NCBI RefSeq assembly: GCF_000244975.1
Contig: NZ_CM001440.1
Span: 3,270,325-3,334,324 of the forward strand
Source: Saccharomonospora cyanea NA-134
GTDB lineage: Bacteria > Actinomycetota > Actinomycetes > Mycobacteriales > Pseudonocardiaceae
Direction: 5' to 3'
DNA: 64,000 bases
The stretch's first letter is position 1. Each line of letters begins with the position of its first letter. Made by a program: the position numbers and the translations under genes. Positions 1-64,000 of the stretch are shown one piece after another. Below the pieces are notes generated by a model, which was not told where the DNA came from, ran no database searches, and worked only from the letters and a program-made list of their open reading frames with translations.

Positions 1-2
1 GT

Positions 3-1274
3 TCACTGCTCAGCGGATTCGCCCAGGACGCGGGACAGCTGATCGCCGCCCGCGCGTTCCAGGGCCTCGGCGTCGGTGGGCTCCAGGCGCTCGTGCAGAC
101 GATCATCGCCGCGATGATCCCGCCGAAGGACCGCGGCCGCTACAACGGCCTGCTCGGCGCCGTCATGGCGGTCGCCACCGTGAGCGGCCCGCTGCTCGGC
201 GGTGTCATCACCGAGACCTCGTGGCTCGGGTGGCGCTGGTGCTTCTTCGTCGGCATTCCGTTCGCCGTCGTGGCCCTCGGCGTGCTGCAGCGCTCACTGC
301 ACCTGCCCGCCGTACGGGGACGCGCCGAGGTGCAGGTCGACTACGTCGGCGCCGCCCTGCTCGCGACCGGGGTCAGCGCGCTGCTGATCTGGGTGAGCTT
401 CGTGGACTCGTCGTTCGCGTGGCTGTCGTGGCAGACCGCGGCCATGGTCGGCCCCTCGGTGCTCATCCTCGGCATCGCCGTGTGGTGGGAGTCGCGCGTG
501 GCCGAGCCCGTGCTGCCGCTGTCGGTGATCAAGCAGAAGGGCCCGGCACTGGCGATCCTGGCGAGTCTCGCGGTCGGCATGGCGATGTTCGGCGGCGCGG
601 TGTTCCTCGGCCAGTACTTCCAGGTCAGCCGCGGGTACAACCCGACGGAAGCCGGGCTGCTGATGATCCCGATGATGCTCGGGACGCTCGTCTCGTCCAC
701 GGTGTCGGGCCAGATCGTCAGCCGCACCGGCAAGCTCAAGGCGCAGATCGTCGCGGGCACGGTGGTCCTGGTCGCGGGCTTCGGCGTGCTGTCGACGCTC
801 GACCGCGACACGCCGCTGCTCGTCGTCTTCGCGGGGCTGGCCGCCGTCGGCGTCGGCGTCGGCATGTCGATGCAGAACCTCGTGCTCGCCGTGCAGAACA
901 CGGTGTCGCTGCGCGACGTCGGTGCCGCGAGCGCGTCGATCACGTTCTTCCGGTCGCTGGGCGGCACCATCGGCATCTCGGTGCTGGGAGCCGTGCTCGC
1001 CAACCGGGTCAACGACAGCGTCGCGGAAGGCCTTCGGGAGGCCGGTGTTCCCGCCTCCGCGTCGGGCGGGACGAGCAACCTCAACCTGGAGGCGCTGCCC
1101 GAGCCGATCCGCGGGATCGTCGAGCTGGCCTACGGCGACGCCACGGGGCACATCTTCCTGCTCTCCACGGCCATCGCGGTGGTGGGTGTCGTCGCGGCGC
1201 TGCTGCTCAAGCCCGCACCGCTGCGCACGACCCTGGACGTGGAGCCGGCCGAGAAGGACGACGCCCGCTCCTGA
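3..1274 (+). CDS. DHA2-family MFS drug exporter, 5' end outside window
   Basis: Proton-coupled multidrug efflux permease of the EmrB/QacA (DHA2, 14-helix) type. The reading frame is open from the first bases of the window, and residues before the first internal GTG already read as family sequence (FQGLGVGG followed by the PPKDRGRYNG loop), so the true start lies upstream and the gene is partial. The visible part holds motif C-like sequence (SGPLLGGVI) and about eleven hydrophobic helices, and ends in a short charged tail. It converges on the erythromycin-esterase-like gene, leaving only about 20 bp and no obvious hairpin. The substrate cannot be predicted. Family assignment is firm. Confidence 0.9.
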   Translation, partial: SLLSGFAQDAGQLIAARAFQGLGVGGLQALVQTIIAAMIPPKDRGRYNGLLGAVMAVATVSGPLLGGVITETSWLGWRWCFFVGIPFAVVALGVLQRSLHLPAVRGRAEVQVDYVGAALLATGVSALLIWVSFVDSSFAWLSWQTAAMVGPSVLILGIAVWWESRVAEPVLPLSVIKQKGPALAILASLAVGMAMFGGAVFLGQYFQVSRGYNPTEAGLLMIPMMLGTLVSSTVSGQIVSRTGKLKAQIVAGTVVLVAGFGVLSTLDRDTPLLVVFAGLAAVGVGVGMSMQNLVLAVQNTVSLRDVGAASASITFFRSLGGTIGISVLGAVLANRVNDSVAEGLREAGVPASASGGTSNLNLEALPEPIRGIVELAYGDATGHIFLLSTAIAVVGVVAALLLKPAPLRTTLDVEPAEKDDARS

Positions 1275-1296
1275 CGGCAGAACTCACGCCGCAGAC

Positions 1297-2235
1297 TCAC
1301 GTCACGGGCGTGGTCGGGGTGAGGCGGGGCAGGTGCACGACGGCGTCCAGGCTGTCGGCGAGCGGCCCCGCCTCGACGCGGAAGTCCTGGTCGCGGCCGG
1401 GGTCGTAGACCGGTCCGATCATGCGCGTACGCAGCGGGCGCCGCAGCCACCGCGCCACGGTGTCGGGAGCGTGTTCGGCCGCCCGGTGCAGGTCGAGCAG
1501 GAGTCCCTCGTCTCCTCCGGCGGGAAGCCCCTCGAACACCGACTCCAGGAAGTCCGGCTGCGGGGCGGGCACCGGGAACGGCGCCGCTCCGCAGCCCGTG
1601 GTGAACGCCGCGACGGCGTAACCGGGGCCGAGCCGGGCGCGCAGAGCTCCGCCCGCGCTGCGGCCGACGTGGTTGGGCGGGATTCGGCGCGGGTCGCCCA
1701 CGACGAGGTGGGCGATGCCGCCCCAGTGGACGATCCGCTGCCCCGTCTCGGCCCGCCACGTCAGCACGGTGTCGGCGAGTGCGGCTTCGATCCCGGCGAG
1801 CGAGTCGCCCTCGATCGGTCTCTGGACGGACACCAGGGACACGGGGTCGTCGGGGTGACTGCGGTTCCAGGACCGGATTCCGCGCAGCACGTCCTCCGCG
1901 TCGGTGGTGCGCAGGAACGACTGGCTCGCCCGCACGAGTGCCCGCAGGTCCCCCTCCCCCGTGCGCACGTACCGGTCGAGCGCGGGGCCCGTTTCCTCGG
2001 TGCCCTCGATGAACACGGCGCGGAACCCGGCCTCCGCCACGAGACCGCGGAGGAGCACCCCGGTGGCGAGCACGGACTCCCGCGCCGAACGGACGGCCGA
2101 GGCGAGACCGACGACCTCGGCACGTGCCAACACCTCCGGCACGGCCACCGTCGCCTCACCCGTGAGCGGGAACGGGCGGACGTTCGCCGCCAACCACGAC
2201 CTCAACCCCAGCTCTTCCACACCCGTACCCCTCAT
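1297..2235 (-). CDS. Erythromycin esterase-like protein with substituted catalytic residues
   Basis: About 312 residues, matching the Ere/succinoglycan-biosynthesis esterase family over most of its length (ALDRYVRTGEGD near residue 90, a WGGIAHLVVGD strand, GYAVAAFTTG, and the C-terminal AGPLADSLDAVVHLP block). Family members carry GExxHG near residue 45, where Glu and His are catalytic. Here the aligned residues read GLASAVRS, so Ser46 and Arg49 replace them. The later AHNGH-type motif is also altered (GGIAH). The protein is shorter than the usual 400 or so residues. I chose the ATG at 2235 because AGGAAG lies about 7 nt upstream; a start at 2298 is open but lacks this. Macrolide hydrolysis is unlikely, and a diverged role or decay is possible. 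The start abuts the aldo/keto reductase pseudogene. Confidence 0.8.
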   Translation of the reverse strand: MRGTGVEELGLRSWLAANVRPFPLTGEATVAVPEVLARAEVVGLASAVRSARESVLATGVLLRGLVAEAGFRAVFIEGTEETGPALDRYVRTGEGDLRALVRASQSFLRTTDAEDVLRGIRSWNRSHPDDPVSLVSVQRPIEGDSLAGIEAALADTVLTWRAETGQRIVHWGGIAHLVVGDPRRIPPNHVGRSAGGALRARLGPGYAVAAFTTGCGAAPFPVPAPQPDFLESVFEGLPAGGDEGLLLDLHRAAEHAPDTVARWLRRPLRTRMIGPVYDPGRDQDFRVEAGPLADSLDAVVHLPRLTPTTPVT

Positions 2236-2298
2236 TCGCTTCCTGCCCACGGCGTTGTCCCTGGAGGACGCTACGAGCTCCAGCACGCTCGAGGTCAA

Positions 2299-3205
2299 GG
2301 CGAAACCGGGTCACGGCGTTCACCGCTGAAGTCCCAGCCACCCGGGTGAGGTGGCCTTCCGCGCCATCGAGGTACTTGCCGGTCAGCCACCCCTCGGCGA
2401 GGGGCCCCACGCGACCATCGCGAGGTCATGGGCCCCACGCGGACCAGTCCGAGACACCTACGTGCAGTACCTTGCCCGCCCGGATCTGATCGTCCAGCGC
2501 GCGCATCAGCTCCGGCAACGGGCTCAGGATGTCGCGGGCGTGCACCCAGAGCACGTCGATGTAGTCGGTGTCCAAGCGGCGCAGGCACCGCAGGGAAACT
2601 CCGCCAACTGCCTCGACACGCCCGACCACGCCCGAGCCGTCGCGGGACTCGCCAGGATCCCACCACTCCTACCACCAAGATCAGTTCAGGGATGGCTTCC
2701 GAGAGTTGTTTTCCGGCACCTGCGGCAGGCCCTATGGAAGCCCGTGCGCCCACGAGCATGCCGAGTCCGTTGCCCGATACTGCGCGTTGGTCCCCGCCAG
2801 CGAACCCGGCTGGTCGAGATCGCCCGCAACCTCACCGACCGGATTGCCGAGGCCCGTGCCAACGGCTGGCTCGGCGAAGTGCAAGGGCTTCAGGTCGGCC
2901 TGGACGCCGCCCGTAAGAAGCTCGTCTCACTGGATCGGCTGCACGCAACAACACCCGCACCGGGCCAGGGAGCATCGGCATGCCGATCACCGCCGGATGA
3001 ACCTGTTCGGCCTCGTTCTTCCGCCGGTGCCGGCGCCGCCGTAGACGTCGGCGGTGTCGATGATGTCGATGATGTCGTCGAGGGCGCGGTGGACGATGCG
3101 CACACGGTCGTCGGCATCGGGGTTGCCGTGGGGTCCGAACAACATCGTGCCCAGGGCGTAGGCGCTGACCTGGATGCCGGTCCGGCCGGGCGGGCGAGTT
3201 TGCAC
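2299..3205 (-). pseudogene. Aldo/keto reductase pseudogene, broken and interrupted
   Basis: Three separated pieces of one aldo/keto reductase lie in order on the minus strand. The N-terminus at about 3205-2990 has the conserved start (GRTGIQVSAYALGTMLFG) and the DTADVYGGA active-site region with catalytic Asp and Tyr. A middle piece at about 2629-2430 has LRRLDTDYIDVLWVH and ALDDQIRAGKVLHVGVSD. A later piece at about 2410-2300 has PLAEGWLTGKYLDG. Between the first two lies foreign integrase-like sequence. Between the second and third, the stretch linking the AGKV strand to the GWLTGKY loop is missing and the frame changes. No single frame could give an active enzyme. The recognition is firm; the order of events is inferred. 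Confidence 0.8.
2679..2945 (+). pseudogene. Remnant of a tyrosine recombinase (integrase) C-terminal region
   Basis: Read on the plus strand, this gap in the aldo/keto reductase pseudogene encodes the end of an actinobacterial site-specific integrase. One frame gives GTCGRPYGSPCAHEHA. About 30 bases on, the next frame gives CPILRVGPRQRTRLVEI, then NLTDRIAEARANGWLGEVQG and the following helix to LVSLDRL. Family proteins read HEHAC-RCPMLR-DPRQR continuously, so a frameshift separates the halves. No catalytic domain is left. This is the debris of a mobile element, and it probably explains how the reductase gene was split. Based on recalled family sequence, not a search. Confidence 0.65.
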
Positions 3206-3222
3206 GGATCCTCCTGCGAGGA

Positions 3223-3260
3223 CGAAAGGAGTGCGGCCGCGACCGGCCGCACTCCTTTCG
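3223..3260 (-). terminator. Perfect 17-bp hairpin after the VOC gene
   Basis: CGAAAGGAGTGCGGCCG (3223-3239) pairs perfectly with 3244-3260 across a 4-nt loop. It lies 6 bases past the VOC-family stop codon in the direction of that gene. There is no clear U-tract, as is common in actinomycetes. Confidence 0.8.
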
Positions 3261-3266
3261 GGACGG

Positions 3267-3734
3267 TCAGGCCTGGGTGTGGTCGGCAGCGACGTCTACG
3301 ATCCAGGTGACGCCGAAGCGGTCGGCGAGCATCCCGAAGGCGGGCGCCCACTGCGCGGGGCCGAACTCTTCGATCACGGTCGCGCCCTCGGCGAGACCCT
3401 CCCACACGGGGGTGACCTCGTCGATGCTCTCGCCGCGGACGGAGAGGAAGAACGGCTCCTCGGTGATCGTGGTGCCGTTCTCACGACGCGTGGTGGGCGC
3501 GCCCGGAGCGGTCGGCGTGTGCTCGCCGGGCACGTCGTAGGCCATGACCCGGAAGCCGTTGTCGGCCACGACTTGGCCGAACACGACGTGGGCGGCGCCG
3601 GGAAGCTCGGCGGGCATCCCGAAGTCGGCGTAGGTGGCGACGGTGAGCTGCCCGCCGAACACCGACTGGTAGAACTCCAGGGCTTCGCGGGCTTGGCCGT
3701 GGAAGTTCAGATGGGCGACGGCGTTGAGCGACAT
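3267..3734 (-). CDS. VOC-superfamily (PhnB/glyoxalase-like) protein
   Basis: A 155-residue single-domain protein of the PhnB-like vicinal-oxygen-chelate group. It starts SLNAVAHLNFHGQAREALEFY, the typical first beta-alpha-beta module, has the FGGQL turn, and ends with the DRFGVTWIVDV strand that closes the second module. These proteins are small cytoplasmic metal- or ligand-binding folds, and the catalytic role of most is unknown. It is divergent from the WYL regulator gene about 115 bp away, the usual arrangement for a regulator and its target, so control by that regulator is likely. Family firm, function open. Confidence 0.85.
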   Translation of the reverse strand: MSLNAVAHLNFHGQAREALEFYQSVFGGQLTVATYADFGMPAELPGAAHVVFGQVVADNGFRVMAYDVPGEHTPTAPGAPTTRRENGTTITEEPFFLSVRGESIDEVTPVWEGLAEGATVIEEFGPAQWAPAFGMLADRFGVTWIVDVAADHTQA

Positions 3735-3849
3735 GGTGTTCCGGTCCTTCTCGATTGGTTTCCTGGTGCCGGAGGTTTCCGGCGACAGGAACGACGATGT
3801 CGGCAGTACCGGTCAGAGAACGTCCGCTACTTGGGGCAAGGTGAAAACC

Positions 3850-4839
3850 ATGCCGATCGCCTCCTCGACGACGACCTCCAGCCGACTGCTGTCGCTGTTG
3901 TCGCTGCTGCAGGCCCGCCGGGACTGGCCGGGCGGCCTGCTCGCCGAGCGGCTCGGCGTCAGCGAGCGGACCGTGCGCCGCGACGTCGACCGGCTGCGCG
4001 AGCTGGGTTACCCCGTCCAGGCGGTCAAGGGCCCTGACGGCGGCTACCGGCTCGAAGCGGGCAGTCGGATGCCGCCACTGCTGTTCGACGAGGAGCAGGC
4101 GGTCGCGCTGGCCGTGGCGCTGCGGATCGCCGTCGGGACGGGCGCGGGCATCGAAGAGGCGGCCGCGCGGGCTCTGACCACAGTGCGGCAGGTGCTCCCG
4201 TCGCGGTTGCGGCAGCGTGTCGACGCCCTTGAGATCAGCGCGACCGGACACAGCACCGATCCCTCTGTCGACACCGCCATCCTGCTCACGCTGAGCGCCG
4301 CGGTCCGAGCGCGCGAGGAGGTGCGGTTCGACTACCGCTCACCGGGACGACCCGAGGACGCCGAGCCGCTCCCGCCCCGTCGGGTGCAGCCCCACCACCT
4401 GGTGGCGCGGGCCGGACGCTGGTACGTCGTCGGCTGGGACCCCGACCACGCCGACTGGCGGACCTTTCGCGCCGACCGGATGACACCACGGGTCCCCAAC
4501 GGCCCGCGATTCACGCCCCGGGAAGTGCCGGGCGGCGACGTAGCCACATTCCTGTCGGCCCGGTTCAAAGGCTCCGAAGGTACGGACGCCTGGCCCTGTC
4601 GCGGCGAAGTGATCCTCGACCTGCCCGCAACGGAGGTGGCCCCGTTCGCCGGCGACGGCGTCGTCGAGGAACTCCGCACCGCCCGGACCAGGCTGACGGC
4701 GGGATCCTGGTCCTGGGCCGCCCTCGCGGCGGCGTTGGCTCGCTTCGACACCGAAATCGAGGTGGTCGGACCGCCGGAGCTGCGAACGGCGTTCGCGGAG
4801 CTGTCCCGTCGCTCCAAGCGCGCCGCGGGAACCGGGTAG
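3850..4839 (+). CDS. WYL-domain transcriptional regulator (YafY type)
   Basis: A 329-residue regulator with an N-terminal DeoR-like winged helix (RLLSLLSLLQ, then VSERTVRRDVDRLRELGYPV), a linker, and the WYL domain in the second half (REEVRFDY, then RRVQPHHLVARAGRWYVVGWD and a FRADRM motif). WYL domains sense small ligands or nucleic acid. The ATG at 3850 follows AAGGTG at a good distance. An open stretch continues upstream to 3724 but overlaps the divergent VOC start and does not look coding. It probably controls the divergent VOC gene. Confidence 0.88.
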   Translation: MPIASSTTTSSRLLSLLSLLQARRDWPGGLLAERLGVSERTVRRDVDRLRELGYPVQAVKGPDGGYRLEAGSRMPPLLFDEEQAVALAVALRIAVGTGAGIEEAAARALTTVRQVLPSRLRQRVDALEISATGHSTDPSVDTAILLTLSAAVRAREEVRFDYRSPGRPEDAEPLPPRRVQPHHLVARAGRWYVVGWDPDHADWRTFRADRMTPRVPNGPRFTPREVPGGDVATFLSARFKGSEGTDAWPCRGEVILDLPATEVAPFAGDGVVEELRTARTRLTAGSWSWAALAAALARFDTEIEVVGPPELRTAFAELSRRSKRAAGTG

Positions 4840-5561
4840 GGCGGCAACCACCCGGTGGTACTGCGGCTTTGGCAGCGCCAAGATGGTTGTGGCGGGGAGA
4901 AGTAGGCCGGATTTCGCGCGATGAAGTCTCCATAGAGCAGCCGCTGGGCGGAGCGTGGGTAGGGCAGGTCGCAAAGGCCGTGCTGAACGGTCTCCAGGAT
5001 CTCCAGGACGTACTCGCCGACCAGTTGCACCACGAACGGCACCACCCACGGCTCGTCGGAACCGGCGACTTGCTCCAGGTGGCGCTGGCGGACCAACCCG
5101 TCGCTGTGCCGCGAGTACAGGCAGTACAGGATCACCCGCTGCGGGGCTGTGAGCGAGCGCACCGCGTCGACGGGCGGCTCGTCCTGGTAGATCCGATACG
5201 GGATCGCGACGACCTCACCGGCCACGTCCACCAGGAACGGCAACACGGGCGGGAGCCGCGTCTCCGGCATGACCGCCAAGACCGCACGAACCTCATCAGC
5301 AAGGTTCCGCGGGAACGCACCCACCGGGTCGTCGTCGGCCACTGCCGTGATCAGAGGCTCCCGCACGGCGGGAGCATAGGGGGATCCGCCTACACCCATC
5401 CACCAATCCGTGGCACGCAGGCTGGTGGTCCTGTCCATGCCCAACTGACCATTACGGGACAGCCCGTACACAAGGGCACCGATGTGTTCGCCGTCCAAGC
5501 ACCCGAACTTCCCGACGTACTGCGCCGGCGACTCGCCCGCGGCGACAGCCACGAAGCCCAC
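4332..5561 (-). CDS. Hypothetical protein; 3' end runs antisense into the WYL gene
   Basis: I do not recognise a function. The part from 5561 down to about 4890 looks coding (AGESPAQYVGKFGCLDGEH, then DWWMGVGGSPYAPAVREPL, and a PVLPFLVDVAGEVVAIPYRIY stretch) and includes a helical tail ending YGDFIARNPAYF. After that the frame stays open antisense to the WYL gene, without coding character, to 4332. The native C-terminus is probably lost or shifted, so about 225 residues are credible out of 409. GTG at 5561 is preceded by GAAGGGG, 7 nt after the upstream gene's stop. An alternative GTG at 5612 would overlap it. The two form a likely operon. Confidence 0.4.
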   Translation of the reverse strand: MGFVAVAAGESPAQYVGKFGCLDGEHIGALVYGLSRNGQLGMDRTTSLRATDWWMGVGGSPYAPAVREPLITAVADDDPVGAFPRNLADEVRAVLAVMPETRLPPVLPFLVDVAGEVVAIPYRIYQDEPPVDAVRSLTAPQRVILYCLYSRHSDGLVRQRHLEQVAGSDEPWVVPFVVQLVGEYVLEILETVQHGLCDLPYPRSAQRLLYGDFIARNPAYFSPPQPSWRCQSRSTTGWLPPYPVPAARLERRDSSANAVRSSGGPTTSISVSKRANAAARAAQDQDPAVSLVRAVRSSSTTPSPANGATSVAGRSRITSPRQGQASVPSEPLNRADRNVATSPPGTSRGVNRGPLGTRGVIRSARKVRQSAWSGSQPTTYQRPARATRWWGCTRRGGSGSASSGRPGER

Positions 5562-5568
5562 GCTGGTT

Positions 5569-5898
5569 TCAGTCCCCTTCGAGACGCAGTTCAGATCCTT
5601 CTTGAGCTTCACAACATCGCGCCAGTCCGAGCACCTCTCCCAGGAGGTCCTTGAGTTCCGGGTCTTCGCTTCGGACTGATTCAGCCTCCACCTCGGAAAC
5701 AAACTGGTTCGTCTCTTGCCGGGTCAGGACCAGTGTTCCGTAGGGATCCGCACGGCTCAACATCGGAAGACTGCTCGATACACAGAGACGCGCAAACCTG
5801 TCCTGTGTGTCCAGGACCACAGCTACCTGACGAGCATGTCGCCGCTTCGGACTGGTCCCCTTCCTCTCTACGCGTACGAGGACCACGTCCACACCCAT
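5569..5898 (-). CDS. Small hypothetical protein
   Basis: A 109-residue protein starting MGVDVVLVRVERKG, with many charged residues and a C-terminal acidic and helical half (ESVRSEDPELKDLLGEVLG). The ATG at 5898 has GAGGAG 8 nt upstream, a strong ribosome site, so I prefer it to the ATG at 5913. It sits just upstream of the second hypothetical gene on the same strand. The base composition of this pair is slightly less GC-rich than its neighbours, which hints at acquisition. No family recognised. Confidence 0.55.
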   Translation of the reverse strand: MGVDVVLVRVERKGTSPKRRHARQVAVVLDTQDRFARLCVSSSLPMLSRADPYGTLVLTRQETNQFVSEVEAESVRSEDPELKDLLGEVLGLARCCEAQEGSELRLEGD

Positions 5899-6152
5899 GA
5901 AGTCACTCCTCAATCCACCACGTCCTTGGAGACATCACGTACATGAATGGATGTCATGCACCCATCATGGGACCAGAGTGAGCATCTGCTGGCACTTCCC
6001 CTTTGTGCCCCTCGTGCACCTGTCCAGCACGATTGCCGAACCACATAGACATAGAGCTGCGACGCGCTCCGGACCAAGAGCGAGAGCTGACTTCGTGGCC
6101 GGTGTCTCATCGGCTACGCTGCGTCGGATCCATGAGCTCGCTGGGGGGTGCT

Positions 6153-7890
6153 GTGCGGCCGCTGACCGACGACGACCCTGCCCGCGTTGGCGACTACACG
6201 CTGCTGGGCCGCCTGGGTTCGGGGGCGATGGGCACCGTCTACCTGGGCCGGTCCCGCGGCGGGCGGCGGGTCGCCGTCAAGCTCGTGTCCGCGGGCCTCG
6301 CCGAGGAGTCCTCCTTCCGCGACCGGTTCCGCCACGAGGTGGCGAACATGCGCAGGGTCGGCGGTTTCTGGACCGCCGGTGTCGTCGACGCCGACCCCGA
6401 CGCGCCCCGCCCGTGGGTGGCCACCGAGTACATCGACGGGCCCACACTCGCCCAGTACGTGCAGGACAAGGGGCCGCTGCCCGAGGACGAGGTGTTCGCG
6501 CTGGGGGCCGCGCTCGCCGAAGCACTCGTCTCCGTGCACGAGGCGGGCGTGGTGCATCGCGACCTCAAACCCGGCAACATCCTCATCTCCGGCGACGGGC
6601 CCAGAGTCATCGACTTCGGCATCTCCCGCGTCCTCGACCAGACCACCCTCACGGCCACCGGGGTCGCCATCGGGACCCCGGGGTTCATGTCACCCGAACA
6701 GGTCGAAGCAGGCGAGGTCGGACCCGCGAGCGACGTGTTCTCGTTCGCCGGAGTGCTCGTCTACGCCGCCACCGGCAGCGGACCCTTCAAGGCAGGGTCG
6801 CTGCCCTCCGTCCTCTACGCCGTCGCCCACGGCCAACCCCGCCTCGACGACGTTCCAGCCCGCCTGCGCGCGGTGCTCGAACCCTGCTTCGCCAAAGACC
6901 CCGCCGGGCGTCCCACCGCGGCACGACTACTCGAATCGCTCACCCCCGACCACGGTCCGGCCACCACCGTCGCGACCACGGTACCGGCCGCCGAGGCCAC
7001 TCGACCCGTGCAGCAACCCTCTCCCGCCCCGACCGCGGTGGTTGCGGAGGAGGAAGAGCCGACCCGCCACGCCGGCCAAGCGACCTCTCCCCGCTCCCCC
7101 ACACGCCACTCCGCCCGGGAACGAGGGCAGGCGGCTGCCCAACGGGGTCGCCCTCGGCGCCGCGCTCGCGGGTGTGCTCGGCTACGTCGGTGCCCGCCTG
7201 CTCAACCAGGCCATCGAGGCGCCGGTGCCACTGGACACGCTGGGCCTCACCGAGATCGTGCCGCTGGTGCTGACGGCGCTGGTCGTGTTGCTCCGGCCGT
7301 TCCGCACCGAGCGGACCCGGTTCTGGGGCGCGTTCACGCTCGGTGTCCTCCTTCCGGCCGTCATCACGGCGCGCTGGGTGCCGTACGACAACCTGCTCTC
7401 GCCTCCGGACACCGTGCTCGTCTTCTGCGGCCACGCACTGGCGCCGCTGGCGCTGCTCGCCGTCGCCGACATCGCCATCGCACGGCACACCACGGGGGAA
7501 CCACTGGGCGGGACGGCGCAGTTCGCGCTTCCACTGGCGACCTGGGTCGCCGGCTTCCACATCCAGTTGGAGACCGAGGTCTCCGCCTCCGGCACGAGCC
7601 TGATCTTCCTTACGCCGATCACGGCCGTGCTGCTGTTCGTACTGCTGTCGTCGGTGTCCGGGCGGGACCTGCTCGACCGGTTCGGTCTCGTGATCGGCAT
7701 CGGGGCCAGCGTGTTGCCGGTGGCGCTCTACCTGCTCCTGGGCGCCCCACTGAACGAACCGCTGGTCTACCTGCAGGGGTTGCCCGTCGCTACGTTCGCG
7801 ATCCCGTTCGTCCTGGTGCGGCGCTTCACCGCGCGCCGCACCGCCCGCCGTACCGCGCCGCGTGTGGACACCCGCGACCTCCTGCGGTGA
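6153..7890 (+). CDS. Ser/Thr protein kinase with C-terminal membrane domain; apparent frameshift
   Basis: The N-terminal half is a complete PknB-type kinase domain: GRLGSGAMGTVYLG nucleotide loop, VAVKL lysine, VVHRDLKPGN catalytic loop, VIDFGIS, and GTPGFMSPEQ activation segment. GTG at 6153 (RPLTDDDPARVGDYTLLG) follows a GGGGGG ribosome site and matches the usual start of this family better than the ATG at 6132. After a Pro/Ala linker, somewhere between about 7040 and 7130, the coding frame moves forward by one base. The other frame then encodes eight or so membrane helices (GVALGAALAGVLGYV onward) to the stop at 7890. A run of five Cs in the linker is a candidate site. This is either a sequencing error, a real mutation that separates the kinase from its membrane domain, or recoding. 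It converges on hisS. Confidence 0.8.
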
Positions 7891-7908
7891 GCGGCACGGT
7901 CGCGCCTG

Positions 7909-9207
7909 TCAGCGGCCGAGGTGCTCGCGCACCCTCGTGGCGACCTCGGTCACCGGAACGCGGCTCTGGTCGCCGCTGGCCATGTCACGCACGGTGACCT
8001 CGCCTTCGGCCTGCTCCTCGGGCCCGTGGATGAGCACGACGCGCGCCCGCTGGTCGTTGGCCCACTTGAGCTGCTTGCCCAGCTTTCCCGACGTGCCCAG
8101 GTAGACGCCGGCGCGCAGGCCCTGACCGCGCAGGTCGGCGGCCATGCGCATCACGATGTCCTCCGCGCCGAGTACGGTCAACGCGACGTCGAGCCCGCCG
8201 GTCGCCTCCGCGTCGGCGGCCTGGATGGCGAGGATGCGTTCGAGGCCGATGGAACCACCGCACGCGGGCAGGTCCGGCCCGCCCAGCTTGGCCACCAACC
8301 CGTCGTAGCGGCCGCCCGAGGCGATGGAACCCGGGTATCCGGTGGCCACCACCTCGAAGATCGGTCCGGTGTAGTAGTCGAGGCCGCGCACCATGCGCGG
8401 TGTGAAGACCACTCGGCCGTCCGGCAGGCCGGACGTCAGCTCCAGCAGCCGGTCGATCTCCGCCAGTCCCTCGCGCCCGCGCTCGGTGGTGTCGAGCTGC
8501 TTGCGCACGCGGTCGGTGTCGGCGGCGGTCACGTCGCCCACCAGCTCCTCGGCGACGCGGGCCTCCAGGCCCCGGTCGACGAGCTCGGCCACCACCGCGT
8601 CGGCGGCGAGCTTGTCCAGCTTGTCCAGCGTGCCGAGCACGGCCGTGCCGCGTTCCTCGGCGATGCCGTACGCCTCCAGCAGGCCGTGCAGCGCCTTGCG
8701 GCTGTTCACCAGCACCCGGAAGTCGGTCACGCCCAGCGCCGCCAGGCTGTCGTGGATCGCCCACAGGATCTCGGCGTCCGCCAGCGGCGAGGCCGAGCCC
8801 ACCGTGTCGATGTCGCACTGGGTGAACTCCCGGAACCGGCCCTTCGCGGGCCGGTCGGCCCGCCACACCGGACCGATCGCGTACCGCTTGTACGGCGAGG
8901 GCAACTGGCTGCCGTAGGTGCCGACGACCCTGGCCAGCGGCACGGTGTGGTCGTAGCGCAACGCGAGGTCGGCCTCACCTGTCGCCTCGTGCACCCCGCG
9001 CTTGAGGATCTTGAAGATGAGCGCGCTGGCCTCGTCGCCGAGCTTGCCCGCGAAGACCTCGAGCCGCTCGAACGCCGGAGTCTCCAGCGGGTCGAACCCG
9101 TAATGCTCGAACACGCCCGACACCGTGTCGAACGCGGCCTTGCGGCGACGTACGTCGTCCGCGAGGAAGTCCCGGGTGCCTGAGGGTGGCTCGGCGGCCT
9201 TCGCCAT
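7909..9207 (-). CDS. hisS: Histidyl-tRNA synthetase, eukaryote/archaea-like type
   Basis: Class II synthetase that charges tRNA-His, 432 residues. Motif 1 region near the start (SGTRDFLADDVRRR), motif 2 around RYAIGPVWRADRPAKGRFREF, the histidine-specific GLDYYTGPIFEV motif, and ASGGRYDGL followed by the motif 3 GGSIGLERI. The anticodon-binding domain forms the C-terminal 90 residues. The ATP-site segment reads ALRYDHTVPLARVV, as in eukaryotic and archaeal HisRS, where standard bacterial enzymes read LRPEGT. It may therefore be a second copy beside a bacterial-type hisS elsewhere. ATG at 9207 has GGAGGAAA upstream. An AT-rich palindrome lies in its promoter region. Confidence 0.9.
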   Translation of the reverse strand: MAKAAEPPSGTRDFLADDVRRRKAAFDTVSGVFEHYGFDPLETPAFERLEVFAGKLGDEASALIFKILKRGVHEATGEADLALRYDHTVPLARVVGTYGSQLPSPYKRYAIGPVWRADRPAKGRFREFTQCDIDTVGSASPLADAEILWAIHDSLAALGVTDFRVLVNSRKALHGLLEAYGIAEERGTAVLGTLDKLDKLAADAVVAELVDRGLEARVAEELVGDVTAADTDRVRKQLDTTERGREGLAEIDRLLELTSGLPDGRVVFTPRMVRGLDYYTGPIFEVVATGYPGSIASGGRYDGLVAKLGGPDLPACGGSIGLERILAIQAADAEATGGLDVALTVLGAEDIVMRMAADLRGQGLRAGVYLGTSGKLGKQLKWANDQRARVVLIHGPEEQAEGEVTVRDMASGDQSRVPVTEVATRVREHLGR

Positions 9208-9309
9208 GGTTGTCGTTTCCTCCGCTGTCGTCGACTCGGCGCCCATTGTCCCGCGTCGGCCGCCGCACGGCGCGCCACCCCTGGGGTGAGCACCCACCCG
9301 ATCCCGAGC

Positions 9310-9325
9310 GTATAGGTCGTTATAC
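9310..9325 (-). promoter_or_regulatory. AT-rich palindrome upstream of hisS
   Basis: GTATA-6-TATAC (GTATAGGTCGTTATAC) about 100 bp upstream of the hisS start, in an AT-rich island within otherwise GC-rich DNA. It resembles an operator or overlaps the promoter. The binding protein is unknown. Confidence 0.4.
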
Positions 9326-9395
9326 ATACTTTGCGGCAACGGAGCGGTCGGCCACCGCCGCTAGCGAGAGCCCTGGACACCCTCCGGACGCGAGA

Positions 9396-9434
9396 CGGCC
9401 GACCGCACGGGTGACACCCGAACGCGGTCGGCCG
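9396..9434 (-). terminator. Hairpin after the hemerythrin gene
   Basis: CGGCCGACCGC at 9396-9406 pairs perfectly with 9424-9434 (11 bp, 17-nt loop). It lies 21 bases past the hemerythrin-like stop, in that gene's direction. Confidence 0.7.
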
Positions 9435-9455
9435 CGGACCCGGCATGACCGGGTT

Positions 9456-10019
9456 TCAGACGTTGCGTCCGCTCAGCATGTCCCTCACCCGGTCGACCAA
9501 CCCGGCACCGGGGTCGAGGATGCGGTTGGCGGGAGGAGTGTCCGGCGCCGACGGGTGCGGGCGCGTGGGCGCGGTGCGCTTCGCCATGACCACCTTCTCT
9601 CCCAGGTCGCGCAACTCCTGCTCGTCACAGGCGGCCCGCAGCTTGGGCAGGAGGTCCTTCTCCTCGTCCTCGATGTGGTGCCGGATCGAGTCGATGAGCT
9701 GGCGCACGAGACCGTCGAACTCCCGGTCGGTGGCCTCCATGCCCTCCAGCCGCTTCATGATCCGCTCCGCTTCGGAGTGCTCCTCGATCTCGTGGTCGGC
9801 GATCTCGTCACCGTTCTGCAGGCGACGGCGCGCGGCGGGGTACATGTGCTGTTCCTCCGCGACCGAGTGCCGCACGAGTTCGGCGATCACGTGGTCGACC
9901 AGCTGCTTGCGGCGCTGCGGCTCGACACCGGGCTCTTCGAGCTGGGCGAACACCTGTTCCACCTCGCGGTGGTCCTGAATGATCACATCGATCAGGTTCT
10001 GTTCCGAGGTACTCGTCAT
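9456..10019 (-). CDS. Hemerythrin (HHE) domain protein
   Basis: A 187-residue protein with the HHE cation-binding four-helix bundle. The metal-ligand pattern is visible: IIQDHREVEQVF in helix 1, VRHSVAEEQHMYP, then DHEIEEHSEAERIM, and SIRHHIEDEEKDLLP. Such proteins bind a di-iron centre that handles O2, NO or peroxide. Its last 45 residues are a disordered Pro/Arg-rich tail. It is monocistronic, with a terminator behind it, and lies between hisS and the sugar ABC genes without evident linkage to either. Confidence 0.88.
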   Translation of the reverse strand: MTSTSEQNLIDVIIQDHREVEQVFAQLEEPGVEPQRRKQLVDHVIAELVRHSVAEEQHMYPAARRRLQNGDEIADHEIEEHSEAERIMKRLEGMEATDREFDGLVRQLIDSIRHHIEDEEKDLLPKLRAACDEQELRDLGEKVVMAKRTAPTRPHPSAPDTPPANRILDPGAGLVDRVRDMLSGRNV

Positions 10020-10102
10020 CGTGGTGGGATCCCTTCGGCGTCACGGTCAGCGTTCAGCCGCGTACTACCCACGTCCGGCATCCGACAAACAGCGCGCCGT
10101 GC

Positions 10103-10948
10103 TCAGCGGCCGAAGCCCGCCGTCAGTCCACTGACGAGCTGCCGCCTGCCGAGGATGTACAGCGCGAGCACCGGCAACGTCGAGAGCACCACGGCCGCGA
10201 GCACGGCCGGGATGTTCACCGTGAACTGCCCCTGGAAGCTCCACAACGCCAACGGCAGCACCCGCTGGTCGGGACTCTGCGTGAGGATCAGCGGGAACAA
10301 AAAGCCGTTCCACACCTGCAGCGCGTCGTACACCGCCACGGTGACCACCGCGGGACGGGTGAGCGGCAGCACCAGGCTCCACACCATCCGCCAGTGTCCC
10401 GCACCGTCGAGCCGCATCGACTCGAACAGCTCACTCGGAACGTCACGCAGGAAGTTCGCGAGGATCACCACGGTCAGCGGGATCGCGAACGCCGCCGACG
10501 GCAGAATGATCGCCAGCAGGGTGTCGTAGAGCCGGGCCTGGGTGATGAGGTAGTAGACGGGAATGATCGTGGCCTGCAACGGGATGGCGAGCCCGAGCAG
10601 GAACGACCGGTACGTCAGCCGCGCCAGCCGGCCGTCGGCGCGCACCACGTAGTACGCGGCGAGCAACGACACGCCGACGGTGATGGCCACGGTCGCCAGC
10701 GTCACCACCACGCTGTTGCCGAGGTAGCGGAGGAAGTCGTTCTCCAGCACCAGCCGGTAGCTGTCGAGTGTGGGGTCGTCCGGCGGGGCCAGCGGGTTGG
10801 CCGAGAAGAACCCCTCCTGATCGCGCAGGCTGGTGATCACGACGTAGTACACCGGAACGAGCACCAGGAGCAGCCACGCGAACCCGGCGAGTCCACCCAG
10901 GACGTTGGGCCTGCTGTGGGCCCTGCTGCGAACGCCGGCCGCCATCAC
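10103..10948 (-). CDS. CUT1 sugar ABC transporter permease (second)
   Basis: A 281-residue inner-membrane permease of the MalG type, with six helices and the EAA loop ELFESMRLDGAGHWRMVW before helix 5 that contacts the ATPase. Last gene of the three-gene uptake operon. Its start overlaps the preceding permease stop by 4 bp, so translation is probably coupled. No ATP-binding gene follows. Actinomycetes commonly use one shared MsiK-type ATPase for many such systems. Confidence 0.9.
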   Translation of the reverse strand: MMAAGVRSRAHSRPNVLGGLAGFAWLLLVLVPVYYVVITSLRDQEGFFSANPLAPPDDPTLDSYRLVLENDFLRYLGNSVVVTLATVAITVGVSLLAAYYVVRADGRLARLTYRSFLLGLAIPLQATIIPVYYLITQARLYDTLLAIILPSAAFAIPLTVVILANFLRDVPSELFESMRLDGAGHWRMVWSLVLPLTRPAVVTVAVYDALQVWNGFLFPLILTQSPDQRVLPLALWSFQGQFTVNIPAVLAAVVLSTLPVLALYILGRRQLVSGLTAGFGR

Positions 10949-11859
10949 GCGCCCTCCAACTGGCTACCACGACGGAAGTTCGCCCAGCGGGACAGTCCGA
11001 GAGCGAGGGTGAGGCCGGTGACGACGAGCAGGACGGCGAGTGTGCTGGCCTTGCCCATCTCGTCACTGGAGAACCCGGTGAGGTACATGTGCAGGGGCAG
11101 TATTCGCGTCGCCTCACCGGGCCCGCCCCCCGTCAACACGAACACGAGGTCGAAGTACGTCAGCGAACCCACCGTCATCAACGTGGACGACGTGATGATC
11201 GTGTAGCGGAGCTGCGGCAGCGTGATGTGGAAGAACTGCCGGAATGTCCCGGCGCCGTCGAGCTGAGCCGCCTCGTACAGCGACGCCGGGATCTGCCGCA
11301 CCCCCGCCTGGTAGAGGAGGGTGTGGAACGGCACGAACTGCCACGCGACGACGAACACCACGACGTACAGCGCCAGATCCGAGTCTCCGAGCCAGTCCTG
11401 GGCGAGTGAGGTGGCACCGAACGCGAGACTCATCCCGAAGTTGGGGTCGAGCAGCGCCTTGAAGGCGATGGCGATGGCCGCCGACGACAGCAGCATCGGC
11501 AGGAAGTACAGCACCCCCAGCAGCGCCCGGTAACGGCCACGCCCGGCCACGAAGACGCCGAGCAGCAGCGAGATCGGTGTCTGCACCAACCAGCTGAACA
11601 CCATCACCTGGACGGAGAGCCAGATCGCGTTCAGTGTGGACGGATCGGTGAGCACGTCCGACCAGTTGGCCGACCCCGCCCACGTCATCTCCGAGATGCC
11701 GTCCCAGTGCACGAGGCTGAGCACCACCACCCCGGCCAGGGGCACCAGCGCGAACACGCCGAAGAACACCAGCGCGGGCGCCGCCATGACCGCGGACGGC
11801 CCGCTGCGGCGGGCGCCCGTACCGGCACCGGACACACGTGAATCGGCCACTGTCGTCAC
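10945..11859 (-). CDS. CUT1 sugar ABC transporter permease (first)
   Basis: A 304-residue MalF-type permease. It has a short cytoplasmic N-terminus, six membrane helices and the EAA loop ASLYEAAQLDGAGTFRQFFH. Starts at GTG 11859 within a GTGA overlap with the binding-protein stop, giving tight co-translation. With its partner it forms the channel for a sugar or oligosaccharide. The divergent GH3 glycosidase gene suggests the substrate is a plant-derived beta-linked oligosaccharide. Confidence 0.9.
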   Translation of the reverse strand: MTTVADSRVSGAGTGARRSGPSAVMAAPALVFFGVFALVPLAGVVVLSLVHWDGISEMTWAGSANWSDVLTDPSTLNAIWLSVQVMVFSWLVQTPISLLLGVFVAGRGRYRALLGVLYFLPMLLSSAAIAIAFKALLDPNFGMSLAFGATSLAQDWLGDSDLALYVVVFVVAWQFVPFHTLLYQAGVRQIPASLYEAAQLDGAGTFRQFFHITLPQLRYTIITSSTLMTVGSLTYFDLVFVLTGGGPGEATRILPLHMYLTGFSSDEMGKASTLAVLLVVTGLTLALGLSRWANFRRGSQLEGA

Positions 11860-13166
11860 TTCTGTTCGATCGTGGAGTCCATGGCGGTGCAGAACCGCTC
11901 CGGGGACAACTGCCCGGTGAACAACTGCTCCAGGTTCGTCAACAGCGCGTCCGCCTGCTTCGACGACAGCGCCTGGTCCCAGGAGAGCTCGAAGTTGGGC
12001 GCCTCGGCCGCCAGCTCGTAGACGAACGAGAGGTAGTCGGGGGCGTCCGTGGTGGACAGCCTGCTGTCGACGCCCTTCAGCGGTGGCACGGACCCGTTCT
12101 CCAGAAGCGTGTCGACGTAGCCGTCGTTCATGAGCCCGTCGGTGAGGTACGCGGCCACCGCCTCCTTCTCCTTCGGGGAGGCGTCGGCGCTGACCGCCCA
12201 GTAGTTCGCCGGGTTGCCGACGATGTTGGCGGGATCGCCCTCACCGCCGTCCACCGAGGGGAAGGTCGTGTAACCGAGGTGGCCGTCGGCGATGAACTGC
12301 GGTGCGGAGTCCTTGATGCTCGGGTAGGCCCACGACCCCATGAGGTACATGGCGGCCTTGTCGGTGTAGAGCAGGGCGGCGTCGGCGCCGCTGTCGGCCG
12401 CGATCGAGTTGTAGCCCTTGACGAACCCGCCCGCGTCGACGAGTTCCCGGATCATCTCCCCCGCCCGCCGCACGGCCGGATGCGACCACGCGCCGGGCTC
12501 GTTCGCCACGATGGCGTCGAACACCTCGGGGCCGCCGATCCGGTCGACCAGGTACTCCAGCCACATCAGTTGTGGCCACCTGCTCTGCCCACCGATCGCG
12601 AACGGCGCGATGCCCTCTTCCTGGAAGCGCGGGACGAGGTCCATGAGTTCGTCCCACGTGCGCGGAGGCTCGGCACCGACCCGGTCGAACAGCTTCTTGT
12701 TGTAGTACAGCAGCACCGGCTGCATGCCGTTGTTCGGCAGCGCGTAGGTCTCGCCGTCGACGACACCGGTGTCGAGCACCGAGGGCAGGAACCGGTCGGT
12801 GAGCTCGGTCTCGTCCTCGACCAGCTCCGAGATCGGGACGACCTTGCCCGCCTCGACCCAGTCGCGCAGGGTTCCGCCACCCCAACCGAAGATCAGCGTC
12901 GGCGCGCCACCGGCGCCGATGGAGGTGCGGATCTTCTGTTTGTAGGCGTCGTTGGCGAAGAACTCCGCGTTGATCGCGCGGTCGGGGCTGCCGCTGTTCC
13001 ACGACTCGAAGGAGCTGCGGATGGTCTGCTCGTCCCCGCCCGTGAGAGCCCAGGCGTTCGCACCCGATCCCCCGCCCGGCCCGCTCGTGCCGCACGCGGC
13101 GGACAGGGTCAGCACCGCCGCCGCTCCCACCGCGAGCAGTCCCGTACGTCTCGTACCCAGTGCCAT
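11856..13166 (-). CDS. Sugar-binding lipoprotein of CUT1 ABC transporter
   Basis: Extracytoplasmic solute-binding protein, 436 residues, family 1. ATG at 13166 begins a lipoprotein signal peptide (ALGTRRTGLLAVGAAAVL) ending in the lipobox LSAACG, so the mature protein starts at Cys and is membrane-anchored. The body has the family's PNNGMQPVLLYYNKKLF hinge segment and the MYLMGSWAYP loop. First gene of the uptake operon, divergent from the lacI-type gene. Two identical palindromes lie in the shared promoter region, so repression by that LacI protein, released by the sugar, is the likely control. The layout recalls the Streptomyces bxl xylobiose locus. Confidence 0.9.
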   Translation of the reverse strand: MALGTRRTGLLAVGAAAVLTLSAACGTSGPGGGSGANAWALTGGDEQTIRSSFESWNSGSPDRAINAEFFANDAYKQKIRTSIGAGGAPTLIFGWGGGTLRDWVEAGKVVPISELVEDETELTDRFLPSVLDTGVVDGETYALPNNGMQPVLLYYNKKLFDRVGAEPPRTWDELMDLVPRFQEEGIAPFAIGGQSRWPQLMWLEYLVDRIGGPEVFDAIVANEPGAWSHPAVRRAGEMIRELVDAGGFVKGYNSIAADSGADAALLYTDKAAMYLMGSWAYPSIKDSAPQFIADGHLGYTTFPSVDGGEGDPANIVGNPANYWAVSADASPKEKEAVAAYLTDGLMNDGYVDTLLENGSVPPLKGVDSRLSTTDAPDYLSFVYELAAEAPNFELSWDQALSSKQADALLTNLEQLFTGQLSPERFCTAMDSTIEQK

Positions 13167-13190
13167 GACGCGCCTTCCTCGTCGAAGGGT

Positions 13191-13204
13191 CCGAAAGTTT
13201 TCGG
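13191..13204. promoter_or_regulatory. LacI-type operator, copy 1
   Basis: CCGAAAGTTTTCGG, a palindrome with half-sites CGAAA/TTTCG, 25 bp upstream of the binding-protein start. It shares 13 of 14 bases with copy 2 exactly 100 bp away. It fits a LacI-family site controlling the sugar operon. Confidence 0.75.
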
Positions 13205-13290
13205 AAAACACTATGGTGTGGATACGCACCCTAGAAGCGCCGGAATCCAAGGTCAAGAGTCGACTTCCTGGCATTTTCGGTTATAGTTGT

Positions 13291-13304
13291 CCGAAAGTTT
13301 TCGA
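13291..13304. promoter_or_regulatory. LacI-type operator, copy 2
   Basis: CCGAAAGTTTTCGA, the second copy, 21 bp upstream of the lacI-type start, suggesting autoregulation. The 100-bp spacing would allow looping between the two sites. Confidence 0.75.
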
Positions 13305-13324
13305 AAATCAAAGCGGAGGTTGCG

Positions 13325-14377
13325 GTGCCGAGTGGTTCCAGCGCCCGACGACGAGCGACGCTGGCAATGGTGGCCGAGGCGGCGGGCGTGTCCCTCCCCA
13401 CGGCGTCCAAAGTGCTCAACGGCCGCGGTGACGTGGCCTCCTCGACCCGCGCCCGGGTCGAGGAGGCCGCTCGCGAACTCGACTACGTTCCCCCGGTCGG
13501 CAGGCGCAGTGTGACCCCCGCGCGAGTCGTGGACCTGGTGTTCGACGACCTGGTGAGCCCCTACTCACTGGAAGTGCTGCGCGGTGTCACCGAGGCGGGC
13601 ACCGAAGCGGGCGTGGACGTCGTCGTCAACCGCATTCCGACGGACGACGGCGAACGGGCTTCGTCGTCCTCTCCGGACGGATGGGCCAACCGCCTCAAGG
13701 CCGCGGGGCGCGAGGGCATCATCATCGTCACCTCGGAGCTGACCGAGGAACAGGTGGACGCCTTCGACCGGGCCGGCCTGCCACTCGTGGTGATCGACCC
13801 GCTGAACCTGCCGAGGGTGGACGTCACGAGCGTGGGCGCCACCAACTTCTCCGGCGGACTCTCCGCCACCGAACACCTGCTGTCCCTCGGACACCGCCGG
13901 ATCGGGTTCGCGGGCGGGCCGGTGCGGGCGGCGTGCGGGCAGGCACGCCTGCACGGCTACCGGGCGGCGCTGGAGAAGGCCGGCGTCCCGCCGGAGGCGG
14001 AACTGGCCCTGCACGGCGCCTTCAGCTACCCCGCCGGACTGGAGATGGGCAGCCGCCTGCTGGATTCGCCCGAACCACCCACCGCAGTGTTCGCGGCCAG
14101 CGACACCACCGCACTCGGCGTGATCGAAGCCGCCCGCCGGCGCGGGCTGCGCGTGCCCGACGACCTCAGCGTGGTCGGCTTCGACGACACCATCCTGGCC
14201 ACGCTCGCCACACCCGCCCTGACCGTGGTCCGGCAGCCGCTGCTCGACATGGGCCGGGTCGCGCTCCGCACCCTGTTGCGGCTGGCGGCGGGCGAGTCCC
14301 TGGATTCCCACCACGTCGAGCTGGCCACGCAGCTCGTCGTGCGCGACTCGACAGCACCTCGACGAGGAGAACGATGA
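13325..14377 (+). CDS. LacI-family transcriptional regulator
   Basis: A 350-residue repressor. The N-terminal helix-turn-helix reads ATLAMVAEAAGVSLPTASKV with the hinge helix LNGRGDVASSTRARV, followed by a periplasmic-binding-protein-like sugar-sensing domain (GHRRIGFAGGP, FAASDTTALGV, SVVGFDDT). GTG at 13325 follows GCGGAGG. It overlaps the GH3 gene by 4 bp, so regulator and enzyme are co-translated. It probably represses both itself with the glycosidase and the divergent ABC operon through the twin palindromes. Confidence 0.93.
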   Translation: MPSGSSARRRATLAMVAEAAGVSLPTASKVLNGRGDVASSTRARVEEAARELDYVPPVGRRSVTPARVVDLVFDDLVSPYSLEVLRGVTEAGTEAGVDVVVNRIPTDDGERASSSSPDGWANRLKAAGREGIIIVTSELTEEQVDAFDRAGLPLVVIDPLNLPRVDVTSVGATNFSGGLSATEHLLSLGHRRIGFAGGPVRAACGQARLHGYRAALEKAGVPPEAELALHGAFSYPAGLEMGSRLLDSPEPPTAVFAASDTTALGVIEAARRRGLRVPDDLSVVGFDDTILATLATPALTVVRQPLLDMGRVALRTLLRLAAGESLDSHHVELATQLVVRDSTAPRRGER

Positions 14378-16692
14378 CCGACAAGCCCTGGCACGACACG
14401 TCGGCCGACCCGGCCCGGCGCGCGCAGGCCCTGCTGGCCGAGATGACGCTGGAGGAGAAAGTCGCACAGCTGGGCAGCGCGTGGCCCGGCAACGAGCAGG
14501 TCAGCGGCAACGTCGCCCCCATGCAGGACGTCTTCTCGCAAGGGGCCGCCACGTTCGAGCAACGGCGCGAGCACGGGCTCGGGCACCTCACGCGCGTGTT
14601 CGGCACCGCGCCGGTCGACGTGGCCGACGGCACCGCACGGGTCGTGAAGCTTCAGCGGGACATCGTGGACAACACCAGGCTCCGGGTACCCGCGATCGTG
14701 CACGAGGAATGTCTGACCGGGTTCACCACCTACGGCGCGACGGTGTACCCGGCGCCGCTGGCGTGGGCGGCCACGTTCGATCCCGAACTCGTGGAGCGGA
14801 TGGCGGCCGCGATCGGGGCGGACATGCGTGCGGTGGGAGTTCACCAGGGGCTCTCCCCGGTGCTGGACGTCGCGCGTGATCACCGCTGGGGCCGCGTGGA
14901 GGAGACCCTCGGCGAGGACCCCTACCTCGTGGGCATGCTCGGCAGCGCCTACGTGCGCGGGCTGCAGAGCGAAGGCGTGATCGCCACGCTGAAACACTTC
15001 GCGGGCTACTCCGCCTCGCGGGCAGCACGCAACCACGCGCCGGTGCCGATCGGGCCCCGGGAACTGCGTGACGTCATCCTCCCGCCGTTCGAGATGGCGG
15101 TGCGGGACGCGGGCGCGGGCTCGGTGATGAACGCCTACGTCGACCTCGACGGTGTGCCCGCCGCCGCCGACGCCACGCTGCTCACCGGCGTGCTGCGCGA
15201 CGAGTGGGGGTTCGAGGGCACGGTGGTGTCGGACTACTGGGCGGTCGCCTTCCTCGCGACCATGCACCGGGTGGCCGACGGCGCCGCCGACGCCGGTGCG
15301 CTCGCCCTCGCGGCGGGCATCGACGTCGAACTGCCCGACGCCCTGTGCTACGGGGCGGAACTGGTGGAGCGGGTCCGCCGCGGTGAGGTCGACGAGGCGC
15401 TGGTCGACCGCGCCGCGATGCGCGTGCTCCGGCAGAAGGCCGAGCTCGGCCTGCTCGACCCCGACTGGACACCGGAGTCGGACGTGGACTCGTCGGTGGA
15501 CCTGGACGCCGGGGCGCATCGGGAGCTGGCGCGCCGTATCGCCGAGCGGTCGGTCGTGCTGCTGGCCAACGACGGCGTGTTGCCGCTGGCGGCGGAACAC
15601 CGGCGGATCGCGCTCGTCGGCCCGTGCGCCGACGACCCACTGGCCTTCCTCGGCTGCTACTCCTACCCCAACCACGTGCTGCCGCGCTACCCCGGGCTGG
15701 GGCTCGGGATCGAGGTGCCGTCGCTGGTCGAGGCACTGCGCGCCGAACTACCGGACGCCGAGATCACCGCCGTGCCGGGTTGCGGAGTCAACGACGACGA
15801 CCGGTCGCGGTTCGCCGAGGCCGTCACCGCCGCCGACGGTGCCGACGTGTGTGTGGCCGTCGTGGGTGACCGGGCGGGACTGTTCGGTGAAGGCACCTCC
15901 GGCGAGGGTTGCGACGCTCCCGACCTGCGGCTGCCCGGGGTACAGGAGGAGCTGCTGTCCGCGCTGCTCGCCACGGGAACCCCCGTGGTGGTCGTGGTGG
16001 TCTCCGGCCGCCCGTACGCGCTCGGAGCCCACGCCGACCACGCCGCCGCCGTCGTGCAGGCGTTCCTGCCCGGCGAGGAGGGCGGCGCCGCACTGGCCTC
16101 CATCCTGTCCGGGCGCACGGCACCGTCGGGCCGCCTTCCCGTGCAGGTCCCCCGGCATCCCGGCGGGCAACCGGCGACCTACCTTCATCCGCCGCTGGGC
16201 GGCAACAGCCAGGGCATCAGCAACCTCGACCCGACTCCGGCGTTTCCGTTCGGACACGGCCTGTCGTACACGACGTTCGACTACGGCGGCCTCACCGTCA
16301 GCGCCGAGCAGGTGCCCACCGACGGGACCCTCGACATCGCCGTCGACGTGCGCAACAGCGGTGAGCGGGCGGGCTCCGAGGTGGTCCAGCTTTACCTCGA
16401 CGACGTGCAGGCCCAGGTGACCCGGCCGGTCCGGCAACTCGCCGGCTTCGCCCGGGTCGATCTCGCACCGGGCGAGACCGCGCGGGTCACCTTCACCCTG
16501 CACGCCGACCGCACGAGCTTCACCGGGCGTGACCTGGGCCGCATCGTGGAGCCGGGCCGGATCGACGTCCACGTGGGCCGCTCGGTGGCGGACCTGCCGT
16601 GCTCGGCGTCGTTCGAGCTGACCGGCCCGGTCCGGAACGTAGGCCACGACAGGGTGCTCACCACACCGGTGACCGTGACCATCCGGGGGTGA
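14374..16692 (+). CDS. Glycoside hydrolase family 3 (beta-xylosidase/beta-glucosidase type)
   Basis: A 772-residue exo-acting beta-glycosidase without a signal peptide, so it acts in the cytoplasm on imported oligosaccharides. The GH3 N-terminal barrel has the substrate-binding DHRWGRVEETLGEDP and LKHFAGYSAS motifs and the nucleophile Asp287 in VVSDYWAV. The C-terminal sandwich domain begins near RSVVLLANDGVLPL, and a fibronectin-III-like domain closes the protein (RAGSEVVQLYLDD). It resembles Streptomyces BxlA. Xylose or glucose specificity cannot be decided from sequence alone. A strong hairpin follows. Confidence 0.92.
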   Translation: MTDKPWHDTSADPARRAQALLAEMTLEEKVAQLGSAWPGNEQVSGNVAPMQDVFSQGAATFEQRREHGLGHLTRVFGTAPVDVADGTARVVKLQRDIVDNTRLRVPAIVHEECLTGFTTYGATVYPAPLAWAATFDPELVERMAAAIGADMRAVGVHQGLSPVLDVARDHRWGRVEETLGEDPYLVGMLGSAYVRGLQSEGVIATLKHFAGYSASRAARNHAPVPIGPRELRDVILPPFEMAVRDAGAGSVMNAYVDLDGVPAAADATLLTGVLRDEWGFEGTVVSDYWAVAFLATMHRVADGAADAGALALAAGIDVELPDALCYGAELVERVRRGEVDEALVDRAAMRVLRQKAELGLLDPDWTPESDVDSSVDLDAGAHRELARRIAERSVVLLANDGVLPLAAEHRRIALVGPCADDPLAFLGCYSYPNHVLPRYPGLGLGIEVPSLVEALRAELPDAEITAVPGCGVNDDDRSRFAEAVTAADGADVCVAVVGDRAGLFGEGTSGEGCDAPDLRLPGVQEELLSALLATGTPVVVVVVSGRPYALGAHADHAAAVVQAFLPGEEGGAALASILSGRTAPSGRLPVQVPRHPGGQPATYLHPPLGGNSQGISNLDPTPAFPFGHGLSYTTFDYGGLTVSAEQVPTDGTLDIAVDVRNSGERAGSEVVQLYLDDVQAQVTRPVRQLAGFARVDLAPGETARVTFTLHADRTSFTGRDLGRIVEPGRIDVHVGRSVADLPCSASFELTGPVRNVGHDRVLTTPVTVTIRG

Positions 16693-16696
16693 GGTG

Positions 16697-16730
16697 GTCG
16701 TGGTGCGGGCGGGTCCGCTCGCACCACGAC
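16697..16730 (+). terminator. Hairpin after the GH3 gene
   Basis: GTCGTGGTGCG (16697-16707) pairs perfectly with 16720-16730, 11 bp with a 12-nt loop, 4 bases after the GH3 stop. Confidence 0.75.
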
Positions 16731-16911
16731 TACGCTGGTGGACGCACGCGCCCCGACACTCGACGGTGAGCCTGCCGGGTACGTACGTGTCGCGTTCGGG
16801 CGGTCACGGCGAGTTCGTCCCCTCACCTCTCACCACTCCACTGTGGTGTAACTCTCGCACTCACCTGACCACCGTGTGAGACGACTTTTCGGACCCCCGT
16901 CGTTGCCACAC

Positions 16912-16968
16912 CCTGGAATCGCCACGCACGCGGCACAACCCCGAGGCGCGTGCGGGAGTAGTTCCAGG
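16912..16968 (+). promoter_or_regulatory. Two-tier hairpin leader of the met operon
   Basis: Outer stem CCTGGAA (16912-16918) with TTCCAGG (16962-16968) encloses an inner stem CGCACGCG (16925-16932) with CGCGTGCG (16947-16954); both are perfect. The outer 3' arm touches the AGGAAGGTG ribosome site of metQ, so folding could hide it. I cannot match it to a known SAM riboswitch class. Confidence 0.55.
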
Positions 16969-16976
16969 AAGGTGAC

Positions 16977-17945
16977 ATGGCAGACACACACAGCAGCGAC
17001 AACGCGGGTGACGCCGAGATCCGGCTGCCCGAACGGCCCCGGCGATCGAAGGGGCCGTTCATCGCACTCGGTGTCGTGCTGGTCGCCGCGCTGGTGGCGA
17101 TCACGGTCGTTCTCACGGGCGGCGAAGACGGCGAGGAGAGCGGGGGCACCGGGAACGTGACGGTGCGCATCGGCACCACCGAGGCCGGGTCCGACTACTG
17201 GAAGGCGTTCCGGCGGCTCGCCGCGGACGAGGGCATCACGATCGAGACGGTCAACTTCAGCGACTACAACCAGCCGAACCCGGCGCTGTCGCAGGGGCAG
17301 ACCGATCTGAACCTGTTCCAGCACGTGTTGTTCCTCGCCAACTACAACGTCTCCAACGAGGACACCCTGACGCCGGTCGGCTCCACCTACGTGGTGCCGC
17401 TGTCGCTGTACTCGCGCAAGCACACCGCCGTGGAGCAGATCCCCGAGGGTGGCACGGTGGCGATCCCGAAGGACCCCACCAACCAGGCCAGGGCCCTGCT
17501 GGTGCTCCAGGAAGCCGGACTGATCAGCCTCAGGAACGGCGGCACCGTGCTGTCCACACCCGCCGAGATCGACGAGGGCGCGTCGAAGGTCGAGGTGACC
17601 CCAGTGGACGCCGCGCAGACCGTGGCCGTGCTGGACTCGGTGGACGCCTCCATCGTGAACAACGGTTTCGCCATGGACGCCGGTCTCGACCCGAGCAAGG
17701 CGCTGTTCTCCGACGACCCGCGCAGCGACGCCGCCGAGCCCTACATCAACATCGTCGCGGCGCGCGCCGAGGACAAGGACGACCCGACCTACCGACGGAT
17801 CGTCGAGCTGTTCCACCACCCGGAGGTCCAGGATGCCCTGAGGACCGAGTCGCGGGGCACGTCCGTGCCCGTGCAGCGCTCGCAGCAGGAGCTGGAGACC
17901 GTCCTCGCCGAGCTGTCGGACACCGTGCGGGCGGCGAAGCAATGA
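16977..17945 (+). CDS. metQ: Methionine ABC transporter binding protein (NlpA/MetQ family)
   Basis: A 322-residue extracytoplasmic protein that captures methionine for the MetNI importer. The NlpA fold shows in the start of the mature domain (TVRIGTTEAGSDYWKAF), LNLFQHVLFLANYN, the IPKDPTNQARALLVLQEAGL stretch and the ASIVNNGFAMDAG loop. Unusually, the N-terminus is a charged cytoplasmic stretch followed by one uncleaved-looking helix (residues about 27-47, FIALGVVLVAALVAITVVL) with no lipobox Cys, so it looks membrane-tethered and not lipidated. Overlaps metN by 4 bp. Confidence 0.88.
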   Translation: MADTHSSDNAGDAEIRLPERPRRSKGPFIALGVVLVAALVAITVVLTGGEDGEESGGTGNVTVRIGTTEAGSDYWKAFRRLAADEGITIETVNFSDYNQPNPALSQGQTDLNLFQHVLFLANYNVSNEDTLTPVGSTYVVPLSLYSRKHTAVEQIPEGGTVAIPKDPTNQARALLVLQEAGLISLRNGGTVLSTPAEIDEGASKVEVTPVDAAQTVAVLDSVDASIVNNGFAMDAGLDPSKALFSDDPRSDAAEPYINIVAARAEDKDDPTYRRIVELFHHPEVQDALRTESRGTSVPVQRSQQELETVLAELSDTVRAAKQ

Positions 17946-18976
17946 CCGATCGGCCCCTGATCGAGCTGCGGAACGTCACCAAGGCTTTCCACACGGCGGG
18001 CCGAGGGACGATCACCGCGCTCGACGGCATCGATCTCACCGTGGACGCCGGGGACGTGTTCGCGATCATCGGCTACTCGGGCGCGGGCAAGAGCACCCTC
18101 GTGCGGCTGGTCAACGCGCTGGAACACGTCACGAGCGGGCAGGTGATCGTCGACGGCACGGACCTCACCACCCTAGGCGAGCGCAGGCTTCGCGAGGTGC
18201 GGCGCGGCATCGGCATGATCTTCCAGCAGTTCAACCTGCTGCGCTCGCGGACGGTGTTCGGCAACGTCGCCTACCCGTTGAAGATCGCCGGCTGGTCGAA
18301 ACCCGAGATCGAGAAACGCGTGGCGGAGCTGCTGAAGTTCGTGGGCATCCTCGACCGCGCGTGGCACTACCCGGACCAGCTGTCGGGCGGGCAGAAGCAG
18401 CGCGTCGGCATCGCCAGGGCGCTCGCCACCAACCCGAAGATCCTGCTGGCCGACGAGTCCACGAGCGCACTCGACCCGGAGACCACGGCCGACGTGCTGC
18501 GCCTGCTGAAGCGGGTGAACACCGAACTCGGCGTCACGATCATGGTGATCACGCACGAGATGGAGGTCGTCCGCGAGATCGCCGACCGGGTCGCCGTGCT
18601 CGACTCCGGCCGGATCATCGAGCAGGGCGACGTGCTCGACGTCTTCGCCGACCCGAAGCACGAGACCACCCGCCGGTTCGTGGAGACGGTGCTGCGGGAC
18701 CAGCCACGGGGCGCGAACCTGGAACGCATCCGCACCCGGCACCCGGGACGGCTCGTCACCGCCCGCGTGCGGGACGACCGCAACATCGGCGCGGTCCTGT
18801 CGAGCGCGCAGGCCCGCCACGACGTGAGCTTCGAGATCGTCTACGGCGGCATCAAGGAGCTGGGGGGCCAGTCGTTCGGTGGTCTGACGCTGGAACTGAT
18901 CGGTGAGGACACCGGAGTGGACGCGTTGATCGCCGAACTGCGGGAGGTCACCGAGGTGCAGGAGGTGAAGCTGTGA
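17942..18976 (+). CDS. metN: Methionine ABC transporter ATP-binding protein
   Basis: A 344-residue ATPase with Walker A (IGYSGAGKSTL), Q-loop (IFQQFNLL), signature LSGGQKQRVGIARAL, Walker B ILLADESTSALDP and the switch His in VITHEM. The C-terminal 90 residues are the NIL/ACT-like domain that in MetN binds methionine and inhibits transport when the cytoplasmic pool is full. Starts and ends in 4-bp overlaps with metQ and metI, so the three are made together. Confidence 0.95.
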   Translation: MTDRPLIELRNVTKAFHTAGRGTITALDGIDLTVDAGDVFAIIGYSGAGKSTLVRLVNALEHVTSGQVIVDGTDLTTLGERRLREVRRGIGMIFQQFNLLRSRTVFGNVAYPLKIAGWSKPEIEKRVAELLKFVGILDRAWHYPDQLSGGQKQRVGIARALATNPKILLADESTSALDPETTADVLRLLKRVNTELGVTIMVITHEMEVVREIADRVAVLDSGRIIEQGDVLDVFADPKHETTRRFVETVLRDQPRGANLERIRTRHPGRLVTARVRDDRNIGAVLSSAQARHDVSFEIVYGGIKELGGQSFGGLTLELIGEDTGVDALIAELREVTEVQEVKL

Positions 18977-19635
18977 ACACCGACTGGGAGACACTCGGCC
19001 CGGTGCTGTGGGACTCCATCGGCGAGACCCTCTGGATGGTGGCCGCCACGCTCGTCGTGGGCGGTGTCCTCGGGCTGCTTCTCGGCATCCTGCTCTACAC
19101 CACCCGCCCCGGTGGTCTGTGGGCGAACCGCGTCGTGCACACGGTGCTCAACGTCGCGGTGAACATCATCAGGCCGATCCCGTTCATCATCTTCATCACG
19201 GCGATCGGACCGCTCACCATCAAGGTCGTGGGCACCCAGCTCGGCACGGCCGCGGCGACGTTCGCGCTCATCGTCGCCGCCACGTTCGGCATCTCCCGCA
19301 TCGTGGAGCAGAACCTGGTCACGATCGACCCGGGCGTGATCGAGGCGGCCCGCGCGATGGGCGCCAGCCCACTGCGCATCATCACCACGTTGCTGGTGCC
19401 GGAGGCCCTGGGACCGTTGATCCTCGGCTACACGTTCGTCTTCGTCGCGGTGGTCGACATGACGGCGGTCGCGGGCGCGGTCGGCGGTGGCGGGCTCGGC
19501 GACTTCGCGATCACCTACGGCTACCAGCAGTTCGACTGGGCTGTCACGGCCGTCGCCGTGGTGCTGATGATCGTCCTGGTGCAGGCGGTGCAGTTCCTGG
19601 GCAACTGGCTGGCCCGCAAGGCACTGCGACACTGA
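18973..19635 (+). CDS. metI: Methionine ABC transporter permease
   Basis: A 220-residue MetI-type permease with five membrane helices and the ATPase-contacting loop VIEAARAMGASPLRIITTLL. The conserved GAVGGGGLGDFAI segment is typical of MetI and identifies the family. GTG start inside the metN stop. Last gene of the operon and closed by a strong hairpin. Confidence 0.94.
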   Translation: MNTDWETLGPVLWDSIGETLWMVAATLVVGGVLGLLLGILLYTTRPGGLWANRVVHTVLNVAVNIIRPIPFIIFITAIGPLTIKVVGTQLGTAAATFALIVAATFGISRIVEQNLVTIDPGVIEAARAMGASPLRIITTLLVPEALGPLILGYTFVFVAVVDMTAVAGAVGGGGLGDFAITYGYQQFDWAVTAVAVVLMIVLVQAVQFLGNWLARKALRH

Positions 19636-19640
19636 CGGCC

Positions 19641-19691
19641 CGGCGGTCCCACGGCACGGCCAGGCGCTGTGGCGCTGCCGTGGGACCGCCG
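19641..19691. terminator. Strong bidirectional terminator between met and immunity operons
   Basis: CGGCGGTCCCACGGCA (19641-19656) pairs perfectly with 19676-19691: 16 bp, 19-nt loop. It lies between the convergent metI and the last immunity gene and can serve both. Confidence 0.85.
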
Positions 19692-19794
19692 CAGGCCCTC
19701 AAAGCCGTCAGAGCGAACGGGGCACTGCACGGTCACCACCCGTGGTCATCGCTCCCCCGATCCTCCTCCGAGGGATCGCCCTCGTCGCGTGCCG

Positions 19795-20241
19795 TCAGCT
19801 GCGAGCCGGACCGGGGACCTGAGCGGCGAACCAACCGGGGACCTCCTCGGCCGCCCGCGGGTAGCGCTCCAAGTCGAGCGCGAACTCCCCCGCGGGCGGA
19901 GGCTGCGGCAGCGGCGGAGGATCAGTCCGGTTGTACCGCACGGAGTACATCGCAGGCGGATCGATGATCAGCTCCATCGAGTACCAGGTCCCCCGTCCCG
20001 GCATGTACATGCCGTGCCGAAGCTCGTGGAACAACGGCGCCACCGTGGTGGGTGGCTCCCACTGCTGGATCGAACCATCGCTCACCATCACACCCGAGGC
20101 CACACTGACATAGCGACCGATGTTCACGTAGTCCATCACCAGCCGCTGCCACCCCTCTGGCAACCCGGCAACGAGCCCTGCGGTGATGCGCTCCACCAAC
20201 TCGTTCTGTTCCACAGGATTCAACGGCACAGCCGACATCAT
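19795..20241 (-). CDS. YezG-family (DUF600) immunity protein, fourth paralogue
   Basis: 148 residues. Shares with its three upstream neighbours the block H/GMYxPGRGTWYSMxxxIDPP (here GMYMPGRGTWYSMELIIDPP) and a C-terminal RYPRxxxxVPxWF motif. This pattern belongs to the YezG/DUF600 immunity family, which neutralises the C-terminal nuclease of Bacillus LXG toxin YeeF. ATG at 20241 follows AAAGGA. It is the last gene of the array, 122 bp after the previous one. Possibly an orphan immunity gene kept against toxins of competitors. Family call is mine from pattern memory. Confidence 0.7.
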   Translation of the reverse strand: MMSAVPLNPVEQNELVERITAGLVAGLPEGWQRLVMDYVNIGRYVSVASGVMVSDGSIQQWEPPTTVAPLFHELRHGMYMPGRGTWYSMELIIDPPAMYSVRYNRTDPPPLPQPPPAGEFALDLERYPRAAEEVPGWFAAQVPGPARS

Positions 20242-20363
20242 CGAATGGTGTCCTTTTCCAGGCTCGTTCCTCGTCACTGTTCCGGTTGCCGCCCGTCGAG
20301 CAACCGGGAGGTACGCACGGCGACGGCCGGTCTTGCAGTGCGGTGGCCCGCTTCGGCCACCTG

Positions 20364-21263
20364 TCAACTCTCCTGCCTGGTGACCAGCTCCACGGCCCGC
20401 TGACGCGCGTCCTCCCCCACGTCCGGCACCGCGTAGTCACGGCGCCGGATGTGGGCCAGCAACTCGGGATCCGGCGCCACATCGTGCTCCCGCAGGTAGT
20501 ACGCCACCGCGCCCGGCCACACCCACGCCCCATCCGTGCGGAACGTCAACGGCACCGACGGCGGCCGACCCCGATCGAACGCGTCGGTGTCGTAGCTCCG
20601 CGCCGCCAGCACCACCGGAGCCCCACCGAGGTAGTCGAGCACCCGATCCTTCTCCGCCGGGTCCAACGGCGGTCGGTTCACCACCGGCCGACCGTCCCCA
20701 CCGAGCCCGTCAAAGACCTTCGACAAACGCAACTCGCCGAATTCGCCGGTCCCAGCCGCAGGTGCCTGCGCGAGCGGCACCGTGGACGGCCGCCCTCGCT
20801 GTTCGGGCCCGATGGTGGAACCCAGCTCGGCACGCTGACGCAGCCACGCGGGAAGGTGGGCGTCGTCGCGCGGGTGCATCCGCAGCTCGTCCTGGAAACC
20901 GAGGGGAGGCGGAGTCCGCCGCCAGCGGGGTTGAGCGTGATGAACGAAATCGGCATGTGTGGTCCCCGGCGGGTCGACGGTCAACATCGCGCTCAGCCAG
21001 GTACCGCGCCCCGGCTCGTACATCCCGGTGCGTAGCTGCCCGAGCAGGCTCACGACCTCGGCCGGAGGACGCATGGGCACCGGCGAGCCGTCCGCGCCGA
21101 ACACCGTCACATCGACTTCCACGTGTTTGCCGACGCTGCGGTACTCGCTCAGCAACTGGGTCCACCCGGTCGGAGCGACACCGGCGAGCAGCGCCCCGAT
21201 CCGATTCACCAGCTCCTCCCGTTGCCGGTCGTTCAGCGGCCCCACTGGGTACGTCATGACCAT
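20364..21263 (-). CDS. YezG-family immunity protein with an extra C-terminal domain, third paralogue
   Basis: 299 residues. Residues 1-150 form the YezG-like domain (GMYEPGRGTWLSAMLTVDPP; then RMHPRDDAHLPAWL). A linker leads to a second domain of about 95 residues (VVLAARSYDTDAFD, then VPLTFRTDGAWVWPGAVAYY and AHIRRRDYAVPDV). I recall this second domain, without a known function, from other actinobacterial T7SS-associated proteins. The start could be ATG 21263 or 21257, both within reach of AGGAG. Lies between the TNT-fusion gene (174 bp upstream) and the last immunity gene. Confidence 0.7.
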   Translation of the reverse strand: MVMTYPVGPLNDRQREELVNRIGALLAGVAPTGWTQLLSEYRSVGKHVEVDVTVFGADGSPVPMRPPAEVVSLLGQLRTGMYEPGRGTWLSAMLTVDPPGTTHADFVHHAQPRWRRTPPPLGFQDELRMHPRDDAHLPAWLRQRAELGSTIGPEQRGRPSTVPLAQAPAAGTGEFGELRLSKVFDGLGGDGRPVVNRPPLDPAEKDRVLDYLGGAPVVLAARSYDTDAFDRGRPPSVPLTFRTDGAWVWPGAVAYYLREHDVAPDPELLAHIRRRDYAVPDVGEDARQRAVELVTRQES

Positions 21264-21437
21264 GTCACTCCTGTCGCAATCACGACCGCGGCGAGGGCGG
21301 CAGAGTGGGGCGGGGAGTTTTCTCGAGCACGCCCTCGCTCGGCAGGTTCACCACCGACCGGGGGATGACGCTGCCGCCTCGGAAACGCGGGGTTTGCCCG
21401 GACGGCGCGGGTACACGTAGCCGATCGGGCCCAGCCG

Positions 21438-22571
21438 TCACTCGGTGCTCTCCCCGTCCACGCTCGACGGGCGAGTGGTCGCCTGTGGGATCTCCTCGAG
21501 AGCCCCTGATGAAAGCAGGTCACCCACCGACCGCTCGAGCACGTACGCGGTGCCCCCTCCGGCCTGGTCGTGCCATGGCACAACCTGCCCCATGACCGCG
21601 CGGATCGAACGCAAGACCCGGTAGACGTGGTACTCACGGTGCACCTCGTCGGCGGGCTGCGACCGATGGGTGAACTCGGTGCGCGCCGCGAACACGGTGT
21701 TGCCTGCAGGGTCGCCGTAACGGTCGAGCTCGGTACCCGGCGACACAGTCACCAGCCGCTTCCCGCCGTAGTAGTTCAGTCCCCGATCACCACCCACCGG
21801 CTGGATCGGCCATTCCTCGGTCGCACGCCTCGCGTCCAGCGGTAGTTCGTCGCGGAAGGCATCGCGGCGCAGGGACAGGTGTCCGACGAAGTATCGTGCG
21901 GCCTGTTCGGCTGTGGCGAACTCCGCCCTTGCCAGCTGTTGCTCCCCCAGAGCCAGGAACACAGCCCATCGCGAGTCCTCGCGCACCAGGCACCAGGCAC
22001 CGTCCGCGACTTCGCCGACACGGTAGGACCGCGGGTCCACCTCGAGTTCCGCCGCCACGCTCTCGGCCCGGCGTAGCGCTTCCTCGGGGTTCAAGCCGTC
22101 CTCGAGAGTCGCGAGCACGGGCCTGCTGAGCCTGGCCGCGAACCAGTCCGGCACCATGCCCTCGTCTCGCGGATACCGCGTCAGTTCTCGGGTGAACGCG
22201 CCGGGTGGTGGCTCACCGTCCCAGTCGGGTTCATCGTCCCACCGGTACCGGACCTCGATCCGCCCGTCGAGCGCGACCGTTCCGGACAGCTCGAACCAGG
22301 TCCCGCGCCCCTCCTGGTACATCAGCTGCCGCAGCCGTGCCAGGTACTGGGCGACATCGGCGGGCGGCGTCCACAGATAGAGGTTGCCGTCGGTCACGCG
22401 CCGCAACATCACCACCAGTTCGGTGTGGTCGCCGAGCGCGCGGTAGGTCAAGAACGCCCCGGCCCAGTCGGTCGGCGCGAAATGAGCCACCAGGGCACCC
22501 ACCCCACCGAGCACTTTGTCTTCGCCGGCCCTGCTCAAAGCTGAGGTCGGGAGCCTTACGTCACCCGTCAT
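21438..22571 (-). CDS. YezG-like domain fused to a TNT (NAD glycohydrolase-type) domain
   Basis: 377 residues in three parts. Residues 1-155 are YezG-like (LMYQEGRGTWFELSGTVAL; later TRYPRDEGMVPDWFAARL). Residues about 165-240 form a small domain (VADGAWCLVREDSRWAVF; AEQAARYFVGHLSL) often seen before TNT domains. The C-terminal 120 residues match the tuberculosis-necrotizing-toxin fold: SPGTELDRYGDPAGN, RSQP, YHVYRVLRSI, VVPWHDQAGGGTAYVLE and a final SVGDLLSSGALEEI. The Arg in LDRYG and Gln in DQAGGG correspond to residues needed for NAD cleavage in TNT. No signal or WXG segment. Start overlaps the upstream immunity gene by 4 bp. An immunity-type module joined to a toxin-type module is unexpected. 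Confidence 0.75.
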   Translation of the reverse strand: MTGDVRLPTSALSRAGEDKVLGGVGALVAHFAPTDWAGAFLTYRALGDHTELVVMLRRVTDGNLYLWTPPADVAQYLARLRQLMYQEGRGTWFELSGTVALDGRIEVRYRWDDEPDWDGEPPPGAFTRELTRYPRDEGMVPDWFAARLSRPVLATLEDGLNPEEALRRAESVAAELEVDPRSYRVGEVADGAWCLVREDSRWAVFLALGEQQLARAEFATAEQAARYFVGHLSLRRDAFRDELPLDARRATEEWPIQPVGGDRGLNYYGGKRLVTVSPGTELDRYGDPAGNTVFAARTEFTHRSQPADEVHREYHVYRVLRSIRAVMGQVVPWHDQAGGGTAYVLERSVGDLLSSGALEEIPQATTRPSSVDGESTE

Positions 22572-23014
22572 CGAGTCCCATCCCCCTCGTCCGCCTCAGC
22601 CAGTCTCATCCTGAGCCACTCGGGCATATGGTCGCCGTCCCGAGGGAAGGCTTCGAGATCCGCCCGCCAACTCGATGCGGGAACATCCGGCTCCCACAAC
22701 GGGTCCCAGTCCAGGTTGTAGGTCAGGTTCATCCGTCCGGGAGGTTCGAGCGTCCATCGTGCCGAGAACCACGTTCCCCTACCCTCGCGGTACATCTCCT
22801 CCCTGAGCTGCAACACCGGTTCGAGGATCGCCTCGGGCAGTGGCACCGCAGGCGAGCTCCCATCGGCCAGCAACACCGTGAGTGCGAGGTCGTGTGCATC
22901 GGAGACGACCTTGCACCTGAAGTCGATCCGCAGCCAACCACCGTCGACGGCATCGAGCAACATGAACCCGATCCGGCGGTCCAGGGCCTCTCCTGGCTCC
23001 TCGCTTGCAGTCAC
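22568..23014 (-). CDS. YezG-family immunity protein, first paralogue (cognate candidate)
   Basis: 148 residues, the immunity gene nearest the toxin, 42 bp after its stop, and so the best candidate for the cognate inhibitor. It shows the family block EMYREGRGTWFSARWTLEPP, NLTYNLDWDPLW and AFPRDGDHMPEWLRMRL. It starts at GTG 23014 with AAGGA about 11 nt upstream; the only nearby ATG runs at once into a stop. In B. subtilis, YezG binds and blocks the YeeF nuclease domain, the same nuclease type as here. Confidence 0.75.
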   Translation of the reverse strand: MTASEEPGEALDRRIGFMLLDAVDGGWLRIDFRCKVVSDAHDLALTVLLADGSSPAVPLPEAILEPVLQLREEMYREGRGTWFSARWTLEPPGRMNLTYNLDWDPLWEPDVPASSWRADLEAFPRDGDHMPEWLRMRLAEADEGDGTR

Positions 23015-23056
23015 GTCATCGATTCCTTCGTCCGCATCGTCTCCGACTTTCCTGCG

Positions 23057-26000
23057 TCACGGCACACTCTGCGCACTGGCCGGATCGTTCGGGAAGCTCC
23101 GGATGCGCACGGTCCGCACCCCGCCGACTTCCTCGATCCATCGTACTTGCAGCTCGTGTGGCACCCGGCTGCCGTCTCGCAGGGCGAAGACCTCCATTCG
23201 CTCGATCGACGTGTCGTCTCTTTGCAGAAAGCGGATCAGATCGTCCTCAAAGGATCGCCAGTGCATGCCGTCGAGATCGAGTTGGGCGTTCTGGACCCGC
23301 CACTGGGCGACCATATTGATCAACTCTCCCGGGCCGCTCAGCTGGTTGGCGTACATGTGGCCGCCGTCGTACTTGTTCCGCATGCGCCCGGTGTCAGTGC
23401 CGTCGGCCTTGATCCACTTCTCCTTGCCGTCGATGCCACCCGCCGTCTTCTGCGCCGTTTCGTCCTGGCGGACGAGATCGTCCTTCTTCACCACTTCCAC
23501 GTCGTGGGTCGACCCCGCGACCGTGTCGGTCCGGTAACTCCTGACACCATGAGTCGGCGTCACCTCCGGCCCTGTCTCGTACACATACCGGCCGCCGTCG
23601 ACGTTGTAGACGACGCGAGGCGCGGGCTTGTTCAGGTCCGGGTGATGCGGCTGGTAGGTCTCCGCGACCGCGATCTGTCCGTTCGAGTCCGTCCAGTACA
23701 CCGCACGAACCTTGGTGACGGTGCCGTCGCGGTCCTCGTAGTCGCTGTGGACGACATACTGCCGGTTGGGTTCGAGCGTCCGCCCGTCGAAGAAGGATTC
23801 CTTCTGACTGAGCGTGACGTCCTCGCGCACCGCGTTGTCGAACAGGTCGCGTTCGTGGTCGGGCAGGTTCACGTCGCTGGGCGGCGAGTCCGGGTCGAAC
23901 CGCTGGCGGAGCCGGACCTCCGGGTTGCGCACCGAGGCGTCCTCCGCGAGCCGGTGAAGGCCCGCGAAGTCCGGGTTGGTGCGCATGAGACGGCCCGAAT
24001 CGACATCCGCCCAGCGCACTCTCCCCTCGCCGTCGGTGTAGAACCGGCCGCGGTAAACGCCTTGCGAGTCGTGCACCTCGTACTCGCGGTGCGGTTCGAG
24101 GTCTTTACGTGTCACGAACGGCTGGCCTGGCCTCGGAGGCTTCGGCGGCCCCGGCGGGATGGCGACCCGGTTCTCGTCCGGGTAGTCGGGCCGCTCGAAC
24201 GTGACGGCGGGTTCCGGCATGCCGTCGGCGTCCGTGTGGAAGACCTGGTGCTGCCCTTCGATCTCCACCCGCAACGTCGTGTTCGGCGGCGGATGCGCCA
24301 CGTCAGGATTCGGTTTGTAGTCGTCGTTCGGGCTTCCGTCCCGGTTCCTCGGAGGCACGTTGTCCACGGACGTGTCGATGTGCGTGACCCGACCCCGGTC
24401 GTCGGTGTGGTAGGTGCCGCGCAGAGTGCCGTCGTCGTTGCGCACCTCGTACGAGGTGTTCGCTTCCAGCTGCCGGTCCCCGGGGAACGACTCGTCGCGC
24501 CTCGGTGGCCGAATCCCGTTCGCCTCCCCGTGAGCGATCCGGTCCGGCCGGTTGTTCGTTGGCGGCTCGAAATCCCGCACGGCCTGCGGAGTCTCCCGCC
24601 GCCTTCTGCTGTACTCGGGATCGCGAAGCTGCGCCTCCTGTACACGTGACTTCGGGTTGCGGTTGGGGTGATCGCTGTCCGGGTCAGCGGGCTGGTCCGG
24701 ACTCGGTCGCCGGTTCGGTGCGTCAGGATCAGGGGGACCGTCGCCGCTTCCTCGTGCGCGCGAGGTGTCGGTGGACACGTCACCCTTGTGCGCGTCCGCG
24801 GTGTCCGGGGTGAAGCCGTCGTCACTCGCACGGGTCGTGGAGCCGTCGGGGCTGTGCGTCGACCACTCGCCGTTCGGTGGGATCTTCGGGCGGGGCTTGC
24901 CGTCCGGGCCGATCTCGTAGTCGGAACTGAAGACGTTGCCGTTCGAGTCGGTCCACGCGGGCTTGTTCGGCGCCAGGACCTCGGTGTCCAGCTCCCGCGA
25001 CAGGCGCTGCGCGAAGTCGTTCGAGCTCGCGTCGCAGCCGATGAGCCGGATCGGACGGCCAGCGACATCACCGTAGTCGCCGTTGCGGCGCAGGATCTCG
25101 GCGAACTCCTCCGGAGAGTACTCCCGGTTGCCGATACGGGCTTTGCCCTCCGGCGTGACGTGCACGTCCACGGTGTAACGGCCGTCCGGATCGGGTTTGA
25201 CCCGATGCGGCAGGTCGCCCATCTCCGGGTCGCCACGGTGGAACGACGTGCCCGCCGGGGTGCGTTCGGCGTGCCGCTGGTTGACCTGCTCGGGGGTCGG
25301 CCGGTCGTCGTTGCCGTGCGGATCGCGGTCGTCCGGCTTCTCGCTCCGATCGCCGTCGCGGTCGTGAGGATCGCGGTTGTCGGGGTTGCGGTCGTGCCGG
25401 TCGCCATGACGCGGGTCGTGGTCGTCCGGCCGGGAGTCGTGGTCCCGCGGTCCGCCGTCCCGGCCGTCGTGGTCCGGGCGTCGGTACGGAGGCTGGCCAC
25501 TGTCACCGCTGCTCCGGTCCGGGGCGAGGCCGTGCGACGGCCGTTGCGGCGGGACGCCGGCGTCGGGGCGCCCTGGCGGGTTCGCTCCCGGCTGGTTCGG
25601 GCGCGGTGCGTGCGGGCCCCGCGGCGCGTGCGGCTGTTGGGGCCCCGGACCGTGCGCAGGGGGGTGGGTGTGCGGGCCCGGTCCCGCATCCGGCGACGGC
25701 CCGAAAGGCCGGCCGTCCGGCTGCACGTGCGGCGGGTTCGCCGGTCCGGGCTGCGAGGTGAAGCCCCTCGGCGCGTGCGGTGGCGTGGGTGCGTGTGCCG
25801 ACGGGGTCGGCCGCGGCCCCCGCACGTGGGTTTCCGGCGCGGGCCCCGGCCGGTGTGGGCCGGGCTGCGGGTGGTGTCCCTGAGGGCGCGTCGGCGGCCG
25901 GTGGGGCGGGCCGTCGGGACCCGGCCGGGTCGGCGGAACATCGGCGTGCGGCCTCGCCCCCGGGCTGCCGGGAGTGCCGGTCCAGTCTCGCGGGGAACCG

Positions 26001-27973
26001 CCGCGACCGCCGGGTGCGCTGCTCGGTGAGTTCCCTCCCGGAGAACCGTGGTGGGCCGGACCGCCCGCCATCGGCTGCGGAGAGTTCTGTGTGGACGGCC
26101 CGGCGTCCGGACCACGTTGCGGCGTCGGGGAAAAGCCGTCCGTCCTCGGCGCCGCCGGGGTCGACGACGGGGAGGACGGCGACGTGGCCAGCCCACTCGT
26201 CGTGGTGCTGTCGGTGTGATGTGCCCCGCTCGGCCGGGGCCCTCCCGGGTCCGCGTGCGCAGGACCGGGCGACTGGTGGCTCGGCGTGTGCGGTGCGTTC
26301 GGGGAACCGGGAGAGTTGTGCGGTGAGGACGAAGGACTGTCCGCGCGAGGCGGCGCCCCCGGGTCCGAACCGCCAGGGCTGCTTGGCGTCGAGTGGCCCG
26401 GCGTGGACGGAGCCGGTCGATCGCCCGACGGCGAGTTCGGAGCCGACGTGTCGGGTGACGGAGTGGACGACGTCGGGTGAGAGGGTGTCGGATGGGATGC
26501 CGCCGGGCTCGCCGCCGGTCCGGACGTGTCGGGCGACGGCTGCGAGGAATACGGGTTCTGTGTGGTCGATGTGCTCTGATAGTCGCTCGTCGGACGGCCG
26601 CCCGCGTTCGCGGAGTCGTTCGCTCCTACCGTGTTCGGTGTGTCGCTGCGCAGTGTGCTCGGTGAGCCGCCGTCACCGCCGCGCCCACCCGGCGAGCCCG
26701 GTGAGGTCGCGGGGGAACCGGAGTCACCGGTGTTGCCGCGCGGCGACTCCGACGTCGAGTCGTCACCACCACGGTCGGAACCCGGACGTGACGAGTCCGG
26801 CGCACTGCCGCCACCATCCGACGTAGCCCCCGGGCTTGAGCCGCCATCCGAACCACGGTCCCCTGAACCGCCCTCCGCGCCGTCGCTCTGCGAACCACCG
26901 TTTCCACCGGAAGTTCGGTCGCTTCGAGGACTGTTGCCGCTCGGATTCGCGTCCCCGCCGGAACCGGAATCACCGCCCGACCCGTCGCCGCCGTCCGAAT
27001 CAGACCCACCGGATCCCGAGCCACCGTCCGAACCGGAACCGCCGTTCGAGCCGGATCCACCCGAGCCGCTGCCGTTGCCACCGAGGTCGGGACCGTCACC
27101 GCCGCGGCCGAGCCGCTGGACGAACCCGCCGTCGATGATGTTCTTCGTGTCGATGACGTCCAGGCCGGTGACCTTGCCCATGATCTTGCCGCACACCTTC
27201 ATGATGGAACCGAAGACGTCGGCGAGTTTGCCCAGCAGCGGCGAGACCCTGCGGATGCTCTCGGTGAGCTTCTTGAGCAGGTCGGCGATCTTGGTCGCCC
27301 ACTTCGCGATCGCCGTGACGGCCTGCGCCACCACGACCGGCGTGCCGAACCCCAGCGTGCACACCGTCTCCAGCACCCAGGAGATGAGCTTGCCGACCAG
27401 GTCGGCGATGAGGTCACGCACCGTCTCCCTGACGAACGCCACGACCTCACCGAAGATCATCACCACGGTGCTGATGGCCCCGGCGGTGGTGGCCGCGCCC
27501 GCGATGGTCTCCTCCTGCTCCTTGCAGGAGGCGCGGTAGGCGTCGGCGGCCTCGCCCGTCCACCCGGTGGTGCCGTTCTTCACCGCGTTGGCGAAGGTGA
27601 CCTGGGTTTCCTCCAGATGTTTGGCAACGTTGGCCCACGTCTCGGAGTACGACTGGATCACCGGCGGGTCGCCGCAGACCGAGTCGAGCATGTCCTTCAG
27701 CGGCTGGACGTGCTCCATCAGAAACGACGCCACCGACGACATCAACCAACCGAACGGATCGATCGCGGCGGCGGCGCCCTCGGCGGCGAGCCCGAGCACA
27801 CCGAGCCCACCCTCGATCCAGTTGCCCTCCTGGATCCCGTTGAACGCGTCGATGGCCGATTCGGCGACACCGATGCCCGTCGCCCACCCGTGGTCGCCGT
27901 TGCCCGAGGTCAGCGGGCCGGGACCGGCACCGTCCTGCGGCGCCTCCGCGACGAGTGGGTTCCCCTCAGGCAT
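23057..27973 (-). CDS. T7SS-type polymorphic toxin with C-terminal DNA/RNA non-specific nuclease
   Basis: 1638 residues. The N-terminal 290 are helical with a WXG-type motif (W138-T-G140 in GTTGWTGEAADAY) and several hydrophobic helices. Residues about 295-900 are low-complexity: Gly/Ser/Asp-rich, then Pro/Ser-rich, then Asp/Arg/His-rich. Residues about 905-1010 hold a domain common in actinobacterial toxins (SFHRGDPEMGDLPHRVKPDP; RPIRLIGCDASSNDFAQRL). Three related modules follow near 1168, 1292 and 1400 (LEPxxxYEVxxxxG, then RGxFYTDxxGRV). The last 110 residues are an NS_2-type nuclease (YDGGHMYANQLSGPGELINM, with the GH catalytic pair). Its start overlaps the EspC-like gene by 8 bp. Probably exported by an ESX/T7SS machine encoded elsewhere and used against other cells. 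Confidence 0.88.
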   Translation of the reverse strand: MPEGNPLVAEAPQDGAGPGPLTSGNGDHGWATGIGVAESAIDAFNGIQEGNWIEGGLGVLGLAAEGAAAAIDPFGWLMSSVASFLMEHVQPLKDMLDSVCGDPPVIQSYSETWANVAKHLEETQVTFANAVKNGTTGWTGEAADAYRASCKEQEETIAGAATTAGAISTVVMIFGEVVAFVRETVRDLIADLVGKLISWVLETVCTLGFGTPVVVAQAVTAIAKWATKIADLLKKLTESIRRVSPLLGKLADVFGSIMKVCGKIMGKVTGLDVIDTKNIIDGGFVQRLGRGGDGPDLGGNGSGSGGSGSNGGSGSDGGSGSGGSDSDGGDGSGGDSGSGGDANPSGNSPRSDRTSGGNGGSQSDGAEGGSGDRGSDGGSSPGATSDGGGSAPDSSRPGSDRGGDDSTSESPRGNTGDSGSPATSPGSPGGRGGDGGSPSTLRSDTPNTVGANDSANAGGRPTSDYQSTSTTQNPYSSQPSPDTSGPAASPAASHPTPSHPTSSTPSPDTSAPNSPSGDRPAPSTPGHSTPSSPGGSDPGAPPRADSPSSSPHNSPGSPNAPHTPSHQSPGPAHADPGGPRPSGAHHTDSTTTSGLATSPSSPSSTPAAPRTDGFSPTPQRGPDAGPSTQNSPQPMAGGPAHHGSPGGNSPSSAPGGRGGSPRDWTGTPGSPGARPHADVPPTRPGPDGPPHRPPTRPQGHHPQPGPHRPGPAPETHVRGPRPTPSAHAPTPPHAPRGFTSQPGPANPPHVQPDGRPFGPSPDAGPGPHTHPPAHGPGPQQPHAPRGPHAPRPNQPGANPPGRPDAGVPPQRPSHGLAPDRSSGDSGQPPYRRPDHDGRDGGPRDHDSRPDDHDPRHGDRHDRNPDNRDPHDRDGDRSEKPDDRDPHGNDDRPTPEQVNQRHAERTPAGTSFHRGDPEMGDLPHRVKPDPDGRYTVDVHVTPEGKARIGNREYSPEEFAEILRRNGDYGDVAGRPIRLIGCDASSNDFAQRLSRELDTEVLAPNKPAWTDSNGNVFSSDYEIGPDGKPRPKIPPNGEWSTHSPDGSTTRASDDGFTPDTADAHKGDVSTDTSRARGSGDGPPDPDAPNRRPSPDQPADPDSDHPNRNPKSRVQEAQLRDPEYSRRRRETPQAVRDFEPPTNNRPDRIAHGEANGIRPPRRDESFPGDRQLEANTSYEVRNDDGTLRGTYHTDDRGRVTHIDTSVDNVPPRNRDGSPNDDYKPNPDVAHPPPNTTLRVEIEGQHQVFHTDADGMPEPAVTFERPDYPDENRVAIPPGPPKPPRPGQPFVTRKDLEPHREYEVHDSQGVYRGRFYTDGEGRVRWADVDSGRLMRTNPDFAGLHRLAEDASVRNPEVRLRQRFDPDSPPSDVNLPDHERDLFDNAVREDVTLSQKESFFDGRTLEPNRQYVVHSDYEDRDGTVTKVRAVYWTDSNGQIAVAETYQPHHPDLNKPAPRVVYNVDGGRYVYETGPEVTPTHGVRSYRTDTVAGSTHDVEVVKKDDLVRQDETAQKTAGGIDGKEKWIKADGTDTGRMRNKYDGGHMYANQLSGPGELINMVAQWRVQNAQLDLDGMHWRSFEDDLIRFLQRDDTSIERMEVFALRDGSRVPHELQVRWIEEVGGVRTVRIRSFPNDPASAQSVP

Positions 27974-28274
27974 CGGTACCTCGCATCGCGTCGCGGTAGC
28001 CCTCGTCCGCCGCCTGGTACCGCTGCGCGGCCGAGCGCACCTTGTCGGCCGTGGCCTGCATCGCCTTGACGGAGTCGCGCAGCGCGTCGATGCCGTACTG
28101 CTCCACCGGGTCGAGCAGCATCCGGAACGGTTGGCAGAGGATGCCGTACGCGTCGGTGGGCATGCTGACCTGCTGCGCGGCCTCCAGAGCCTGCGTCAGC
28201 TGGTCGGCGACCCCGTCGAGCTGCGTCGCATGTGCTTCGAGATCCGCGCCGACCTCGAACCCGCCCTCTGGCAT
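27966..28274 (-). CDS. EspC-like T7SS-associated small helical protein
   Basis: 102 residues, all-helical, without Trp-X-Gly. It resembles the ESX-1 EspC/DUF2580 group (FEVGADLEAHATQLDGVADQ at the start; DALRDSVKAMQATADKVRSA near the end). Such proteins pair with or precede T7SS substrates and may act as a co-secreted helix-bundle partner. ATG at 28274 has a GGGGG site upstream. Translationally coupled to the toxin by an 8-bp overlap, so it is most likely its secretion partner. Confidence 0.75.
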   Translation of the reverse strand: MPEGGFEVGADLEAHATQLDGVADQLTQALEAAQQVSMPTDAYGILCQPFRMLLDPVEQYGIDALRDSVKAMQATADKVRSAAQRYQAADEGYRDAMRGTDA

Positions 28275-28300
28275 CGAAACCCCCAGTCGAATGATGTGGA

Positions 28301-28846
28301 TCAGGAAAGGATGGAGCGGCCGCCGAAATCGTCGTCGTCCTCGGGTGGGCGGCGGCGAGTGGTCGGCCGCGGCGGAGGCGGCGTGGCCGGTCGCGCCGGA
28401 GGTGCCTGCGGTGGGGTGTCGTCCTCCTGGGGACCGAACCTCAGTTCGTGGTCGTCGGGCTGCGGGTGGTCGTCAGCGGGCGGTTCGGGGAACGTCTTCC
28501 TGGCCTCCTCGAAGACCTTCGCCGCGGTCTGGTCCTCGGTGCCGACGGTCTCGGCCATCGCCTGCTGGAGGAGTTCGGGGATGCGGGCCTGCGCGGCCTG
28601 CACAGTCCGCATGATCTGAGCCGACAGCTCTGCCATGCGCTTGCTCTGCGCGCTGTCGGCGATGGTCAGACCGGTGAGCAGTCCCTTGGAGTCGACGGTC
28701 ACCTCGACGGTGTTGTCGGGCGAGCGTTCGGTGACCGAGATCTCCTGCACGCGCGCCGCCATCGCCTGGTAGCGCTGCGCCTGCTCCTGAACCCGCCGGG
28801 TCCAGTTGTCGATCATGCGGTCACTGGCGTCCACGCCGTCGGTCAT
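28301..28846 (-). CDS. YbaB/EbfC-family protein of the toxin operon
   Basis: 181 residues. The first 115 match the YbaB/EbfC nucleoid-associated fold: a long helix (RVQEQAQRYQAMAARVQ), a beta-sheet stretch with DNTVEVTVDSKGLLTGLTI, and a second long helix (AELSAQIMRTVQAAQARIPELL). The last 65 residues are Pro/Asp-rich and disordered. ATG at 28846 is preceded by GAAGGA. YbaB-like genes at the head of actinobacterial T7SS-substrate operons are common, and their role there is unknown. It is the first gene of this operon, 26 bp before the EspC-like gene. Confidence 0.78.
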   Translation of the reverse strand: MTDGVDASDRMIDNWTRRVQEQAQRYQAMAARVQEISVTERSPDNTVEVTVDSKGLLTGLTIADSAQSKRMAELSAQIMRTVQAAQARIPELLQQAMAETVGTEDQTAAKVFEEARKTFPEPPADDHPQPDDHELRFGPQEDDTPPQAPPARPATPPPPRPTTRRRPPEDDDDFGGRSILS

Positions 28847-28980
28847 GACACGTCCTTCCCCATCGACCTGGTCGCACCGGTGTTCGACGCATGGGCCCCC
28901 ACATCGGTTCCCATGCCGACCGAGCGCATAGATCATGGCAGGTCGCGGCGGCCGGACGGCAGGTGCGCCGAACCAGTGGT

Positions 28981-30495
28981 TCAGTCCGTCTCCACCAGGT
29001 ACAGCGTGCGGTGGCCCGATCCCCACGCCGACGTGGTCGGCCACACGGCGATCGCCTCGGCCGGCGCCTCCTTCGTGGTGATGCGCAACTCGTACTCGGT
29101 CCGCACCGGCTCGGCGGGGGCGTCGAGGAAGGCGAAGTTGGCTTCGAGCAGGGTCACGCCGAGCGCGCTCGACTCCCGTTTCTTCTCCTCGATGGCCTCC
29201 GCCATGCGCCCCCGGTCGGAGAACACGTCGACGATCGCGCACTCGCACGAGTACGCGAGCGCCCCGATCTCCCCCGCACTGCGCACGGCACCGTCACCGA
29301 CGATGTCCCGCAACTCCTCCCCGATGCGCAGGTACTGCGGGGACGCCACGTGGTTGCTGTGGACGGGAGCCTCGTCGCGCGGCAGTCCCGAGGCACCGTA
29401 GAGCGCGACGCTCGCAGCCGCTGCCAGCGCGGGGACCGCGGCGGTGAACCACCACCGGGAACACAGCGCCGCCACGAACACCGTGGCCGCGACGACGCTC
29501 GGCGCGTAGTACCAGTGGTACGGCGGGACCCCGAGCCACACGTAGGCCAGGGCGTGGGCCGCGCCGCCGAGCGCGAAGACCGCCATCGGAGCCGACACGC
29601 GGGCCAGGCGGGCACCCCGGCGCAGTCCGAGCGCCCACACCACCGCGGAGACGACGGCGGCGGCGACCGCCCACACCGACAACACGGTGGCAGCCGGGTA
29701 CTCCCGGAAGTACAGGGCCAGGCCGTTTCCGAAGTCGTGCTCGCCCCACGACTCCTGCAACGTCTTGATCACGAGGGTGTCGGGAACGGCGGAGCCGAGG
29801 ACCAACCAGCTGAAGAGGAACCACGGCAACGCGACAGCGGCCGCCGAGGTCACCACGTGCCACATGCCGACCCAGAACCGGCGCCGCACCACGAGCACGA
29901 CGGCCGCCACGACGAGCAGATCCAGCCGCGTCACGGCCAGCAACCCCACCATCGCGCCCGCCGCCCAGTACCGGCGTTCCCCGGTGAACACGGCCAGCCA
30001 GACCAGGATCGAGGCGCCGAGCGCCATCTCGAGGCCGACCGACGAGACCAGCAGCGGGTTGACGAGCAGCGTGACCACGGCGAGCGGAGCGAAGGCGAGC
30101 TCCAGGCCGCGCTCCCGTCCCCACCGGCGCAGCCCGAGTGCGAGCCCTACCTGGCACAGCACGAACAACACCCCGGCCGCCACCACCGCATCGCGCACCA
30201 CCAGGGTGATCGCCGCGAGCGACAGCACGTTCAGCGGCGACGTCGCCGTGTTGGACGTCTGTTCGAGAGTCAGTCCCCAGTGCCCGTCGAAGGCGAGGTT
30301 CCGGGCGTAGGACAGCGTGATGTAGGTGTCGTCGATCAGGTGGGTCCGCACGAAGGCGAAGACCACCGCCGACACCACACCGACGACGAGGGGAAACGTC
30401 CATTCCGCGCGGAGGGGGCCTCGGAGGCTCCGCCCCCGGTCCCGAGGTCTTTCGGCGCCGTCGGACTCGGGCGCCGCCACGACTGAGTGCGACAT
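28981..30495 (-). CDS. GT-C-type membrane glycosyltransferase-like protein
   Basis: 504 residues with about 11 membrane helices and a C-terminal soluble domain of about 110 residues. After the first helix comes the loop LIDDTYITLSYARNLA; the paired Asp and the YITxxYARN pattern are typical of polyprenyl-phosphate-dependent GT-C enzymes such as mycobacterial arabinosyl and mannosyltransferases. It probably transfers a pentose or mannose from decaprenyl-phosphate sugar to a cell-envelope acceptor on the outer face of the membrane. ATG at 30495 begins a charged cytoplasmic N-terminus. It stands alone and upstream of the T7SS toxin operon on the same strand. Confidence 0.75.
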   Translation of the reverse strand: MSHSVVAAPESDGAERPRDRGRSLRGPLRAEWTFPLVVGVVSAVVFAFVRTHLIDDTYITLSYARNLAFDGHWGLTLEQTSNTATSPLNVLSLAAITLVVRDAVVAAGVLFVLCQVGLALGLRRWGRERGLELAFAPLAVVTLLVNPLLVSSVGLEMALGASILVWLAVFTGERRYWAAGAMVGLLAVTRLDLLVVAAVVLVVRRRFWVGMWHVVTSAAAVALPWFLFSWLVLGSAVPDTLVIKTLQESWGEHDFGNGLALYFREYPAATVLSVWAVAAAVVSAVVWALGLRRGARLARVSAPMAVFALGGAAHALAYVWLGVPPYHWYYAPSVVAATVFVAALCSRWWFTAAVPALAAAASVALYGASGLPRDEAPVHSNHVASPQYLRIGEELRDIVGDGAVRSAGEIGALAYSCECAIVDVFSDRGRMAEAIEEKKRESSALGVTLLEANFAFLDAPAEPVRTEYELRITTKEAPAEAIAVWPTTSAWGSGHRTLYLVETD

Positions 30496-30869
30496 CGCGG
30501 ACACACTACCCAGGGCCGCTTCGGCACGAGCAGCCACGGTTCGGCGGCCGGGCCCCGGAAACCACAAGACCTCCAGGCCGCGTCGGCCGCGCCCAGGTGT
30601 TGCGGGGCACGACGTCGGCGACACTCCCCTCCAGCGGAATCCGGTTGCCCGGTGCCCGGTGGACTTGGGTAGTGTTCCTGCCATGTCGAGTCCTGAGGCA
30701 TCCAAGGTGGGGGCTTTCGGTCACGCCGTCAGCTCCCTGAACCGCTGAATCATCGATCCGCTTCCCCGTCCCACACAGCCTGAGTGGACGGGGTGGTCGC
30801 GCGTGTCTTCGGGGCGCTGGCCGCGGTGACGAGACGTCTCCTTCTCGTTCTCTCACCTCGGAGCTTTCG
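30496..30869. other. Intergenic region between divergent glycosyltransferase and cmx-type genes
   Basis: 374 bp without a convincing gene. A 21-codon open frame at 30683-30748 has no ribosome site. An 8-bp stem, CCCCGTCC (30764-30771) with GGACGGGG (30786-30793), lies 77 bp before the exporter start and may form a leader structure. Confidence 0.5.
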
Positions 30870-32066
30870 ATGCCTTCGATGCCTCTTTCGCTCTACCTGC
30901 TCGCCGTGGCGGTCTTCGCCATGGGCACCTCGGAGTTCATGCTTGCCGGCCTGGTGCCGGACATCGCCACGAGCCTTGACGTGTCGCTCGGAGCCGCTGG
31001 GCTTCTGACCTCGGCGTTCGCGGTCGGGATGATCGTCGGTGCGCCGCTGATGGCAGCGCTCGCGCGCCGGTGGCCCGCTCGGGCCAGCCTGCTGGGCTTC
31101 GTGTCGCTGTTCGCCGCCGCCCATGTCGTGGGCGCCCTTACGACGAGTTTCGCGGTCCTGCTTGTCACCAGGACCGTCGCCGCCCTGGCCAACGCGGGCT
31201 TTTTGGCCGTGGCACTGAGTACGGCGGCCACGCTCGTCCCAGCCGACCGGAAAGGACGCGCGCTGGCAGTGCTGCTCTCGGGTACGACGGTGGCCACCAT
31301 CGCCGGAGTTCCCGGCGGCGCGGTGCTCGGCACGGTGCTCGGCTGGCGGGCGACCTTCTGGGCGATCACACTGCTCTGCCTTCCCGCCGCCTTCGGCATC
31401 GTGAAGGGCGTCCCCGCTCATGCCGGAAAGTCCTCCCAGGACTCTCCGGCCGGTATTTCTCTGCGGGCCGAGATCGCCCAGCTCGCGATGCCCCGGCTGG
31501 TCCTGGCCATGCTGCTCGGGGCACTGGTCAACGCTGCCACCTTCGCCACGTTCACCTTCCTGGCACCGATCGTGACCGGCACCGCCGGTCTTGGCGAACT
31601 GTGGGTCCCGGTGGTACTGGTGCTCTTCGGCATCGGCTCCTTCGCCGGTGTCACTCTCGCGGGACGGCTCTCCGATCAGCGTCCGGGCATCGTGATCGGA
31701 GTCGGTGGTCCGATGCTGTTGCTCGGGTGGGTCGCGTTGGCGACCCTGGCCATCCAACCGGTGGCGCTTCTGCTTCTCGTGTTCGTCCAGGGCGCGCTGT
31801 CCTTCGCGTTGGGCAGCACCCTGATCGCCAGGGTGCTCTACGAAGCAGCGGGCGCCCCCACCATGGGCGGGTCGTATGCGACCGCGGCGCTCAACATCGG
31901 CGCAGCCGGCGGCCCGCTCGTTGCGGCGGCGACCCTCGGAGCCGATGCAGGCAACCTCGGCCCGGTGTGGACCAGCAGCCTCCTGGTCGCGGTGGCTTTG
32001 CTCATCGCCCTTCCGCTCCTGCGAGTCGTCGCGCCCCGCGCCGGTCAAGCCCAGGCGATCGGATGA
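30870..32066 (+). CDS. Cmx/CmlR-type chloramphenicol exporter (MFS DHA1)
   Basis: A 398-residue, 12-helix drug:proton antiporter. The start (LYLLAVAVFAMGTSEFMLAG, then LVPDIA) and GLLTSAFAVGMIVGAP are nearly diagnostic for the Cmx/Cml chloramphenicol efflux group, and the VTRTVAALANAGFLAVALST stretch carries motif C. It therefore probably exports chloramphenicol or a related compound, though substrate range should be treated as an inference. ATG at 30870 has GGAG 8 nt upstream. It converges on the alpha/beta hydrolase gene. Confidence 0.88.
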   Translation: MPSMPLSLYLLAVAVFAMGTSEFMLAGLVPDIATSLDVSLGAAGLLTSAFAVGMIVGAPLMAALARRWPARASLLGFVSLFAAAHVVGALTTSFAVLLVTRTVAALANAGFLAVALSTAATLVPADRKGRALAVLLSGTTVATIAGVPGGAVLGTVLGWRATFWAITLLCLPAAFGIVKGVPAHAGKSSQDSPAGISLRAEIAQLAMPRLVLAMLLGALVNAATFATFTFLAPIVTGTAGLGELWVPVVLVLFGIGSFAGVTLAGRLSDQRPGIVIGVGGPMLLLGWVALATLAIQPVALLLLVFVQGALSFALGSTLIARVLYEAAGAPTMGGSYATAALNIGAAGGPLVAAATLGADAGNLGPVWTSSLLVAVALLIALPLLRVVAPRAGQAQAIG

Positions 32067-32129
32067 CCCACACGAACGCTCCACCACCACGACCTCAGCA
32101 AGGCGTCGCGAACGTCTGACCCTCCCACG

Positions 32130-32927
32130 TCAGCCCGTCTTCGCGAGGTGGCGCCGGAACCAGGCCGTCAGGCCGGCGTCCACCTCGCGGACCGGTGGCA
32201 GTGGTGGCGCGGGCTCGATGCCGGGTTCCTCGACGAGCGGGTGGGCCAGCCCGGGGATCGACAGCAGCTCGGACCGGTCGCCCAACGCGTCGACGAGGTC
32301 CACCGCGTCGTCGCGAAACGCGGGGTGGTCCAGTTCGCCGCTGACGACCAGCAGCGGCGCGCGACCGGCGATGACGCCCGCCTTGGCGACGAAGTCCAGG
32401 CTGTCGACGGCCTTCTCGGACTCGGCGTCATACGGGTAGTCGCCGGGGAACAGGTCGATGACGGACCGCATCCGGACGGCGGCGTTCACGACGGCACCGG
32501 CGAACACCGGGATCTCGGTGTCGGCAAGGATCCGCAGCGCGACGGCCCCGCCCAGCGAGCCACCGAGCACACCGATCGGACCGTCACCGACCGGCAGTTG
32601 AGCACGGATCGACGCCAGCGCGGCGGGGAACTCCTCGGTCGCCTGCCGGACGAACGGGTACATGGCGGACATCAGGACGTCCTGCTGGATCAGCTTCCAG
32701 CCCGCGTCCATGCTGCCGTCGACCATGCGCGCACCGCACATCGGCATGCCGAGATGCACCCGCCACGCGGGAAGGTCGTTCATCGGCAACGCGGCGGCGA
32801 ACGCGGCGTCCGACCTCGGCGGATCCAGCATGTGCCAGGTGACGATCAACGGTGCGGGGCCGTTGCCGGCCGGGGGCAGAGCGGTGAACGGCACGCCGGC
32901 GGCGGTGCCCGTGATCGGTGGGTGCAT
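32130..32927 (-). CDS. Alpha/beta hydrolase
   Basis: 265 residues with the serine-hydrolase nucleophile elbow GVLGGSLGGAVAL, a later acid in LLVVSGELDHPAF, and a C-terminal His in PGLAHPLVEEP, giving a complete triad. The first residues (PITGTAAGVPFTALPP) lead straight into the first strand LIVTWHML. No signal peptide, so cytoplasmic. Substrate unknown. ATG at 32927 is preferred because the upstream extension to 33047 has no family character and enters the TetR promoter region. Confidence 0.82.
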   Translation of the reverse strand: MHPPITGTAAGVPFTALPPAGNGPAPLIVTWHMLDPPRSDAAFAAALPMNDLPAWRVHLGMPMCGARMVDGSMDAGWKLIQQDVLMSAMYPFVRQATEEFPAALASIRAQLPVGDGPIGVLGGSLGGAVALRILADTEIPVFAGAVVNAAVRMRSVIDLFPGDYPYDAESEKAVDSLDFVAKAGVIAGRAPLLVVSGELDHPAFRDDAVDLVDALGDRSELLSIPGLAHPLVEEPGIEPAPPLPPVREVDAGLTAWFRRHLAKTG

Positions 32928-33064
32928 GCGGCCACGGTAGACGGGGGAACGCGTACCCGGGTTCGATTCCGCTGTCAGCGGAAAACGGCGCGGCTGGGCG
33001 ATGTCGCCGTTCCGACCGTCGGCGGATCGCGCCATCTCCGTGCTCACGTGTCACGACACGGCCA

Positions 33065-33086
33065 GTGTGGACCAGCCGGTCCACAC
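33065..33086. promoter_or_regulatory. 22-bp palindrome upstream of the TetR gene
   Basis: GTGTGGACC-AGCC-GGTCCACAC, perfect 9-bp arms, 17 bp before the GTG start. Most likely the TetR protein's own operator. It also lies about 140 bp from the divergent hydrolase start. Confidence 0.75.
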
Positions 33087-33103
33087 GGTGTACGGTCAGA
33101 GCC

Positions 33104-33739
33104 GTGAACGATTTCGCGACCCGGAGAATGAATCCCGAAAGGCGTCGTCGCCTGCTGGAGACCGCGGCCCGGGAGTTCGCGGAGTCCGGATACGAGGGAG
33201 CCTCCCTCAACCGCATCATCCGTGAGTGCCGCATGAGCAAGAGTTCCTTCTACTACTACGTCGAGTCCAAGAGACATCTGTTCGACCTCGTGGTACGGGA
33301 ACTGACCCGGGAACTGCTGGATCGGCTCTCCGTTCCGGACCCCAAGGAATTCGCGGCCGATTTCTGGCCGAACACGGCCCGCGTTTTCGAGCGCCTCACC
33401 GTGCTGGCCCGCGAACAGCCGCTGTTCGCCGACGTCGGCCGGATGTTCCACCTTCCCGGAGCGCCCACGGACCCGGGCTCGGCGGCGGGTTCGGCGCTCG
33501 CGGCCGCACGGTCGTGGCTCGACCGCGCCCTGGCCGAGGGCGTCGCGGCGGGCGCGGTCCGCGGAGATCTCCCTCCGAGCCTCCTGCGAGACGTCACCTT
33601 CGCCGTCCTGGCGACGTTCGACGAGTGGACCCTGCGCCACCAGGAGGACCTCGACGGGGAGGTGATGCGGGCGCTGGTGCGCGGTGAGCTGGCCGCGCTG
33701 CGGCGGCTACTGGCACCCGACACGGAGGTGCCGTCGTGA
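33104..33739 (+). CDS. TetR-family transcriptional regulator
   Basis: 211 residues. The N-terminal three-helix DNA-binding domain is clear (RRLLETAAREFAESGYEGAS, then IIRECRMSKSSFYYYVESK), and the ligand-binding half is helical. GTG at 33104 gives the longer form; an ATG at 33128 with GGAG just before it is the alternative. First gene of a three-gene run (membrane protein, F420-type oxidoreductase) joined by 4-bp overlaps. The 22-bp palindrome upstream suggests it represses this run, and perhaps the divergent hydrolase. Confidence 0.87.
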   Translation: MNDFATRRMNPERRRRLLETAAREFAESGYEGASLNRIIRECRMSKSSFYYYVESKRHLFDLVVRELTRELLDRLSVPDPKEFAADFWPNTARVFERLTVLAREQPLFADVGRMFHLPGAPTDPGSAAGSALAAARSWLDRALAEGVAAGAVRGDLPPSLLRDVTFAVLATFDEWTLRHQEDLDGEVMRALVRGELAALRRLLAPDTEVPS

Positions 33740-34377
33740 CACGGCCGGACCGGGCCCCCACGGGTGTCCGCATCGACTGGGCCATCCCCAGCACACCGCC
33801 GGGGCCGCGCGGGGCTCCGCGTCGGTTCTTCGGGCCCGGAACCACCCGCGCGGAGGCGGCAGTGCAGGCCCTCGGTACGGCCGTCGGCTCGGCACTGCTC
33901 ACGACGCACGTCACGCTCACCTCGGGCTGGACGCCCCTGTCACCGCTCGGCGTCGTCGTACTCGGGGTCCTCGTCCTGGATCTCGTCGGCGGGGTCGTCA
34001 CCAACGCGACCAACCCGGCCAAACGCTGGTACCACCGCGACGACGCCACCGCCGGTCACCGCGTCGGGTTCGTCGTGGCGCACCTCCTCTACGTCGTCGC
34101 CGTGCCGACCGTGCTCGGTGCGGGCGGGTGGATGTGGGCAGCGGTCAACTCCGTGTTGCTGCTGGGCTCGACCTTCGCGATCGAGGCCGTGCCGGTCGAA
34201 CTCAAGCGTCCCGTGGCGTTCGCACTGTACGTCGTGGCGGTCCTGGTGAACCTGACGTGGCTTCCGCTTCCCCCGTCGCTGGTGTGGTTGCCCGTGCTGT
34301 TCTTCCTCAAGCTGCTCGTCTGTCACCTCGTACCCGAGGCACCCCTGGTCCGCGACAGCCGTCAGGAGCCACGATGA
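33736..34377 (+). CDS. Integral membrane protein of unknown function
   Basis: 213 residues with a Pro/Arg-rich cytoplasmic start and about five or six membrane helices (LGVVVLGVLVLDLVGGVV; VGFVVAHLLYVVAVPTVLG; FALYVVAVLVNLTWLPLPP). The loop NATNPAKRWYHR between helices is conserved in a group of actinobacterial proteins whose function I do not know. GTG start overlaps the TetR stop, and its own stop overlaps the next start, so it is co-expressed with the oxidoreductase. Confidence 0.75.
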   Translation: MTRPDRAPTGVRIDWAIPSTPPGPRGAPRRFFGPGTTRAEAAVQALGTAVGSALLTTHVTLTSGWTPLSPLGVVVLGVLVLDLVGGVVTNATNPAKRWYHRDDATAGHRVGFVVAHLLYVVAVPTVLGAGGWMWAAVNSVLLLGSTFAIEAVPVELKRPVAFALYVVAVLVNLTWLPLPPSLVWLPVLFFLKLLVCHLVPEAPLVRDSRQEPR

Positions 34378-34859
34378 CCCGCCACGAACCACCCCGGAGG
34401 CCGACCGGGCTGTCCCGGCTGATGTTCCGGCTGCCGATCCACCTCTTCCGCCTGCGGTTGGGCTGGTTGTTCGGCGGACGGCTGCTGCTGCTCCACCACA
34501 CCGGACGCCGCTCCGGCAGGAGGCGGGCCACCGTGATCGAGGTGGTCGGCCACGCCGACGGCGCCTACGTCGTCGCGTCGGGCTTCGGCCCGCGCGCCGA
34601 CTGGTACCGCAACGTGCTGGCGCATCCGGAGGTGGCGATCGTCGTGCGCACCACCGCTGCACCCGCCATCGCGACACCCGTCCCGCCCGCGGAAGCCGCG
34701 GAGTTCATGGTGGCCTACGCGAGCCGGCACCCGTGGGTGGCCAGGCAGTTGTGCAAGCGCCTCATGGGCTTTCCCGTTGACGGCAGCGAGGAGGGCTTCC
34801 GCGAGGTGGGGCGCCGCGTCCCGTTCGTCCGCCTCACGCCGAGAGGGCTCGCTCCTTGA
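34374..34859 (+). CDS. F420-type deazaflavin-dependent nitroreductase-family protein
   Basis: 161 residues of the DUF385/Ddn-like split-barrel family. The diagnostic pattern is LLLLHHTGRRSGRRRATVIEVV followed by YVVASGFGPRADWYRNVLAHP. Members bind coenzyme F420 or haem, or lack a known reaction. F420 is normal in actinomycetes, so redox chemistry on a hydrophobic substrate or membrane quinone is plausible. Third gene of the TetR run. Its 3' end overlaps the convergent thioesterase gene by 26 bp. Confidence 0.85.
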   Translation: MTRHEPPRRPTGLSRLMFRLPIHLFRLRLGWLFGGRLLLLHHTGRRSGRRRATVIEVVGHADGAYVVASGFGPRADWYRNVLAHPEVAIVVRTTAAPAIATPVPPAEAAEFMVAYASRHPWVARQLCKRLMGFPVDGSEEGFREVGRRVPFVRLTPRGLAP

Positions 34860-35676
34860 AGTACACCAGCTGGTGACTGCTCGCCAGCAGCTCGCCGCCT
34901 GCGCTCCACAGGCGGGCCGACTGGTCGAAGTAACCGCCGCCGAAAACCCCCGCTCGCGCGGTCGCGAGCAGGGGACGGTCTCCCTGCGCGCGCACCGTGT
35001 CGGCAGCGGCGTGGAAGTACGTCGAGAGCGACACCGTGCCGGCAGGCACGAAGGTGCCCCTGCGACGGAGCACGCGCGGGTAGAAGACGTCGCACAACGC
35101 CGCCAGCGCCGGAACGTCGAGCGGCCGGGACGGTCGCTCGCGCACCCACAGCGTGGTGGTCGAGTCCGGCTGCGCGCCGGTGTCCACGTCGGGCAGTGCG
35201 CCTTCCACGTACCGCATCTCGTAGTTGCGCGCCCAGACGACGAAGTCCGGCATCGGGCGCACCGGCACGGCTTCGGCCGCGGGCACCTCGGGCATGGCGA
35301 CCTCGGTGTCGGACCACGTGGGTCGGCGGAGCCCGGTCACGACGGTCGCCGTGGTGGTCACCGTCCCGTCCTGCGCGAGCTCGACGGTCCAGTGCTGGGT
35401 GGAGCGGTTGGTGCGGACCGGGGTGGCGGTGAGCTCGAACGTCCCGTCGGCCACCGGAGCGGCGTAGTTGACCGTGAGCGAGAGGAGCTCTCCGAGCAGC
35501 CGGGCGTCATCGAGTACCGCCCGCACGACAACGGCCGCCGTGATACCGCCGAAGGGGCCCACCATGTTGGCGTACGCGGGGTGGGTGCGTCCACTGTAGA
35601 CACCTTCGGCCACTGGATCCAGTGCGACGGCGTCATCGAACGGATGGACGTCCGCGGAGTGGGCGGCTTCGGTCAT
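34834..35676 (-). CDS. Acyl-CoA thioesterase-like (double hotdog) protein
   Basis: 280 residues of the TesB-like thioesterase superfamily. The first hotdog carries YANMVGPFGGITAAVVVRAV, and the second FVPAGTVSLSTYFHAAADTV with the closing GGGYFDQSARLWSAGGELLA block. It probably hydrolyses acyl-CoA esters, substrate unknown. ATG at 35676 is where similarity begins. Divergent from a TetR gene with a palindrome between them, so it is a likely regulated target. Confidence 0.83.
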   Translation of the reverse strand: MTEAAHSADVHPFDDAVALDPVAEGVYSGRTHPAYANMVGPFGGITAAVVVRAVLDDARLLGELLSLTVNYAAPVADGTFELTATPVRTNRSTQHWTVELAQDGTVTTTATVVTGLRRPTWSDTEVAMPEVPAAEAVPVRPMPDFVVWARNYEMRYVEGALPDVDTGAQPDSTTTLWVRERPSRPLDVPALAALCDVFYPRVLRRRGTFVPAGTVSLSTYFHAAADTVRAQGDRPLLATARAGVFGGGYFDQSARLWSAGGELLASSHQLVYFKERALSA

Positions 35677-35708
35677 GGGTTCCCCTTCGGGGGCGATCCG
35701 ATGGTTCG

Positions 35709-35722
35709 GTATGACAACATAC
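35709..35722. promoter_or_regulatory. Palindrome between thioesterase and TetR genes
   Basis: GTATG-ACAA-CATAC, perfect 5-bp arms in an AT-rich patch, between divergent starts at 35676 and 35759. A probable TetR operator controlling both. Confidence 0.6.
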
Positions 35723-35758
35723 ATAGCCATGGCGATCACGCGCTCCAGGAGGTAACGC

Positions 35759-36349
35759 ATGGCACAGCGGACGCCCCGGACGACAGGACCGAAAACGGCG
35801 ATGACCGCCAGTGCCGTGGCTCTGCTGCGGGAGCGGGGCGTGGCCGGGACCTCGTTCGCCGACGTCCTCGCCCACAGCGGCGCTCCGCGCGGCTCGGTGT
35901 ACCACCACTTCCCCGGGGGCAAGGCGCAGTTGGTCGAGGAGGCGACGCGCACGGCGTCCGGCGAGCTGACGGCCGGGATCACCCGCCTGCTACGTGACCA
36001 CGGTACGGTATCCGCGCTGCGCGCGGTGGCGGACCTGTGGCGACGGGACCTCGCGCGCAGCGACTACACGGCGGGTTGCCCGGTGGCCGCGTCGGCGCTC
36101 GGCCCGGTGCCCGGGGCCAGGGACGCCGCTGGAGCGGCCCTGCGGGGCTGGGAGTCAGCCGTCGCGGAGTCGCTGCGCCGGGAGGGTGTGCCACCGGAAC
36201 GGGCGGGAGCGCTCGGAACACTCGTGGTGAGCGCGCTGGAGGGCGCGCTCGTGTTGGCCAGAGCGCAACGCAGTGCCGCACCCCTCGACGCGGTGGTGAC
36301 CGAACTGGAGATCACCTGCGGCGCCGCCGTCGCCGCCTCCCGGACGTGA
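35759..36349 (+). CDS. TetR-family regulator (LmrA/YxaF type)
   Basis: 196 residues. The helix-turn-helix reads GTSFADVLAHSGAPRGSVYH followed by HFPGGKAQLVEEA; the RGSVYHHFPGGK block marks the LmrA/YxaF subgroup, whose members often control drug efflux or flavonoid responses. ATG at 35759 has AGGAGG 8 nt upstream. Divergent from the thioesterase gene, which is the obvious target together with itself. Confidence 0.88.
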   Translation: MAQRTPRTTGPKTAMTASAVALLRERGVAGTSFADVLAHSGAPRGSVYHHFPGGKAQLVEEATRTASGELTAGITRLLRDHGTVSALRAVADLWRRDLARSDYTAGCPVAASALGPVPGARDAAGAALRGWESAVAESLRREGVPPERAGALGTLVVSALEGALVLARAQRSAAPLDAVVTELEITCGAAVAASRT

Positions 36350-36356
36350 CCTGCGC

Positions 36357-36887
36357 CTACCGCGGAAGTTTCCACGGCGGCGTCCACCCGAGCCGCCTGC
36401 ACACCGCGTCGAGATCGGGATCGGTGAGCGTACGTGGATCGGAGACACCCGCGAGGCGGGGGCCGAGAATCTGGAGAACCCCGACCTTGCTGGCCGGATC
36501 GCCGATGTCCTTGCGAACCTCCAGCAGGAAGTCACCGTAGAGGCGGAACTGGAGGTCGGCGGGCGGGTTGTGCGGCAGCGCCTGCATGAGGCGTCCGTAG
36601 GCGGCCACGACACCGTCCGAACCGTACACGTTGATCCACCTGTCGAACCGGAGCTTGTGCTCCCGCTCCTCATCGGTCGGCAGGTCGTCACTGGTGAACA
36701 TGCGATCGAGCATGTCGACCAGCGGACCGTACATCGAACGTTTGTCGTCGAGAATCCGCTCGTGGGCAGCGTCGGCACGCTGCACCCGTAGCTCGTGGCG
36801 GCGTGACGCCGTGGCGAAGACACCGGCGACGACGGCGGCCGTGACGGAGGCGACGGCGGCGATGACGGCGACCACGATGGCACTCAT
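36357..36887 (-). CDS. Membrane-anchored hypothetical protein
   Basis: 176 residues. One N-terminal helix (SAIVVAVIAAVASVTAAVVA) is followed by a charged coiled region (RRHELRVQRADAAHERILDD) and a soluble helical domain. No family I can name beyond similar actinobacterial hypothetical proteins with a single anchor. ATG at 36887 places the helix directly at the N-terminus; the upstream codon at 36905 adds six residues without a clear ribosome site. Convergent with the TetR gene, divergent from dinB. Confidence 0.65.
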   Translation of the reverse strand: MSAIVVAVIAAVASVTAAVVAGVFATASRRHELRVQRADAAHERILDDKRSMYGPLVDMLDRMFTSDDLPTDEEREHKLRFDRWINVYGSDGVVAAYGRLMQALPHNPPADLQFRLYGDFLLEVRKDIGDPASKVGVLQILGPRLAGVSDPRTLTDPDLDAVCRRLGWTPPWKLPR

Positions 36888-36946
36888 GACCGAAGCCAAG
36901 CACAAAACCGGTTCGTTCGGTCAGTGGCCGGTGACATGATGCCCTG

Positions 36947-37540
36947 ATGAATCCCCAGGATCCCAAGTCCGTTCTCCACCACTACCTCACGGCAGCGCGT
37001 GAGGCGCTCGTGTGGAAGCTGGAGGGTCTGACCGAGTACGACGTCCGACGCCCGCTCACCCCCACCGGCACGAACCTGCTGGGCCTGCTCAAACACCTGG
37101 CGGGCTGTGAGGTCACCTACTTCGCCTTCACCTTCGACCGGCCGTTCGACGAGCACCTCCCGTGGTTGGCCGACGACGCCGAGGACAACATGGACATGTG
37201 GGCCACGGCCGAGGAATCACGCGAGGACATCGTCGACCTGTACCGGCGGGCGTGCGCGCACTCGGACCGCACCATCGCCAGCCTCGACCTGGATTCGCCC
37301 GGCATCGTGCCGCACTGGCCCGCCGAACGTGCGCACACCACACTCCACGCCGTGCTGGTCCACATGATCGCCGAGACCCAGCGGCACGCCGGGCACGCCG
37401 ACATCGTGAGAGAACTCGTCGACGGTGCGGCGGGGCTCCTCGAAGGAAAACTCAACCTGCCGAACGGCGACGCGGACTGGTGGCGCAACCACCACGACAG
37501 GCTGGAGCGCGTCGCCCGTGAGGTGAGCGGACGCCCGTGA
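36947..37540 (+). CDS. DinB-family protein (DUF664)
   Basis: 197 residues of the DinB/MST four-helix bundle. The metal-binding His residues are visible: LLGLLKHLAGCEVTYF, the middle helix, and LHAVLVHMIAETQRHAGHAD. In actinomycetes relatives serve as mycothiol- or other thiol-dependent transferases; the substrate here is unknown. Its stop overlaps the GTG of the following pseudokinase gene by 4 bp. Confidence 0.88.
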   Translation: MNPQDPKSVLHHYLTAAREALVWKLEGLTEYDVRRPLTPTGTNLLGLLKHLAGCEVTYFAFTFDRPFDEHLPWLADDAEDNMDMWATAEESREDIVDLYRRACAHSDRTIASLDLDSPGIVPHWPAERAHTTLHAVLVHMIAETQRHAGHADIVRELVDGAAGLLEGKLNLPNGDADWWRNHHDRLERVAREVSGRP

Positions 37541-38910
37541 CCCCGCCCGAGCCCTCCCCTCCGCCGCTTCCGGCGTGCCACACTCGAAGCCGCGAGCACA
37601 AGGACGAGGTGAGGGCCACGGTGACGACGGGCGACGATGCCGACGAACTCGTGTTGGTGGGTCGAGGGCCGGTCGCCACCGTGTACGCCGGAGTACGCGA
37701 CGACGCGGGATTCGCGCTCAAGGTCTACCCCGGCGTGCTCGATCGCCGGACTCTCCGAGCGGTGCGCACCGAACTCTCGACTCTGGCCTCACTCCGCGGC
37801 CACGCTCCCGTGCTCGTGGCCGACTCCGTCGAGTCCCTGCCCGGAGGCCGGACGGGCCTGCGCATGGAACTGTGCGCACAGTCGCTGGCCGAGTTCGTCG
37901 AGGGCGCGGGGCGGAGGCCGGCGGAGGAGACGCTCACCATGGGTGAAGCCCTCGTGGAGGCCCTGGCCGCCGCGCACGGCCGGGGCGTCGTGCACGGCGG
38001 TGTCTCTCCCGGCAACGTACTGTTCCAGGGTTCCGGCGCCACCCTGCTCTCCGACTTCGGTACCACGCTGCGGCGCCGATTCGCCCCCGACACCTCTCCG
38101 CACGAGACGGCCGCGCCGGAGACGCTGCGCGACGGCTCGCTGGACGAACGGTCCGACCTCTACGGACTCGGTGCGACGCTGTACTTCGCGCTGACCGGGC
38201 GCTCCCCACATCCGCGCTACCGCGGGGAACCCGACGACGCGTACGTGTTGCGTGTGCTGAGTGAGCCGGTGGCCGCGATCGACCGCCCCGACGTTCCTCC
38301 GGCACTCGCGGACCTGGTACTGCGCCTGCTCGCGAAGAACCCCGCCGACCGCCCCGGTAACGCGGCGGAGGTCGGCGCCCGCCTGCGAGCGGTCCGCGCG
38401 GGCGCCGAGCGCCCGGCGCCCCCACTGCTCCCCGATCTCGGTGAGCCCATCCTGGTGTCCGGCCCGGCGCGGCGGCGCCGTCGGCGACGGCTGGGGCCCG
38501 GCCCGGTCGTGGTGGGGCTGATGGCCGTGGCGATGCTCGTCGTCGGTGCCGTGCTGCTGCTCGCCTACCGACCACAGGACGTCGCTGTGTCGCCCGCCCC
38601 GGCCGAGATCCGGGGGCCGGCGACGCCGTCGCCGCCGCCGGCCCGCACGCCGCACGTGGAGCTGGCCGAACCCCTCGACCACGGCCACTACGTGGAACTG
38701 TCGTGGCACAGCGAAGCGCGACTCCACTATGCCGTGTTGATCGCCGTGGAGGGCGGTGGCCTCGACACCGTGTACGTACGCGACAGGACCAGCCACCGCG
38801 TCGAGGTCGATCCGGCGCTGGGGTACTGCTTCCGCGTTCACGGCACCGACGGTGCGCGGGTGTACACCAGCGAGGTCCGGTCGCTCCGCGACGCCACCTG
38901 CTCCCTGTGA
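37537..38910 (+). CDS. Membrane pseudokinase (Ser/Thr kinase fold) with extracellular FN3-like domain
   Basis: 457 residues. A kinase-fold domain spans about 35-310: VGRGPVATVYAG loop at 41-52, the lysine K62 in ALKVYP, and DFG at 173-175. The catalytic loop, normally HRDLKPGN, reads HGGVSPGN (153-160), so catalytic Asp is Gly155 and the loop Lys is Ser157. Only Asn160 survives, and phosphotransfer is not expected. An Arg-rich stretch and one helix near 325-350 lead to an outside part of about 105 residues with an FN3-like sandwich (VELSWHSEARLHYAVLI) and two Cys. Like mycobacterial MviN, it may be a scaffold or signalling partner. It converges on the transglutaminase-like gene, 13 bp away. 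Confidence 0.83.
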   Translation: MTPPEPSPPPLPACHTRSREHKDEVRATVTTGDDADELVLVGRGPVATVYAGVRDDAGFALKVYPGVLDRRTLRAVRTELSTLASLRGHAPVLVADSVESLPGGRTGLRMELCAQSLAEFVEGAGRRPAEETLTMGEALVEALAAAHGRGVVHGGVSPGNVLFQGSGATLLSDFGTTLRRRFAPDTSPHETAAPETLRDGSLDERSDLYGLGATLYFALTGRSPHPRYRGEPDDAYVLRVLSEPVAAIDRPDVPPALADLVLRLLAKNPADRPGNAAEVGARLRAVRAGAERPAPPLLPDLGEPILVSGPARRRRRRRLGPGPVVVGLMAVAMLVVGAVLLLAYRPQDVAVSPAPAEIRGPATPSPPPARTPHVELAEPLDHGHYVELSWHSEARLHYAVLIAVEGGGLDTVYVRDRTSHRVEVDPALGYCFRVHGTDGARVYTSEVRSLRDATCSL

Positions 38911-38923
38911 CCGGCCGGGCGGG

Positions 38924-41038
38924 TCAGGGCGCCCACAGTGTCCGGTGATCGAGCGCTGCGCGTAGCCGGGCCCGCCATCCTCTTCGGGCGAGTCCACGGC
39001 GGATCGTGCCGACTGCCTCCCACGCCCGTTCGGTGTCGTCACCGCGGTGGGCACTCCGATCCGACCACACGGCGAGGTCGACCTGCACGGCGAGGTCGCG
39101 CACGGCGGCCACCGTCGGCGGATCGGCCACCGTGGTGGCCGCCTCAGCGACGTCCCGCGCGGTCATCGCCGGTGTCACGACGACGCCGTGGCCTCGCAAC
39201 CGGTCGCGTGCTTCCGCCCACGCCGCGAGCACCCCCGCGGGCCCGGTCAGTCGTCGTCGCCTGCCCCTCCGCACCGCCTTCACCGCGGTGAGCCCGCCGA
39301 ACCAGCTCACCACCAGCCCCAACGGCACGGCGGTGGCCAGCCAGACCGGCAGGGTGCTCCCCGGGGTCCCGGGGTCGCCGTGCCGCTCCTCCTGCCGTTC
39401 GTGCTCTCTTCGCGGTGGCATCGGGCCGGGGCCGTGGTGTTCCACCACCTCACGCGCCTGTTGGGTCACCGCGCCCAGGCCGTCCCCCTTCGGACCGTCC
39501 GCCAGGGCGGCCCCGGTCGGGTCCAGCGGCACCCACCCGACGCCCTCCACGGCGACCTCGGGCCAGGCCTCCACGTTGCTGTTGTGGACGGTGTACGACT
39601 CGGTCTGCTCGGGGACCCGGAACCCCACGACCAGTCTCGCCGGTATCCCGCGGATACGCGCCAACACGACATAGGCGGCGGCGAACTGCTCACTGGTCCC
39701 CCGGCGGCTCGACAGCAGGAACTCCGTCAGGTGCGGCCAGGAATGCCCGGACGTCAGCTCGTCCCCGCTGGCGACGGTGTAGTTCTCCCGCAGGTAGCGC
39801 TCCAGCAGGACGGCTGTCCGGAACGTGGGCCGCCCGTCCCCCACCGCTCGCTCCGCCAGCGCGGCAACCTCCGGCGGAACGTCACCGATCGCGGCGAGCC
39901 CGCCTTCGGCGTCCCCGTCGACGGCGGCGTCGGCCAGCACCTCGGCGGTGACCTCCGGACCCCACCACGTGAGGGTGTACTCGCGTGGGCTCGGGCCTTC
40001 GGGCACGAGCAGGCTTCCGTGGCGTTCCTCGACCAGCGGCGCGGCACCCTCCACCCGGGAGGGCCACGTGCGGCTGGGCAACCAGGGACCGTCCAGGTTC
40101 AGCAGTTCGACCCGGGTGGTTCGCCCGCGCACGGCCACGTCGACCTCCGGGCCGGGCCGCAGCCCGGCACCGAGCGTGCGGTACCGGGTGCCGGGATGCC
40201 ACGTGACGCCGTCGAAGGCGTCCAGCACCACGAGAGGCCAGTGGCCCGCCACGTCGCCGTGGAGCCGGAACAGCGGTTCGGCCGGGTCGGCCAACCGGGA
40301 AGCGACGCGATCGAGCGGACTCGCCACACTCACCTGTGCCAGCGGCACGGTCCAGTCGTCCCGCAGCGAGTAACGCGGGCTCGGTGACGGCAGCACCACC
40401 GTCACCACGAGCATCGCGGCCACTCCGACCACACCGACGAGGACAGTGTCCGGAGCCCCACCGGCTGCCGCGCGGTCGGCGTCGTCCCGGCCCGCCAGCG
40501 CCAGGCAACCCACCACGGCGACGTAGGCCAGCCCGGCCACCGCCGCGGACCACCCCGACACGGCGACGTAGGTCTGCGCGAGGACCAGAACGGCGAGGCT
40601 CGGCAGGAGCGCCGCGAACGAGGCGGTCCGGTGCAACAGCTCGATGCCGAGCACACCGGCGACCACGACGAGCAGGGGTACGAACAACACGAGTTCCGCA
40701 TCGCCGCGGGCGGGCCACGTCGACTGCAACGCCTGCTGCCACGACAACGTGATCCCCTGCCGGAACGCCGCCAGGGTGTCCCCGGTGGGCACACCCGCCA
40801 CGGTGGTCGGCCACAAGCAGGTTTCCACGACGGCGAGCAGGCCGCTCAGCAGGGTGAGTACCGGCCGCCACGCGGAGAGCGCGGGTCTCCGGCACAGCAA
40901 CGCGGCGACGAGCACCGCCGAAGCGGGCACCCCGACGGGCGCCAACAGCGCCGGTAGTCCGAACACGGGTACGAACAGCAGTCCCGCGACGACGGCCGCG
41001 AGGACGACACACGCGGTCGCGCCTGCCCTCGGTGTCAT
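38924..41038 (-). CDS. Transglutaminase-like membrane protein, catalytic residues replaced
   Basis: 704 residues: about six N-terminal helices, an outside domain of about 350 residues, a seventh helix (LPVWLATAVPLGLVVSWFGG), and a cytoplasmic DUF4129-like tail. The transglutaminase core should carry Cys in GYCEHFA and His in DAHAWxEV. Here they read GTSEQFA (Ser449) and NVEAWPEV (Glu490), and only the Asp in PLDPT is kept. So it is probably not a protease or cross-linker, but a binding or assembly factor. It follows DUF58 and MoxR genes with a 4-bp overlap, the standard trio for a membrane-linked chaperone system. ATG at 41038. Confidence 0.85.
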   Translation of the reverse strand: MTPRAGATACVVLAAVVAGLLFVPVFGLPALLAPVGVPASAVLVAALLCRRPALSAWRPVLTLLSGLLAVVETCLWPTTVAGVPTGDTLAAFRQGITLSWQQALQSTWPARGDAELVLFVPLLVVVAGVLGIELLHRTASFAALLPSLAVLVLAQTYVAVSGWSAAVAGLAYVAVVGCLALAGRDDADRAAAGGAPDTVLVGVVGVAAMLVVTVVLPSPSPRYSLRDDWTVPLAQVSVASPLDRVASRLADPAEPLFRLHGDVAGHWPLVVLDAFDGVTWHPGTRYRTLGAGLRPGPEVDVAVRGRTTRVELLNLDGPWLPSRTWPSRVEGAAPLVEERHGSLLVPEGPSPREYTLTWWGPEVTAEVLADAAVDGDAEGGLAAIGDVPPEVAALAERAVGDGRPTFRTAVLLERYLRENYTVASGDELTSGHSWPHLTEFLLSSRRGTSEQFAAAYVVLARIRGIPARLVVGFRVPEQTESYTVHNSNVEAWPEVAVEGVGWVPLDPTGAALADGPKGDGLGAVTQQAREVVEHHGPGPMPPRREHERQEERHGDPGTPGSTLPVWLATAVPLGLVVSWFGGLTAVKAVRRGRRRRLTGPAGVLAAWAEARDRLRGHGVVVTPAMTARDVAEAATTVADPPTVAAVRDLAVQVDLAVWSDRSAHRGDDTERAWEAVGTIRRGLARRGWRARLRAALDHRTLWAP

Positions 41039-42174
41039 GCCACGAACTTGTTCCACCACCCGACCGCCTCGTTCGCCGTGGGAGCCCGCAGGACCGTCAC
41101 ACCGGAATCCACCGACACCCCCGGCTCGTCGCCGAGCAGCAGGCAGATCGCCGCCGGGGAACGTCGGGCGGGTACCCGCCACGAGTCGGGGTCCGCCCGC
41201 ACCGACGTCACGACCACCAGGACGTCCGAAGCGGAGCGGGCCGCCGACACCTCCGGGACCACGGGATCGGCCCGCTCACCCTCCTGGCACACGACACACA
41301 GCTCGTCGAGCAGCATCCGCGTGGTCTCCTCGCCGGGTCCGGCGACGAGCTCCCGTCCGGCGGACGTCACCAGCCGCGTGGGCTGCCCCGCCCGCCCGCA
41401 GGCGGTGAGCACCGACGCGGCGACGTCCACGGCGTCCTCGAACAGCTCCGGCGACAGCACGTCCGACCGGGTGTCCACCGCCACCGTCACCCTGGGCTGT
41501 CCCGGATCGACGAGGTCGCGGACCATCAACCGGCCCGTGCGCGCGGTCGCCTTCCAGTACAGGTGCCGCACCTCGTCGCCCGGCACGTACTCGCGCACGT
41601 CCCGCAGGTCCTCCACACCCCGAAGCGCGCCAGGGGTCCCGGTGTGCCGCGCGTGGCGGAGCAGCCTTCCGGGCAGCGGCCGGGCGGCCAGTCGACGTGG
41701 GTGGACCCACAGGGTCGCCGTCTCGCCCGCCGTCCACCGTCTGCTCGCCAGACCGAACGGACCCACCCGATACAGGGTGAGCGGGCCGACGGCGTACCTG
41801 CCGCGCCGGGTCGTCGGCAACTCGTAGCGTCGGACCGTGCTCTGTCCCGGCCGCAACGCCGAGGTCCGCAGCTCCTGCCGTGCGTGGGCGACACCGTCCG
41901 TGAGGCGCAGCCCCTGTTGCCACCGCGTCGACGCGTTCGTCAACGACAGGCGTGCCAACGCCGGGCTGCCGCGCTCCACCCGCTCGGGAAACACGACCCT
42001 CCGCGCCTCCACCTTCGGCCCGCGGGCGGACAGCGCGAGTGCCGCGACCACCGACAGGGAACCCGCCGCGCCGAGTCCCCGCGGCAACGGATAACCGGCC
42101 CACTGTCCGAACAGGAGCATCGCGACCGAGACGGCGAGCACCACGGCTCCCCGGGCGGTGAGCCGCATCCTCAC
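41035..42174 (-). CDS. DUF58-domain membrane protein
   Basis: 379 residues with two N-terminal helices, a beta-rich region, and the DUF58 core LRDVREYVPGDEVRHLYWKA (followed by TARTGRLMVRD) leading into a von-Willebrand-A-like domain (RVTVAVDTRSDVLS). DUF58 proteins are partners of MoxR ATPases; the pair is thought to assemble or mature membrane or exported proteins. Start is GTG 42174 in a GTGA overlap with moxR, or ATG 42168 six bases on. Downstream it overlaps the transglutaminase-like gene. Confidence 0.9.
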   Translation of the reverse strand: MRMRLTARGAVVLAVSVAMLLFGQWAGYPLPRGLGAAGSLSVVAALALSARGPKVEARRVVFPERVERGSPALARLSLTNASTRWQQGLRLTDGVAHARQELRTSALRPGQSTVRRYELPTTRRGRYAVGPLTLYRVGPFGLASRRWTAGETATLWVHPRRLAARPLPGRLLRHARHTGTPGALRGVEDLRDVREYVPGDEVRHLYWKATARTGRLMVRDLVDPGQPRVTVAVDTRSDVLSPELFEDAVDVAASVLTACGRAGQPTRLVTSAGRELVAGPGEETTRMLLDELCVVCQEGERADPVVPEVSAARSASDVLVVVTSVRADPDSWRVPARRSPAAICLLLGDEPGVSVDSGVTVLRAPTANEAVGWWNKFVA

Positions 42175-43127
42175 CGCCCGGGGCTCAGCGCCGGTGCGGG
42201 CGTCGCCGTCAGAACCTCACGCACGACCTCCTCGGGAGCGTGCTGTCCCAGCTCCGCTTCGGCGGTGAGTACCAGCCGATGCGCGAGAACGGGTACGGTC
42301 ACGTCCTTGACGTCGTCGGGGGTGACGAAGGTGCGGCCCTCCATGGCGGCCAGCGCCTGCGCCGTCCGCACGAGCGCGATACTCCCGCGGGGGCTCGCAC
42401 CGTACCGCACGGCCTTGTGCTCGCGGGTCGCCGCGGCGAGCCGCGCGGCGTACTCGACGACGGCTCGTTCGAGGTGGACCATGCGCACGTCCGCGATGAC
42501 CTCACGCAACGTCTCGACGTCCACCACGGGCGACAGGTCGTCAGCACTCACACCCGCGCAGTCGCTCATGATGACCAGCACCTCGGTCTCCACGTCGGGA
42601 TAGCCGACGGACAGCCGCATGAGGAACCGGTCGCGCTGCGCCTCCGGCAGCCGGTACGTGCCCTCCAGCTCGATCGGGTTCTGTGTCGCCAGCACCAGGA
42701 ACGGCCGGGGCACCTCGTGGGCGGTCCCGTCCACGGTGACACGCCGCTCCGCCATGACCTCCAGCAGCGCGGACTGGGTGCGGGGCATACCCCGGTTGAT
42801 CTCGTCGGCCACCACGACGTTGGCGAACACGGCCCCCGGGTGGAAGGCGAACTCCTCGTCCTTCTGGTGGTAGACGGTCACGCCGGTGACATCGCCGGGC
42901 AGCAGGTCCGGGGTGAACTGGATACGGCTCCAGCGGCCGTCGATACTGCGGGCGAGACAGCGGGCGAGCGTCGTCTTGCCGAGGCCCGGAACGTCCTCGA
43001 CGAGCAGGTGGCCCTCGGCGAGCAGCGCCGCGACGGAGAACCGCACCAGCTCCGGCTTACCCCGGATCACGCCGCACACGTTGTTGACGATGAGCATGGC
43101 GACCTCACCGGCTCGCGTCCCGCTCAC
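42171..43127 (-). CDS. MoxR-family AAA+ ATPase
   Basis: 318 residues. Walker A EDVPGLGKTTLA, the RIQFTPDLLPGDVTG motif that defines MoxR proteins, Walker B VVVADEINRGMP, sensor 1 LATQNPIE and sensor 2 near GASPRGSIAL. A chaperone-type ATPase that works with the DUF58 partner encoded next. GTG at 43127 overlaps the FN3 gene stop by 4 bp; ATG 43097 is an alternative. The cytoplasmic engine of the operon. Confidence 0.93.
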   Translation of the reverse strand: MSGTRAGEVAMLIVNNVCGVIRGKPELVRFSVAALLAEGHLLVEDVPGLGKTTLARCLARSIDGRWSRIQFTPDLLPGDVTGVTVYHQKDEEFAFHPGAVFANVVVADEINRGMPRTQSALLEVMAERRVTVDGTAHEVPRPFLVLATQNPIELEGTYRLPEAQRDRFLMRLSVGYPDVETEVLVIMSDCAGVSADDLSPVVDVETLREVIADVRMVHLERAVVEYAARLAAATREHKAVRYGASPRGSIALVRTAQALAAMEGRTFVTPDDVKDVTVPVLAHRLVLTAEAELGQHAPEEVVREVLTATPAPALSPGR

Positions 43128-44971
43128 TCCGCCTCCCACACGTACCTGTTGGACTCCCAGCGATCGTCCACGACCACCCACACCGTGTCGCCGACTCCCT
43201 CGTAGTGGAAGGCCTCGAAGCTCACGTAGCCGTTGTCGTCGGTGGTCTGGGACGAGCCCTCGTTGCTGTAGTAGCGATTGGTGGAGTACGGCACGATGTG
43301 GTACTCCGTGTTCGGCTCGAAATTGCGCAGTACGACCCGCATCTTCGCGCATTCGGGCGTTTCGCAGCCGTCGTAGCCGTCCGTCGTCCCCCGCGTCACG
43401 GTGACCACCGGGGTGCGTTCCACGGTGACGCTGGTGGTGGCGGGGGCACCCCGGCCCGTGCGGTTCTCGGCCGTCACGGTGATCGTGTAGGTGGTGTCGT
43501 AGTCCAGTCCGGTCAGGACGGTGGAACGGGCGCCACCGGACACGGACTTCGAGCGCTGCGCCACCGACGGGGCGGACCACGTGACGTGGTAGGCCGTCAC
43601 GCGAGCGCCGTTGGACTGCGCCGCGCCCCACCTGACCGTCACCGTGTCGTCGTCGGCCTGTGCCGACACACTCGGCGGCAGGCCCGGTGGTCCGGCCGGA
43701 TCCGGCGGCGGCTCGGGGTTCGGTCTCGGTTCGCCACCGCCCGAGCTTTCGTCGACACGGACGTCTCGGGCGTCACCGGTCTCGTCGTCGGTGTTGGCCG
43801 GCTCGCGTTCCGGAGTGTTCCGTTCCGGCGGCACGGAGGTCTCCCGGCTCGTCCGCTCCTCGTCTCCCACCACGGCGACCGCGTCCACCGCGCCGTCGTG
43901 GTCGACCACGAGCACGTGCCTGCCCTGCGCACCTTCGACGTAGACGCGGCCGTCCTCGGCCATCGCGAGCCGGGGATCGCCGCGTTTCTCCGGCAGCCCG
44001 GCCTCGTGCAACGGGGTGCCGTCGGAGGCGTAGGTGAGCACGGACTTGTGAGTCCGGTCGAGCATGACCACGGACTCACCGCTGACCGCCGGGGGCGCGA
44101 AGTCGCCCTGCGGCAGGTCCACCGTCACCGGCGCCGACGGAGCACGCCGCGGATCGAGTTCGGCCGCGTCCACGAGGAACATGCGGGAGGCCTCACCGTC
44201 GAGGATCGCGACCCGCCCGTCGGCGTCCCTCGGCGCGACCCTGGCCGTGTCCGGGATGTCGATACGTGCGGGGACGGACGGTCCCAGCCCTTCGGTCGAC
44301 ACGGCCCGCAACGTGTCGTCGGTGGCGTCGACGAACACCGCCTGCGACCCCACCACGGTAAGGGCACCCGAGTGCCCGCCCGGCGCCACGGCGGGACACG
44401 TGACCTGCCGCGCGTCCCGGGGCAGCCGGCACAGCACACCCGAGTCGAGCCGGTGCACCCACAGCGTGCCGTCCGGCGTGGCGACCGGCTCGCCGAGCGG
44501 GCCCGGAACCGGAACCGTGGCGTGCTCGGGACCGAGGCGGACCACCATGCCCGCCTCTCGGTAGACCAGATACGGGCCGCCGGGCGTCTCGACGGCGGCG
44601 GGCTGCTCGTCGGCGGGTGCGGGGACGGTCCGCTCGACCGTGAGCGTGGACTTGCCGAACTGGACGATGCGCGAACGCCCGACGACATAACCGCTGGTCT
44701 CACCGTGCACGACGCTGCTGCCCGGTTCGATGTCCGGCACCCGCATCCGCGCGTCGACCGTCTTGGCCTCGCCGTCGACGTGCACCACCAGGTCGGACTC
44801 GGGCTGGGCGACCCAGTGGCCGTCCTGCACGAACCGGAGTCCCGTGGCCGGGGCGACCACCGCCGTCACCGCCGCCACGACCGCGGCGACACAGGCGAGA
44901 ACCACCGCGGCCAGCGGCCCTCGTCCGCGCAGGACTCGACCACGCCACGTCGACTGTAGCGTTGCGGTCAC
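43124..44971 (-). CDS. Membrane-anchored beta-propeller-like protein with fibronectin type III domain
   Basis: About 615 residues. One N-terminal helix (PLAAVVLACVAAVVAAVTAV), an outside region of repeated beta-strand units resembling a propeller, a Pro/Glu/Arg linker, one FN3 domain (VTAYHVTWSAPS; TVLTGLDYDTTYTITVTAEN), and a C-terminal domain with a Cys pair (DGYDGCETPECAKM). GTG at 44971 sits 6 nt after a TATGCT -10-like box, which suggests a leaderless start; ATG 44998 is the other option. First gene of the FN3-moxR-DUF58-transglutaminase run, and the likely client or surface sensor of the system. Confidence 0.78.
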   Translation of the reverse strand: MTATLQSTWRGRVLRGRGPLAAVVLACVAAVVAAVTAVVAPATGLRFVQDGHWVAQPESDLVVHVDGEAKTVDARMRVPDIEPGSSVVHGETSGYVVGRSRIVQFGKSTLTVERTVPAPADEQPAAVETPGGPYLVYREAGMVVRLGPEHATVPVPGPLGEPVATPDGTLWVHRLDSGVLCRLPRDARQVTCPAVAPGGHSGALTVVGSQAVFVDATDDTLRAVSTEGLGPSVPARIDIPDTARVAPRDADGRVAILDGEASRMFLVDAAELDPRRAPSAPVTVDLPQGDFAPPAVSGESVVMLDRTHKSVLTYASDGTPLHEAGLPEKRGDPRLAMAEDGRVYVEGAQGRHVLVVDHDGAVDAVAVVGDEERTSRETSVPPERNTPEREPANTDDETGDARDVRVDESSGGGEPRPNPEPPPDPAGPPGLPPSVSAQADDDTVTVRWGAAQSNGARVTAYHVTWSAPSVAQRSKSVSGGARSTVLTGLDYDTTYTITVTAENRTGRGAPATTSVTVERTPVVTVTRGTTDGYDGCETPECAKMRVVLRNFEPNTEYHIVPYSTNRYYSNEGSSQTTDDNGYVSFEAFHYEGVGDTVWVVVDDRWESNRYVWEAE

Positions 44972-45005
44972 GTTGTGAGCATAGGAGATGCCGGTCATGA
45001 TCGGA

Positions 45006-46289
45006 TCAACTTTCCGGAGACTGCCCCATCGGTGCGTGTTTCGGATCCGACTCGGGAAGGACCAGCTCGAAGATCGCGCCGCCCGCCTCGGCGTTGTAGA
45101 CCCGCAGCGAACCGCCGTGAGCCTGCGCCACCCAGCGAACGATGGCGAGGCCCAGACCACTGGAACCGCCGGTGCTGGAGAACCGGTCGACGCGCTCCTC
45201 GACCACCTCCGGGTCGATGCCGGGTCCGTGGTCGGCGACGATGACCCGGCCGCCCGCCACCGTCACGTGGACGATCGCGTCGGCACCGGGCTGACGTCCG
45301 TATCTCAAAGCGTTGTCGACCAGGTTGCCCACCGCCCGCTGCACGAGCGCGGCATCGGCGATCACGGTGGTCGGCGCCGTGGTCACCGTGATCGTCGCGG
45401 TCCCGGCGTTGGTCTCGTCCACCACCGTGGTCACCAACTGGTCCAGCCTCACCGGCACGGGGGTGATCTCCTCGACACCAGCCGCCAGCCGTGCCCGCGT
45501 CAACAGGTCGTCGATGATGCCTCCCATCCTGGCGGCGAGGTTCACCGTGCGGGACAGCAGTTCCTCCCGCTCCGCCGGGTTGCGCTGCGCCGACTCGGCG
45601 AGTGCACGCAACGCGGCCACCGGGGAACGCAGGTCGTGAGCCGTTTCGGCGAGCAGCAACTCCTGTTGCTCCAGTGCCGCGACCGCGGGGCGGATCGCCC
45701 GACCCGACAGCAGGTGGCCGCCGACTGCCACGGCTCCGAGGAGCAGGGCGCAGCCGCCCACCACGAACAGCACCAGCCGGTCGTGCTCCTGGCTCATCGG
45801 GTCGGCGTCGACGGCCGCCACCACGGCCCCGATGTACTGCCCCGTGTCGTTCCGGAAGGGGTCGGCACCGACCCAGACCAACCCACCGTCGGGACCGCGC
45901 ACGGGAGCGCGGAAGAAGGACTCGGTGAGCACGGCCTCCCTCGCCGCGCCGTTGAGCACGTCGAGGTCGACCTCGACGCAGGATCGCTCGCTGACGTGGC
46001 CGGGAAACTGCCCGGTGTCGCCGGGCAGCACGGCGAACTGGGGGCACTGAGTGTTGATCTCGTCATCGGAGATGAACGCCGTGACGAGGGTCCCGTCGTA
46101 CTGGAGCAGGCGCTTCACCGTGGAGGTGACGCGGTGCACCTCGGCGTCGAGCCGTTCGTGGCCCCGCTCGGCGTTGCCGCGCACCAGCAACCACGCGAAC
46201 AGCACGAGACCGACGGCGTTGATGGCGGTGAACAGCACGGTGAGCAGCCAGCGCAACCGGCGCAGCCGCGCGGCGGCCGAGGTGTTCAC
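45006..46289 (-). CDS. Two-component sensor histidine kinase
   Basis: 427 residues with two membrane helices flanking an outside sensor of about 130 residues that contains three Cys. The kinase core has the H-box AETAHDLRSPVAALRALAE, N-box NLVDNALRYG, and G boxes VADHGPGID and SSGLGLAIVRW. GTG at 46289 overlaps the response regulator stop by 4 bp. Its stop is just upstream of the FN3 gene, so this system may control the FN3-moxR operon. Confidence 0.9.
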   Translation of the reverse strand: MNTSAAARLRRLRWLLTVLFTAINAVGLVLFAWLLVRGNAERGHERLDAEVHRVTSTVKRLLQYDGTLVTAFISDDEINTQCPQFAVLPGDTGQFPGHVSERSCVEVDLDVLNGAAREAVLTESFFRAPVRGPDGGLVWVGADPFRNDTGQYIGAVVAAVDADPMSQEHDRLVLFVVGGCALLLGAVAVGGHLLSGRAIRPAVAALEQQELLLAETAHDLRSPVAALRALAESAQRNPAEREELLSRTVNLAARMGGIIDDLLTRARLAAGVEEITPVPVRLDQLVTTVVDETNAGTATITVTTAPTTVIADAALVQRAVGNLVDNALRYGRQPGADAIVHVTVAGGRVIVADHGPGIDPEVVEERVDRFSSTGGSSGLGLAIVRWVAQAHGGSLRVYNAEAGGAIFELVLPESDPKHAPMGQSPES

Positions 46290-46963
46290 GCGGCCAGCCG
46301 ATAGCCGACGCCGAACACGGTGAGCACCACGTCCGGCGAACCGAGCTTGCGCCGCAGCCGCCGCACCACCACGTCGACCACGTTGGACATCGGATCGGTG
46401 CTGCTGTCCCAGCAGTGCTCGATCAGCTCGGTGCGTGACACCGCCTTGCCCTGTCTGATCATGAGGTACTCCAGCACGGCGAACTCCTTGTCGCTCAGGG
46501 ACAGCTCGACCCCCGCCCGCCGCACGCGGCGACGCGCGCAGTCCACCTCCAGATCGGTGTGCCGCAGCACGGACGGCCTGCCGGTGCCCGAACGCCGGCA
46601 CAACACCAGCACCCGGGCCGTCAACTCGGCCATGGCGAACGGCTTGACGAGGTAGTCGTCGCCGCCGTGTTCGAAGCCCGCGACGCGGTCGGCGAGCGTG
46701 TCACGCGCGGTCAGGAACAGCACCGGCACGGTCCACCCGCTCCGCCTGCGGCGGAACACGTACTCGGTGGCGTCGCCGTCGGGCAGCATGCGGTCGAACA
46801 CGACACAGTGGTGTCCGGCGGTGGCCAGTGCGGCGTCGGCTGCTGCGAGGTCGCCCGCCGTGTCGACCACCAGCCCGTGGCCGCCCAGTTCGGCGGTGAC
46901 CGCCACCCGCACGTTCTCGTCGTCCTCGACCACGAGAACCCGCCAGGTGGGTGCGTGTGTCAT
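46286..46963 (-). CDS. OmpR-type response regulator
   Basis: 225 residues. The receiver has acidic VEDDEN, phospho-acceptor Asp in VVFDRMLPDGD and the Lys in DDYLVKPFAMAEL. The winged-helix output domain shows VSRTELIEHCWDSSTDPMSN and RRLRRKLGSPDVVLTVFGVG. ATG at 46963 with GAGGA upstream. It pairs with the sensor kinase and is a close paralogue of the orphan regulator at 47.9 kb. Confidence 0.92.
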   Translation of the reverse strand: MTHAPTWRVLVVEDDENVRVAVTAELGGHGLVVDTAGDLAAADAALATAGHHCVVFDRMLPDGDATEYVFRRRRSGWTVPVLFLTARDTLADRVAGFEHGGDDYLVKPFAMAELTARVLVLCRRSGTGRPSVLRHTDLEVDCARRRVRRAGVELSLSDKEFAVLEYLMIRQGKAVSRTELIEHCWDSSTDPMSNVVDVVVRRLRRKLGSPDVVLTVFGVGYRLAA

Positions 46964-47129
46964 CGAATCCTCATGTTCGAACCCGCATCGTGTCGGCATC
47001 CGGGTCACCTCCAGGCCGCTTCCAGGCCGCTTCCGCGGCAGCCTAACGCGGGGGTCCGGGTGAGACCGCAGGTTCGGCCCGGCTGGCAGCAAACTGCCTC
47101 GCCGTGGGAAAGGGAGAGGGAGGCTTCCG

Positions 47130-47861
47130 ATGTCCAGTCCGACACTGCCCAGTCCGGCACTGTCCACACCGTCACCGTCCACCCGGAGGCCGTCCGCTCC
47201 CACGCTGACCCGCATGGCGGTCGTGCCCCCGGTGTCCGTGGCTGGCGCCGTACGCGACCGCGTCGACGTGGCACTCGCACACGCCGCGCGTGAGGTCTGC
47301 GTGAGTGTGTCACCGGAGGCGGCGAGCGGTCGGCTCGCCCGGCCGCGTCAGGTCCACTCCGCGAACCTTCGGCGCGGGGTCCGGTACCGGGTGCTGCTGC
47401 CGGAGCGGACGCTGACGAGCATCGAGGGCCGCAGGCTCGCCGGGGCATGGGCGTGCGACGGCGTCGAGCTGCGCACCGCGTCGGAGGTTCCGCTGTCCGC
47501 ACTGTTGATCGACGGCACCGCTGCCGTGCTTCCCGGAACAGGCGGCGAGTCCGCGAACGGCGCGACCCTGTTCACGTTGCCGAGCGTCGTGGACACCACC
47601 GTCGAGCTGTTCGAGCGAGTGTGGGCGTCCACCGCCCCGCTGAGGCGGGCCGGGACCGAGGCCGGGGAGCTCACGATGCGGGAACACGAGATCCTGGTCC
47701 TGCTGGCCGCAGGCCGCACCGACGAGTCCGTGGCGGCGTTGCTGGGCGTCTCCGTCAGGACGGTGCGGCGCCTCGTCGCGGGCCTGATGGAGCAGCTCGG
47801 GGCCCGCAGCCGCTTCGAGGCCGGGGTCAAGGCGGCGCGTCGGGGCTGGCTCGGTTCGTGA
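47130..47861 (+). CDS. LuxR-type helix-turn-helix regulator
   Basis: 243 residues. The C-terminal 65 form a LuxR/GerE HTH (LTMREHEILVLLAAGRTDES, then VAALLGVSVRTVRRLVAGLM). The N-terminal part lacks a receiver domain but resembles the middle domain of the TrmB/LuxR-like actinobacterial group (RYRVLLPERTLTSIEGRRLA). The first 30 residues are Ser/Pro-rich and perhaps not translated; an ATG at residue 29 is possible. It lies between two OmpR-type regulators, with no obvious partner. Confidence 0.75.
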   Translation: MSSPTLPSPALSTPSPSTRRPSAPTLTRMAVVPPVSVAGAVRDRVDVALAHAAREVCVSVSPEAASGRLARPRQVHSANLRRGVRYRVLLPERTLTSIEGRRLAGAWACDGVELRTASEVPLSALLIDGTAAVLPGTGGESANGATLFTLPSVVDTTVELFERVWASTAPLRRAGTEAGELTMREHEILVLLAAGRTDESVAALLGVSVRTVRRLVAGLMEQLGARSRFEAGVKAARRGWLGS

Positions 47862-47889
47862 CCGGAAGTGGCGGCACCCGATACCGTCT

Positions 47890-48564
47890 GTGTCCGTGCG
47901 TGTACTGGTCATCGAGGACGACGAGAACCTGCGGGTGGCGCTGGAGAGCGCCCTGCGCGGTGACGGGTTCGCGGTCGACGTCGCCGGGAGCATCGCCGCC
48001 GCCGACGAGGCGGTGAGCGTCAACGCCTACGACTGCGCGGTGTTCGACCGGATGCTGCCCGGCGGTGACGCGCTCGACTACGTGGCCGAGCGCAGACGGC
48101 GGGGATGGTCGGTGCCGGTGCTGTTCCTGACCGCGCGGGACACGGTGAGCGACCGCGTCGACGGCCTGACGTGGGGCGACGACTACCTGGTCAAGCCGTT
48201 CGCGATGGAGGAGCTGCTCGTGCGGGTGCGCAGCCTCTGCCGCCGGGTCGAGGCTCCGGTGTCGGCGCCGCTGCGGCTGTTCGACATCGAGTTGGACCCC
48301 GAGCGGCACGAGGCCTGGCGGGGCGGGGCGCCGCTGTCGCTCACACCGAGGGAGTTCGTGGTGCTGCAGCGGCTGCTCGCCGCGGACGGCCGGCTCGTGC
48401 CGCGGCGAGAGCTGGTCGCGGCGGCCTGGGACGAGCTCGTGTCACCCTCCTCGAACGTGCTGGACGTGGTCATTCGTCAGCTCCGCCGCAAACTCGGGCC
48501 GCCCGACGTGGTCCAGACCGTGCGGGGATCGGGCTACTACCTCGGGACGGTCCACACCGGGTGA
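47890..48564 (+). CDS. OmpR-type response regulator without adjacent kinase
   Basis: 224 residues, a clear paralogue of the regulator at 46.3-47.0 kb (shared FDRMLP, FLTARDTxxDRV, DDYLVKPFAMxEL). Phospho-acceptor Asp in AVFDRMLPGGD. The alpha4 region is one residue shorter than in the paralogue (GLTWGDDY against GFEHGGDDY). The output domain ends RRKLGPPDVVQTVRGSGYYL. No histidine kinase gene adjoins, so it may share the nearby sensor. GTG 47890 or GTG 47896 are both possible starts. Confidence 0.88.
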   Translation: MSVRVLVIEDDENLRVALESALRGDGFAVDVAGSIAAADEAVSVNAYDCAVFDRMLPGGDALDYVAERRRRGWSVPVLFLTARDTVSDRVDGLTWGDDYLVKPFAMEELLVRVRSLCRRVEAPVSAPLRLFDIELDPERHEAWRGGAPLSLTPREFVVLQRLLAADGRLVPRRELVAAAWDELVSPSSNVLDVVIRQLRRKLGPPDVVQTVRGSGYYLGTVHTG

Positions 48565-48959
48565 TCACGGCTCGTCGGGTGTGACCAGCGGGGTGACCGT
48601 GCGGTTGCGCGCACTCGTCGGTGAGGATCGCATCCCGGCCTGGCGGGTCGACGGCGAGGTCGCCCACAAGTCGCAGCAGCCGGGGGCGAGGTCACGCCGA
48701 GACCTGCGTTGGTCCACCGCGATCGCGCAGTGGTTCAGTATGACCGCCGCCTGGTTCTGTAGCACCGTGGAACGCGGGAATCGTATGTACGGGAGCAACC
48801 GTCGCAAGTTCCTCGGCGTGGGTGGCTCACCCGCGTCCCGTTCCACGACCAGCGCCGTTCCACGACCCCGAGTGCGTCGTCCGCGCGACGAAGGTAGCCA
48901 CGCACAGACCGACTCAGCGGTGTTCGAACGGAAAGCCGGCAGGCACAGGGCACGCCTGG
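48565..48959. other. Intergenic region, no convincing gene
   Basis: 395 bp between convergent regulators. A plus-strand frame at 48581-48973 (130 codons) stays open, but its composition is unlike neighbouring genes and I recognise nothing in it. Base composition is lower in GC than in flanking genes, so it may be the debris of a lost gene. Confidence 0.4.
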
Positions 48960-49619
48960 TCAGGTGTCTCTGACGACCAGTCCGGCCTCGTAGGCGAGGA
49001 TCGCGGCCTGGACCCGGTTGTCCAGTCCCAGTCGGCGCAGGATGGCGCTGACGTGGGCCTTGACCGTGCCCTCCGACAGCGAAAGCGCGCGCCCGATGTC
49101 GGCATTGGACAGTCCGGTGCCGAGTGCGGCCAGTACGTCCCGCTCGCGGGGCGTGAGTTCCGCGACGCGACGACGCGCCATGGCCGGGCGTGACAAGCCC
49201 CCGCCACGCACGTGCGTGATCACCCTGCGGGCGATCCGTGGCGACAGGTACGCCGCACCCTCGGCCACCGCGTGCACGCCGATGAGCAGTTCCCTCGGAT
49301 CGGACGCCTTCAGCAGGAAACCGCTCACCCCGTGTTCGAGCGCCTCGGCGACGTAGACGTCCTCGTCGAACGTCGTCAGCACCACCACCGCCGTGCCGGG
49401 CATCGTCTCCCGCAGCTCCGCGGCGGCGGACAGCCCGTCGAGCCCCGGCATCCGGATGTCGAGCAACACCACGTCCGGCCGGTGCCGTCGTGCCGCCTCG
49501 ATCGCGGCCCGTCCGTCCCCGGCCTCGGCGACCACCTCGATGTCCGCGTCCGACGCCAGGATGGTGCGCACTCCGGCGCGGATCATCGCCTCGTCGTCGG
49601 CGAGCACCACCCGGATCAC
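48960..49619 (-). CDS. NarL/LuxR-type response regulator
   Basis: 219 residues: receiver with ADDEAMIRAG, phospho-Asp in VLLDIRMPGLDG and the Lys in FLLKASDP; the C-terminal LuxR helix-turn-helix reads LTPRERDVLAALGTGLSNAD followed by IGRALSLSEGTVKAH. Starts at GTG 49619 overlapping the kinase stop by 4 bp, so the two are co-translated. Targets are unknown; the linked serine-hydrolase gene suggests an envelope-related response. Confidence 0.94.
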   Translation of the reverse strand: MIRVVLADDEAMIRAGVRTILASDADIEVVAEAGDGRAAIEAARRHRPDVVLLDIRMPGLDGLSAAAELRETMPGTAVVVLTTFDEDVYVAEALEHGVSGFLLKASDPRELLIGVHAVAEGAAYLSPRIARRVITHVRGGGLSRPAMARRRVAELTPRERDVLAALGTGLSNADIGRALSLSEGTVKAHVSAILRRLGLDNRVQAAILAYEAGLVVRDT

Positions 49620-50578
49620 CGGCCACCTCCGTCGCGTCGCCTCACGGACCAGCGCGCCGTCACGGTGAACCGCTGCCCCTCGCTCTCCACGGTCAGCGTT
49701 CCGCCCGAGCTTCGCAGGCGCTCACGTAGTGTCGCGAGCCCGGTGCCCGATCCTCTCCCGGCGGACGCGCCGTTCACCGGGTTGGACACCGTGACCTCCA
49801 GCGTGTCGTCGTCGGCGACGTTCGCCCGGAGCGACACGGGAGCTCCCGGCGCGTGCCGGGCGGCGTTGGTGAGCGCTTCGCGGACGACGCGGTGGACGTC
49901 TCCGCCGAGCGGCCACGGTGGCAGGTCGGCGGAGACGTCCATTCCCGCCTCCCGCGCACGGTCGACGAGGTCCGCCACCGTGTCGGCCGCCGGTGGAGCA
50001 CCGGCGTCATGTTCCCGCAGCACACCGACGGCCTCGCGCAGCCGGTCGGTCGCGGCCACGGCTCCCGCGCGCACCTCCGCCGCCGCTGCCTGGTGTCTCT
50101 CCGGGAGATCGGGCACGAGCTCCAGCGCACCGGCCCGCAGCGACAGCAGAGCCAGTTCGTGCCCGAGCGCGTCGTGCAACTCCGAGGCGATCCTGGCGCG
50201 TTCCCGTAGTGCCGCGTGTTCGGCGACCAGCTCCCGCTCCCGTTCGAGATGTGCCACCCGCTGCCGGCCCGCGGCGACCAGTTCGGCCTGCTGGCGGCGG
50301 AACCGCCCGGCCAGCCACGGCAACCCCGTGAACAGCGCGACCGCCGCGAGCATGCCCGTGCCCACCCAGAAGTCCGCCACGGTGAAGCCGGCACAGACGA
50401 CGACGGCGGCGAGGAACACCGGCCAGGCCCGCCGCACCGGCAGGTGACGCCCGTGCAGGTACGCCGCGACGGCCGCGACAACGAAGGCGAGCTGTCGCCA
50501 CACCGGCACGGTGTCGAGCTCCACCGCGTTCGCCAGACATCCCGCGGCCAGGATCGCCAGGACCGCCCCGTTTCTCAC
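49616..50578 (-). CDS. NarL-type (HisKA_3) sensor histidine kinase
   Basis: 320 residues with four or five N-terminal membrane helices and no large outside sensor. The dimerisation motif is IASELHDALGHELALLSLRA, where His is the phosphorylation site; the ATPase part has VREALTNAARHA and GTGLATLRERL. GTG at 50578 overlaps the stop of the beta-lactamase-like gene by 4 bp, making a three-gene operon of hydrolase, kinase and regulator. Confidence 0.92.
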   Translation of the reverse strand: MRNGAVLAILAAGCLANAVELDTVPVWRQLAFVVAAVAAYLHGRHLPVRRAWPVFLAAVVVCAGFTVADFWVGTGMLAAVALFTGLPWLAGRFRRQQAELVAAGRQRVAHLERERELVAEHAALRERARIASELHDALGHELALLSLRAGALELVPDLPERHQAAAAEVRAGAVAATDRLREAVGVLREHDAGAPPAADTVADLVDRAREAGMDVSADLPPWPLGGDVHRVVREALTNAARHAPGAPVSLRANVADDDTLEVTVSNPVNGASAGRGSGTGLATLRERLRSSGGTLTVESEGQRFTVTARWSVRRRDGGGR

Positions 50579-51999
50579 CGCGCCGACCCTACCGAGCGCA
50601 GAGCCACCACCCGCGCCACCACTGTGGCCACCGAGGCCAGCGCCGCCAGCGCGAGCGTCACCGTGAGCGGCAGCGCGAAGTACGTCAACTGCTCCCACGT
50701 GACGGTCCTGCCGTTCATGAGCACCGAAGCCAGGTCCGGGTACGCCGCCAACACCACGACCGGCACGGCCACGCCCGCCAGTCGCACCCCGAGCCACCAC
50801 CGCGGGCCGCTCCCGCTTGCTCGCGCCCACCGCCCGGCTCGGACCACACCCAACGCCCCCAGTCCGGTCGCCGTGAGCGCGAGCAACCCGAGAACGAGCT
50901 CCACCACCTGCCTGCTGCCTCCGAGAGCGTCCGGAGTCCCGCCCTGGCTCAGCTCCACCAGCCCGGTCAGCACCTCGTAGGCGTCGTCGTAGAGCCCGGC
51001 GCCGTTGACCAGGACGGCGAACCCCCACCCGGTGTCGGGGTCGACGGCCTGCACGGCCGTGTAGGTGAAGAGGTTGCCGCTGTGCACGAGGAGGTCGCGC
51101 TCGCCGACCCGCTGCCTGCCCCAGCCCATCGCGTACTCGGCTTCGGTCACCGGGCGGTGCAGCTCGGCCAGGCTCTCGGGTGTCACGACGGCGGGGCCGT
51201 GACCGTGCTGCGCGATCAACCACCGCCCCATGTCCCGCGCGGTGGTGACGACCCCGCCCGCTCCGCCGTTGTCGAGGAACCCTTCCAGCTCGGATCGTGG
51301 GAACCACAGCCCGAACAGGGAGTTGTGGCCGAGCGCCGGTGTCACCTCGGAGGCGTCCACCGCGCTGGAGGACATGCCCAGCGGTGTGAACACGCGCTCG
51401 CGCAGGTAGTCGCCGAAGGGTTGCCCGCTCACCACCTCCACGAGGCGGGCGGCGAGCTCGTAGTTGACGTTGCAGTACTCCCAGCGCGTGCCGGGGTCGG
51501 CGGCGAGCGTGCCGTCACGCAACGCGGCGACGTACTCGGACAGCGAGGTGGCCTCCTCGGCGGCCGCGATGTCGACCGCGGTGTCGGAGAGTCCCGACGT
51601 CTGGTTCAGCAACTCGCGCACGGTGATCCGCCGTGCGCGTTCGTCGGCCATGTGGAACTCCGGGAGGTAGGAGACCACCGGTTCGTCGAGCGCGACCCTG
51701 TCGTCGTCGACGAGCGTCAGCACGGCCGTGGCGGTGAACGACTTGCTCACCGACGCCACGCGCATGGGCGTGTGCTCGGTGATGGCTCCGCCGTCGGCGT
51801 CGTGGCCGTGACCGGAGGCGTGCACGATCCGGTCGTGGTGCGTCACCACGGCGGACAGGCCGGGCACGCCGGTGCCTTCCCACGCCTGGGCGAGGTAGTC
51901 GTCGAACGTGTCGGCGCCCGGCTGTTCCGCCGAGGCCGGTGTGGCGGGCAAGCCGCCCAGCAGTGCCGCAACGGCCAGGACGAGAAGTGTGCGTTTCAT
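50575..51999 (-). CDS. Exported serine beta-lactamase-like hydrolase with membrane tail
   Basis: 474 residues. Signal peptide (KRTLLVLAVAALLGGLPATP, then ASA cut site), then a class C beta-lactamase/DD-peptidase fold with SVSK (nucleophile Ser), the Tyr motif YCNVNY and HSG near the end. The last 110 residues add about three membrane helices, so the enzyme faces outward and is anchored. Such proteins act as peptidases, esterases or penicillin-binding sensors. Co-transcribed with the NarL-type system, which it may feed with a signal. ATG 51999. Confidence 0.88.
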   Translation of the reverse strand: MKRTLLVLAVAALLGGLPATPASAEQPGADTFDDYLAQAWEGTGVPGLSAVVTHHDRIVHASGHGHDADGGAITEHTPMRVASVSKSFTATAVLTLVDDDRVALDEPVVSYLPEFHMADERARRITVRELLNQTSGLSDTAVDIAAAEEATSLSEYVAALRDGTLAADPGTRWEYCNVNYELAARLVEVVSGQPFGDYLRERVFTPLGMSSSAVDASEVTPALGHNSLFGLWFPRSELEGFLDNGGAGGVVTTARDMGRWLIAQHGHGPAVVTPESLAELHRPVTEAEYAMGWGRQRVGERDLLVHSGNLFTYTAVQAVDPDTGWGFAVLVNGAGLYDDAYEVLTGLVELSQGGTPDALGGSRQVVELVLGLLALTATGLGALGVVRAGRWARASGSGPRWWLGVRLAGVAVPVVVLAAYPDLASVLMNGRTVTWEQLTYFALPLTVTLALAALASVATVVARVVALRSVGSAR

Positions 52000-52124
52000 A
52001 CCGATGACCGTAGAAAGTGGACACCGGCGCCCGGATCCGTCGACCGTCCGGAGACACCCCTGACGAAAGTGAGGGGTCAGGTGCGCCACGGGTCGACGAC
52101 CGCGGGCGCGCACCTACCGCCACG

Positions 52125-52694
52125 TCACGGTGTGAGGAACGGGTAGTACCAGTACAGGGCCACCTCACGCGTCCCGGGATGCAGCGCGCGGTAGAGGAAG
52201 CGGTCGTGGCCGCCGAGCACGAATCCGTAGCGCCGGTAGAAGCGGCAGGCGGCGACGTTGGTGGACTGGGTCTCCAACCGCACGCCGCTCAGGCCGGCCC
52301 GCCTCGCCCACTCCACGGCGGCGTCCATGAGCGCGCGAGCGATCCCGGTGCCCCTGTGGGCGACGTCCACGGCGAGGTCGTCGACGACGGCGTAGGCGTT
52401 CCAGCCCGCGGAGACGGCCACGTAGCCGACGCAGGCGTTCCGCACCGTGGCGACGAACAGCTCGCCGTCCGGACGATCGAGATACGTGGCCAGTTCGTCG
52501 CCGTCGAAACCGTAGTCCTTGGTGTAGGCGGGAACGACGGGGACGACGCGGCTGGTCACATCGTCGTCGAACGGCCCGGCGAGTTCGGCGGTCACCTCGA
52601 ACGTGAAGTCGCACCGAGCGAGCGACGACAGGCAGGTGGCCTCCCCTCGCACGACGCGAGGAGCCTCCGGCGTGTCAGGGAGCGTTCCCGGCAT
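52125..52694 (-). CDS. GNAT acetyltransferase, streptothricin-acetyltransferase-like
   Basis: 189 residues. The GNAT core shows AYAVVDDLAVDVAHRGTGIA (acetyl-CoA loop) and TNVAACRFYRRYGFVLGGHD; the closing EVALYWYYPF is characteristic of the SatA/streptothricin N-acetyltransferase group. It would acetylate the beta-lysine amine of streptothricin-type drugs; the exact substrate is inferred. ATG at 52694 has GGAGCG upstream and fits better than 52709. Monocistronic. Confidence 0.8.
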   Translation of the reverse strand: MPGTLPDTPEAPRVVRGEATCLSSLARCDFTFEVTAELAGPFDDDVTSRVVPVVPAYTKDYGFDGDELATYLDRPDGELFVATVRNACVGYVAVSAGWNAYAVVDDLAVDVAHRGTGIARALMDAAVEWARRAGLSGVRLETQSTNVAACRFYRRYGFVLGGHDRFLYRALHPGTREVALYWYYPFLTP

Positions 52695-52696
52695 GG

Positions 52697-52963
52697 TCAG
52701 ACGCTCCACGGAGCGACGAGGACGATCACTCCCCCGGCTCGGAGGTGCTCGGTCCGGGCAGGCCCCGCGGTCGAGGCATCGTCCACGTCGGCGAACCGGC
52801 GCCGGGTCCGAGTCGCCATGCCGACATCTGGGGAGGGGCGTGTCGACGCCACCCGACTGCTCTCGCGCGTCTCCGCCTCCCTCGAACGGCCGTACGCGTC
52901 CGCGCGGCCCCGCAGAGCGGTCTTGCGGTCGTCGTCGAAGTCCCGGATCGTCGACGTCGCCAT
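52697..52963 (-). CDS. FitA-like antitoxin remnant, tail diverged
   Basis: 88 residues. The first 35 match the ribbon-helix-helix start of FitA-type antitoxins (MATSTIRDFDDDRKTALRGR followed by ADAYGRSREAETR), and AGGAGG 8 nt before the ATG makes translation likely. After about residue 36 the sequence loses the family's second helix and becomes Arg/Thr/Ser-rich, and no PIN-domain toxin follows. So it is probably a decayed or frameshifted antitoxin that may still bind DNA as a short dimer. Confidence 0.55.
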   Translation of the reverse strand: MATSTIRDFDDDRKTALRGRADAYGRSREAETRESSRVASTRPSPDVGMATRTRRRFADVDDASTAGPARTEHLRAGGVIVLVAPWSV

Positions 52964-53158
52964 CGGCACACCTCCTGTCAACGCACTGCTGCCGCTGCGT
53001 CCGCGGGAGCGCGGTGCCCGACAGCCGCGCACAAACGGTCCCACACGCCGGAAGCGCGCGAGTGATGGCGCCGCGGGGGTATCGGACGTCGACCTTGCCG
53101 TTCCGGTCGTCGATGCACCGCCCGATCGAGTACGCTCGCGGCAGACCTGGGGGATGCT

Positions 53159-53737
53159 GTGCTCGTATGGATCAACGGAGCTTTCGGCTCCGGAAAGACC
53201 ACGCTGGCGGATGTTCTGCACGATCGGCTGCCTGAAGCGTTGGCCTTCGACCCGGAATACGTGGGGTGTCTGCTCCGGCAGTCGGTTCCCGATCCCGTGG
53301 CCGATTTCCAGGACATCCCGTTGTGGCGCAGCCTCACCGCCGAATTCGCAGCGGGTCTGTGCCGCGAGTACCGCCGACCGCTGATCGTGCCGATGACGCT
53401 GGTCGACACCCGTTACCGCGACGAGGTCTTCGGCGGGCTCGGTCAGGCGGGCGTGGACATCCTGCACGTCTGGCTCGACGTCCCCGCTGCCGAGTTGCGT
53501 CGCAGGATCGAAAACCAGGTGCTCGTCCCGGACGACGAGGAACGGGACGAACAGGCCCGGCGGTTCCGGCTCGGCAACGTCGACCGCTGTGTGGCCGCGG
53601 GCGCCGAACTCCCGCCGGGGACACTGGTACTGCCGGGCGACCAACTGCGTCCGGAGGAGCTCGCCGACCGGGTGGTGCACACGATCACCACGCGCGAGGA
53701 ACCCGCAGCCGACGGGCTGTCGGCACAGGCCCGCTGA
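53159..53737 (+). CDS. P-loop kinase, TmrB-like (tunicamycin-resistance family)
   Basis: 192 residues. Begins LVWINGAFGSGKTTLADVLH, with the Walker A at 8-16, followed by the FDPEYVGCLLR and DFQDIPLWR segments that mark the TmrB/AAA_33 group. TmrB binds tunicamycin at the membrane in Bacillus. Other members are nucleotide or antibiotic kinases, so the function is uncertain. GTG at 53159 is chosen because the P-loop follows directly. Confidence 0.78.
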   Translation: MLVWINGAFGSGKTTLADVLHDRLPEALAFDPEYVGCLLRQSVPDPVADFQDIPLWRSLTAEFAAGLCREYRRPLIVPMTLVDTRYRDEVFGGLGQAGVDILHVWLDVPAAELRRRIENQVLVPDDEERDEQARRFRLGNVDRCVAAGAELPPGTLVLPGDQLRPEELADRVVHTITTREEPAADGLSAQAR

Positions 53738-53750
53738 TCGACCGAGCGGT

Positions 53751-54167
53751 CTACTTCCCCGGCCCATACCACTGGGTGGCTTGTCCGGTGACCGCGGCGA
53801 TGCGGTCGAAGTCGTGGTCGCGGTGGAGCAGGGTGAGACCGTGCAGTTCGGCCGTGGCGGCGACGAGGAGGTCGACGGGACCCGCACCGCGGTGCTGTCC
53901 TCGCCGGGTCAGCTCCTCCTGCACCTCCCAGGCGCGCTCGTAGGCACGGTCGTGGACAGGCACCCAGCCGAACAGCAGGCGCAGGTCGTCGACGGTGCGG
54001 GCACGGTCGTCGGCGCTGCGGGCGCTGAAGAAGAACTCGAGTTCGGTGATCGGACACACCGCGATGAGTCCGGCGGCCGCGGCCTGGTCCCAGCCGTACT
54101 GTTCCGCGTCCGCCCGCAGGAGGCGGGCGAGAGCGCTGGTGTCGATCAGAAACCGGGTGGCGTTCAC
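53751..54167 (-). CDS. vapC: PIN-domain ribonuclease toxin (VapC)
   Basis: 138 residues with the acidic residues of the PIN active site: Asp9 in FLIDTSALARL, Glu in CPITELEFFF, Asp in GAGPVDLLVAATA and the final HRDHDFDRIA. VapC toxins cut tRNA or rRNA and are held inactive by VapB. Its start overlaps the vapB stop by 4 bp, the usual gene order. Confidence 0.9.
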   Translation of the reverse strand: MNATRFLIDTSALARLLRADAEQYGWDQAAAAGLIAVCPITELEFFFSARSADDRARTVDDLRLLFGWVPVHDRAYERAWEVQEELTRRGQHRGAGPVDLLVAATAELHGLTLLHRDHDFDRIAAVTGQATQWYGPGK

Positions 54168-54379
54168 CGACGGTAGTCGGCCTTGTCCTCAAGGACGTCC
54201 AGATCGAAGGCCCCCTCCACGGCGGCGGCGCGAAGGCGGGTGAGGGCCAGCGCCCGCCTTCGGTTCTCCAGCACCTCCCGGAGTGCGGTGTTGACCGTCT
54301 CCTTCTTGGTGGTCGTACCCAGAGCCTGCGCCACGTCGGCGACGAGTTCGTCGTCCAGGTCGATCACGGTGCGGCTCAT
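54164..54379 (-). CDS. vapB: VapB-type antitoxin
   Basis: 71 residues. Ribbon-helix-helix start (SRTVIDLDDELVADVAQALG, then TTTKKETVNTAL) and a flexible C-terminal tail that would wrap the toxin. ATG at 54379 gives the typical start; the codon at 54400 lies inside the operator. It binds the upstream repeats with VapC to repress its own operon. Confidence 0.88.
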   Translation of the reverse strand: MSRTVIDLDDELVADVAQALGTTTKKETVNTALREVLENRRRALALTRLRAAAVEGAFDLDVLEDKADYRR

Positions 54380-54393
54380 GAGGCATCTCCCGT

Positions 54394-54418
54394 ATATCAA
54401 GGAACGAATCGTTGATAT
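54394..54418. promoter_or_regulatory. vapBC operator palindrome
   Basis: ATATCAA (54394-54400) and TTGATAT (54412-54418) form an inverted repeat with an 11-nt spacer, 15 bp before vapB, in an AT-rich patch. A further GATATC half-site lies just upstream. Fits VapBC autorepression. Confidence 0.7.
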
Positions 54419-54515
54419 CCGACATGATATCTCCGGGGTCGCTCCCTGACCAGTGCCGCCGGCAGGACAGCTCGTCAGCAGGTAGTGACACGCGGGTGGA
54501 GATGCCGAGCCCGGC

Positions 54516-55451
54516 TCAGCGGCTCAGAGTGGTCTCCCGCTCCATGTGCGCCAGCTTCTCGGGGTTGCGCACGGCATAGAGCCCGGTGATGAGGCCGTCG
54601 TCGATACGCACCGCCACGACGCTGTCGAGCTCGCCGTCGAGCCGGAAGACCAGAGCCGGGTGGCCGTTGACCTGGGCAGGCTGCAGCGACACGGGGGCGG
54701 CGAGCCTGCCCAGCCCGGCGGCCAGCAGGCGCGACACCTTGCCCGCCCCCACGATGGGACGCGGCACGGCCTGCTTGACCCCGCCACCATCACCGATGAG
54801 GACCACGTCCGGCGCGAGGATGTCGAGCAGGCTCTGCACGTCGCCGGTCTCGACAGCCCGCTGGAACGCTTCGAGGACACCTCGGGTCTCGGCGGCGGAG
54901 ACGGCTCCGCGGGGACGGCGCGCGGCGACGTGTTCCCGCGCCCGGTGGGCGATCTGCCGAACCGCTGCGGGGCTCTTGTCGACGGCTTCGGCGATCTCGT
55001 CGTAGCCGAAGTCGAACACCTCGCGCAGCACGAACACCGCCCGCTCGGTCGGCTTGAGTGTCTCCAGCACCAGCAGCATCGCCATCGAGACGCTGTCGGC
55101 CAACTCGACGTCCTCGGCCACGTCGGGCGTGGTGAGCAGTGGCTCGGGCAGCCAGGAACCGACGTAGGACTCCTTGCGGCGACCGAGCGTGCGCAGCCGG
55201 GTGAGCGCCTGACGGGTGGTGATCCGCACCAGGTACGCACGCCGGTCCCGCACCGTGCCGAGGTCGACGTCCGCCCACCGCAACCAGGTCTCCTGCAGGA
55301 CGTCCTCCGCGTCGGCGGCGGAGCCCAGCATCTCGTAGGCGACGGTGAACAGCAGGTTGCGGTGGGCGAGGAAGGCTTCCGTGGCGATGTCCGGACGGCT
55401 GTCCCCGTTCGTTCGCCCGCCACCGGGCACGGTCTGTGACGTCCCAGACAT
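54516..55451 (-). CDS. ECF41-family RNA polymerase sigma factor with SnoaL-like extension
   Basis: 311 residues. Region 2 (AYEMLGSAADAEDVLQETWL) and region 4 (LKPTERAVFVLREVFDFGYD) form the sigma core to about residue 175. The C-terminal SnoaL-like domain of about 125 residues replaces an anti-sigma factor. It carries both ECF41 hallmarks: DGGGVK at 221-226 and NPEKL at 296-300, which regulate activity in this group. ATG at 55451 has a GGAGTG site. Divergent from the carboxymuconolactone-decarboxylase-like gene, the classic ECF41 partner. A perfect ECF41-type promoter precedes it. Confidence 0.92.
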   Translation of the reverse strand: MSGTSQTVPGGGRTNGDSRPDIATEAFLAHRNLLFTVAYEMLGSAADAEDVLQETWLRWADVDLGTVRDRRAYLVRITTRQALTRLRTLGRRKESYVGSWLPEPLLTTPDVAEDVELADSVSMAMLLVLETLKPTERAVFVLREVFDFGYDEIAEAVDKSPAAVRQIAHRAREHVAARRPRGAVSAAETRGVLEAFQRAVETGDVQSLLDILAPDVVLIGDGGGVKQAVPRPIVGAGKVSRLLAAGLGRLAAPVSLQPAQVNGHPALVFRLDGELDSVVAVRIDDGLITGLYAVRNPEKLAHMERETTLSR

Positions 55452-55489
55452 GGATCACTCCCGCTCGCTCTCGACTCTCTCCCCCTCCA

Positions 55490-55516
55490 GACGCCGAACC
55501 CCGCCGTTCTGTGACA
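55490..55516 (-). promoter_or_regulatory. ECF41-type promoter of the sigma gene
   Basis: On the minus strand, TGTCACA (55516-55510), 16 nt, then CGTC (55493-55490). This equals the known ECF41 promoter consensus and faces the sigma gene, implying autoregulation. Confidence 0.8.
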
Positions 55517-55549
55517 CCGAGCCCCGTGTTCCACGTCACATCGCCGTGC

Positions 55550-55576
55550 TGTCACAGGGAGCAGGGCGCCGGCATC
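55550..55576 (+). promoter_or_regulatory. ECF41-type promoter of the partner gene
   Basis: TGTCACA (55550-55556), 16 nt, then CATC (55573-55576), one base from the CGTC consensus, 54 bp before the partner start. Confidence 0.65.
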
Positions 55577-55629
55577 TGATGGTCGTCAGCGCGCTGAGCA
55601 CACGACCCCACGAGTGAGGACGAAAAACC

Positions 55630-56115
55630 ATGGAACCCCGATTCAACCTGTTCACCAACGAGGTCGCCACCAAGTTCGGCAAGCGGTTCGCCAACGCCAG
55701 CCTGGTGATCAGCGCGTCGTCGCTGCCGAAGACCACCCAGGAACTGGTGGCGCTGCGCGCCAGCCAGATCAACGGCTGCGCCTTCTGCGTCGACATGCAC
55801 ACCAAGGAGGCCACGGCAGCCGGGGAGTCCCCTGCCCGGCTCAACCTGGTCGCCACCTGGCGCGAGGCAGGCGGGTTCACCGAGGCCGAGCGGGCCGCGC
55901 TGGCACTCGCCGAGGAAGGCACCCGGCTCGCCGACGCCCACACCGGCGTGTCCGACGAGACCTGGGCCAGGGTGCGCGAACACTACGACGACGACCAGAT
56001 CGCCGCGCTGGTCTCGCTGGTCGCCCTGGTCAACGCGGCCAACCGCATGAACGTGATCGTGCGCAACCCGGCGGGTTCGTACGAGCCGGGCATGATGGCC
56101 GAAATGCTGAGCTGA
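55630..56115 (+). CDS. Carboxymuconolactone decarboxylase/AhpD-like protein
   Basis: 161 residues of the CMD/AhpD fold with the redox motif C50-AFC53-VDMH57, the CxxC-xxx-H pattern of alkylhydroperoxidase AhpD, so thiol-dependent peroxidase or related redox chemistry is more likely than decarboxylation. In many actinomycetes this gene is the regulon of the adjacent ECF41 sigma factor, and both genes here have matching promoters. ATG at 55630 follows GTGAGGACG. Confidence 0.9.
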   Translation: MEPRFNLFTNEVATKFGKRFANASLVISASSLPKTTQELVALRASQINGCAFCVDMHTKEATAAGESPARLNLVATWREAGGFTEAERAALALAEEGTRLADAHTGVSDETWARVREHYDDDQIAALVSLVALVNAANRMNVIVRNPAGSYEPGMMAEMLS

Positions 56116-56399
56116 TCGGCGGGAAAGCGCAGGAGCGCGACCGGTCTCGGCATCGTCCGGGGCCGTTCGCCGCGTTCTCGGCGTCTCACCTCGGTGACGA
56201 CATCGCGGAGCAGCCGGACGTGGTCCCGTGGCGGGGAGTGTCCCACCACCCCGACGTCCATGGCCTCGACCACCTGATCCCCGACTGCAGGAGCAGCCGG
56301 GAGGCGGTGTTCGCCGACCACGACCGGGCTCTGCTGTCCGATGTGGTCACGACGGTGTTCGACATCGCCCAGCCTGCGACGGCCGCCCGCGCGGTGCCC

Positions 56400-57356
56400 T
56401 CAGCCGTGTCCGCCACCGTCCCGGCGTGCCTGTGACGGCGACACCCCGTAGCGCTTGCGGTATGCGGCGGCGAACCGGCTGGCGCTGGAGAAGCTCCAGC
56501 GGGCCGCCACCTCGCTGATACCGAGCGAGGGATCGGCGAGCAGGTCGGCGTGGGCACGCTGCAGACGGACGTCGGTCAGGTACTCCGTCGGCGTGCACCC
56601 GAGCCACTGGCGGAAACCCTCCTGCAATCGCCGGACGCTGGTTCCCGCCACGGCGGCCAGCTTGCCCGCGGTCCACGCGCGGGCGGGGTCGTCGTGCACC
56701 TGGTCCACCACACGCCGGATCGCCCTTGGACGCGGCGCGGGGCCGGACCCGAGCTCCGGACACCCGGTGAGCAGGAATCCGGCCGCGACCGCTCCGGCGA
56801 GCTGCTCACGAACCGGACCGCAGTCCCCGAGCAGGCCGGGGTCGCGCAGGTGGGCCGTCAGGCTGCCGATGAGCGTGCGCCATGCGTGACCGCGGCCGTC
56901 GGCGAGCACCAACTGTTCGGGCAGTGCGCCGCGCAGGGTCGCGCGGTCGGTGCCCAGTACTCGCTCGGCCTCCCGATCCAGCCATACACTGTCGAACTTG
57001 ACGCCGAGCACGGTGCACGTCGCGTCCCAGTGGCTGATGAGGGTGGGCGTGTCCGAGCGGAAGACCGTGGCCTGCCCCGGCATGGAGACCACTGCGCCGT
57101 GTCTGCCCCGGCTTTCCAGATGCCCGGTCAGGGGCAGGTTGACCTCGTAGGCACCGGGATAGTCGCACGCCACCCGCACGTCGGCACCCCAGCCGACGTG
57201 TCCGATCAACACCGGGCCGAGGTCGAGGGTGTGCAAGGTCAACCGTGGATCGCGGGTCCCGCTGAGCAGGCGCAGCTCGTGCGGGAAGTACGCTTCCGCC
57301 ACCTTCCGGGACGCCTGGTCCCAGTCCCGGGGAGCGGCACCTCGCCGTGCACGCAT
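56400..57356 (-). CDS. AraC-family activator next to gcoAB
   Basis: 318 residues. The N-terminal half is an AraC-binding-2 domain ([20 protein letters not shown]), and the C-terminal half holds two helix-turn-helices ([40 protein letters not shown], then [12 protein letters not shown]). ATG at 57356. Divergent from the guaiacol demethylase genes across a 139-bp gap, as seen for aromatic-catabolic AraC activators, so induction by guaiacol or a product is likely. Confidence 0.88.
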
Positions 57357-57495
57357 GCGCAGCAGGATACCTGAGACGCAGGTCACGAACGTGCCGCGCG
57401 ATCTGTCTCGCCGCCGCGCTCCGCGTGTCGCCCGATCGTCCTCCAACGCCCTACCGTCCGTGCCTGCCCGACAACGACGTGGGAGGACACGACCC

Positions 57496-58719
57496 ATGAC
57501 GACGACAGAGCGTTCCGACCTCGCCTGGCTCGACGACGTCACGATGACCGAGCTCGAGCGCAACCCGTACCCGGTGTACGAGCGGCTGCGCGCCGAGGCG
57601 CCGCTGGCGTACGTCCCTGTGCTCGGCTCGTACGTCGCCTCCACCGCCGAGGTGTGCCGCGAGGTGGCGACCAGTCCCGACTTCGAAGCCGTCATCACGC
57701 CGGCGGGCGGCCGGACGTTCGGCCACCCGGCCATCATCGGCGTCAACGGCGAGATCCACGACGACCTGCGTTCGATGGTCGAGCCGGCGCTGCAGCCGGT
57801 GGAGGTCGACCGCTGGATCGACGACCTGGTGCGCCCGATCGCCCGGCGCTACCTGGAACGCTTCGAGAACGACGGGCACGCCGAGCTGGTGTCCCAGTAC
57901 TGCGAGCCGGTCAGCGTGCGCTCGCTCGGCGACCTGCTCGGCCTGCACGACGTCGACTCCGACAAGCTGCGCGAATGGTTCGCGAAGCTGAACCGGTCGT
58001 TCACGAACGCGGCGATGGACGAGAACGGTGAGTTCGCCAACCCGGAGGGCTTTCGTGAGGGTGACGAGGCCAAGGCGGAGATCCGTGCCATCGTCGACCC
58101 GCTGATCGACAGGTGGATCGAGCACCCGGACGACAGCGCGATCTCCCACTGGTTGCACGACGGCATGCCTCCCGGGCAGACCCGCGACCGCGAGTACATC
58201 TACCCCACCATCTACGTCTACCTGCTCGGCGCGATGCAGGAACCCGGGCACGGCATGGCATCCACGCTCGTCGGGCTGTTCAGCAGGCCCGAGCAGTTGG
58301 AGGAGGTCATCGACGACCCCACGCTGATTCCGCGCGCCATCTCGGAAGGGCTGCGCTGGACCTCACCGATCTGGTCGGCCACCGCCCGCATTTCCACCAG
58401 GCCGGTCACCGTCGCCGGTGTCGACCTGCCCGCGGGAACACCGGTGATGATGTCCTACGGCTCGGCCAACCACGACACCGGGCAGTACGAGGCCCCGTCG
58501 GAATACGACCTGCACCGCCCCCCGCTGCCGCACCTGGCCTTCGGAGCCGGCAATCACGCGTGCGCCGGCATCTACTTCGCCAACCATGTCATGCGCATCG
58601 CGCTGGAGGAGCTGTTCGAGGCCATCCCGAACCTCGAGCGGGACACGCGCGAGGGAGTCGAGTTCTGGGGCTGGGGTTTCCGCGGGCCGACCAGCCTGCA
58701 CGTCACCTGGGAGGTCTGA
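57496..58719 (+). CDS. gcoA: Guaiacol O-demethylase cytochrome P450 (CYP255A)
   Basis: 407 residues, the same length as Amycolatopsis GcoA. It O-demethylates guaiacol to catechol, releasing formaldehyde. Haem-ligand loop [10 protein letters not shown] with Cys356; ExxR in EGLRW. The known substrate-pocket residues are all at their GcoA positions: F75, F169, V241, G245, I292, A295, T296, F395. The I-helix reads [11 protein letters not shown] and lacks the usual acid-alcohol pair, a GcoA trait. ATG 57496 follows GGGAGGA. The reductase gene starts 2 bp after its stop. Confidence 0.95.
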
Positions 58720-58720
58720 C

Positions 58721-59746
58721 GTGGGCTTCGTGGTGACCGTCGGCGGCAACCGCGTGGACTGCGCCGCCGACCAGACCCTGCTCGACGCCTGCCTGCGGGC
58801 GGGCGTGTGGATGCCGAACTCCTGCAACCAGGGCACCTGCGGCACCTGCAAGTTCCGGGTGCTCTCCGGCGAGGTCGACCACGGCGCTTCCCCGCTCCAG
58901 ACGCTGACCGAGGAGGAGCGCGCGGCGGGCCTGGCCCTCGCCTGCCAGGCCCGCCCCGTCACCGACCTGGAGATGCCCAGCCCCGGACCGTCCGGCCGGG
59001 CCGTGCACCCGCTGCGGGACCTCGTCGCCACGGTGCTGGAGGTCTCCGACATCGCCCGCGACACCCGCCGCGTGACCCTGGGCCTGGCGGAGCCGTTGGC
59101 GTTCGAGGCCGGACAGTACATCGAACTGGTCGTGCCGGGCTCCGGTGAGCGGCGACAGTACTCACTGGCCAACACCGCGGACGAGGACAAGGTGCTCGAA
59201 CTGCACGTCAAGCGGGTGGCGGGCGGCGTGGCCACCGACCGTTGGATCTTCGAGGGTCTCGCACCCGGTGACCGGGTGGAGGCGTCCGGCCCGCTGGGCG
59301 ATTTCCATCTCCCTCCCGCCGCAGACGACGACGGCGGGCCGATGGTGCTCGTCGGTGGCGGTACCGGCCTCGCTCCGCTGGTGGGCCTCGCACGCACGGC
59401 TCTGCGCAGGCATCCGGAACGGCAACTGCTCCTGTACCACGGGGTGCGTGGCGCCGCCGATCTCTACGACCTCGAACGGTTCGCGGAACTGGCCGAACGC
59501 TACCCACACTTCCGATTCGAGCCGGTGCTGTCCGAGGAACCCGACGCGGCGTACCGGAGAGGGTTCCCCACGGACGCCTTCCTCGAGGACGTGCCGAGCG
59601 CGCGCGGGTGGTCCGGCTGGCTGTGCGGACCACCGCCGATGGTGCAGGCCGGAGTCAAGGCGTTCAAACGGCGTCGCATGGCGCCGCGCTCGATTCACCG
59701 GGAGAACTTCACCCCGGCGGACGCGCTCGGCGACCCGGACACCTGA
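58721..59746 (+). CDS. gcoB: Guaiacol O-demethylase reductase
   Basis: 341 residues in three parts: a plant-type 2Fe-2S ferredoxin domain (Cys35, Cys40, Cys43, Cys75), an FAD domain (RRQYSLANTADEDKVLELHV, GPLGDFHLP) and an NAD(P)H domain (VLVGGGTGLAPLVG; WLCGPPPMV). This single-chain arrangement is specific to GcoB, which passes electrons from NADH to the P450. GTG start 1 nt after the gcoA stop codon. Confidence 0.95.
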   Translation: MGFVVTVGGNRVDCAADQTLLDACLRAGVWMPNSCNQGTCGTCKFRVLSGEVDHGASPLQTLTEEERAAGLALACQARPVTDLEMPSPGPSGRAVHPLRDLVATVLEVSDIARDTRRVTLGLAEPLAFEAGQYIELVVPGSGERRQYSLANTADEDKVLELHVKRVAGGVATDRWIFEGLAPGDRVEASGPLGDFHLPPAADDDGGPMVLVGGGTGLAPLVGLARTALRRHPERQLLLYHGVRGAADLYDLERFAELAERYPHFRFEPVLSEEPDAAYRRGFPTDAFLEDVPSARGWSGWLCGPPPMVQAGVKAFKRRRMAPRSIHRENFTPADALGDPDT

Positions 59747-59769
59747 CCTGTCGGCACACGGATACCGGC

Positions 59770-59803
59770 GGCACGGGCCGGGCACAGTATCCCGGCCCGT
59801 GCC
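59770..59803 (+). terminator. Terminator of gcoAB
   Basis: GGCACGGGCCGGG (59770-59782) pairs perfectly with 59791-59803: 13 bp, 8-nt loop, 23 bases after gcoB. Confidence 0.85.
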
Positions 59804-60255
59804 CGCCACCCCCATCACGAACTCACGGCGCTCACAACATGGCGGCCGGGGAGCGTGGGGTGTGGGGGGGGATCGGTGCATCCGGTAGGCCAGATGGTGG
59901 CGTGCGGGGTGCTGGCGACGTCCTCGACGGCGCGATGCCCGGGCAGGCCGTCGGCAGCTTGCGCGCCTCAACCAGCGTGTCGAACGAATGTCGGTCGTTG
60001 ACGAAGTAACACCGGATCCGCCACCGCGAAGGGGTCGCCTACCTGCGTAGCCGGCCCTGTACTGCCGGGCTGGCAGGGTTTGAACCCACCCCCTCGACCT
60101 CAGGAGAACGGGTAGGGCTGACCTGCGGAAGCCGGCGACGCAGCTCGTCGAGTGGGTCCGCGCGGGCCTTGAGCCCCTGGGGGCCTCCAAGTGCCGCGAA
60201 CGCGTCGAACCGCTCACTCGTGAGGGCGGCGTTCCCGCGAGGCGGTGGTTTCGCC
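59804..60255. other. Intergenic region with a tRNA-3'-end-like remnant
   Basis: Past the gco terminator about 450 bp hold no convincing gene. On the minus strand at 60089-60066 a T-arm-like hairpin (GTGGG-TTCAAAC-CCTGC) is followed by CAGCCCG, like the 3' end of a tRNA, but no matching 5' acceptor strand is nearby. It could be an attachment-site remnant at the border of the peptide cluster. Confidence 0.35.
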
Positions 60256-61242
60256 TCACCCTGGCCGGACGCCGGCGGCGATCTCAGCGAAGTTCAGCAC
60301 GTCCTCGCCGTAGAGGCCCTGCAGCCAGTTGGTCTGGTACAGCGTGTCCAGGTAGCGCTCGCCGAGGTCCGGGGCGATGGCGACCGAGGTCATCCCGGGA
60401 GAGCCGTGGCGGGCGAGCCAGTCCATCGCGCCGCTGACGACGGTGCCGGTGGATCCGCCGAAGAGGAAGCCGCTGCGAGCCAGCCGGTGGCACGCGCGGA
60501 TGGTGTCCACCTCGTCTACTATCACAACGTCGTCCACATAGGACTCGTCCAGCAATCGGGGGCGGACGCTGGTCCCGAGGCCGGGGATCATCCGGCGTCC
60601 CGGCTCTCCGCCGAAGGTCACCGAACCGACGCTGTCCACGGCGACGATCCGCACCGGACTGCCCAGTTCGCGGAAGTACCGGGCGCAGCCCATCAACGTG
60701 CCGGTGGTGCCGGTACCGATGAACAGCACGTCCAGGTTCGGGAACTGGCGGGCGATCTCGGGTGCGGTCCTGCGGTAGTGGGCCTTCCAGTTGCTCGGGT
60801 TCGAGTACTGGTTCAGCCACACGTACCGAGGGTCGGATGCGCACAGGGAGTGGACGTAGTCCAGGCGGGCGCCGAGGAAACCGCGGTCGGGGGCCGGTTC
60901 GGTGATGATGTGCACCTGACTGCCCAGGGCCTCGATCAGCCGCCGCGCCGACAGGTTGCACCGGGTGTCGGTCACGCACAGGAACTCATACCCCTTGCTC
61001 GCCGCGATGATGGCCAACGCCACACCGAGGTTGCCCGACGACGACTCCACCAGGATGGTGTCCGGTGTCACCAGACCGTGCTGCTCAGCCGACTCCACCA
61101 TTTCGATCGCGGCCTTGAGCTTGATCGAACCGGCGAAGTTGAAGCCCTCGCACTTCAAAAACAGTGAGTGCCCGAACATCGACTCGAGGTCGACGTAGAG
61201 TTGTTCCTCGTTGAATTCCAGGGGAGCGGTTATGACAGGCAC
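60256..61242 (-). CDS. sbnA: SbnA-like PLP enzyme for 2,3-diaminopropionate synthesis
   Basis: 328 residues of the cysteine-synthase fold. It joins O-phosphoserine with glutamate to make N-(2-amino-2-carboxyethyl)-glutamate, the first step to L-2,3-diaminopropionate. PLP lysine in FNFAGSIKLKAAIEM, substrate loop SSSGNLGVALA, and the phosphate-binding GTGTTGTLMG. GTG at 61242 follows GAGGAGG and matches the family start PVITAPLEFNEEQLYVDLES. Last gene of the visible cluster, after sbnB. Confidence 0.88.
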   Translation of the reverse strand: MPVITAPLEFNEEQLYVDLESMFGHSLFLKCEGFNFAGSIKLKAAIEMVESAEQHGLVTPDTILVESSSGNLGVALAIIAASKGYEFLCVTDTRCNLSARRLIEALGSQVHIITEPAPDRGFLGARLDYVHSLCASDPRYVWLNQYSNPSNWKAHYRRTAPEIARQFPNLDVLFIGTGTTGTLMGCARYFRELGSPVRIVAVDSVGSVTFGGEPGRRMIPGLGTSVRPRLLDESYVDDVVIVDEVDTIRACHRLARSGFLFGGSTGTVVSGAMDWLARHGSPGMTSVAIAPDLGERYLDTLYQTNWLQGLYGEDVLNFAEIAAGVRPG

Positions 61243-61276
61243 GAGACCTCCTCGTCTGTCGAGGCTCGCCCGGCAC

Positions 61277-62359
61277 TCATCCGTACCGGCGCAGTTCGTG
61301 GAAGAAGTCGTCGACGACATCCAGCTCGCCGGAACGTACCAGTGTGTCGTAGACGTATTGGCCGACCGCGAGGTCCAGAACACCGAGACCGAACGGCGAG
61401 AACACCACCGGAAGGTCCGGCCGCGGCCGCACCTTCCCGGCCATCACGTCGTGCAGCGTTCCGTCGAGGAAGTCCCGGTCGCCCGTGAGTTGTTCCGCCA
61501 GGTGGGGCGAGGTGTCCGCCTTGAGGCAGTGCTCCACGTCGTCGACGATGTTCGTCGAGGCGAGCACGATCTCCGGCGCGAGGTCCCGTAGCGAGACGTG
61601 CAGTACCAGCGGGTTGTGTGTGAACCACGACGGGTCGCTGATGTGCGGGCGACCGGCGACGGTCGCGAAGACCAGCAGGTCGCTCGATCGGATCAGGCTC
61701 TCCGCGTCCGTGTGCACGCTCACCGTGCCCTCGGTTCCGGACCGCTCCAGGTAGCGCTGGAAGCCCACGATGCTGTCGGGCGAGGTGTCGCAGACGCCGA
61801 TCTCCTCGAAGGACCACCCCGTGCCGGTCAGGAACGCGTGGATGTAACGGGCGATCAAGCCCACACCGATGAACCCCACTCGCACCGGGCGGTCCCGGTC
61901 GCGGCTGAGCCGGTCGGCAGCCAGCGTCGCGAACGCGGCGGTCCTGGTGGCGCTGATGATCGAGCTCTCCAGACATGCGAAGGGGTAGCCGGTGTCGTGG
62001 TCGTTGAGGATGAGCACCGCCGACGCCCTCGGGATTCCCGCCGCCACGTTGCCGGGGAAGCTGGAGATCCACTTCACGCCGGCTACGTTGACGTCGCCGC
62101 CGATCGAGGCGGGCAGCGCGATGATGCGGGAGGTCGGCCGGTCGGGAAAGCGCAGGAAGTAGGACTGTGGGTTGACCGAGTCGCCCGCGCTGTGCAGGCG
62201 GTACGTGTTCTCGACCAGCTCTACCATCTCGGGCTCCCGTCCCCGCAGAACCTGCCGCACCTGGGCACCCGGGATCACCGCGAAGGACGGCGCGGTGATC
62301 GGTTCGCTCGTCGGTGGCTGTGGTACCGACGAGGCCGCGGAAGAAGAGACTGTGGGCAT
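61277..62359 (-). CDS. sbnB: SbnB-like dehydrogenase for 2,3-diaminopropionate synthesis
   Basis: 360 residues of the ornithine-cyclodeaminase fold. It oxidises the SbnA product with NAD, releasing 2-oxoglutarate and L-2,3-diaminopropionate. Nucleotide-binding motif VGFIGVGLIARY; substrate-side ISATRTAAFATLAADRL. ATG at 62359; the first 20 residues are Ser/Pro-rich and variable. 34 bp before sbnA on the same strand, 11 bp after the dioxygenase gene. Confidence 0.9.
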   Translation of the reverse strand: MPTVSSSAASSVPQPPTSEPITAPSFAVIPGAQVRQVLRGREPEMVELVENTYRLHSAGDSVNPQSYFLRFPDRPTSRIIALPASIGGDVNVAGVKWISSFPGNVAAGIPRASAVLILNDHDTGYPFACLESSIISATRTAAFATLAADRLSRDRDRPVRVGFIGVGLIARYIHAFLTGTGWSFEEIGVCDTSPDSIVGFQRYLERSGTEGTVSVHTDAESLIRSSDLLVFATVAGRPHISDPSWFTHNPLVLHVSLRDLAPEIVLASTNIVDDVEHCLKADTSPHLAEQLTGDRDFLDGTLHDVMAGKVRPRPDLPVVFSPFGLGVLDLAVGQYVYDTLVRSGELDVVDDFFHELRRYG

Positions 62360-62370
62360 CCGTGTCACCC

Positions 62371-63360
62371 TCACCAGAGCTGTTCGGGCGGGGTCAGGCG
62401 GACCGGTTCGGCCATGCCGACTCCCACGTCGCGCGGTCCCTCGAAGGACTCCCTGCTGTGCGCCGTGCGGATGTTGTCGACGAGCATCACGTCGCCGGGC
62501 TGCCACGGCTCCCGGGCGGTGTGCTCCTCGTAGACGGCGTTCAGCACGTCCACGACGTCCTTGCCTATGGGATCACCACCGCCGAAGTGCGTGTTGAACG
62601 GCAGGCCGTCGGCGCCGTAGACCTCGACGAGGTACTCCCGCACCTCCGGGTCGATCGTCCACTCGTTGAGAAACGCGATCTGGTTGCACCAGCAGCGCCG
62701 CCCGTTGACCGGATGCCGCACCACGGCGCTGCGCCGCTGGCGGGTGCGCAGCGTGCCGTCGGGCTGCCACGCGAACTCGATCGCGTTGGCACGGCAGTAG
62801 CTCTCCACCGCCGCGCGGTCGTCGGTGCCGAACGCCTCTTCGACGGTGGCCCCGATCTCGTCGTTGTACGAGCGGGTGAGCAGCCACCCCTCCCGTTCGA
62901 ACCGTTCGACCAGGTCGGTGGGCAGCGCGTCCAGCACGGTCGGGGAATCGGCCACGCCGGTGGCTCCACCTCTGGTGGGCGCGGTCAGGCACGCGAACAG
63001 CATGAGGCTGGGGAACTCCAGCCGGTAGCTCAGCTCGTGGTGCATGCACATCGGCTGGTTCGACGGCCACGTCACCGACGAGTACACGCCGTCGGCGTAG
63101 GTCTCGCGGGCGGCGAACGCTTCCCGCTCGGTCATCAGACTGTCGGCCAGCCGGTGGAAGACGGTGCCGACCGCGGTCACGTCGCGGAGCCCGAGCCCGC
63201 GCACCAGGACCGAGCCGTACTCGTCGACCACGCTGCGCAGGGCATCGCGGTGCCCGGACACCCACGTCACCGGGTCCGTGACGGCGCCGGTCCGCAGCAC
63301 GGGCGGTTTACCGGGTTGAACGTCCACATCGAGCAGCGATGCGGCGGAGGCGGACAACAT
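62371..63360 (-). CDS. TauD/SyrP-like Fe(II)/2-oxoglutarate dioxygenase
   Basis: 329 residues. Iron motif His-x-Glu in MCMHHELSY, distal His in VDNIRTAHSRESFEGPR and an Arg that would bind 2-oxoglutarate. The pattern is that of SyrP-type enzymes, which hydroxylate an amino acid carried on an NRPS carrier protein. Substrate could be an NRPS-bound residue such as diaminopropionate or aspartate. AAAGGAG precedes ATG 63360. Lies directly after the NRPS gene in the same direction. Confidence 0.85.
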   Translation of the reverse strand: MLSASAASLLDVDVQPGKPPVLRTGAVTDPVTWVSGHRDALRSVVDEYGSVLVRGLGLRDVTAVGTVFHRLADSLMTEREAFAARETYADGVYSSVTWPSNQPMCMHHELSYRLEFPSLMLFACLTAPTRGGATGVADSPTVLDALPTDLVERFEREGWLLTRSYNDEIGATVEEAFGTDDRAAVESYCRANAIEFAWQPDGTLRTRQRRSAVVRHPVNGRRCWCNQIAFLNEWTIDPEVREYLVEVYGADGLPFNTHFGGGDPIGKDVVDVLNAVYEEHTAREPWQPGDVMLVDNIRTAHSRESFEGPRDVGVGMAEPVRLTPPEQLW

Positions 63361-63371
63361 CTGGTCTCCTT

Positions 63372-64000
63372 TCAACTGCCGTGGAAGCAGGATGCTGTGT
63401 CCGGTTCGGTCAGCTGGTGCAGCAGTCGGGGGTGGTGGGCGGACCGGTCGTCCACCAGGCGGGCCAGGTCGGCCAGCACCGGATGCCGGGTGATGTCCGT
63501 CAGCGACACGGCGCGGTCCAGCGCGATCGCCAAGCGCACGGCCGACAGTGACGTGCCACCACGTTCGAAGAAGTGGTCGCGCGTGGTGATCTGGTCGGGC
63601 GGGATACCGAGCACCGTCGCCCACGCGGCCGCGAGGCGCCGTTCGGTGGCTGTGTCCGGCGCGGCAGTGTCGCGCTCGGCAGTGTCGGGCTCGGCGCCGT
63701 CGAGGCTCGCCGCTCGTGTCGTGAGAGTCTTTCTGTCGATCTTGCCGTTGCCGGTCAGCGGCAGACTGCCTTGCCACTGGAAGACCGACGGCACCATGTA
63801 CTCGGGCAGGGAGCGGGCCAGGCGGTCCCGCAGCGTGGTGGCTTCGAGCGGCCGTCCGCCCGAGTAGAAGGCGACGAGGCGGGCGCTGCGCCCCGAGGGG
63901 GCGTCGACCACCACGGCGCCGTCCCGGACGCCGGGCACCCGGAGCAGCGCGTTCTCGACCTCGCCGAGCTCGATGCGGAACCCGCGGATCTTCACCTGGG
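63372..64000 (-). CDS. Non-ribosomal peptide synthetase, C-terminal end (5' part outside window)
   Basis: The frame runs off the window edge without a start; 209 or more residues are visible. They are the end of an adenylation domain, with core motif A8 (KIRGFRIELGEVE) and A10 (LTGNGKIDRK), and then a carrier-protein domain whose phosphopantetheine site is DHFFERGGTSLSAV. No thioesterase or condensation domain follows, so this protein ends with its carrier domain. The neighbouring sbnA/sbnB genes suggest diaminopropionate is a building block. Confidence 0.9.
   Translation of the reverse strand, partial: QVKIRGFRIELGEVENALLRVPGVRDGAVVVDAPSGRSARLVAFYSGGRPLEATTLRDRLARSLPEYMVPSVFQWQGSLPLTGNGKIDRKTLTTRAASLDGAEPDTAERDTAAPDTATERRLAAAWATVLGIPPDQITTRDHFFERGGTSLSAVRLAIALDRAVSLTDITRHPVLADLARLVDDRSAHHPRLLHQLTEPDTASCFHGS

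What the first reader, a model, noticed from the sequence alone, without database searches (positions are those of the whole stretch)
21438..22571. Immunity-like YezG domain fused to a TNT NAD-glycohydrolase domain
The second array gene joins an inhibitor-type domain to a toxin-type domain. Arg in LDRYG and Gln in DQAGGG correspond to TNT functional residues, so the domain may be active. Possibilities: a toxin guided by binding a nuclease, an NAD-depleting suicide response triggered when the YezG part meets incoming toxin, or a toxin whose own immunity gene is the next one.
Basis: partly seen in the sequence, partly recalled or inferred. Interest (0 to 1): 0.85.

Follow-up and report, generated by a model that had tools for sequence, protein, structure and literature searches.

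The report
Immunity protein with dead toxin domain
An actinobacterium makes a protein that joins an antidote-type domain against a DNA-cutting toxin to a copy of an NAD-destroying toxin domain that seems to have lost its key catalytic residues, so it looks more like a composite antidote than a suicide toxin.

Summary

"Active NADase" is not supported. None of 102 fused rows has the Gln, and 128 of 129 in a wider set lack it. Fused TNT folds form one clade (100/99). The domain is under purifying selection.

The fused YezG domain co-diverges with the nuclease about as strongly as the dedicated YezG gene, and one congeneric genome keeps the trio with no nuclease match. Best reading: a composite immunity protein, an anti-nuclease domain plus a pseudo-TNT binding module whose partner is unproven. 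Longer YezG-X-M-TNT relatives are widespread in Pseudonocardiaceae (domain X in 93 of 110 genomes).

The parts
21438..22571 (-). Gene 2: YezG/EsaG-fold domain + M + pseudo-TNT, 377 aa
22107..22547 (-). YezG/EsaG-fold domain Y2 (about residues 9-155)
21852..22103 (-). Domain M (about residues 157-240), no Pfam family or convincing PDB sequence relative found
21477..21818 (-). TNT-fold domain (about residues 252-365), catalytic aromatic and Gln replaced
21720..21722 (-). Codon of Arg284 (place of AfNADase Arg129), kept
21546..21548 (-). Codon of Ala342, at the place of catalytic Gln194 of AfNADase
22568..23014 (-). Gene 1: stand-alone YezG/EsaG-like protein Y1, likely dedicated immunity protein; overlaps gene 2 by ATGA
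20364..21263 (-). Gene 3: YezG/EsaG-like domain Y3 + domain X (X about 20367-20741), 299 aa
19795..20367 (-). Gene 4: YezG-like domain only (start more likely ATG at 20241, by eye)
23057..27973 (-). T7SS-type polymorphic toxin: WXG100_2-like N terminus (below its cut-off), low-complexity middle, Endonuclea_NS_2 nuclease at the C terminus
27966..28274 (-). EspC-like T7SS protein
28301..28768 (-). YbaB/EbfC-like protein (the part scanned; the ORF listed is longer)

Best explanation
Gene 2 encodes a composite immunity (antidote) protein, not a toxin. Its EsaG-type domain binds the nuclease domain of the T7SS toxin two genes upstream, alongside the dedicated YezG protein of gene 1. Its C-terminal TNT fold is a pseudo-NADase: it keeps the Arg that contacts NAD phosphates but has lost the catalytic aromatic and Gln, and is kept as a binding module. 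In relatives whose T7SS toxin carries both a TNT with the full catalytic set and a nuclease, the chain Y-X-M-pseudo-TNT is the only candidate antidote seen behind the toxin. Shown: folds, gene order, loss of catalytic residues, one clade, purifying selection, co-divergence with the nuclease, retention without the toxin in one genome. Inferred: nuclease binding and inhibition; that the pseudo-TNT counters TNT-type toxins (about 0.3 by itself).
For: Folds. Toxin/Y1/Y2-M-T/Y3-X in 14 loci including the window. Catalytic loss: none of 102 fused rows has the Gln (some genes are there twice from two sources); in a wider set of 162 distinct strings 128 of 129 fused ones lack it, while of 33 unfused ones 15 have Gln (each with an aromatic at the other place), 8 Arg, 6 Ala, 3 Ser, 1 a gap. 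Clade: 67 rows, 100/99. Residue roles: PMC7955114 passages, PMC6398120 section 11, PMC8092274 passage. Co-divergence with the nuclease over 14 loci: r 0.90 Y1, 0.87 Y2, 0.78 T, 0.64 each for Y3, M, X; partial given T 0.74 (Y1) and 0.63 (Y2), p 0.0005 each; 0.17 Y3 (p 0.0485), 0.10 M (p 0.22), 0.31 X (p 0.005). T domain dN 0.061, dS 0.62 between the window and G366, one pair. G286 keeps Y, Y-M-T and Y-X with no nuclease match at E 0.01 in its genome. Catenulispora has Y-Y-M-T with no toxin in the fetched flanks. Lentzea and Actinokineospora: toxin with full TNT set and a nuclease-like end, followed on the same strand only by Y-Y-X-M-T.
Against: The window's toxin has no TNT match, so its pseudo-TNT has no evident target here. 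Most long Y-X-M-TNT genes have no such nuclease in their flanks and sit in conserved chromosomal surroundings, which fits a housekeeping role better than ordinary immunity. G750 has a nuclease 94% but a Y2 only 58% identical to the window's. G746 has the nuclease with Y, Y and Y-X but no Y-M-T, so Y-M-T is not required. Loss of residues is not a measured loss of activity; a Tyr765 mutant of TNT keeps residual activity (PMC6398120). The permutation test does not fully remove shared ancestry.
Confidence: 0.55

Rival explanations
1. Housekeeping NAD/ADP-ribose sensor: the Y-X-M-TNT family is mainly a core regulatory protein whose pseudo-TNT binds NAD or ADP-ribose, and the cassette version was recruited to toxin operons.
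For: Domain X in 93 of 110 and TNT in 95 of 110 family genomes. Conserved surroundings. Arg129 equivalent present in all 102 fused rows. ADP-ribosylglycohydrolase genes between two family members in Amycolatopsis.
Against: Y2 co-diverges with the nuclease. Family members also lie behind T7SS-type toxins and beside genes that look like T7SS genes in a Thermomonosporaceae contig (names by eye).
Confidence: 0.17
2. T7SS adaptor: the YezG domain holds the nuclease partly unfolded for export and the pseudo-TNT docks to the secretion machinery.
For: Same gene order with the toxin in 14 loci; EsaG deforms EsaD (abstract of PMC9616950).
Against: G286 keeps the trio without a nuclease match; G746 has the toxin without Y-M-T.
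Confidence: 0.1
3. Active suicide NADase: the YezG domain senses incoming nuclease and releases the TNT domain, which empties the cell of NAD.
For: TNT fold with Arg284 and Arg303 kept; no separate TNT antidote recognised in the operon.
Against: Catalytic aromatic and Gln replaced in gene 2 and through the family; mutation of F137 or Q194 inactivates AfNADase (PMC7955114).
Confidence: 0.08
4. Second warhead: gene 2 rides on the nuclease by its YezG domain and is exported with it to poison the target.
For: YezG domain tracks the nuclease.
Against: TNT fold looks dead; no T7SS signal domain found by Pfam.
Confidence: 0.04

Closest known systems
EsaD-EsaG (Staphylococcus aureus) and YeeF-YezG (Bacillus subtilis)
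   Same: T7SS nuclease toxin followed by DUF600/EsaG-fold genes; strings of non-identical esaG genes and orphan esaG without esaD (PMC9484751, abstract and passages)
   Different: Here one EsaG-fold copy is joined to M and a TNT fold, another to X; WXG100-type toxin; sequences below the PF04634 cut-off
TNT / Ntox40 NAD glycohydrolases (CpnT C-terminal domain, AfNADase)
   Same: Fold, DRxG motif with catalytic Arg, second Arg
   Different: Catalytic aromatic and Gln replaced; joined to immunity-type domains; separate clade
Polyimmunity proteins and Imm36 (Zhang et al. 2012, PMC3482391)
   Same: Several immunity domains in one chain; the tables list Imm36 (DUF600) with Tox-NucA and with Ntox40 in actinobacteria (passages)
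   Different: The passages seen name no YezG-TNT fusion, no catalytic loss and no Y-X-M-TNT family
Dual immunity Tdi5a/Tdi5b against nuclease Tde5 (PMC13392607, abstract and outline seen)
   Same: Two immunity proteins for one nuclease toxin
   Different: There structurally distinct proteins; here both have the EsaG fold and one carries a pseudo-toxin domain

Membership tests
EsaG/YezG (DUF600, Imm36) immunity family | EsaG/BH3703 fold | tested here: met
EsaG/YezG (DUF600, Imm36) immunity family | PF04634 sequence profile | tested here: inconclusive
   No match for gene 2; 13 of 49 homologues match below cut-off, best E 0.024; the genome's only listed match, E 0.717, is in a relative's Y domain
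EsaG/YezG (DUF600, Imm36) immunity family | Encoded beside an EsaD/YeeF-type nuclease toxin | tested here: met
   Endonuclea_NS_2 in the toxin, E 1.2e-6, 29.2 bits against a cut-off of 27; same order in 13 further loci
EsaG/YezG (DUF600, Imm36) immunity family | Binds and inhibits the nuclease | not testable with these tools
   Only indirect: co-divergence
TNT NAD glycohydrolase toxin | TNT fold / PF14021 | tested here: met
TNT NAD glycohydrolase toxin | Catalytic Arg (R129 in AfNADase, R757 in TNT) | tested here: met
   Arg284
TNT NAD glycohydrolase toxin | Catalytic aromatic (F137) and Gln (Q194) | tested here: not met
   Thr292 and Ala342; none of 102 fused rows has the Gln; 128 of 129 lack it in a wider set
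TNT NAD glycohydrolase toxin | NAD hydrolysis | not testable with these tools
   Needs an assay
TNT NAD glycohydrolase toxin | Export domain (WXG100-like) in the same chain, as in T7SS TNT toxins | tested here: not met
   No such Pfam match in gene 2; contrast the L006 protein
Polyimmunity protein | Two or more immunity domains in one chain | tested here: inconclusive
   Two EsaG-like domains in Y-Y-M-T relatives (8 ORFs); in gene 2 only Y2 has a known immunity fold, M and pseudo-TNT unproven

The most novel reading that the evidence does not exclude
A dead toxin domain has been turned into an antidote: an old pseudo-TNT clade, chained to an anti-nuclease EsaG domain and two uncharacterised domains (X, M), protects actinobacteria against T7SS toxins that carry both an NADase and a nuclease, and has become a near-core gene of Pseudonocardiaceae.
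Probability: 0.27. Interest if true: 0.75.

Novelty: new variant of a known kind. Interest (0 to 1): 0.55.

Why it matters
TNT-domain genes are in 95 of 110 genomes sampled of the window's family, and by their Pfam name they would be read as necrotizing toxins. Of the TNT domains examined here (a sample biased by the query), 128 of 162 distinct strings are joined to Y, X or M and lack the catalytic Gln. If they are pseudoenzymes, annotation by domain name misleads for a whole family, and the locus allows a direct test of whether a dead toxin fold can serve as immunity. The set toxin, Y1, Y2-M-T, Y3-X, with natural losses in G286 and G746, is also a good system for testing layered immunity against one nuclease.

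Tried and rejected
Assembly artefact: rejected; the fusion is in named genomes of Amycolatopsis, Prauserella, Saccharomonospora and Catenulispora.

Recent capture of the neighbouring toxin's TNT: rejected; fused TNT folds form their own clade, away from the TNTs of the toxins beside them in L051, L076 and L094.

Fused YezG domain tracking the nuclease better than the dedicated one: an apparent result that came from a wrong Y1 row for L044 (a short downstream fragment had replaced it). After correction Y1 and Y2 are alike. The Y1 figures are not used.

Rows dropped or doubtful: one search's counts for fused TNTs left out rows with Gln by construction, so searches are used for the claim of loss. 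The nine unfused rows with Ala or Ser fall, as far as they are on the tree, inside the fused clade; most come from short fetched flanks or broken frames. The 8 Arg rows include one gene twice (p6 and L002).

Full report
WHAT IS THERE. The ORF 21438-22571 (minus strand, 377 aa) exists as described. It is the second of four YezG-like genes behind a 1638-aa T7SS-type toxin (23057-27973) with a WXG100_2-like N terminus (E 1.2e-4, below its cut-off) and an Endonuclea_NS_2 nuclease at the C terminus (E 1.2e-6, over its cut-off); EspC-like and YbaB-like genes precede the toxin. Gene 2 overlaps the stand-alone YezG gene by the four bases ATGA. Gene 3 is YezG plus an unknown domain X; gene 4 is YezG only. 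The four YezG-like domains share a clear core, and their profile finds them and two further genes in the 5.4-Mb genome. The genus is not given by the tools; I take it to be Saccharomonospora, because the 'same genus' genome G748 has a contig of 469,981 bases, as does Saccharomonospora sp. NB11 of L061.

THE TNT DOMAIN LOOKS DEAD. PMC7955114 (passages) reports that mutagenesis of R129, F137 and Q194 inactivated AfNADase. For M. tuberculosis TNT, Gln822 and Tyr765 mutations reduce activity, with residual activity for Tyr765, and R757A has none detectable (PMC6398120, section 11); H792N with Q822K was used as a detoxified form (PMC8092274, passage). The printed alignments put R129 on Arg284 and R148 on Arg303, but F137 on Thr292 and Q194 on Ala342; the Gln of DQAGGG (Gln336) falls on Gln188. 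That Tyr765 and Gln822 are the same places as Phe137 and Gln194 is my reading of spacing, not a computed alignment. Among TNT folds joined to Y, X or M, none of 102 rows has the Gln (18 YMT, 82 YXMT, 2 YYT). In a wider set of 162 distinct strings, 128 of 129 fused ones lack it; of 33 unfused ones 15 have Gln (each with Phe, Tyr or Trp at the other place), 8 Arg, 6 Ala, 3 Ser and 1 a gap. So unfused TNTs do not all keep it: the CpnT-type proteins of this family carry Arg. On a tree of 89 rows every row with Y, X or M except L141 falls in one clade of 67 rows (100/99), with all 15 Gln rows outside (few columns, many forks unresolved). The domain is not decaying: between the window and G366, dN/dS is 0.061/0.62 for T, 0.10/0.55 for Y2 and 0.10/0.53 for M (one pair).

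THE FAMILY. A pattern scan of the collection of 84,980 species' genomes with the fusion alignment gave 335 stretches, 326 of them relatives; the best 80 (79 loci) were kept. In these, 73 ORFs in 62 loci have the order Y-X-M-T, and 14 loci have Y-M-T or Y-Y-M-T. Y and X lie close together, while the X-M and M-T linkers vary from 8 to 1653 and from 5 to 1136 residues. Of 110 genomes of the window's family, 95 have a TNT match and 93 a match to X (41 of 46 genera); across the phylum 10 of 296 and 8 of 296. X also occurs without TNT, as in gene 3. Long Y-X-M-T genes have conserved surroundings: one class near a DNA polymerase III alpha-type gene (41 loci) and a folD-like gene (33 loci), another next to a tRNA nucleotidyltransferase-like gene (15 loci) (the polymerase by Pfam, the other names by eye).

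THE CASSETTE. Toxin, Y1, Y2-M-T, Y3-X is found in 14 loci including the window, in several with Y1 and Y2 joined as Y-Y-M-T. In the genus, Y-M-T is in 5 of 12 genomes. The nuclease query, run on the other 11, matched G366, G750, G748 and G746; with the own genome 5 of 12 have it. G286 has Y, Y-M-T and Y-X beside what look by eye like the same metabolic genes as in the window, but no nuclease match at E 0.01 in its genome. G746 has the nuclease with Y, Y and Y-X but no Y-M-T. Orphan antidotes in strains without the toxin are known for esaG (PMC9484751, passage).

CO-DIVERGENCE. Distances of the nuclease over 14 loci correlate with those of Y1 (0.90), Y2 (0.87), T (0.78), and Y3, M and X (0.64 each). 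Given T, partial correlations are 0.74 (Y1), 0.63 (Y2), 0.17 (Y3), 0.10 (M), 0.31 (X), with permutation p 0.0005, 0.0005, 0.0485, 0.22 and 0.005. Two reduced sets of 7 and 8 loci keep Y1 and Y2 above the rest. So the fused YezG domain behaves like the dedicated antidote. Against: G750, with a nuclease 94% identical to the window's, has a Y2 only 58% identical. Shared ancestry is not fully removed by the permutation.

THE TWO-WARHEAD TOXINS. The first two have a WXG100_2 N terminus; L051 is cut at its start. In L076 and L094 the gene directly behind the toxin is Y-Y-X-M-T, and the gene after that is on the other strand; in L051 it is Y and then Y-X-M-T. If those TNTs are active and their antidotes adjacent, the antidote should lie in this chain. 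This is the main ground for an anti-TNT role, and it is indirect.

HOW IT MOST LIKELY WORKS. Gene 2 binds the nuclease through its EsaG fold, as EsaG does (abstract of PMC9616950), giving a second layer of immunity. The pseudo-TNT is a binding module, perhaps against TNT-type toxins of others, perhaps for NAD or ADP-ribose. The first step is supported by several lines; the second is inference.

WHAT IS KNOWN. Zhang et al. 2012 (PMC3482391, passages and section 39) list Imm36 (DUF600) with Tox-NucA and with Ntox40 in actinobacteria, describe polyimmunity proteins, and list Imm35 as fused in some instances to ADP-ribosyl glycohydrolase. Ntox40 is TNT (PMC9503650, passage). I found no paper that names a YezG-TNT fusion or a catalytically lost TNT in one (searches; open-licence library only; additional files of the 2012 paper not read). 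So the domain association is known; the pseudoenzyme clade, the Y-X-M-TNT family and the cassette logic appear new.

Noticed in passing
L103, L104, L105, L107, L113, L115, L121, L124, L130 (Amycolatopsis), roughly 500-9500: Between two Y-X-M-TNT genes lie proteins clustered with Imm35 + ADP-ribosylglycohydrolase fusions and, in some, a stand-alone ADP-ribosylglycohydrolase (Pfam-scanned only in L103 and L130; clusters): an apparent NAD/ADP-ribose immunity island near a pcnA-like gene.
   Followed up: partly
L007:4739-6682 and L048:3398-5326: The pcnA-adjacent Y-X-M-TNT class has also lost the second Arg and the DQ-type Gln in many members and has an extra N-terminal domain without Pfam match. 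From memory, M. tuberculosis cpnT also lies near pcnA.
   Followed up: partly
L006:5546-7636 (own genome) and L164, L174, L176, L179, L180: A WXG100_2 + TNT protein of the CpnT type (both domains scanned in L006 only); TNTs of this branch carry Arg at the place of the catalytic Gln and Val for the aromatic, so they may not be standard NADases either.
   Followed up: partly
L069:1474-7958 (uncultured Thermomonosporaceae): Y and Y-X-M-TNT genes lie directly beside genes that look by eye like EccB and WXG100 T7SS genes, outside the main family.
   Followed up: no
L212:6947-8952 (G286): Three or more YezG-like domains in tandem in a genome without a detectable match to the window's nuclease: a homogeneous polyimmunity locus.
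   Followed up: no
L070 and L071, about 7300-15700 (Streptoalloteichus): Clusters of Y, Y-M-T, Y-Y-T, Y-X-M and Y-X-M-T genes, an expanded set of the same modules.
   Followed up: no
window 23057-27973, part before the nuclease: A segment with a GCDAS-type motif, also seen by eye in the toxins of L051, L076 and L094, resembles the caspase-like processing domain of polymorphic toxins (recalled, not tested).
   Followed up: no
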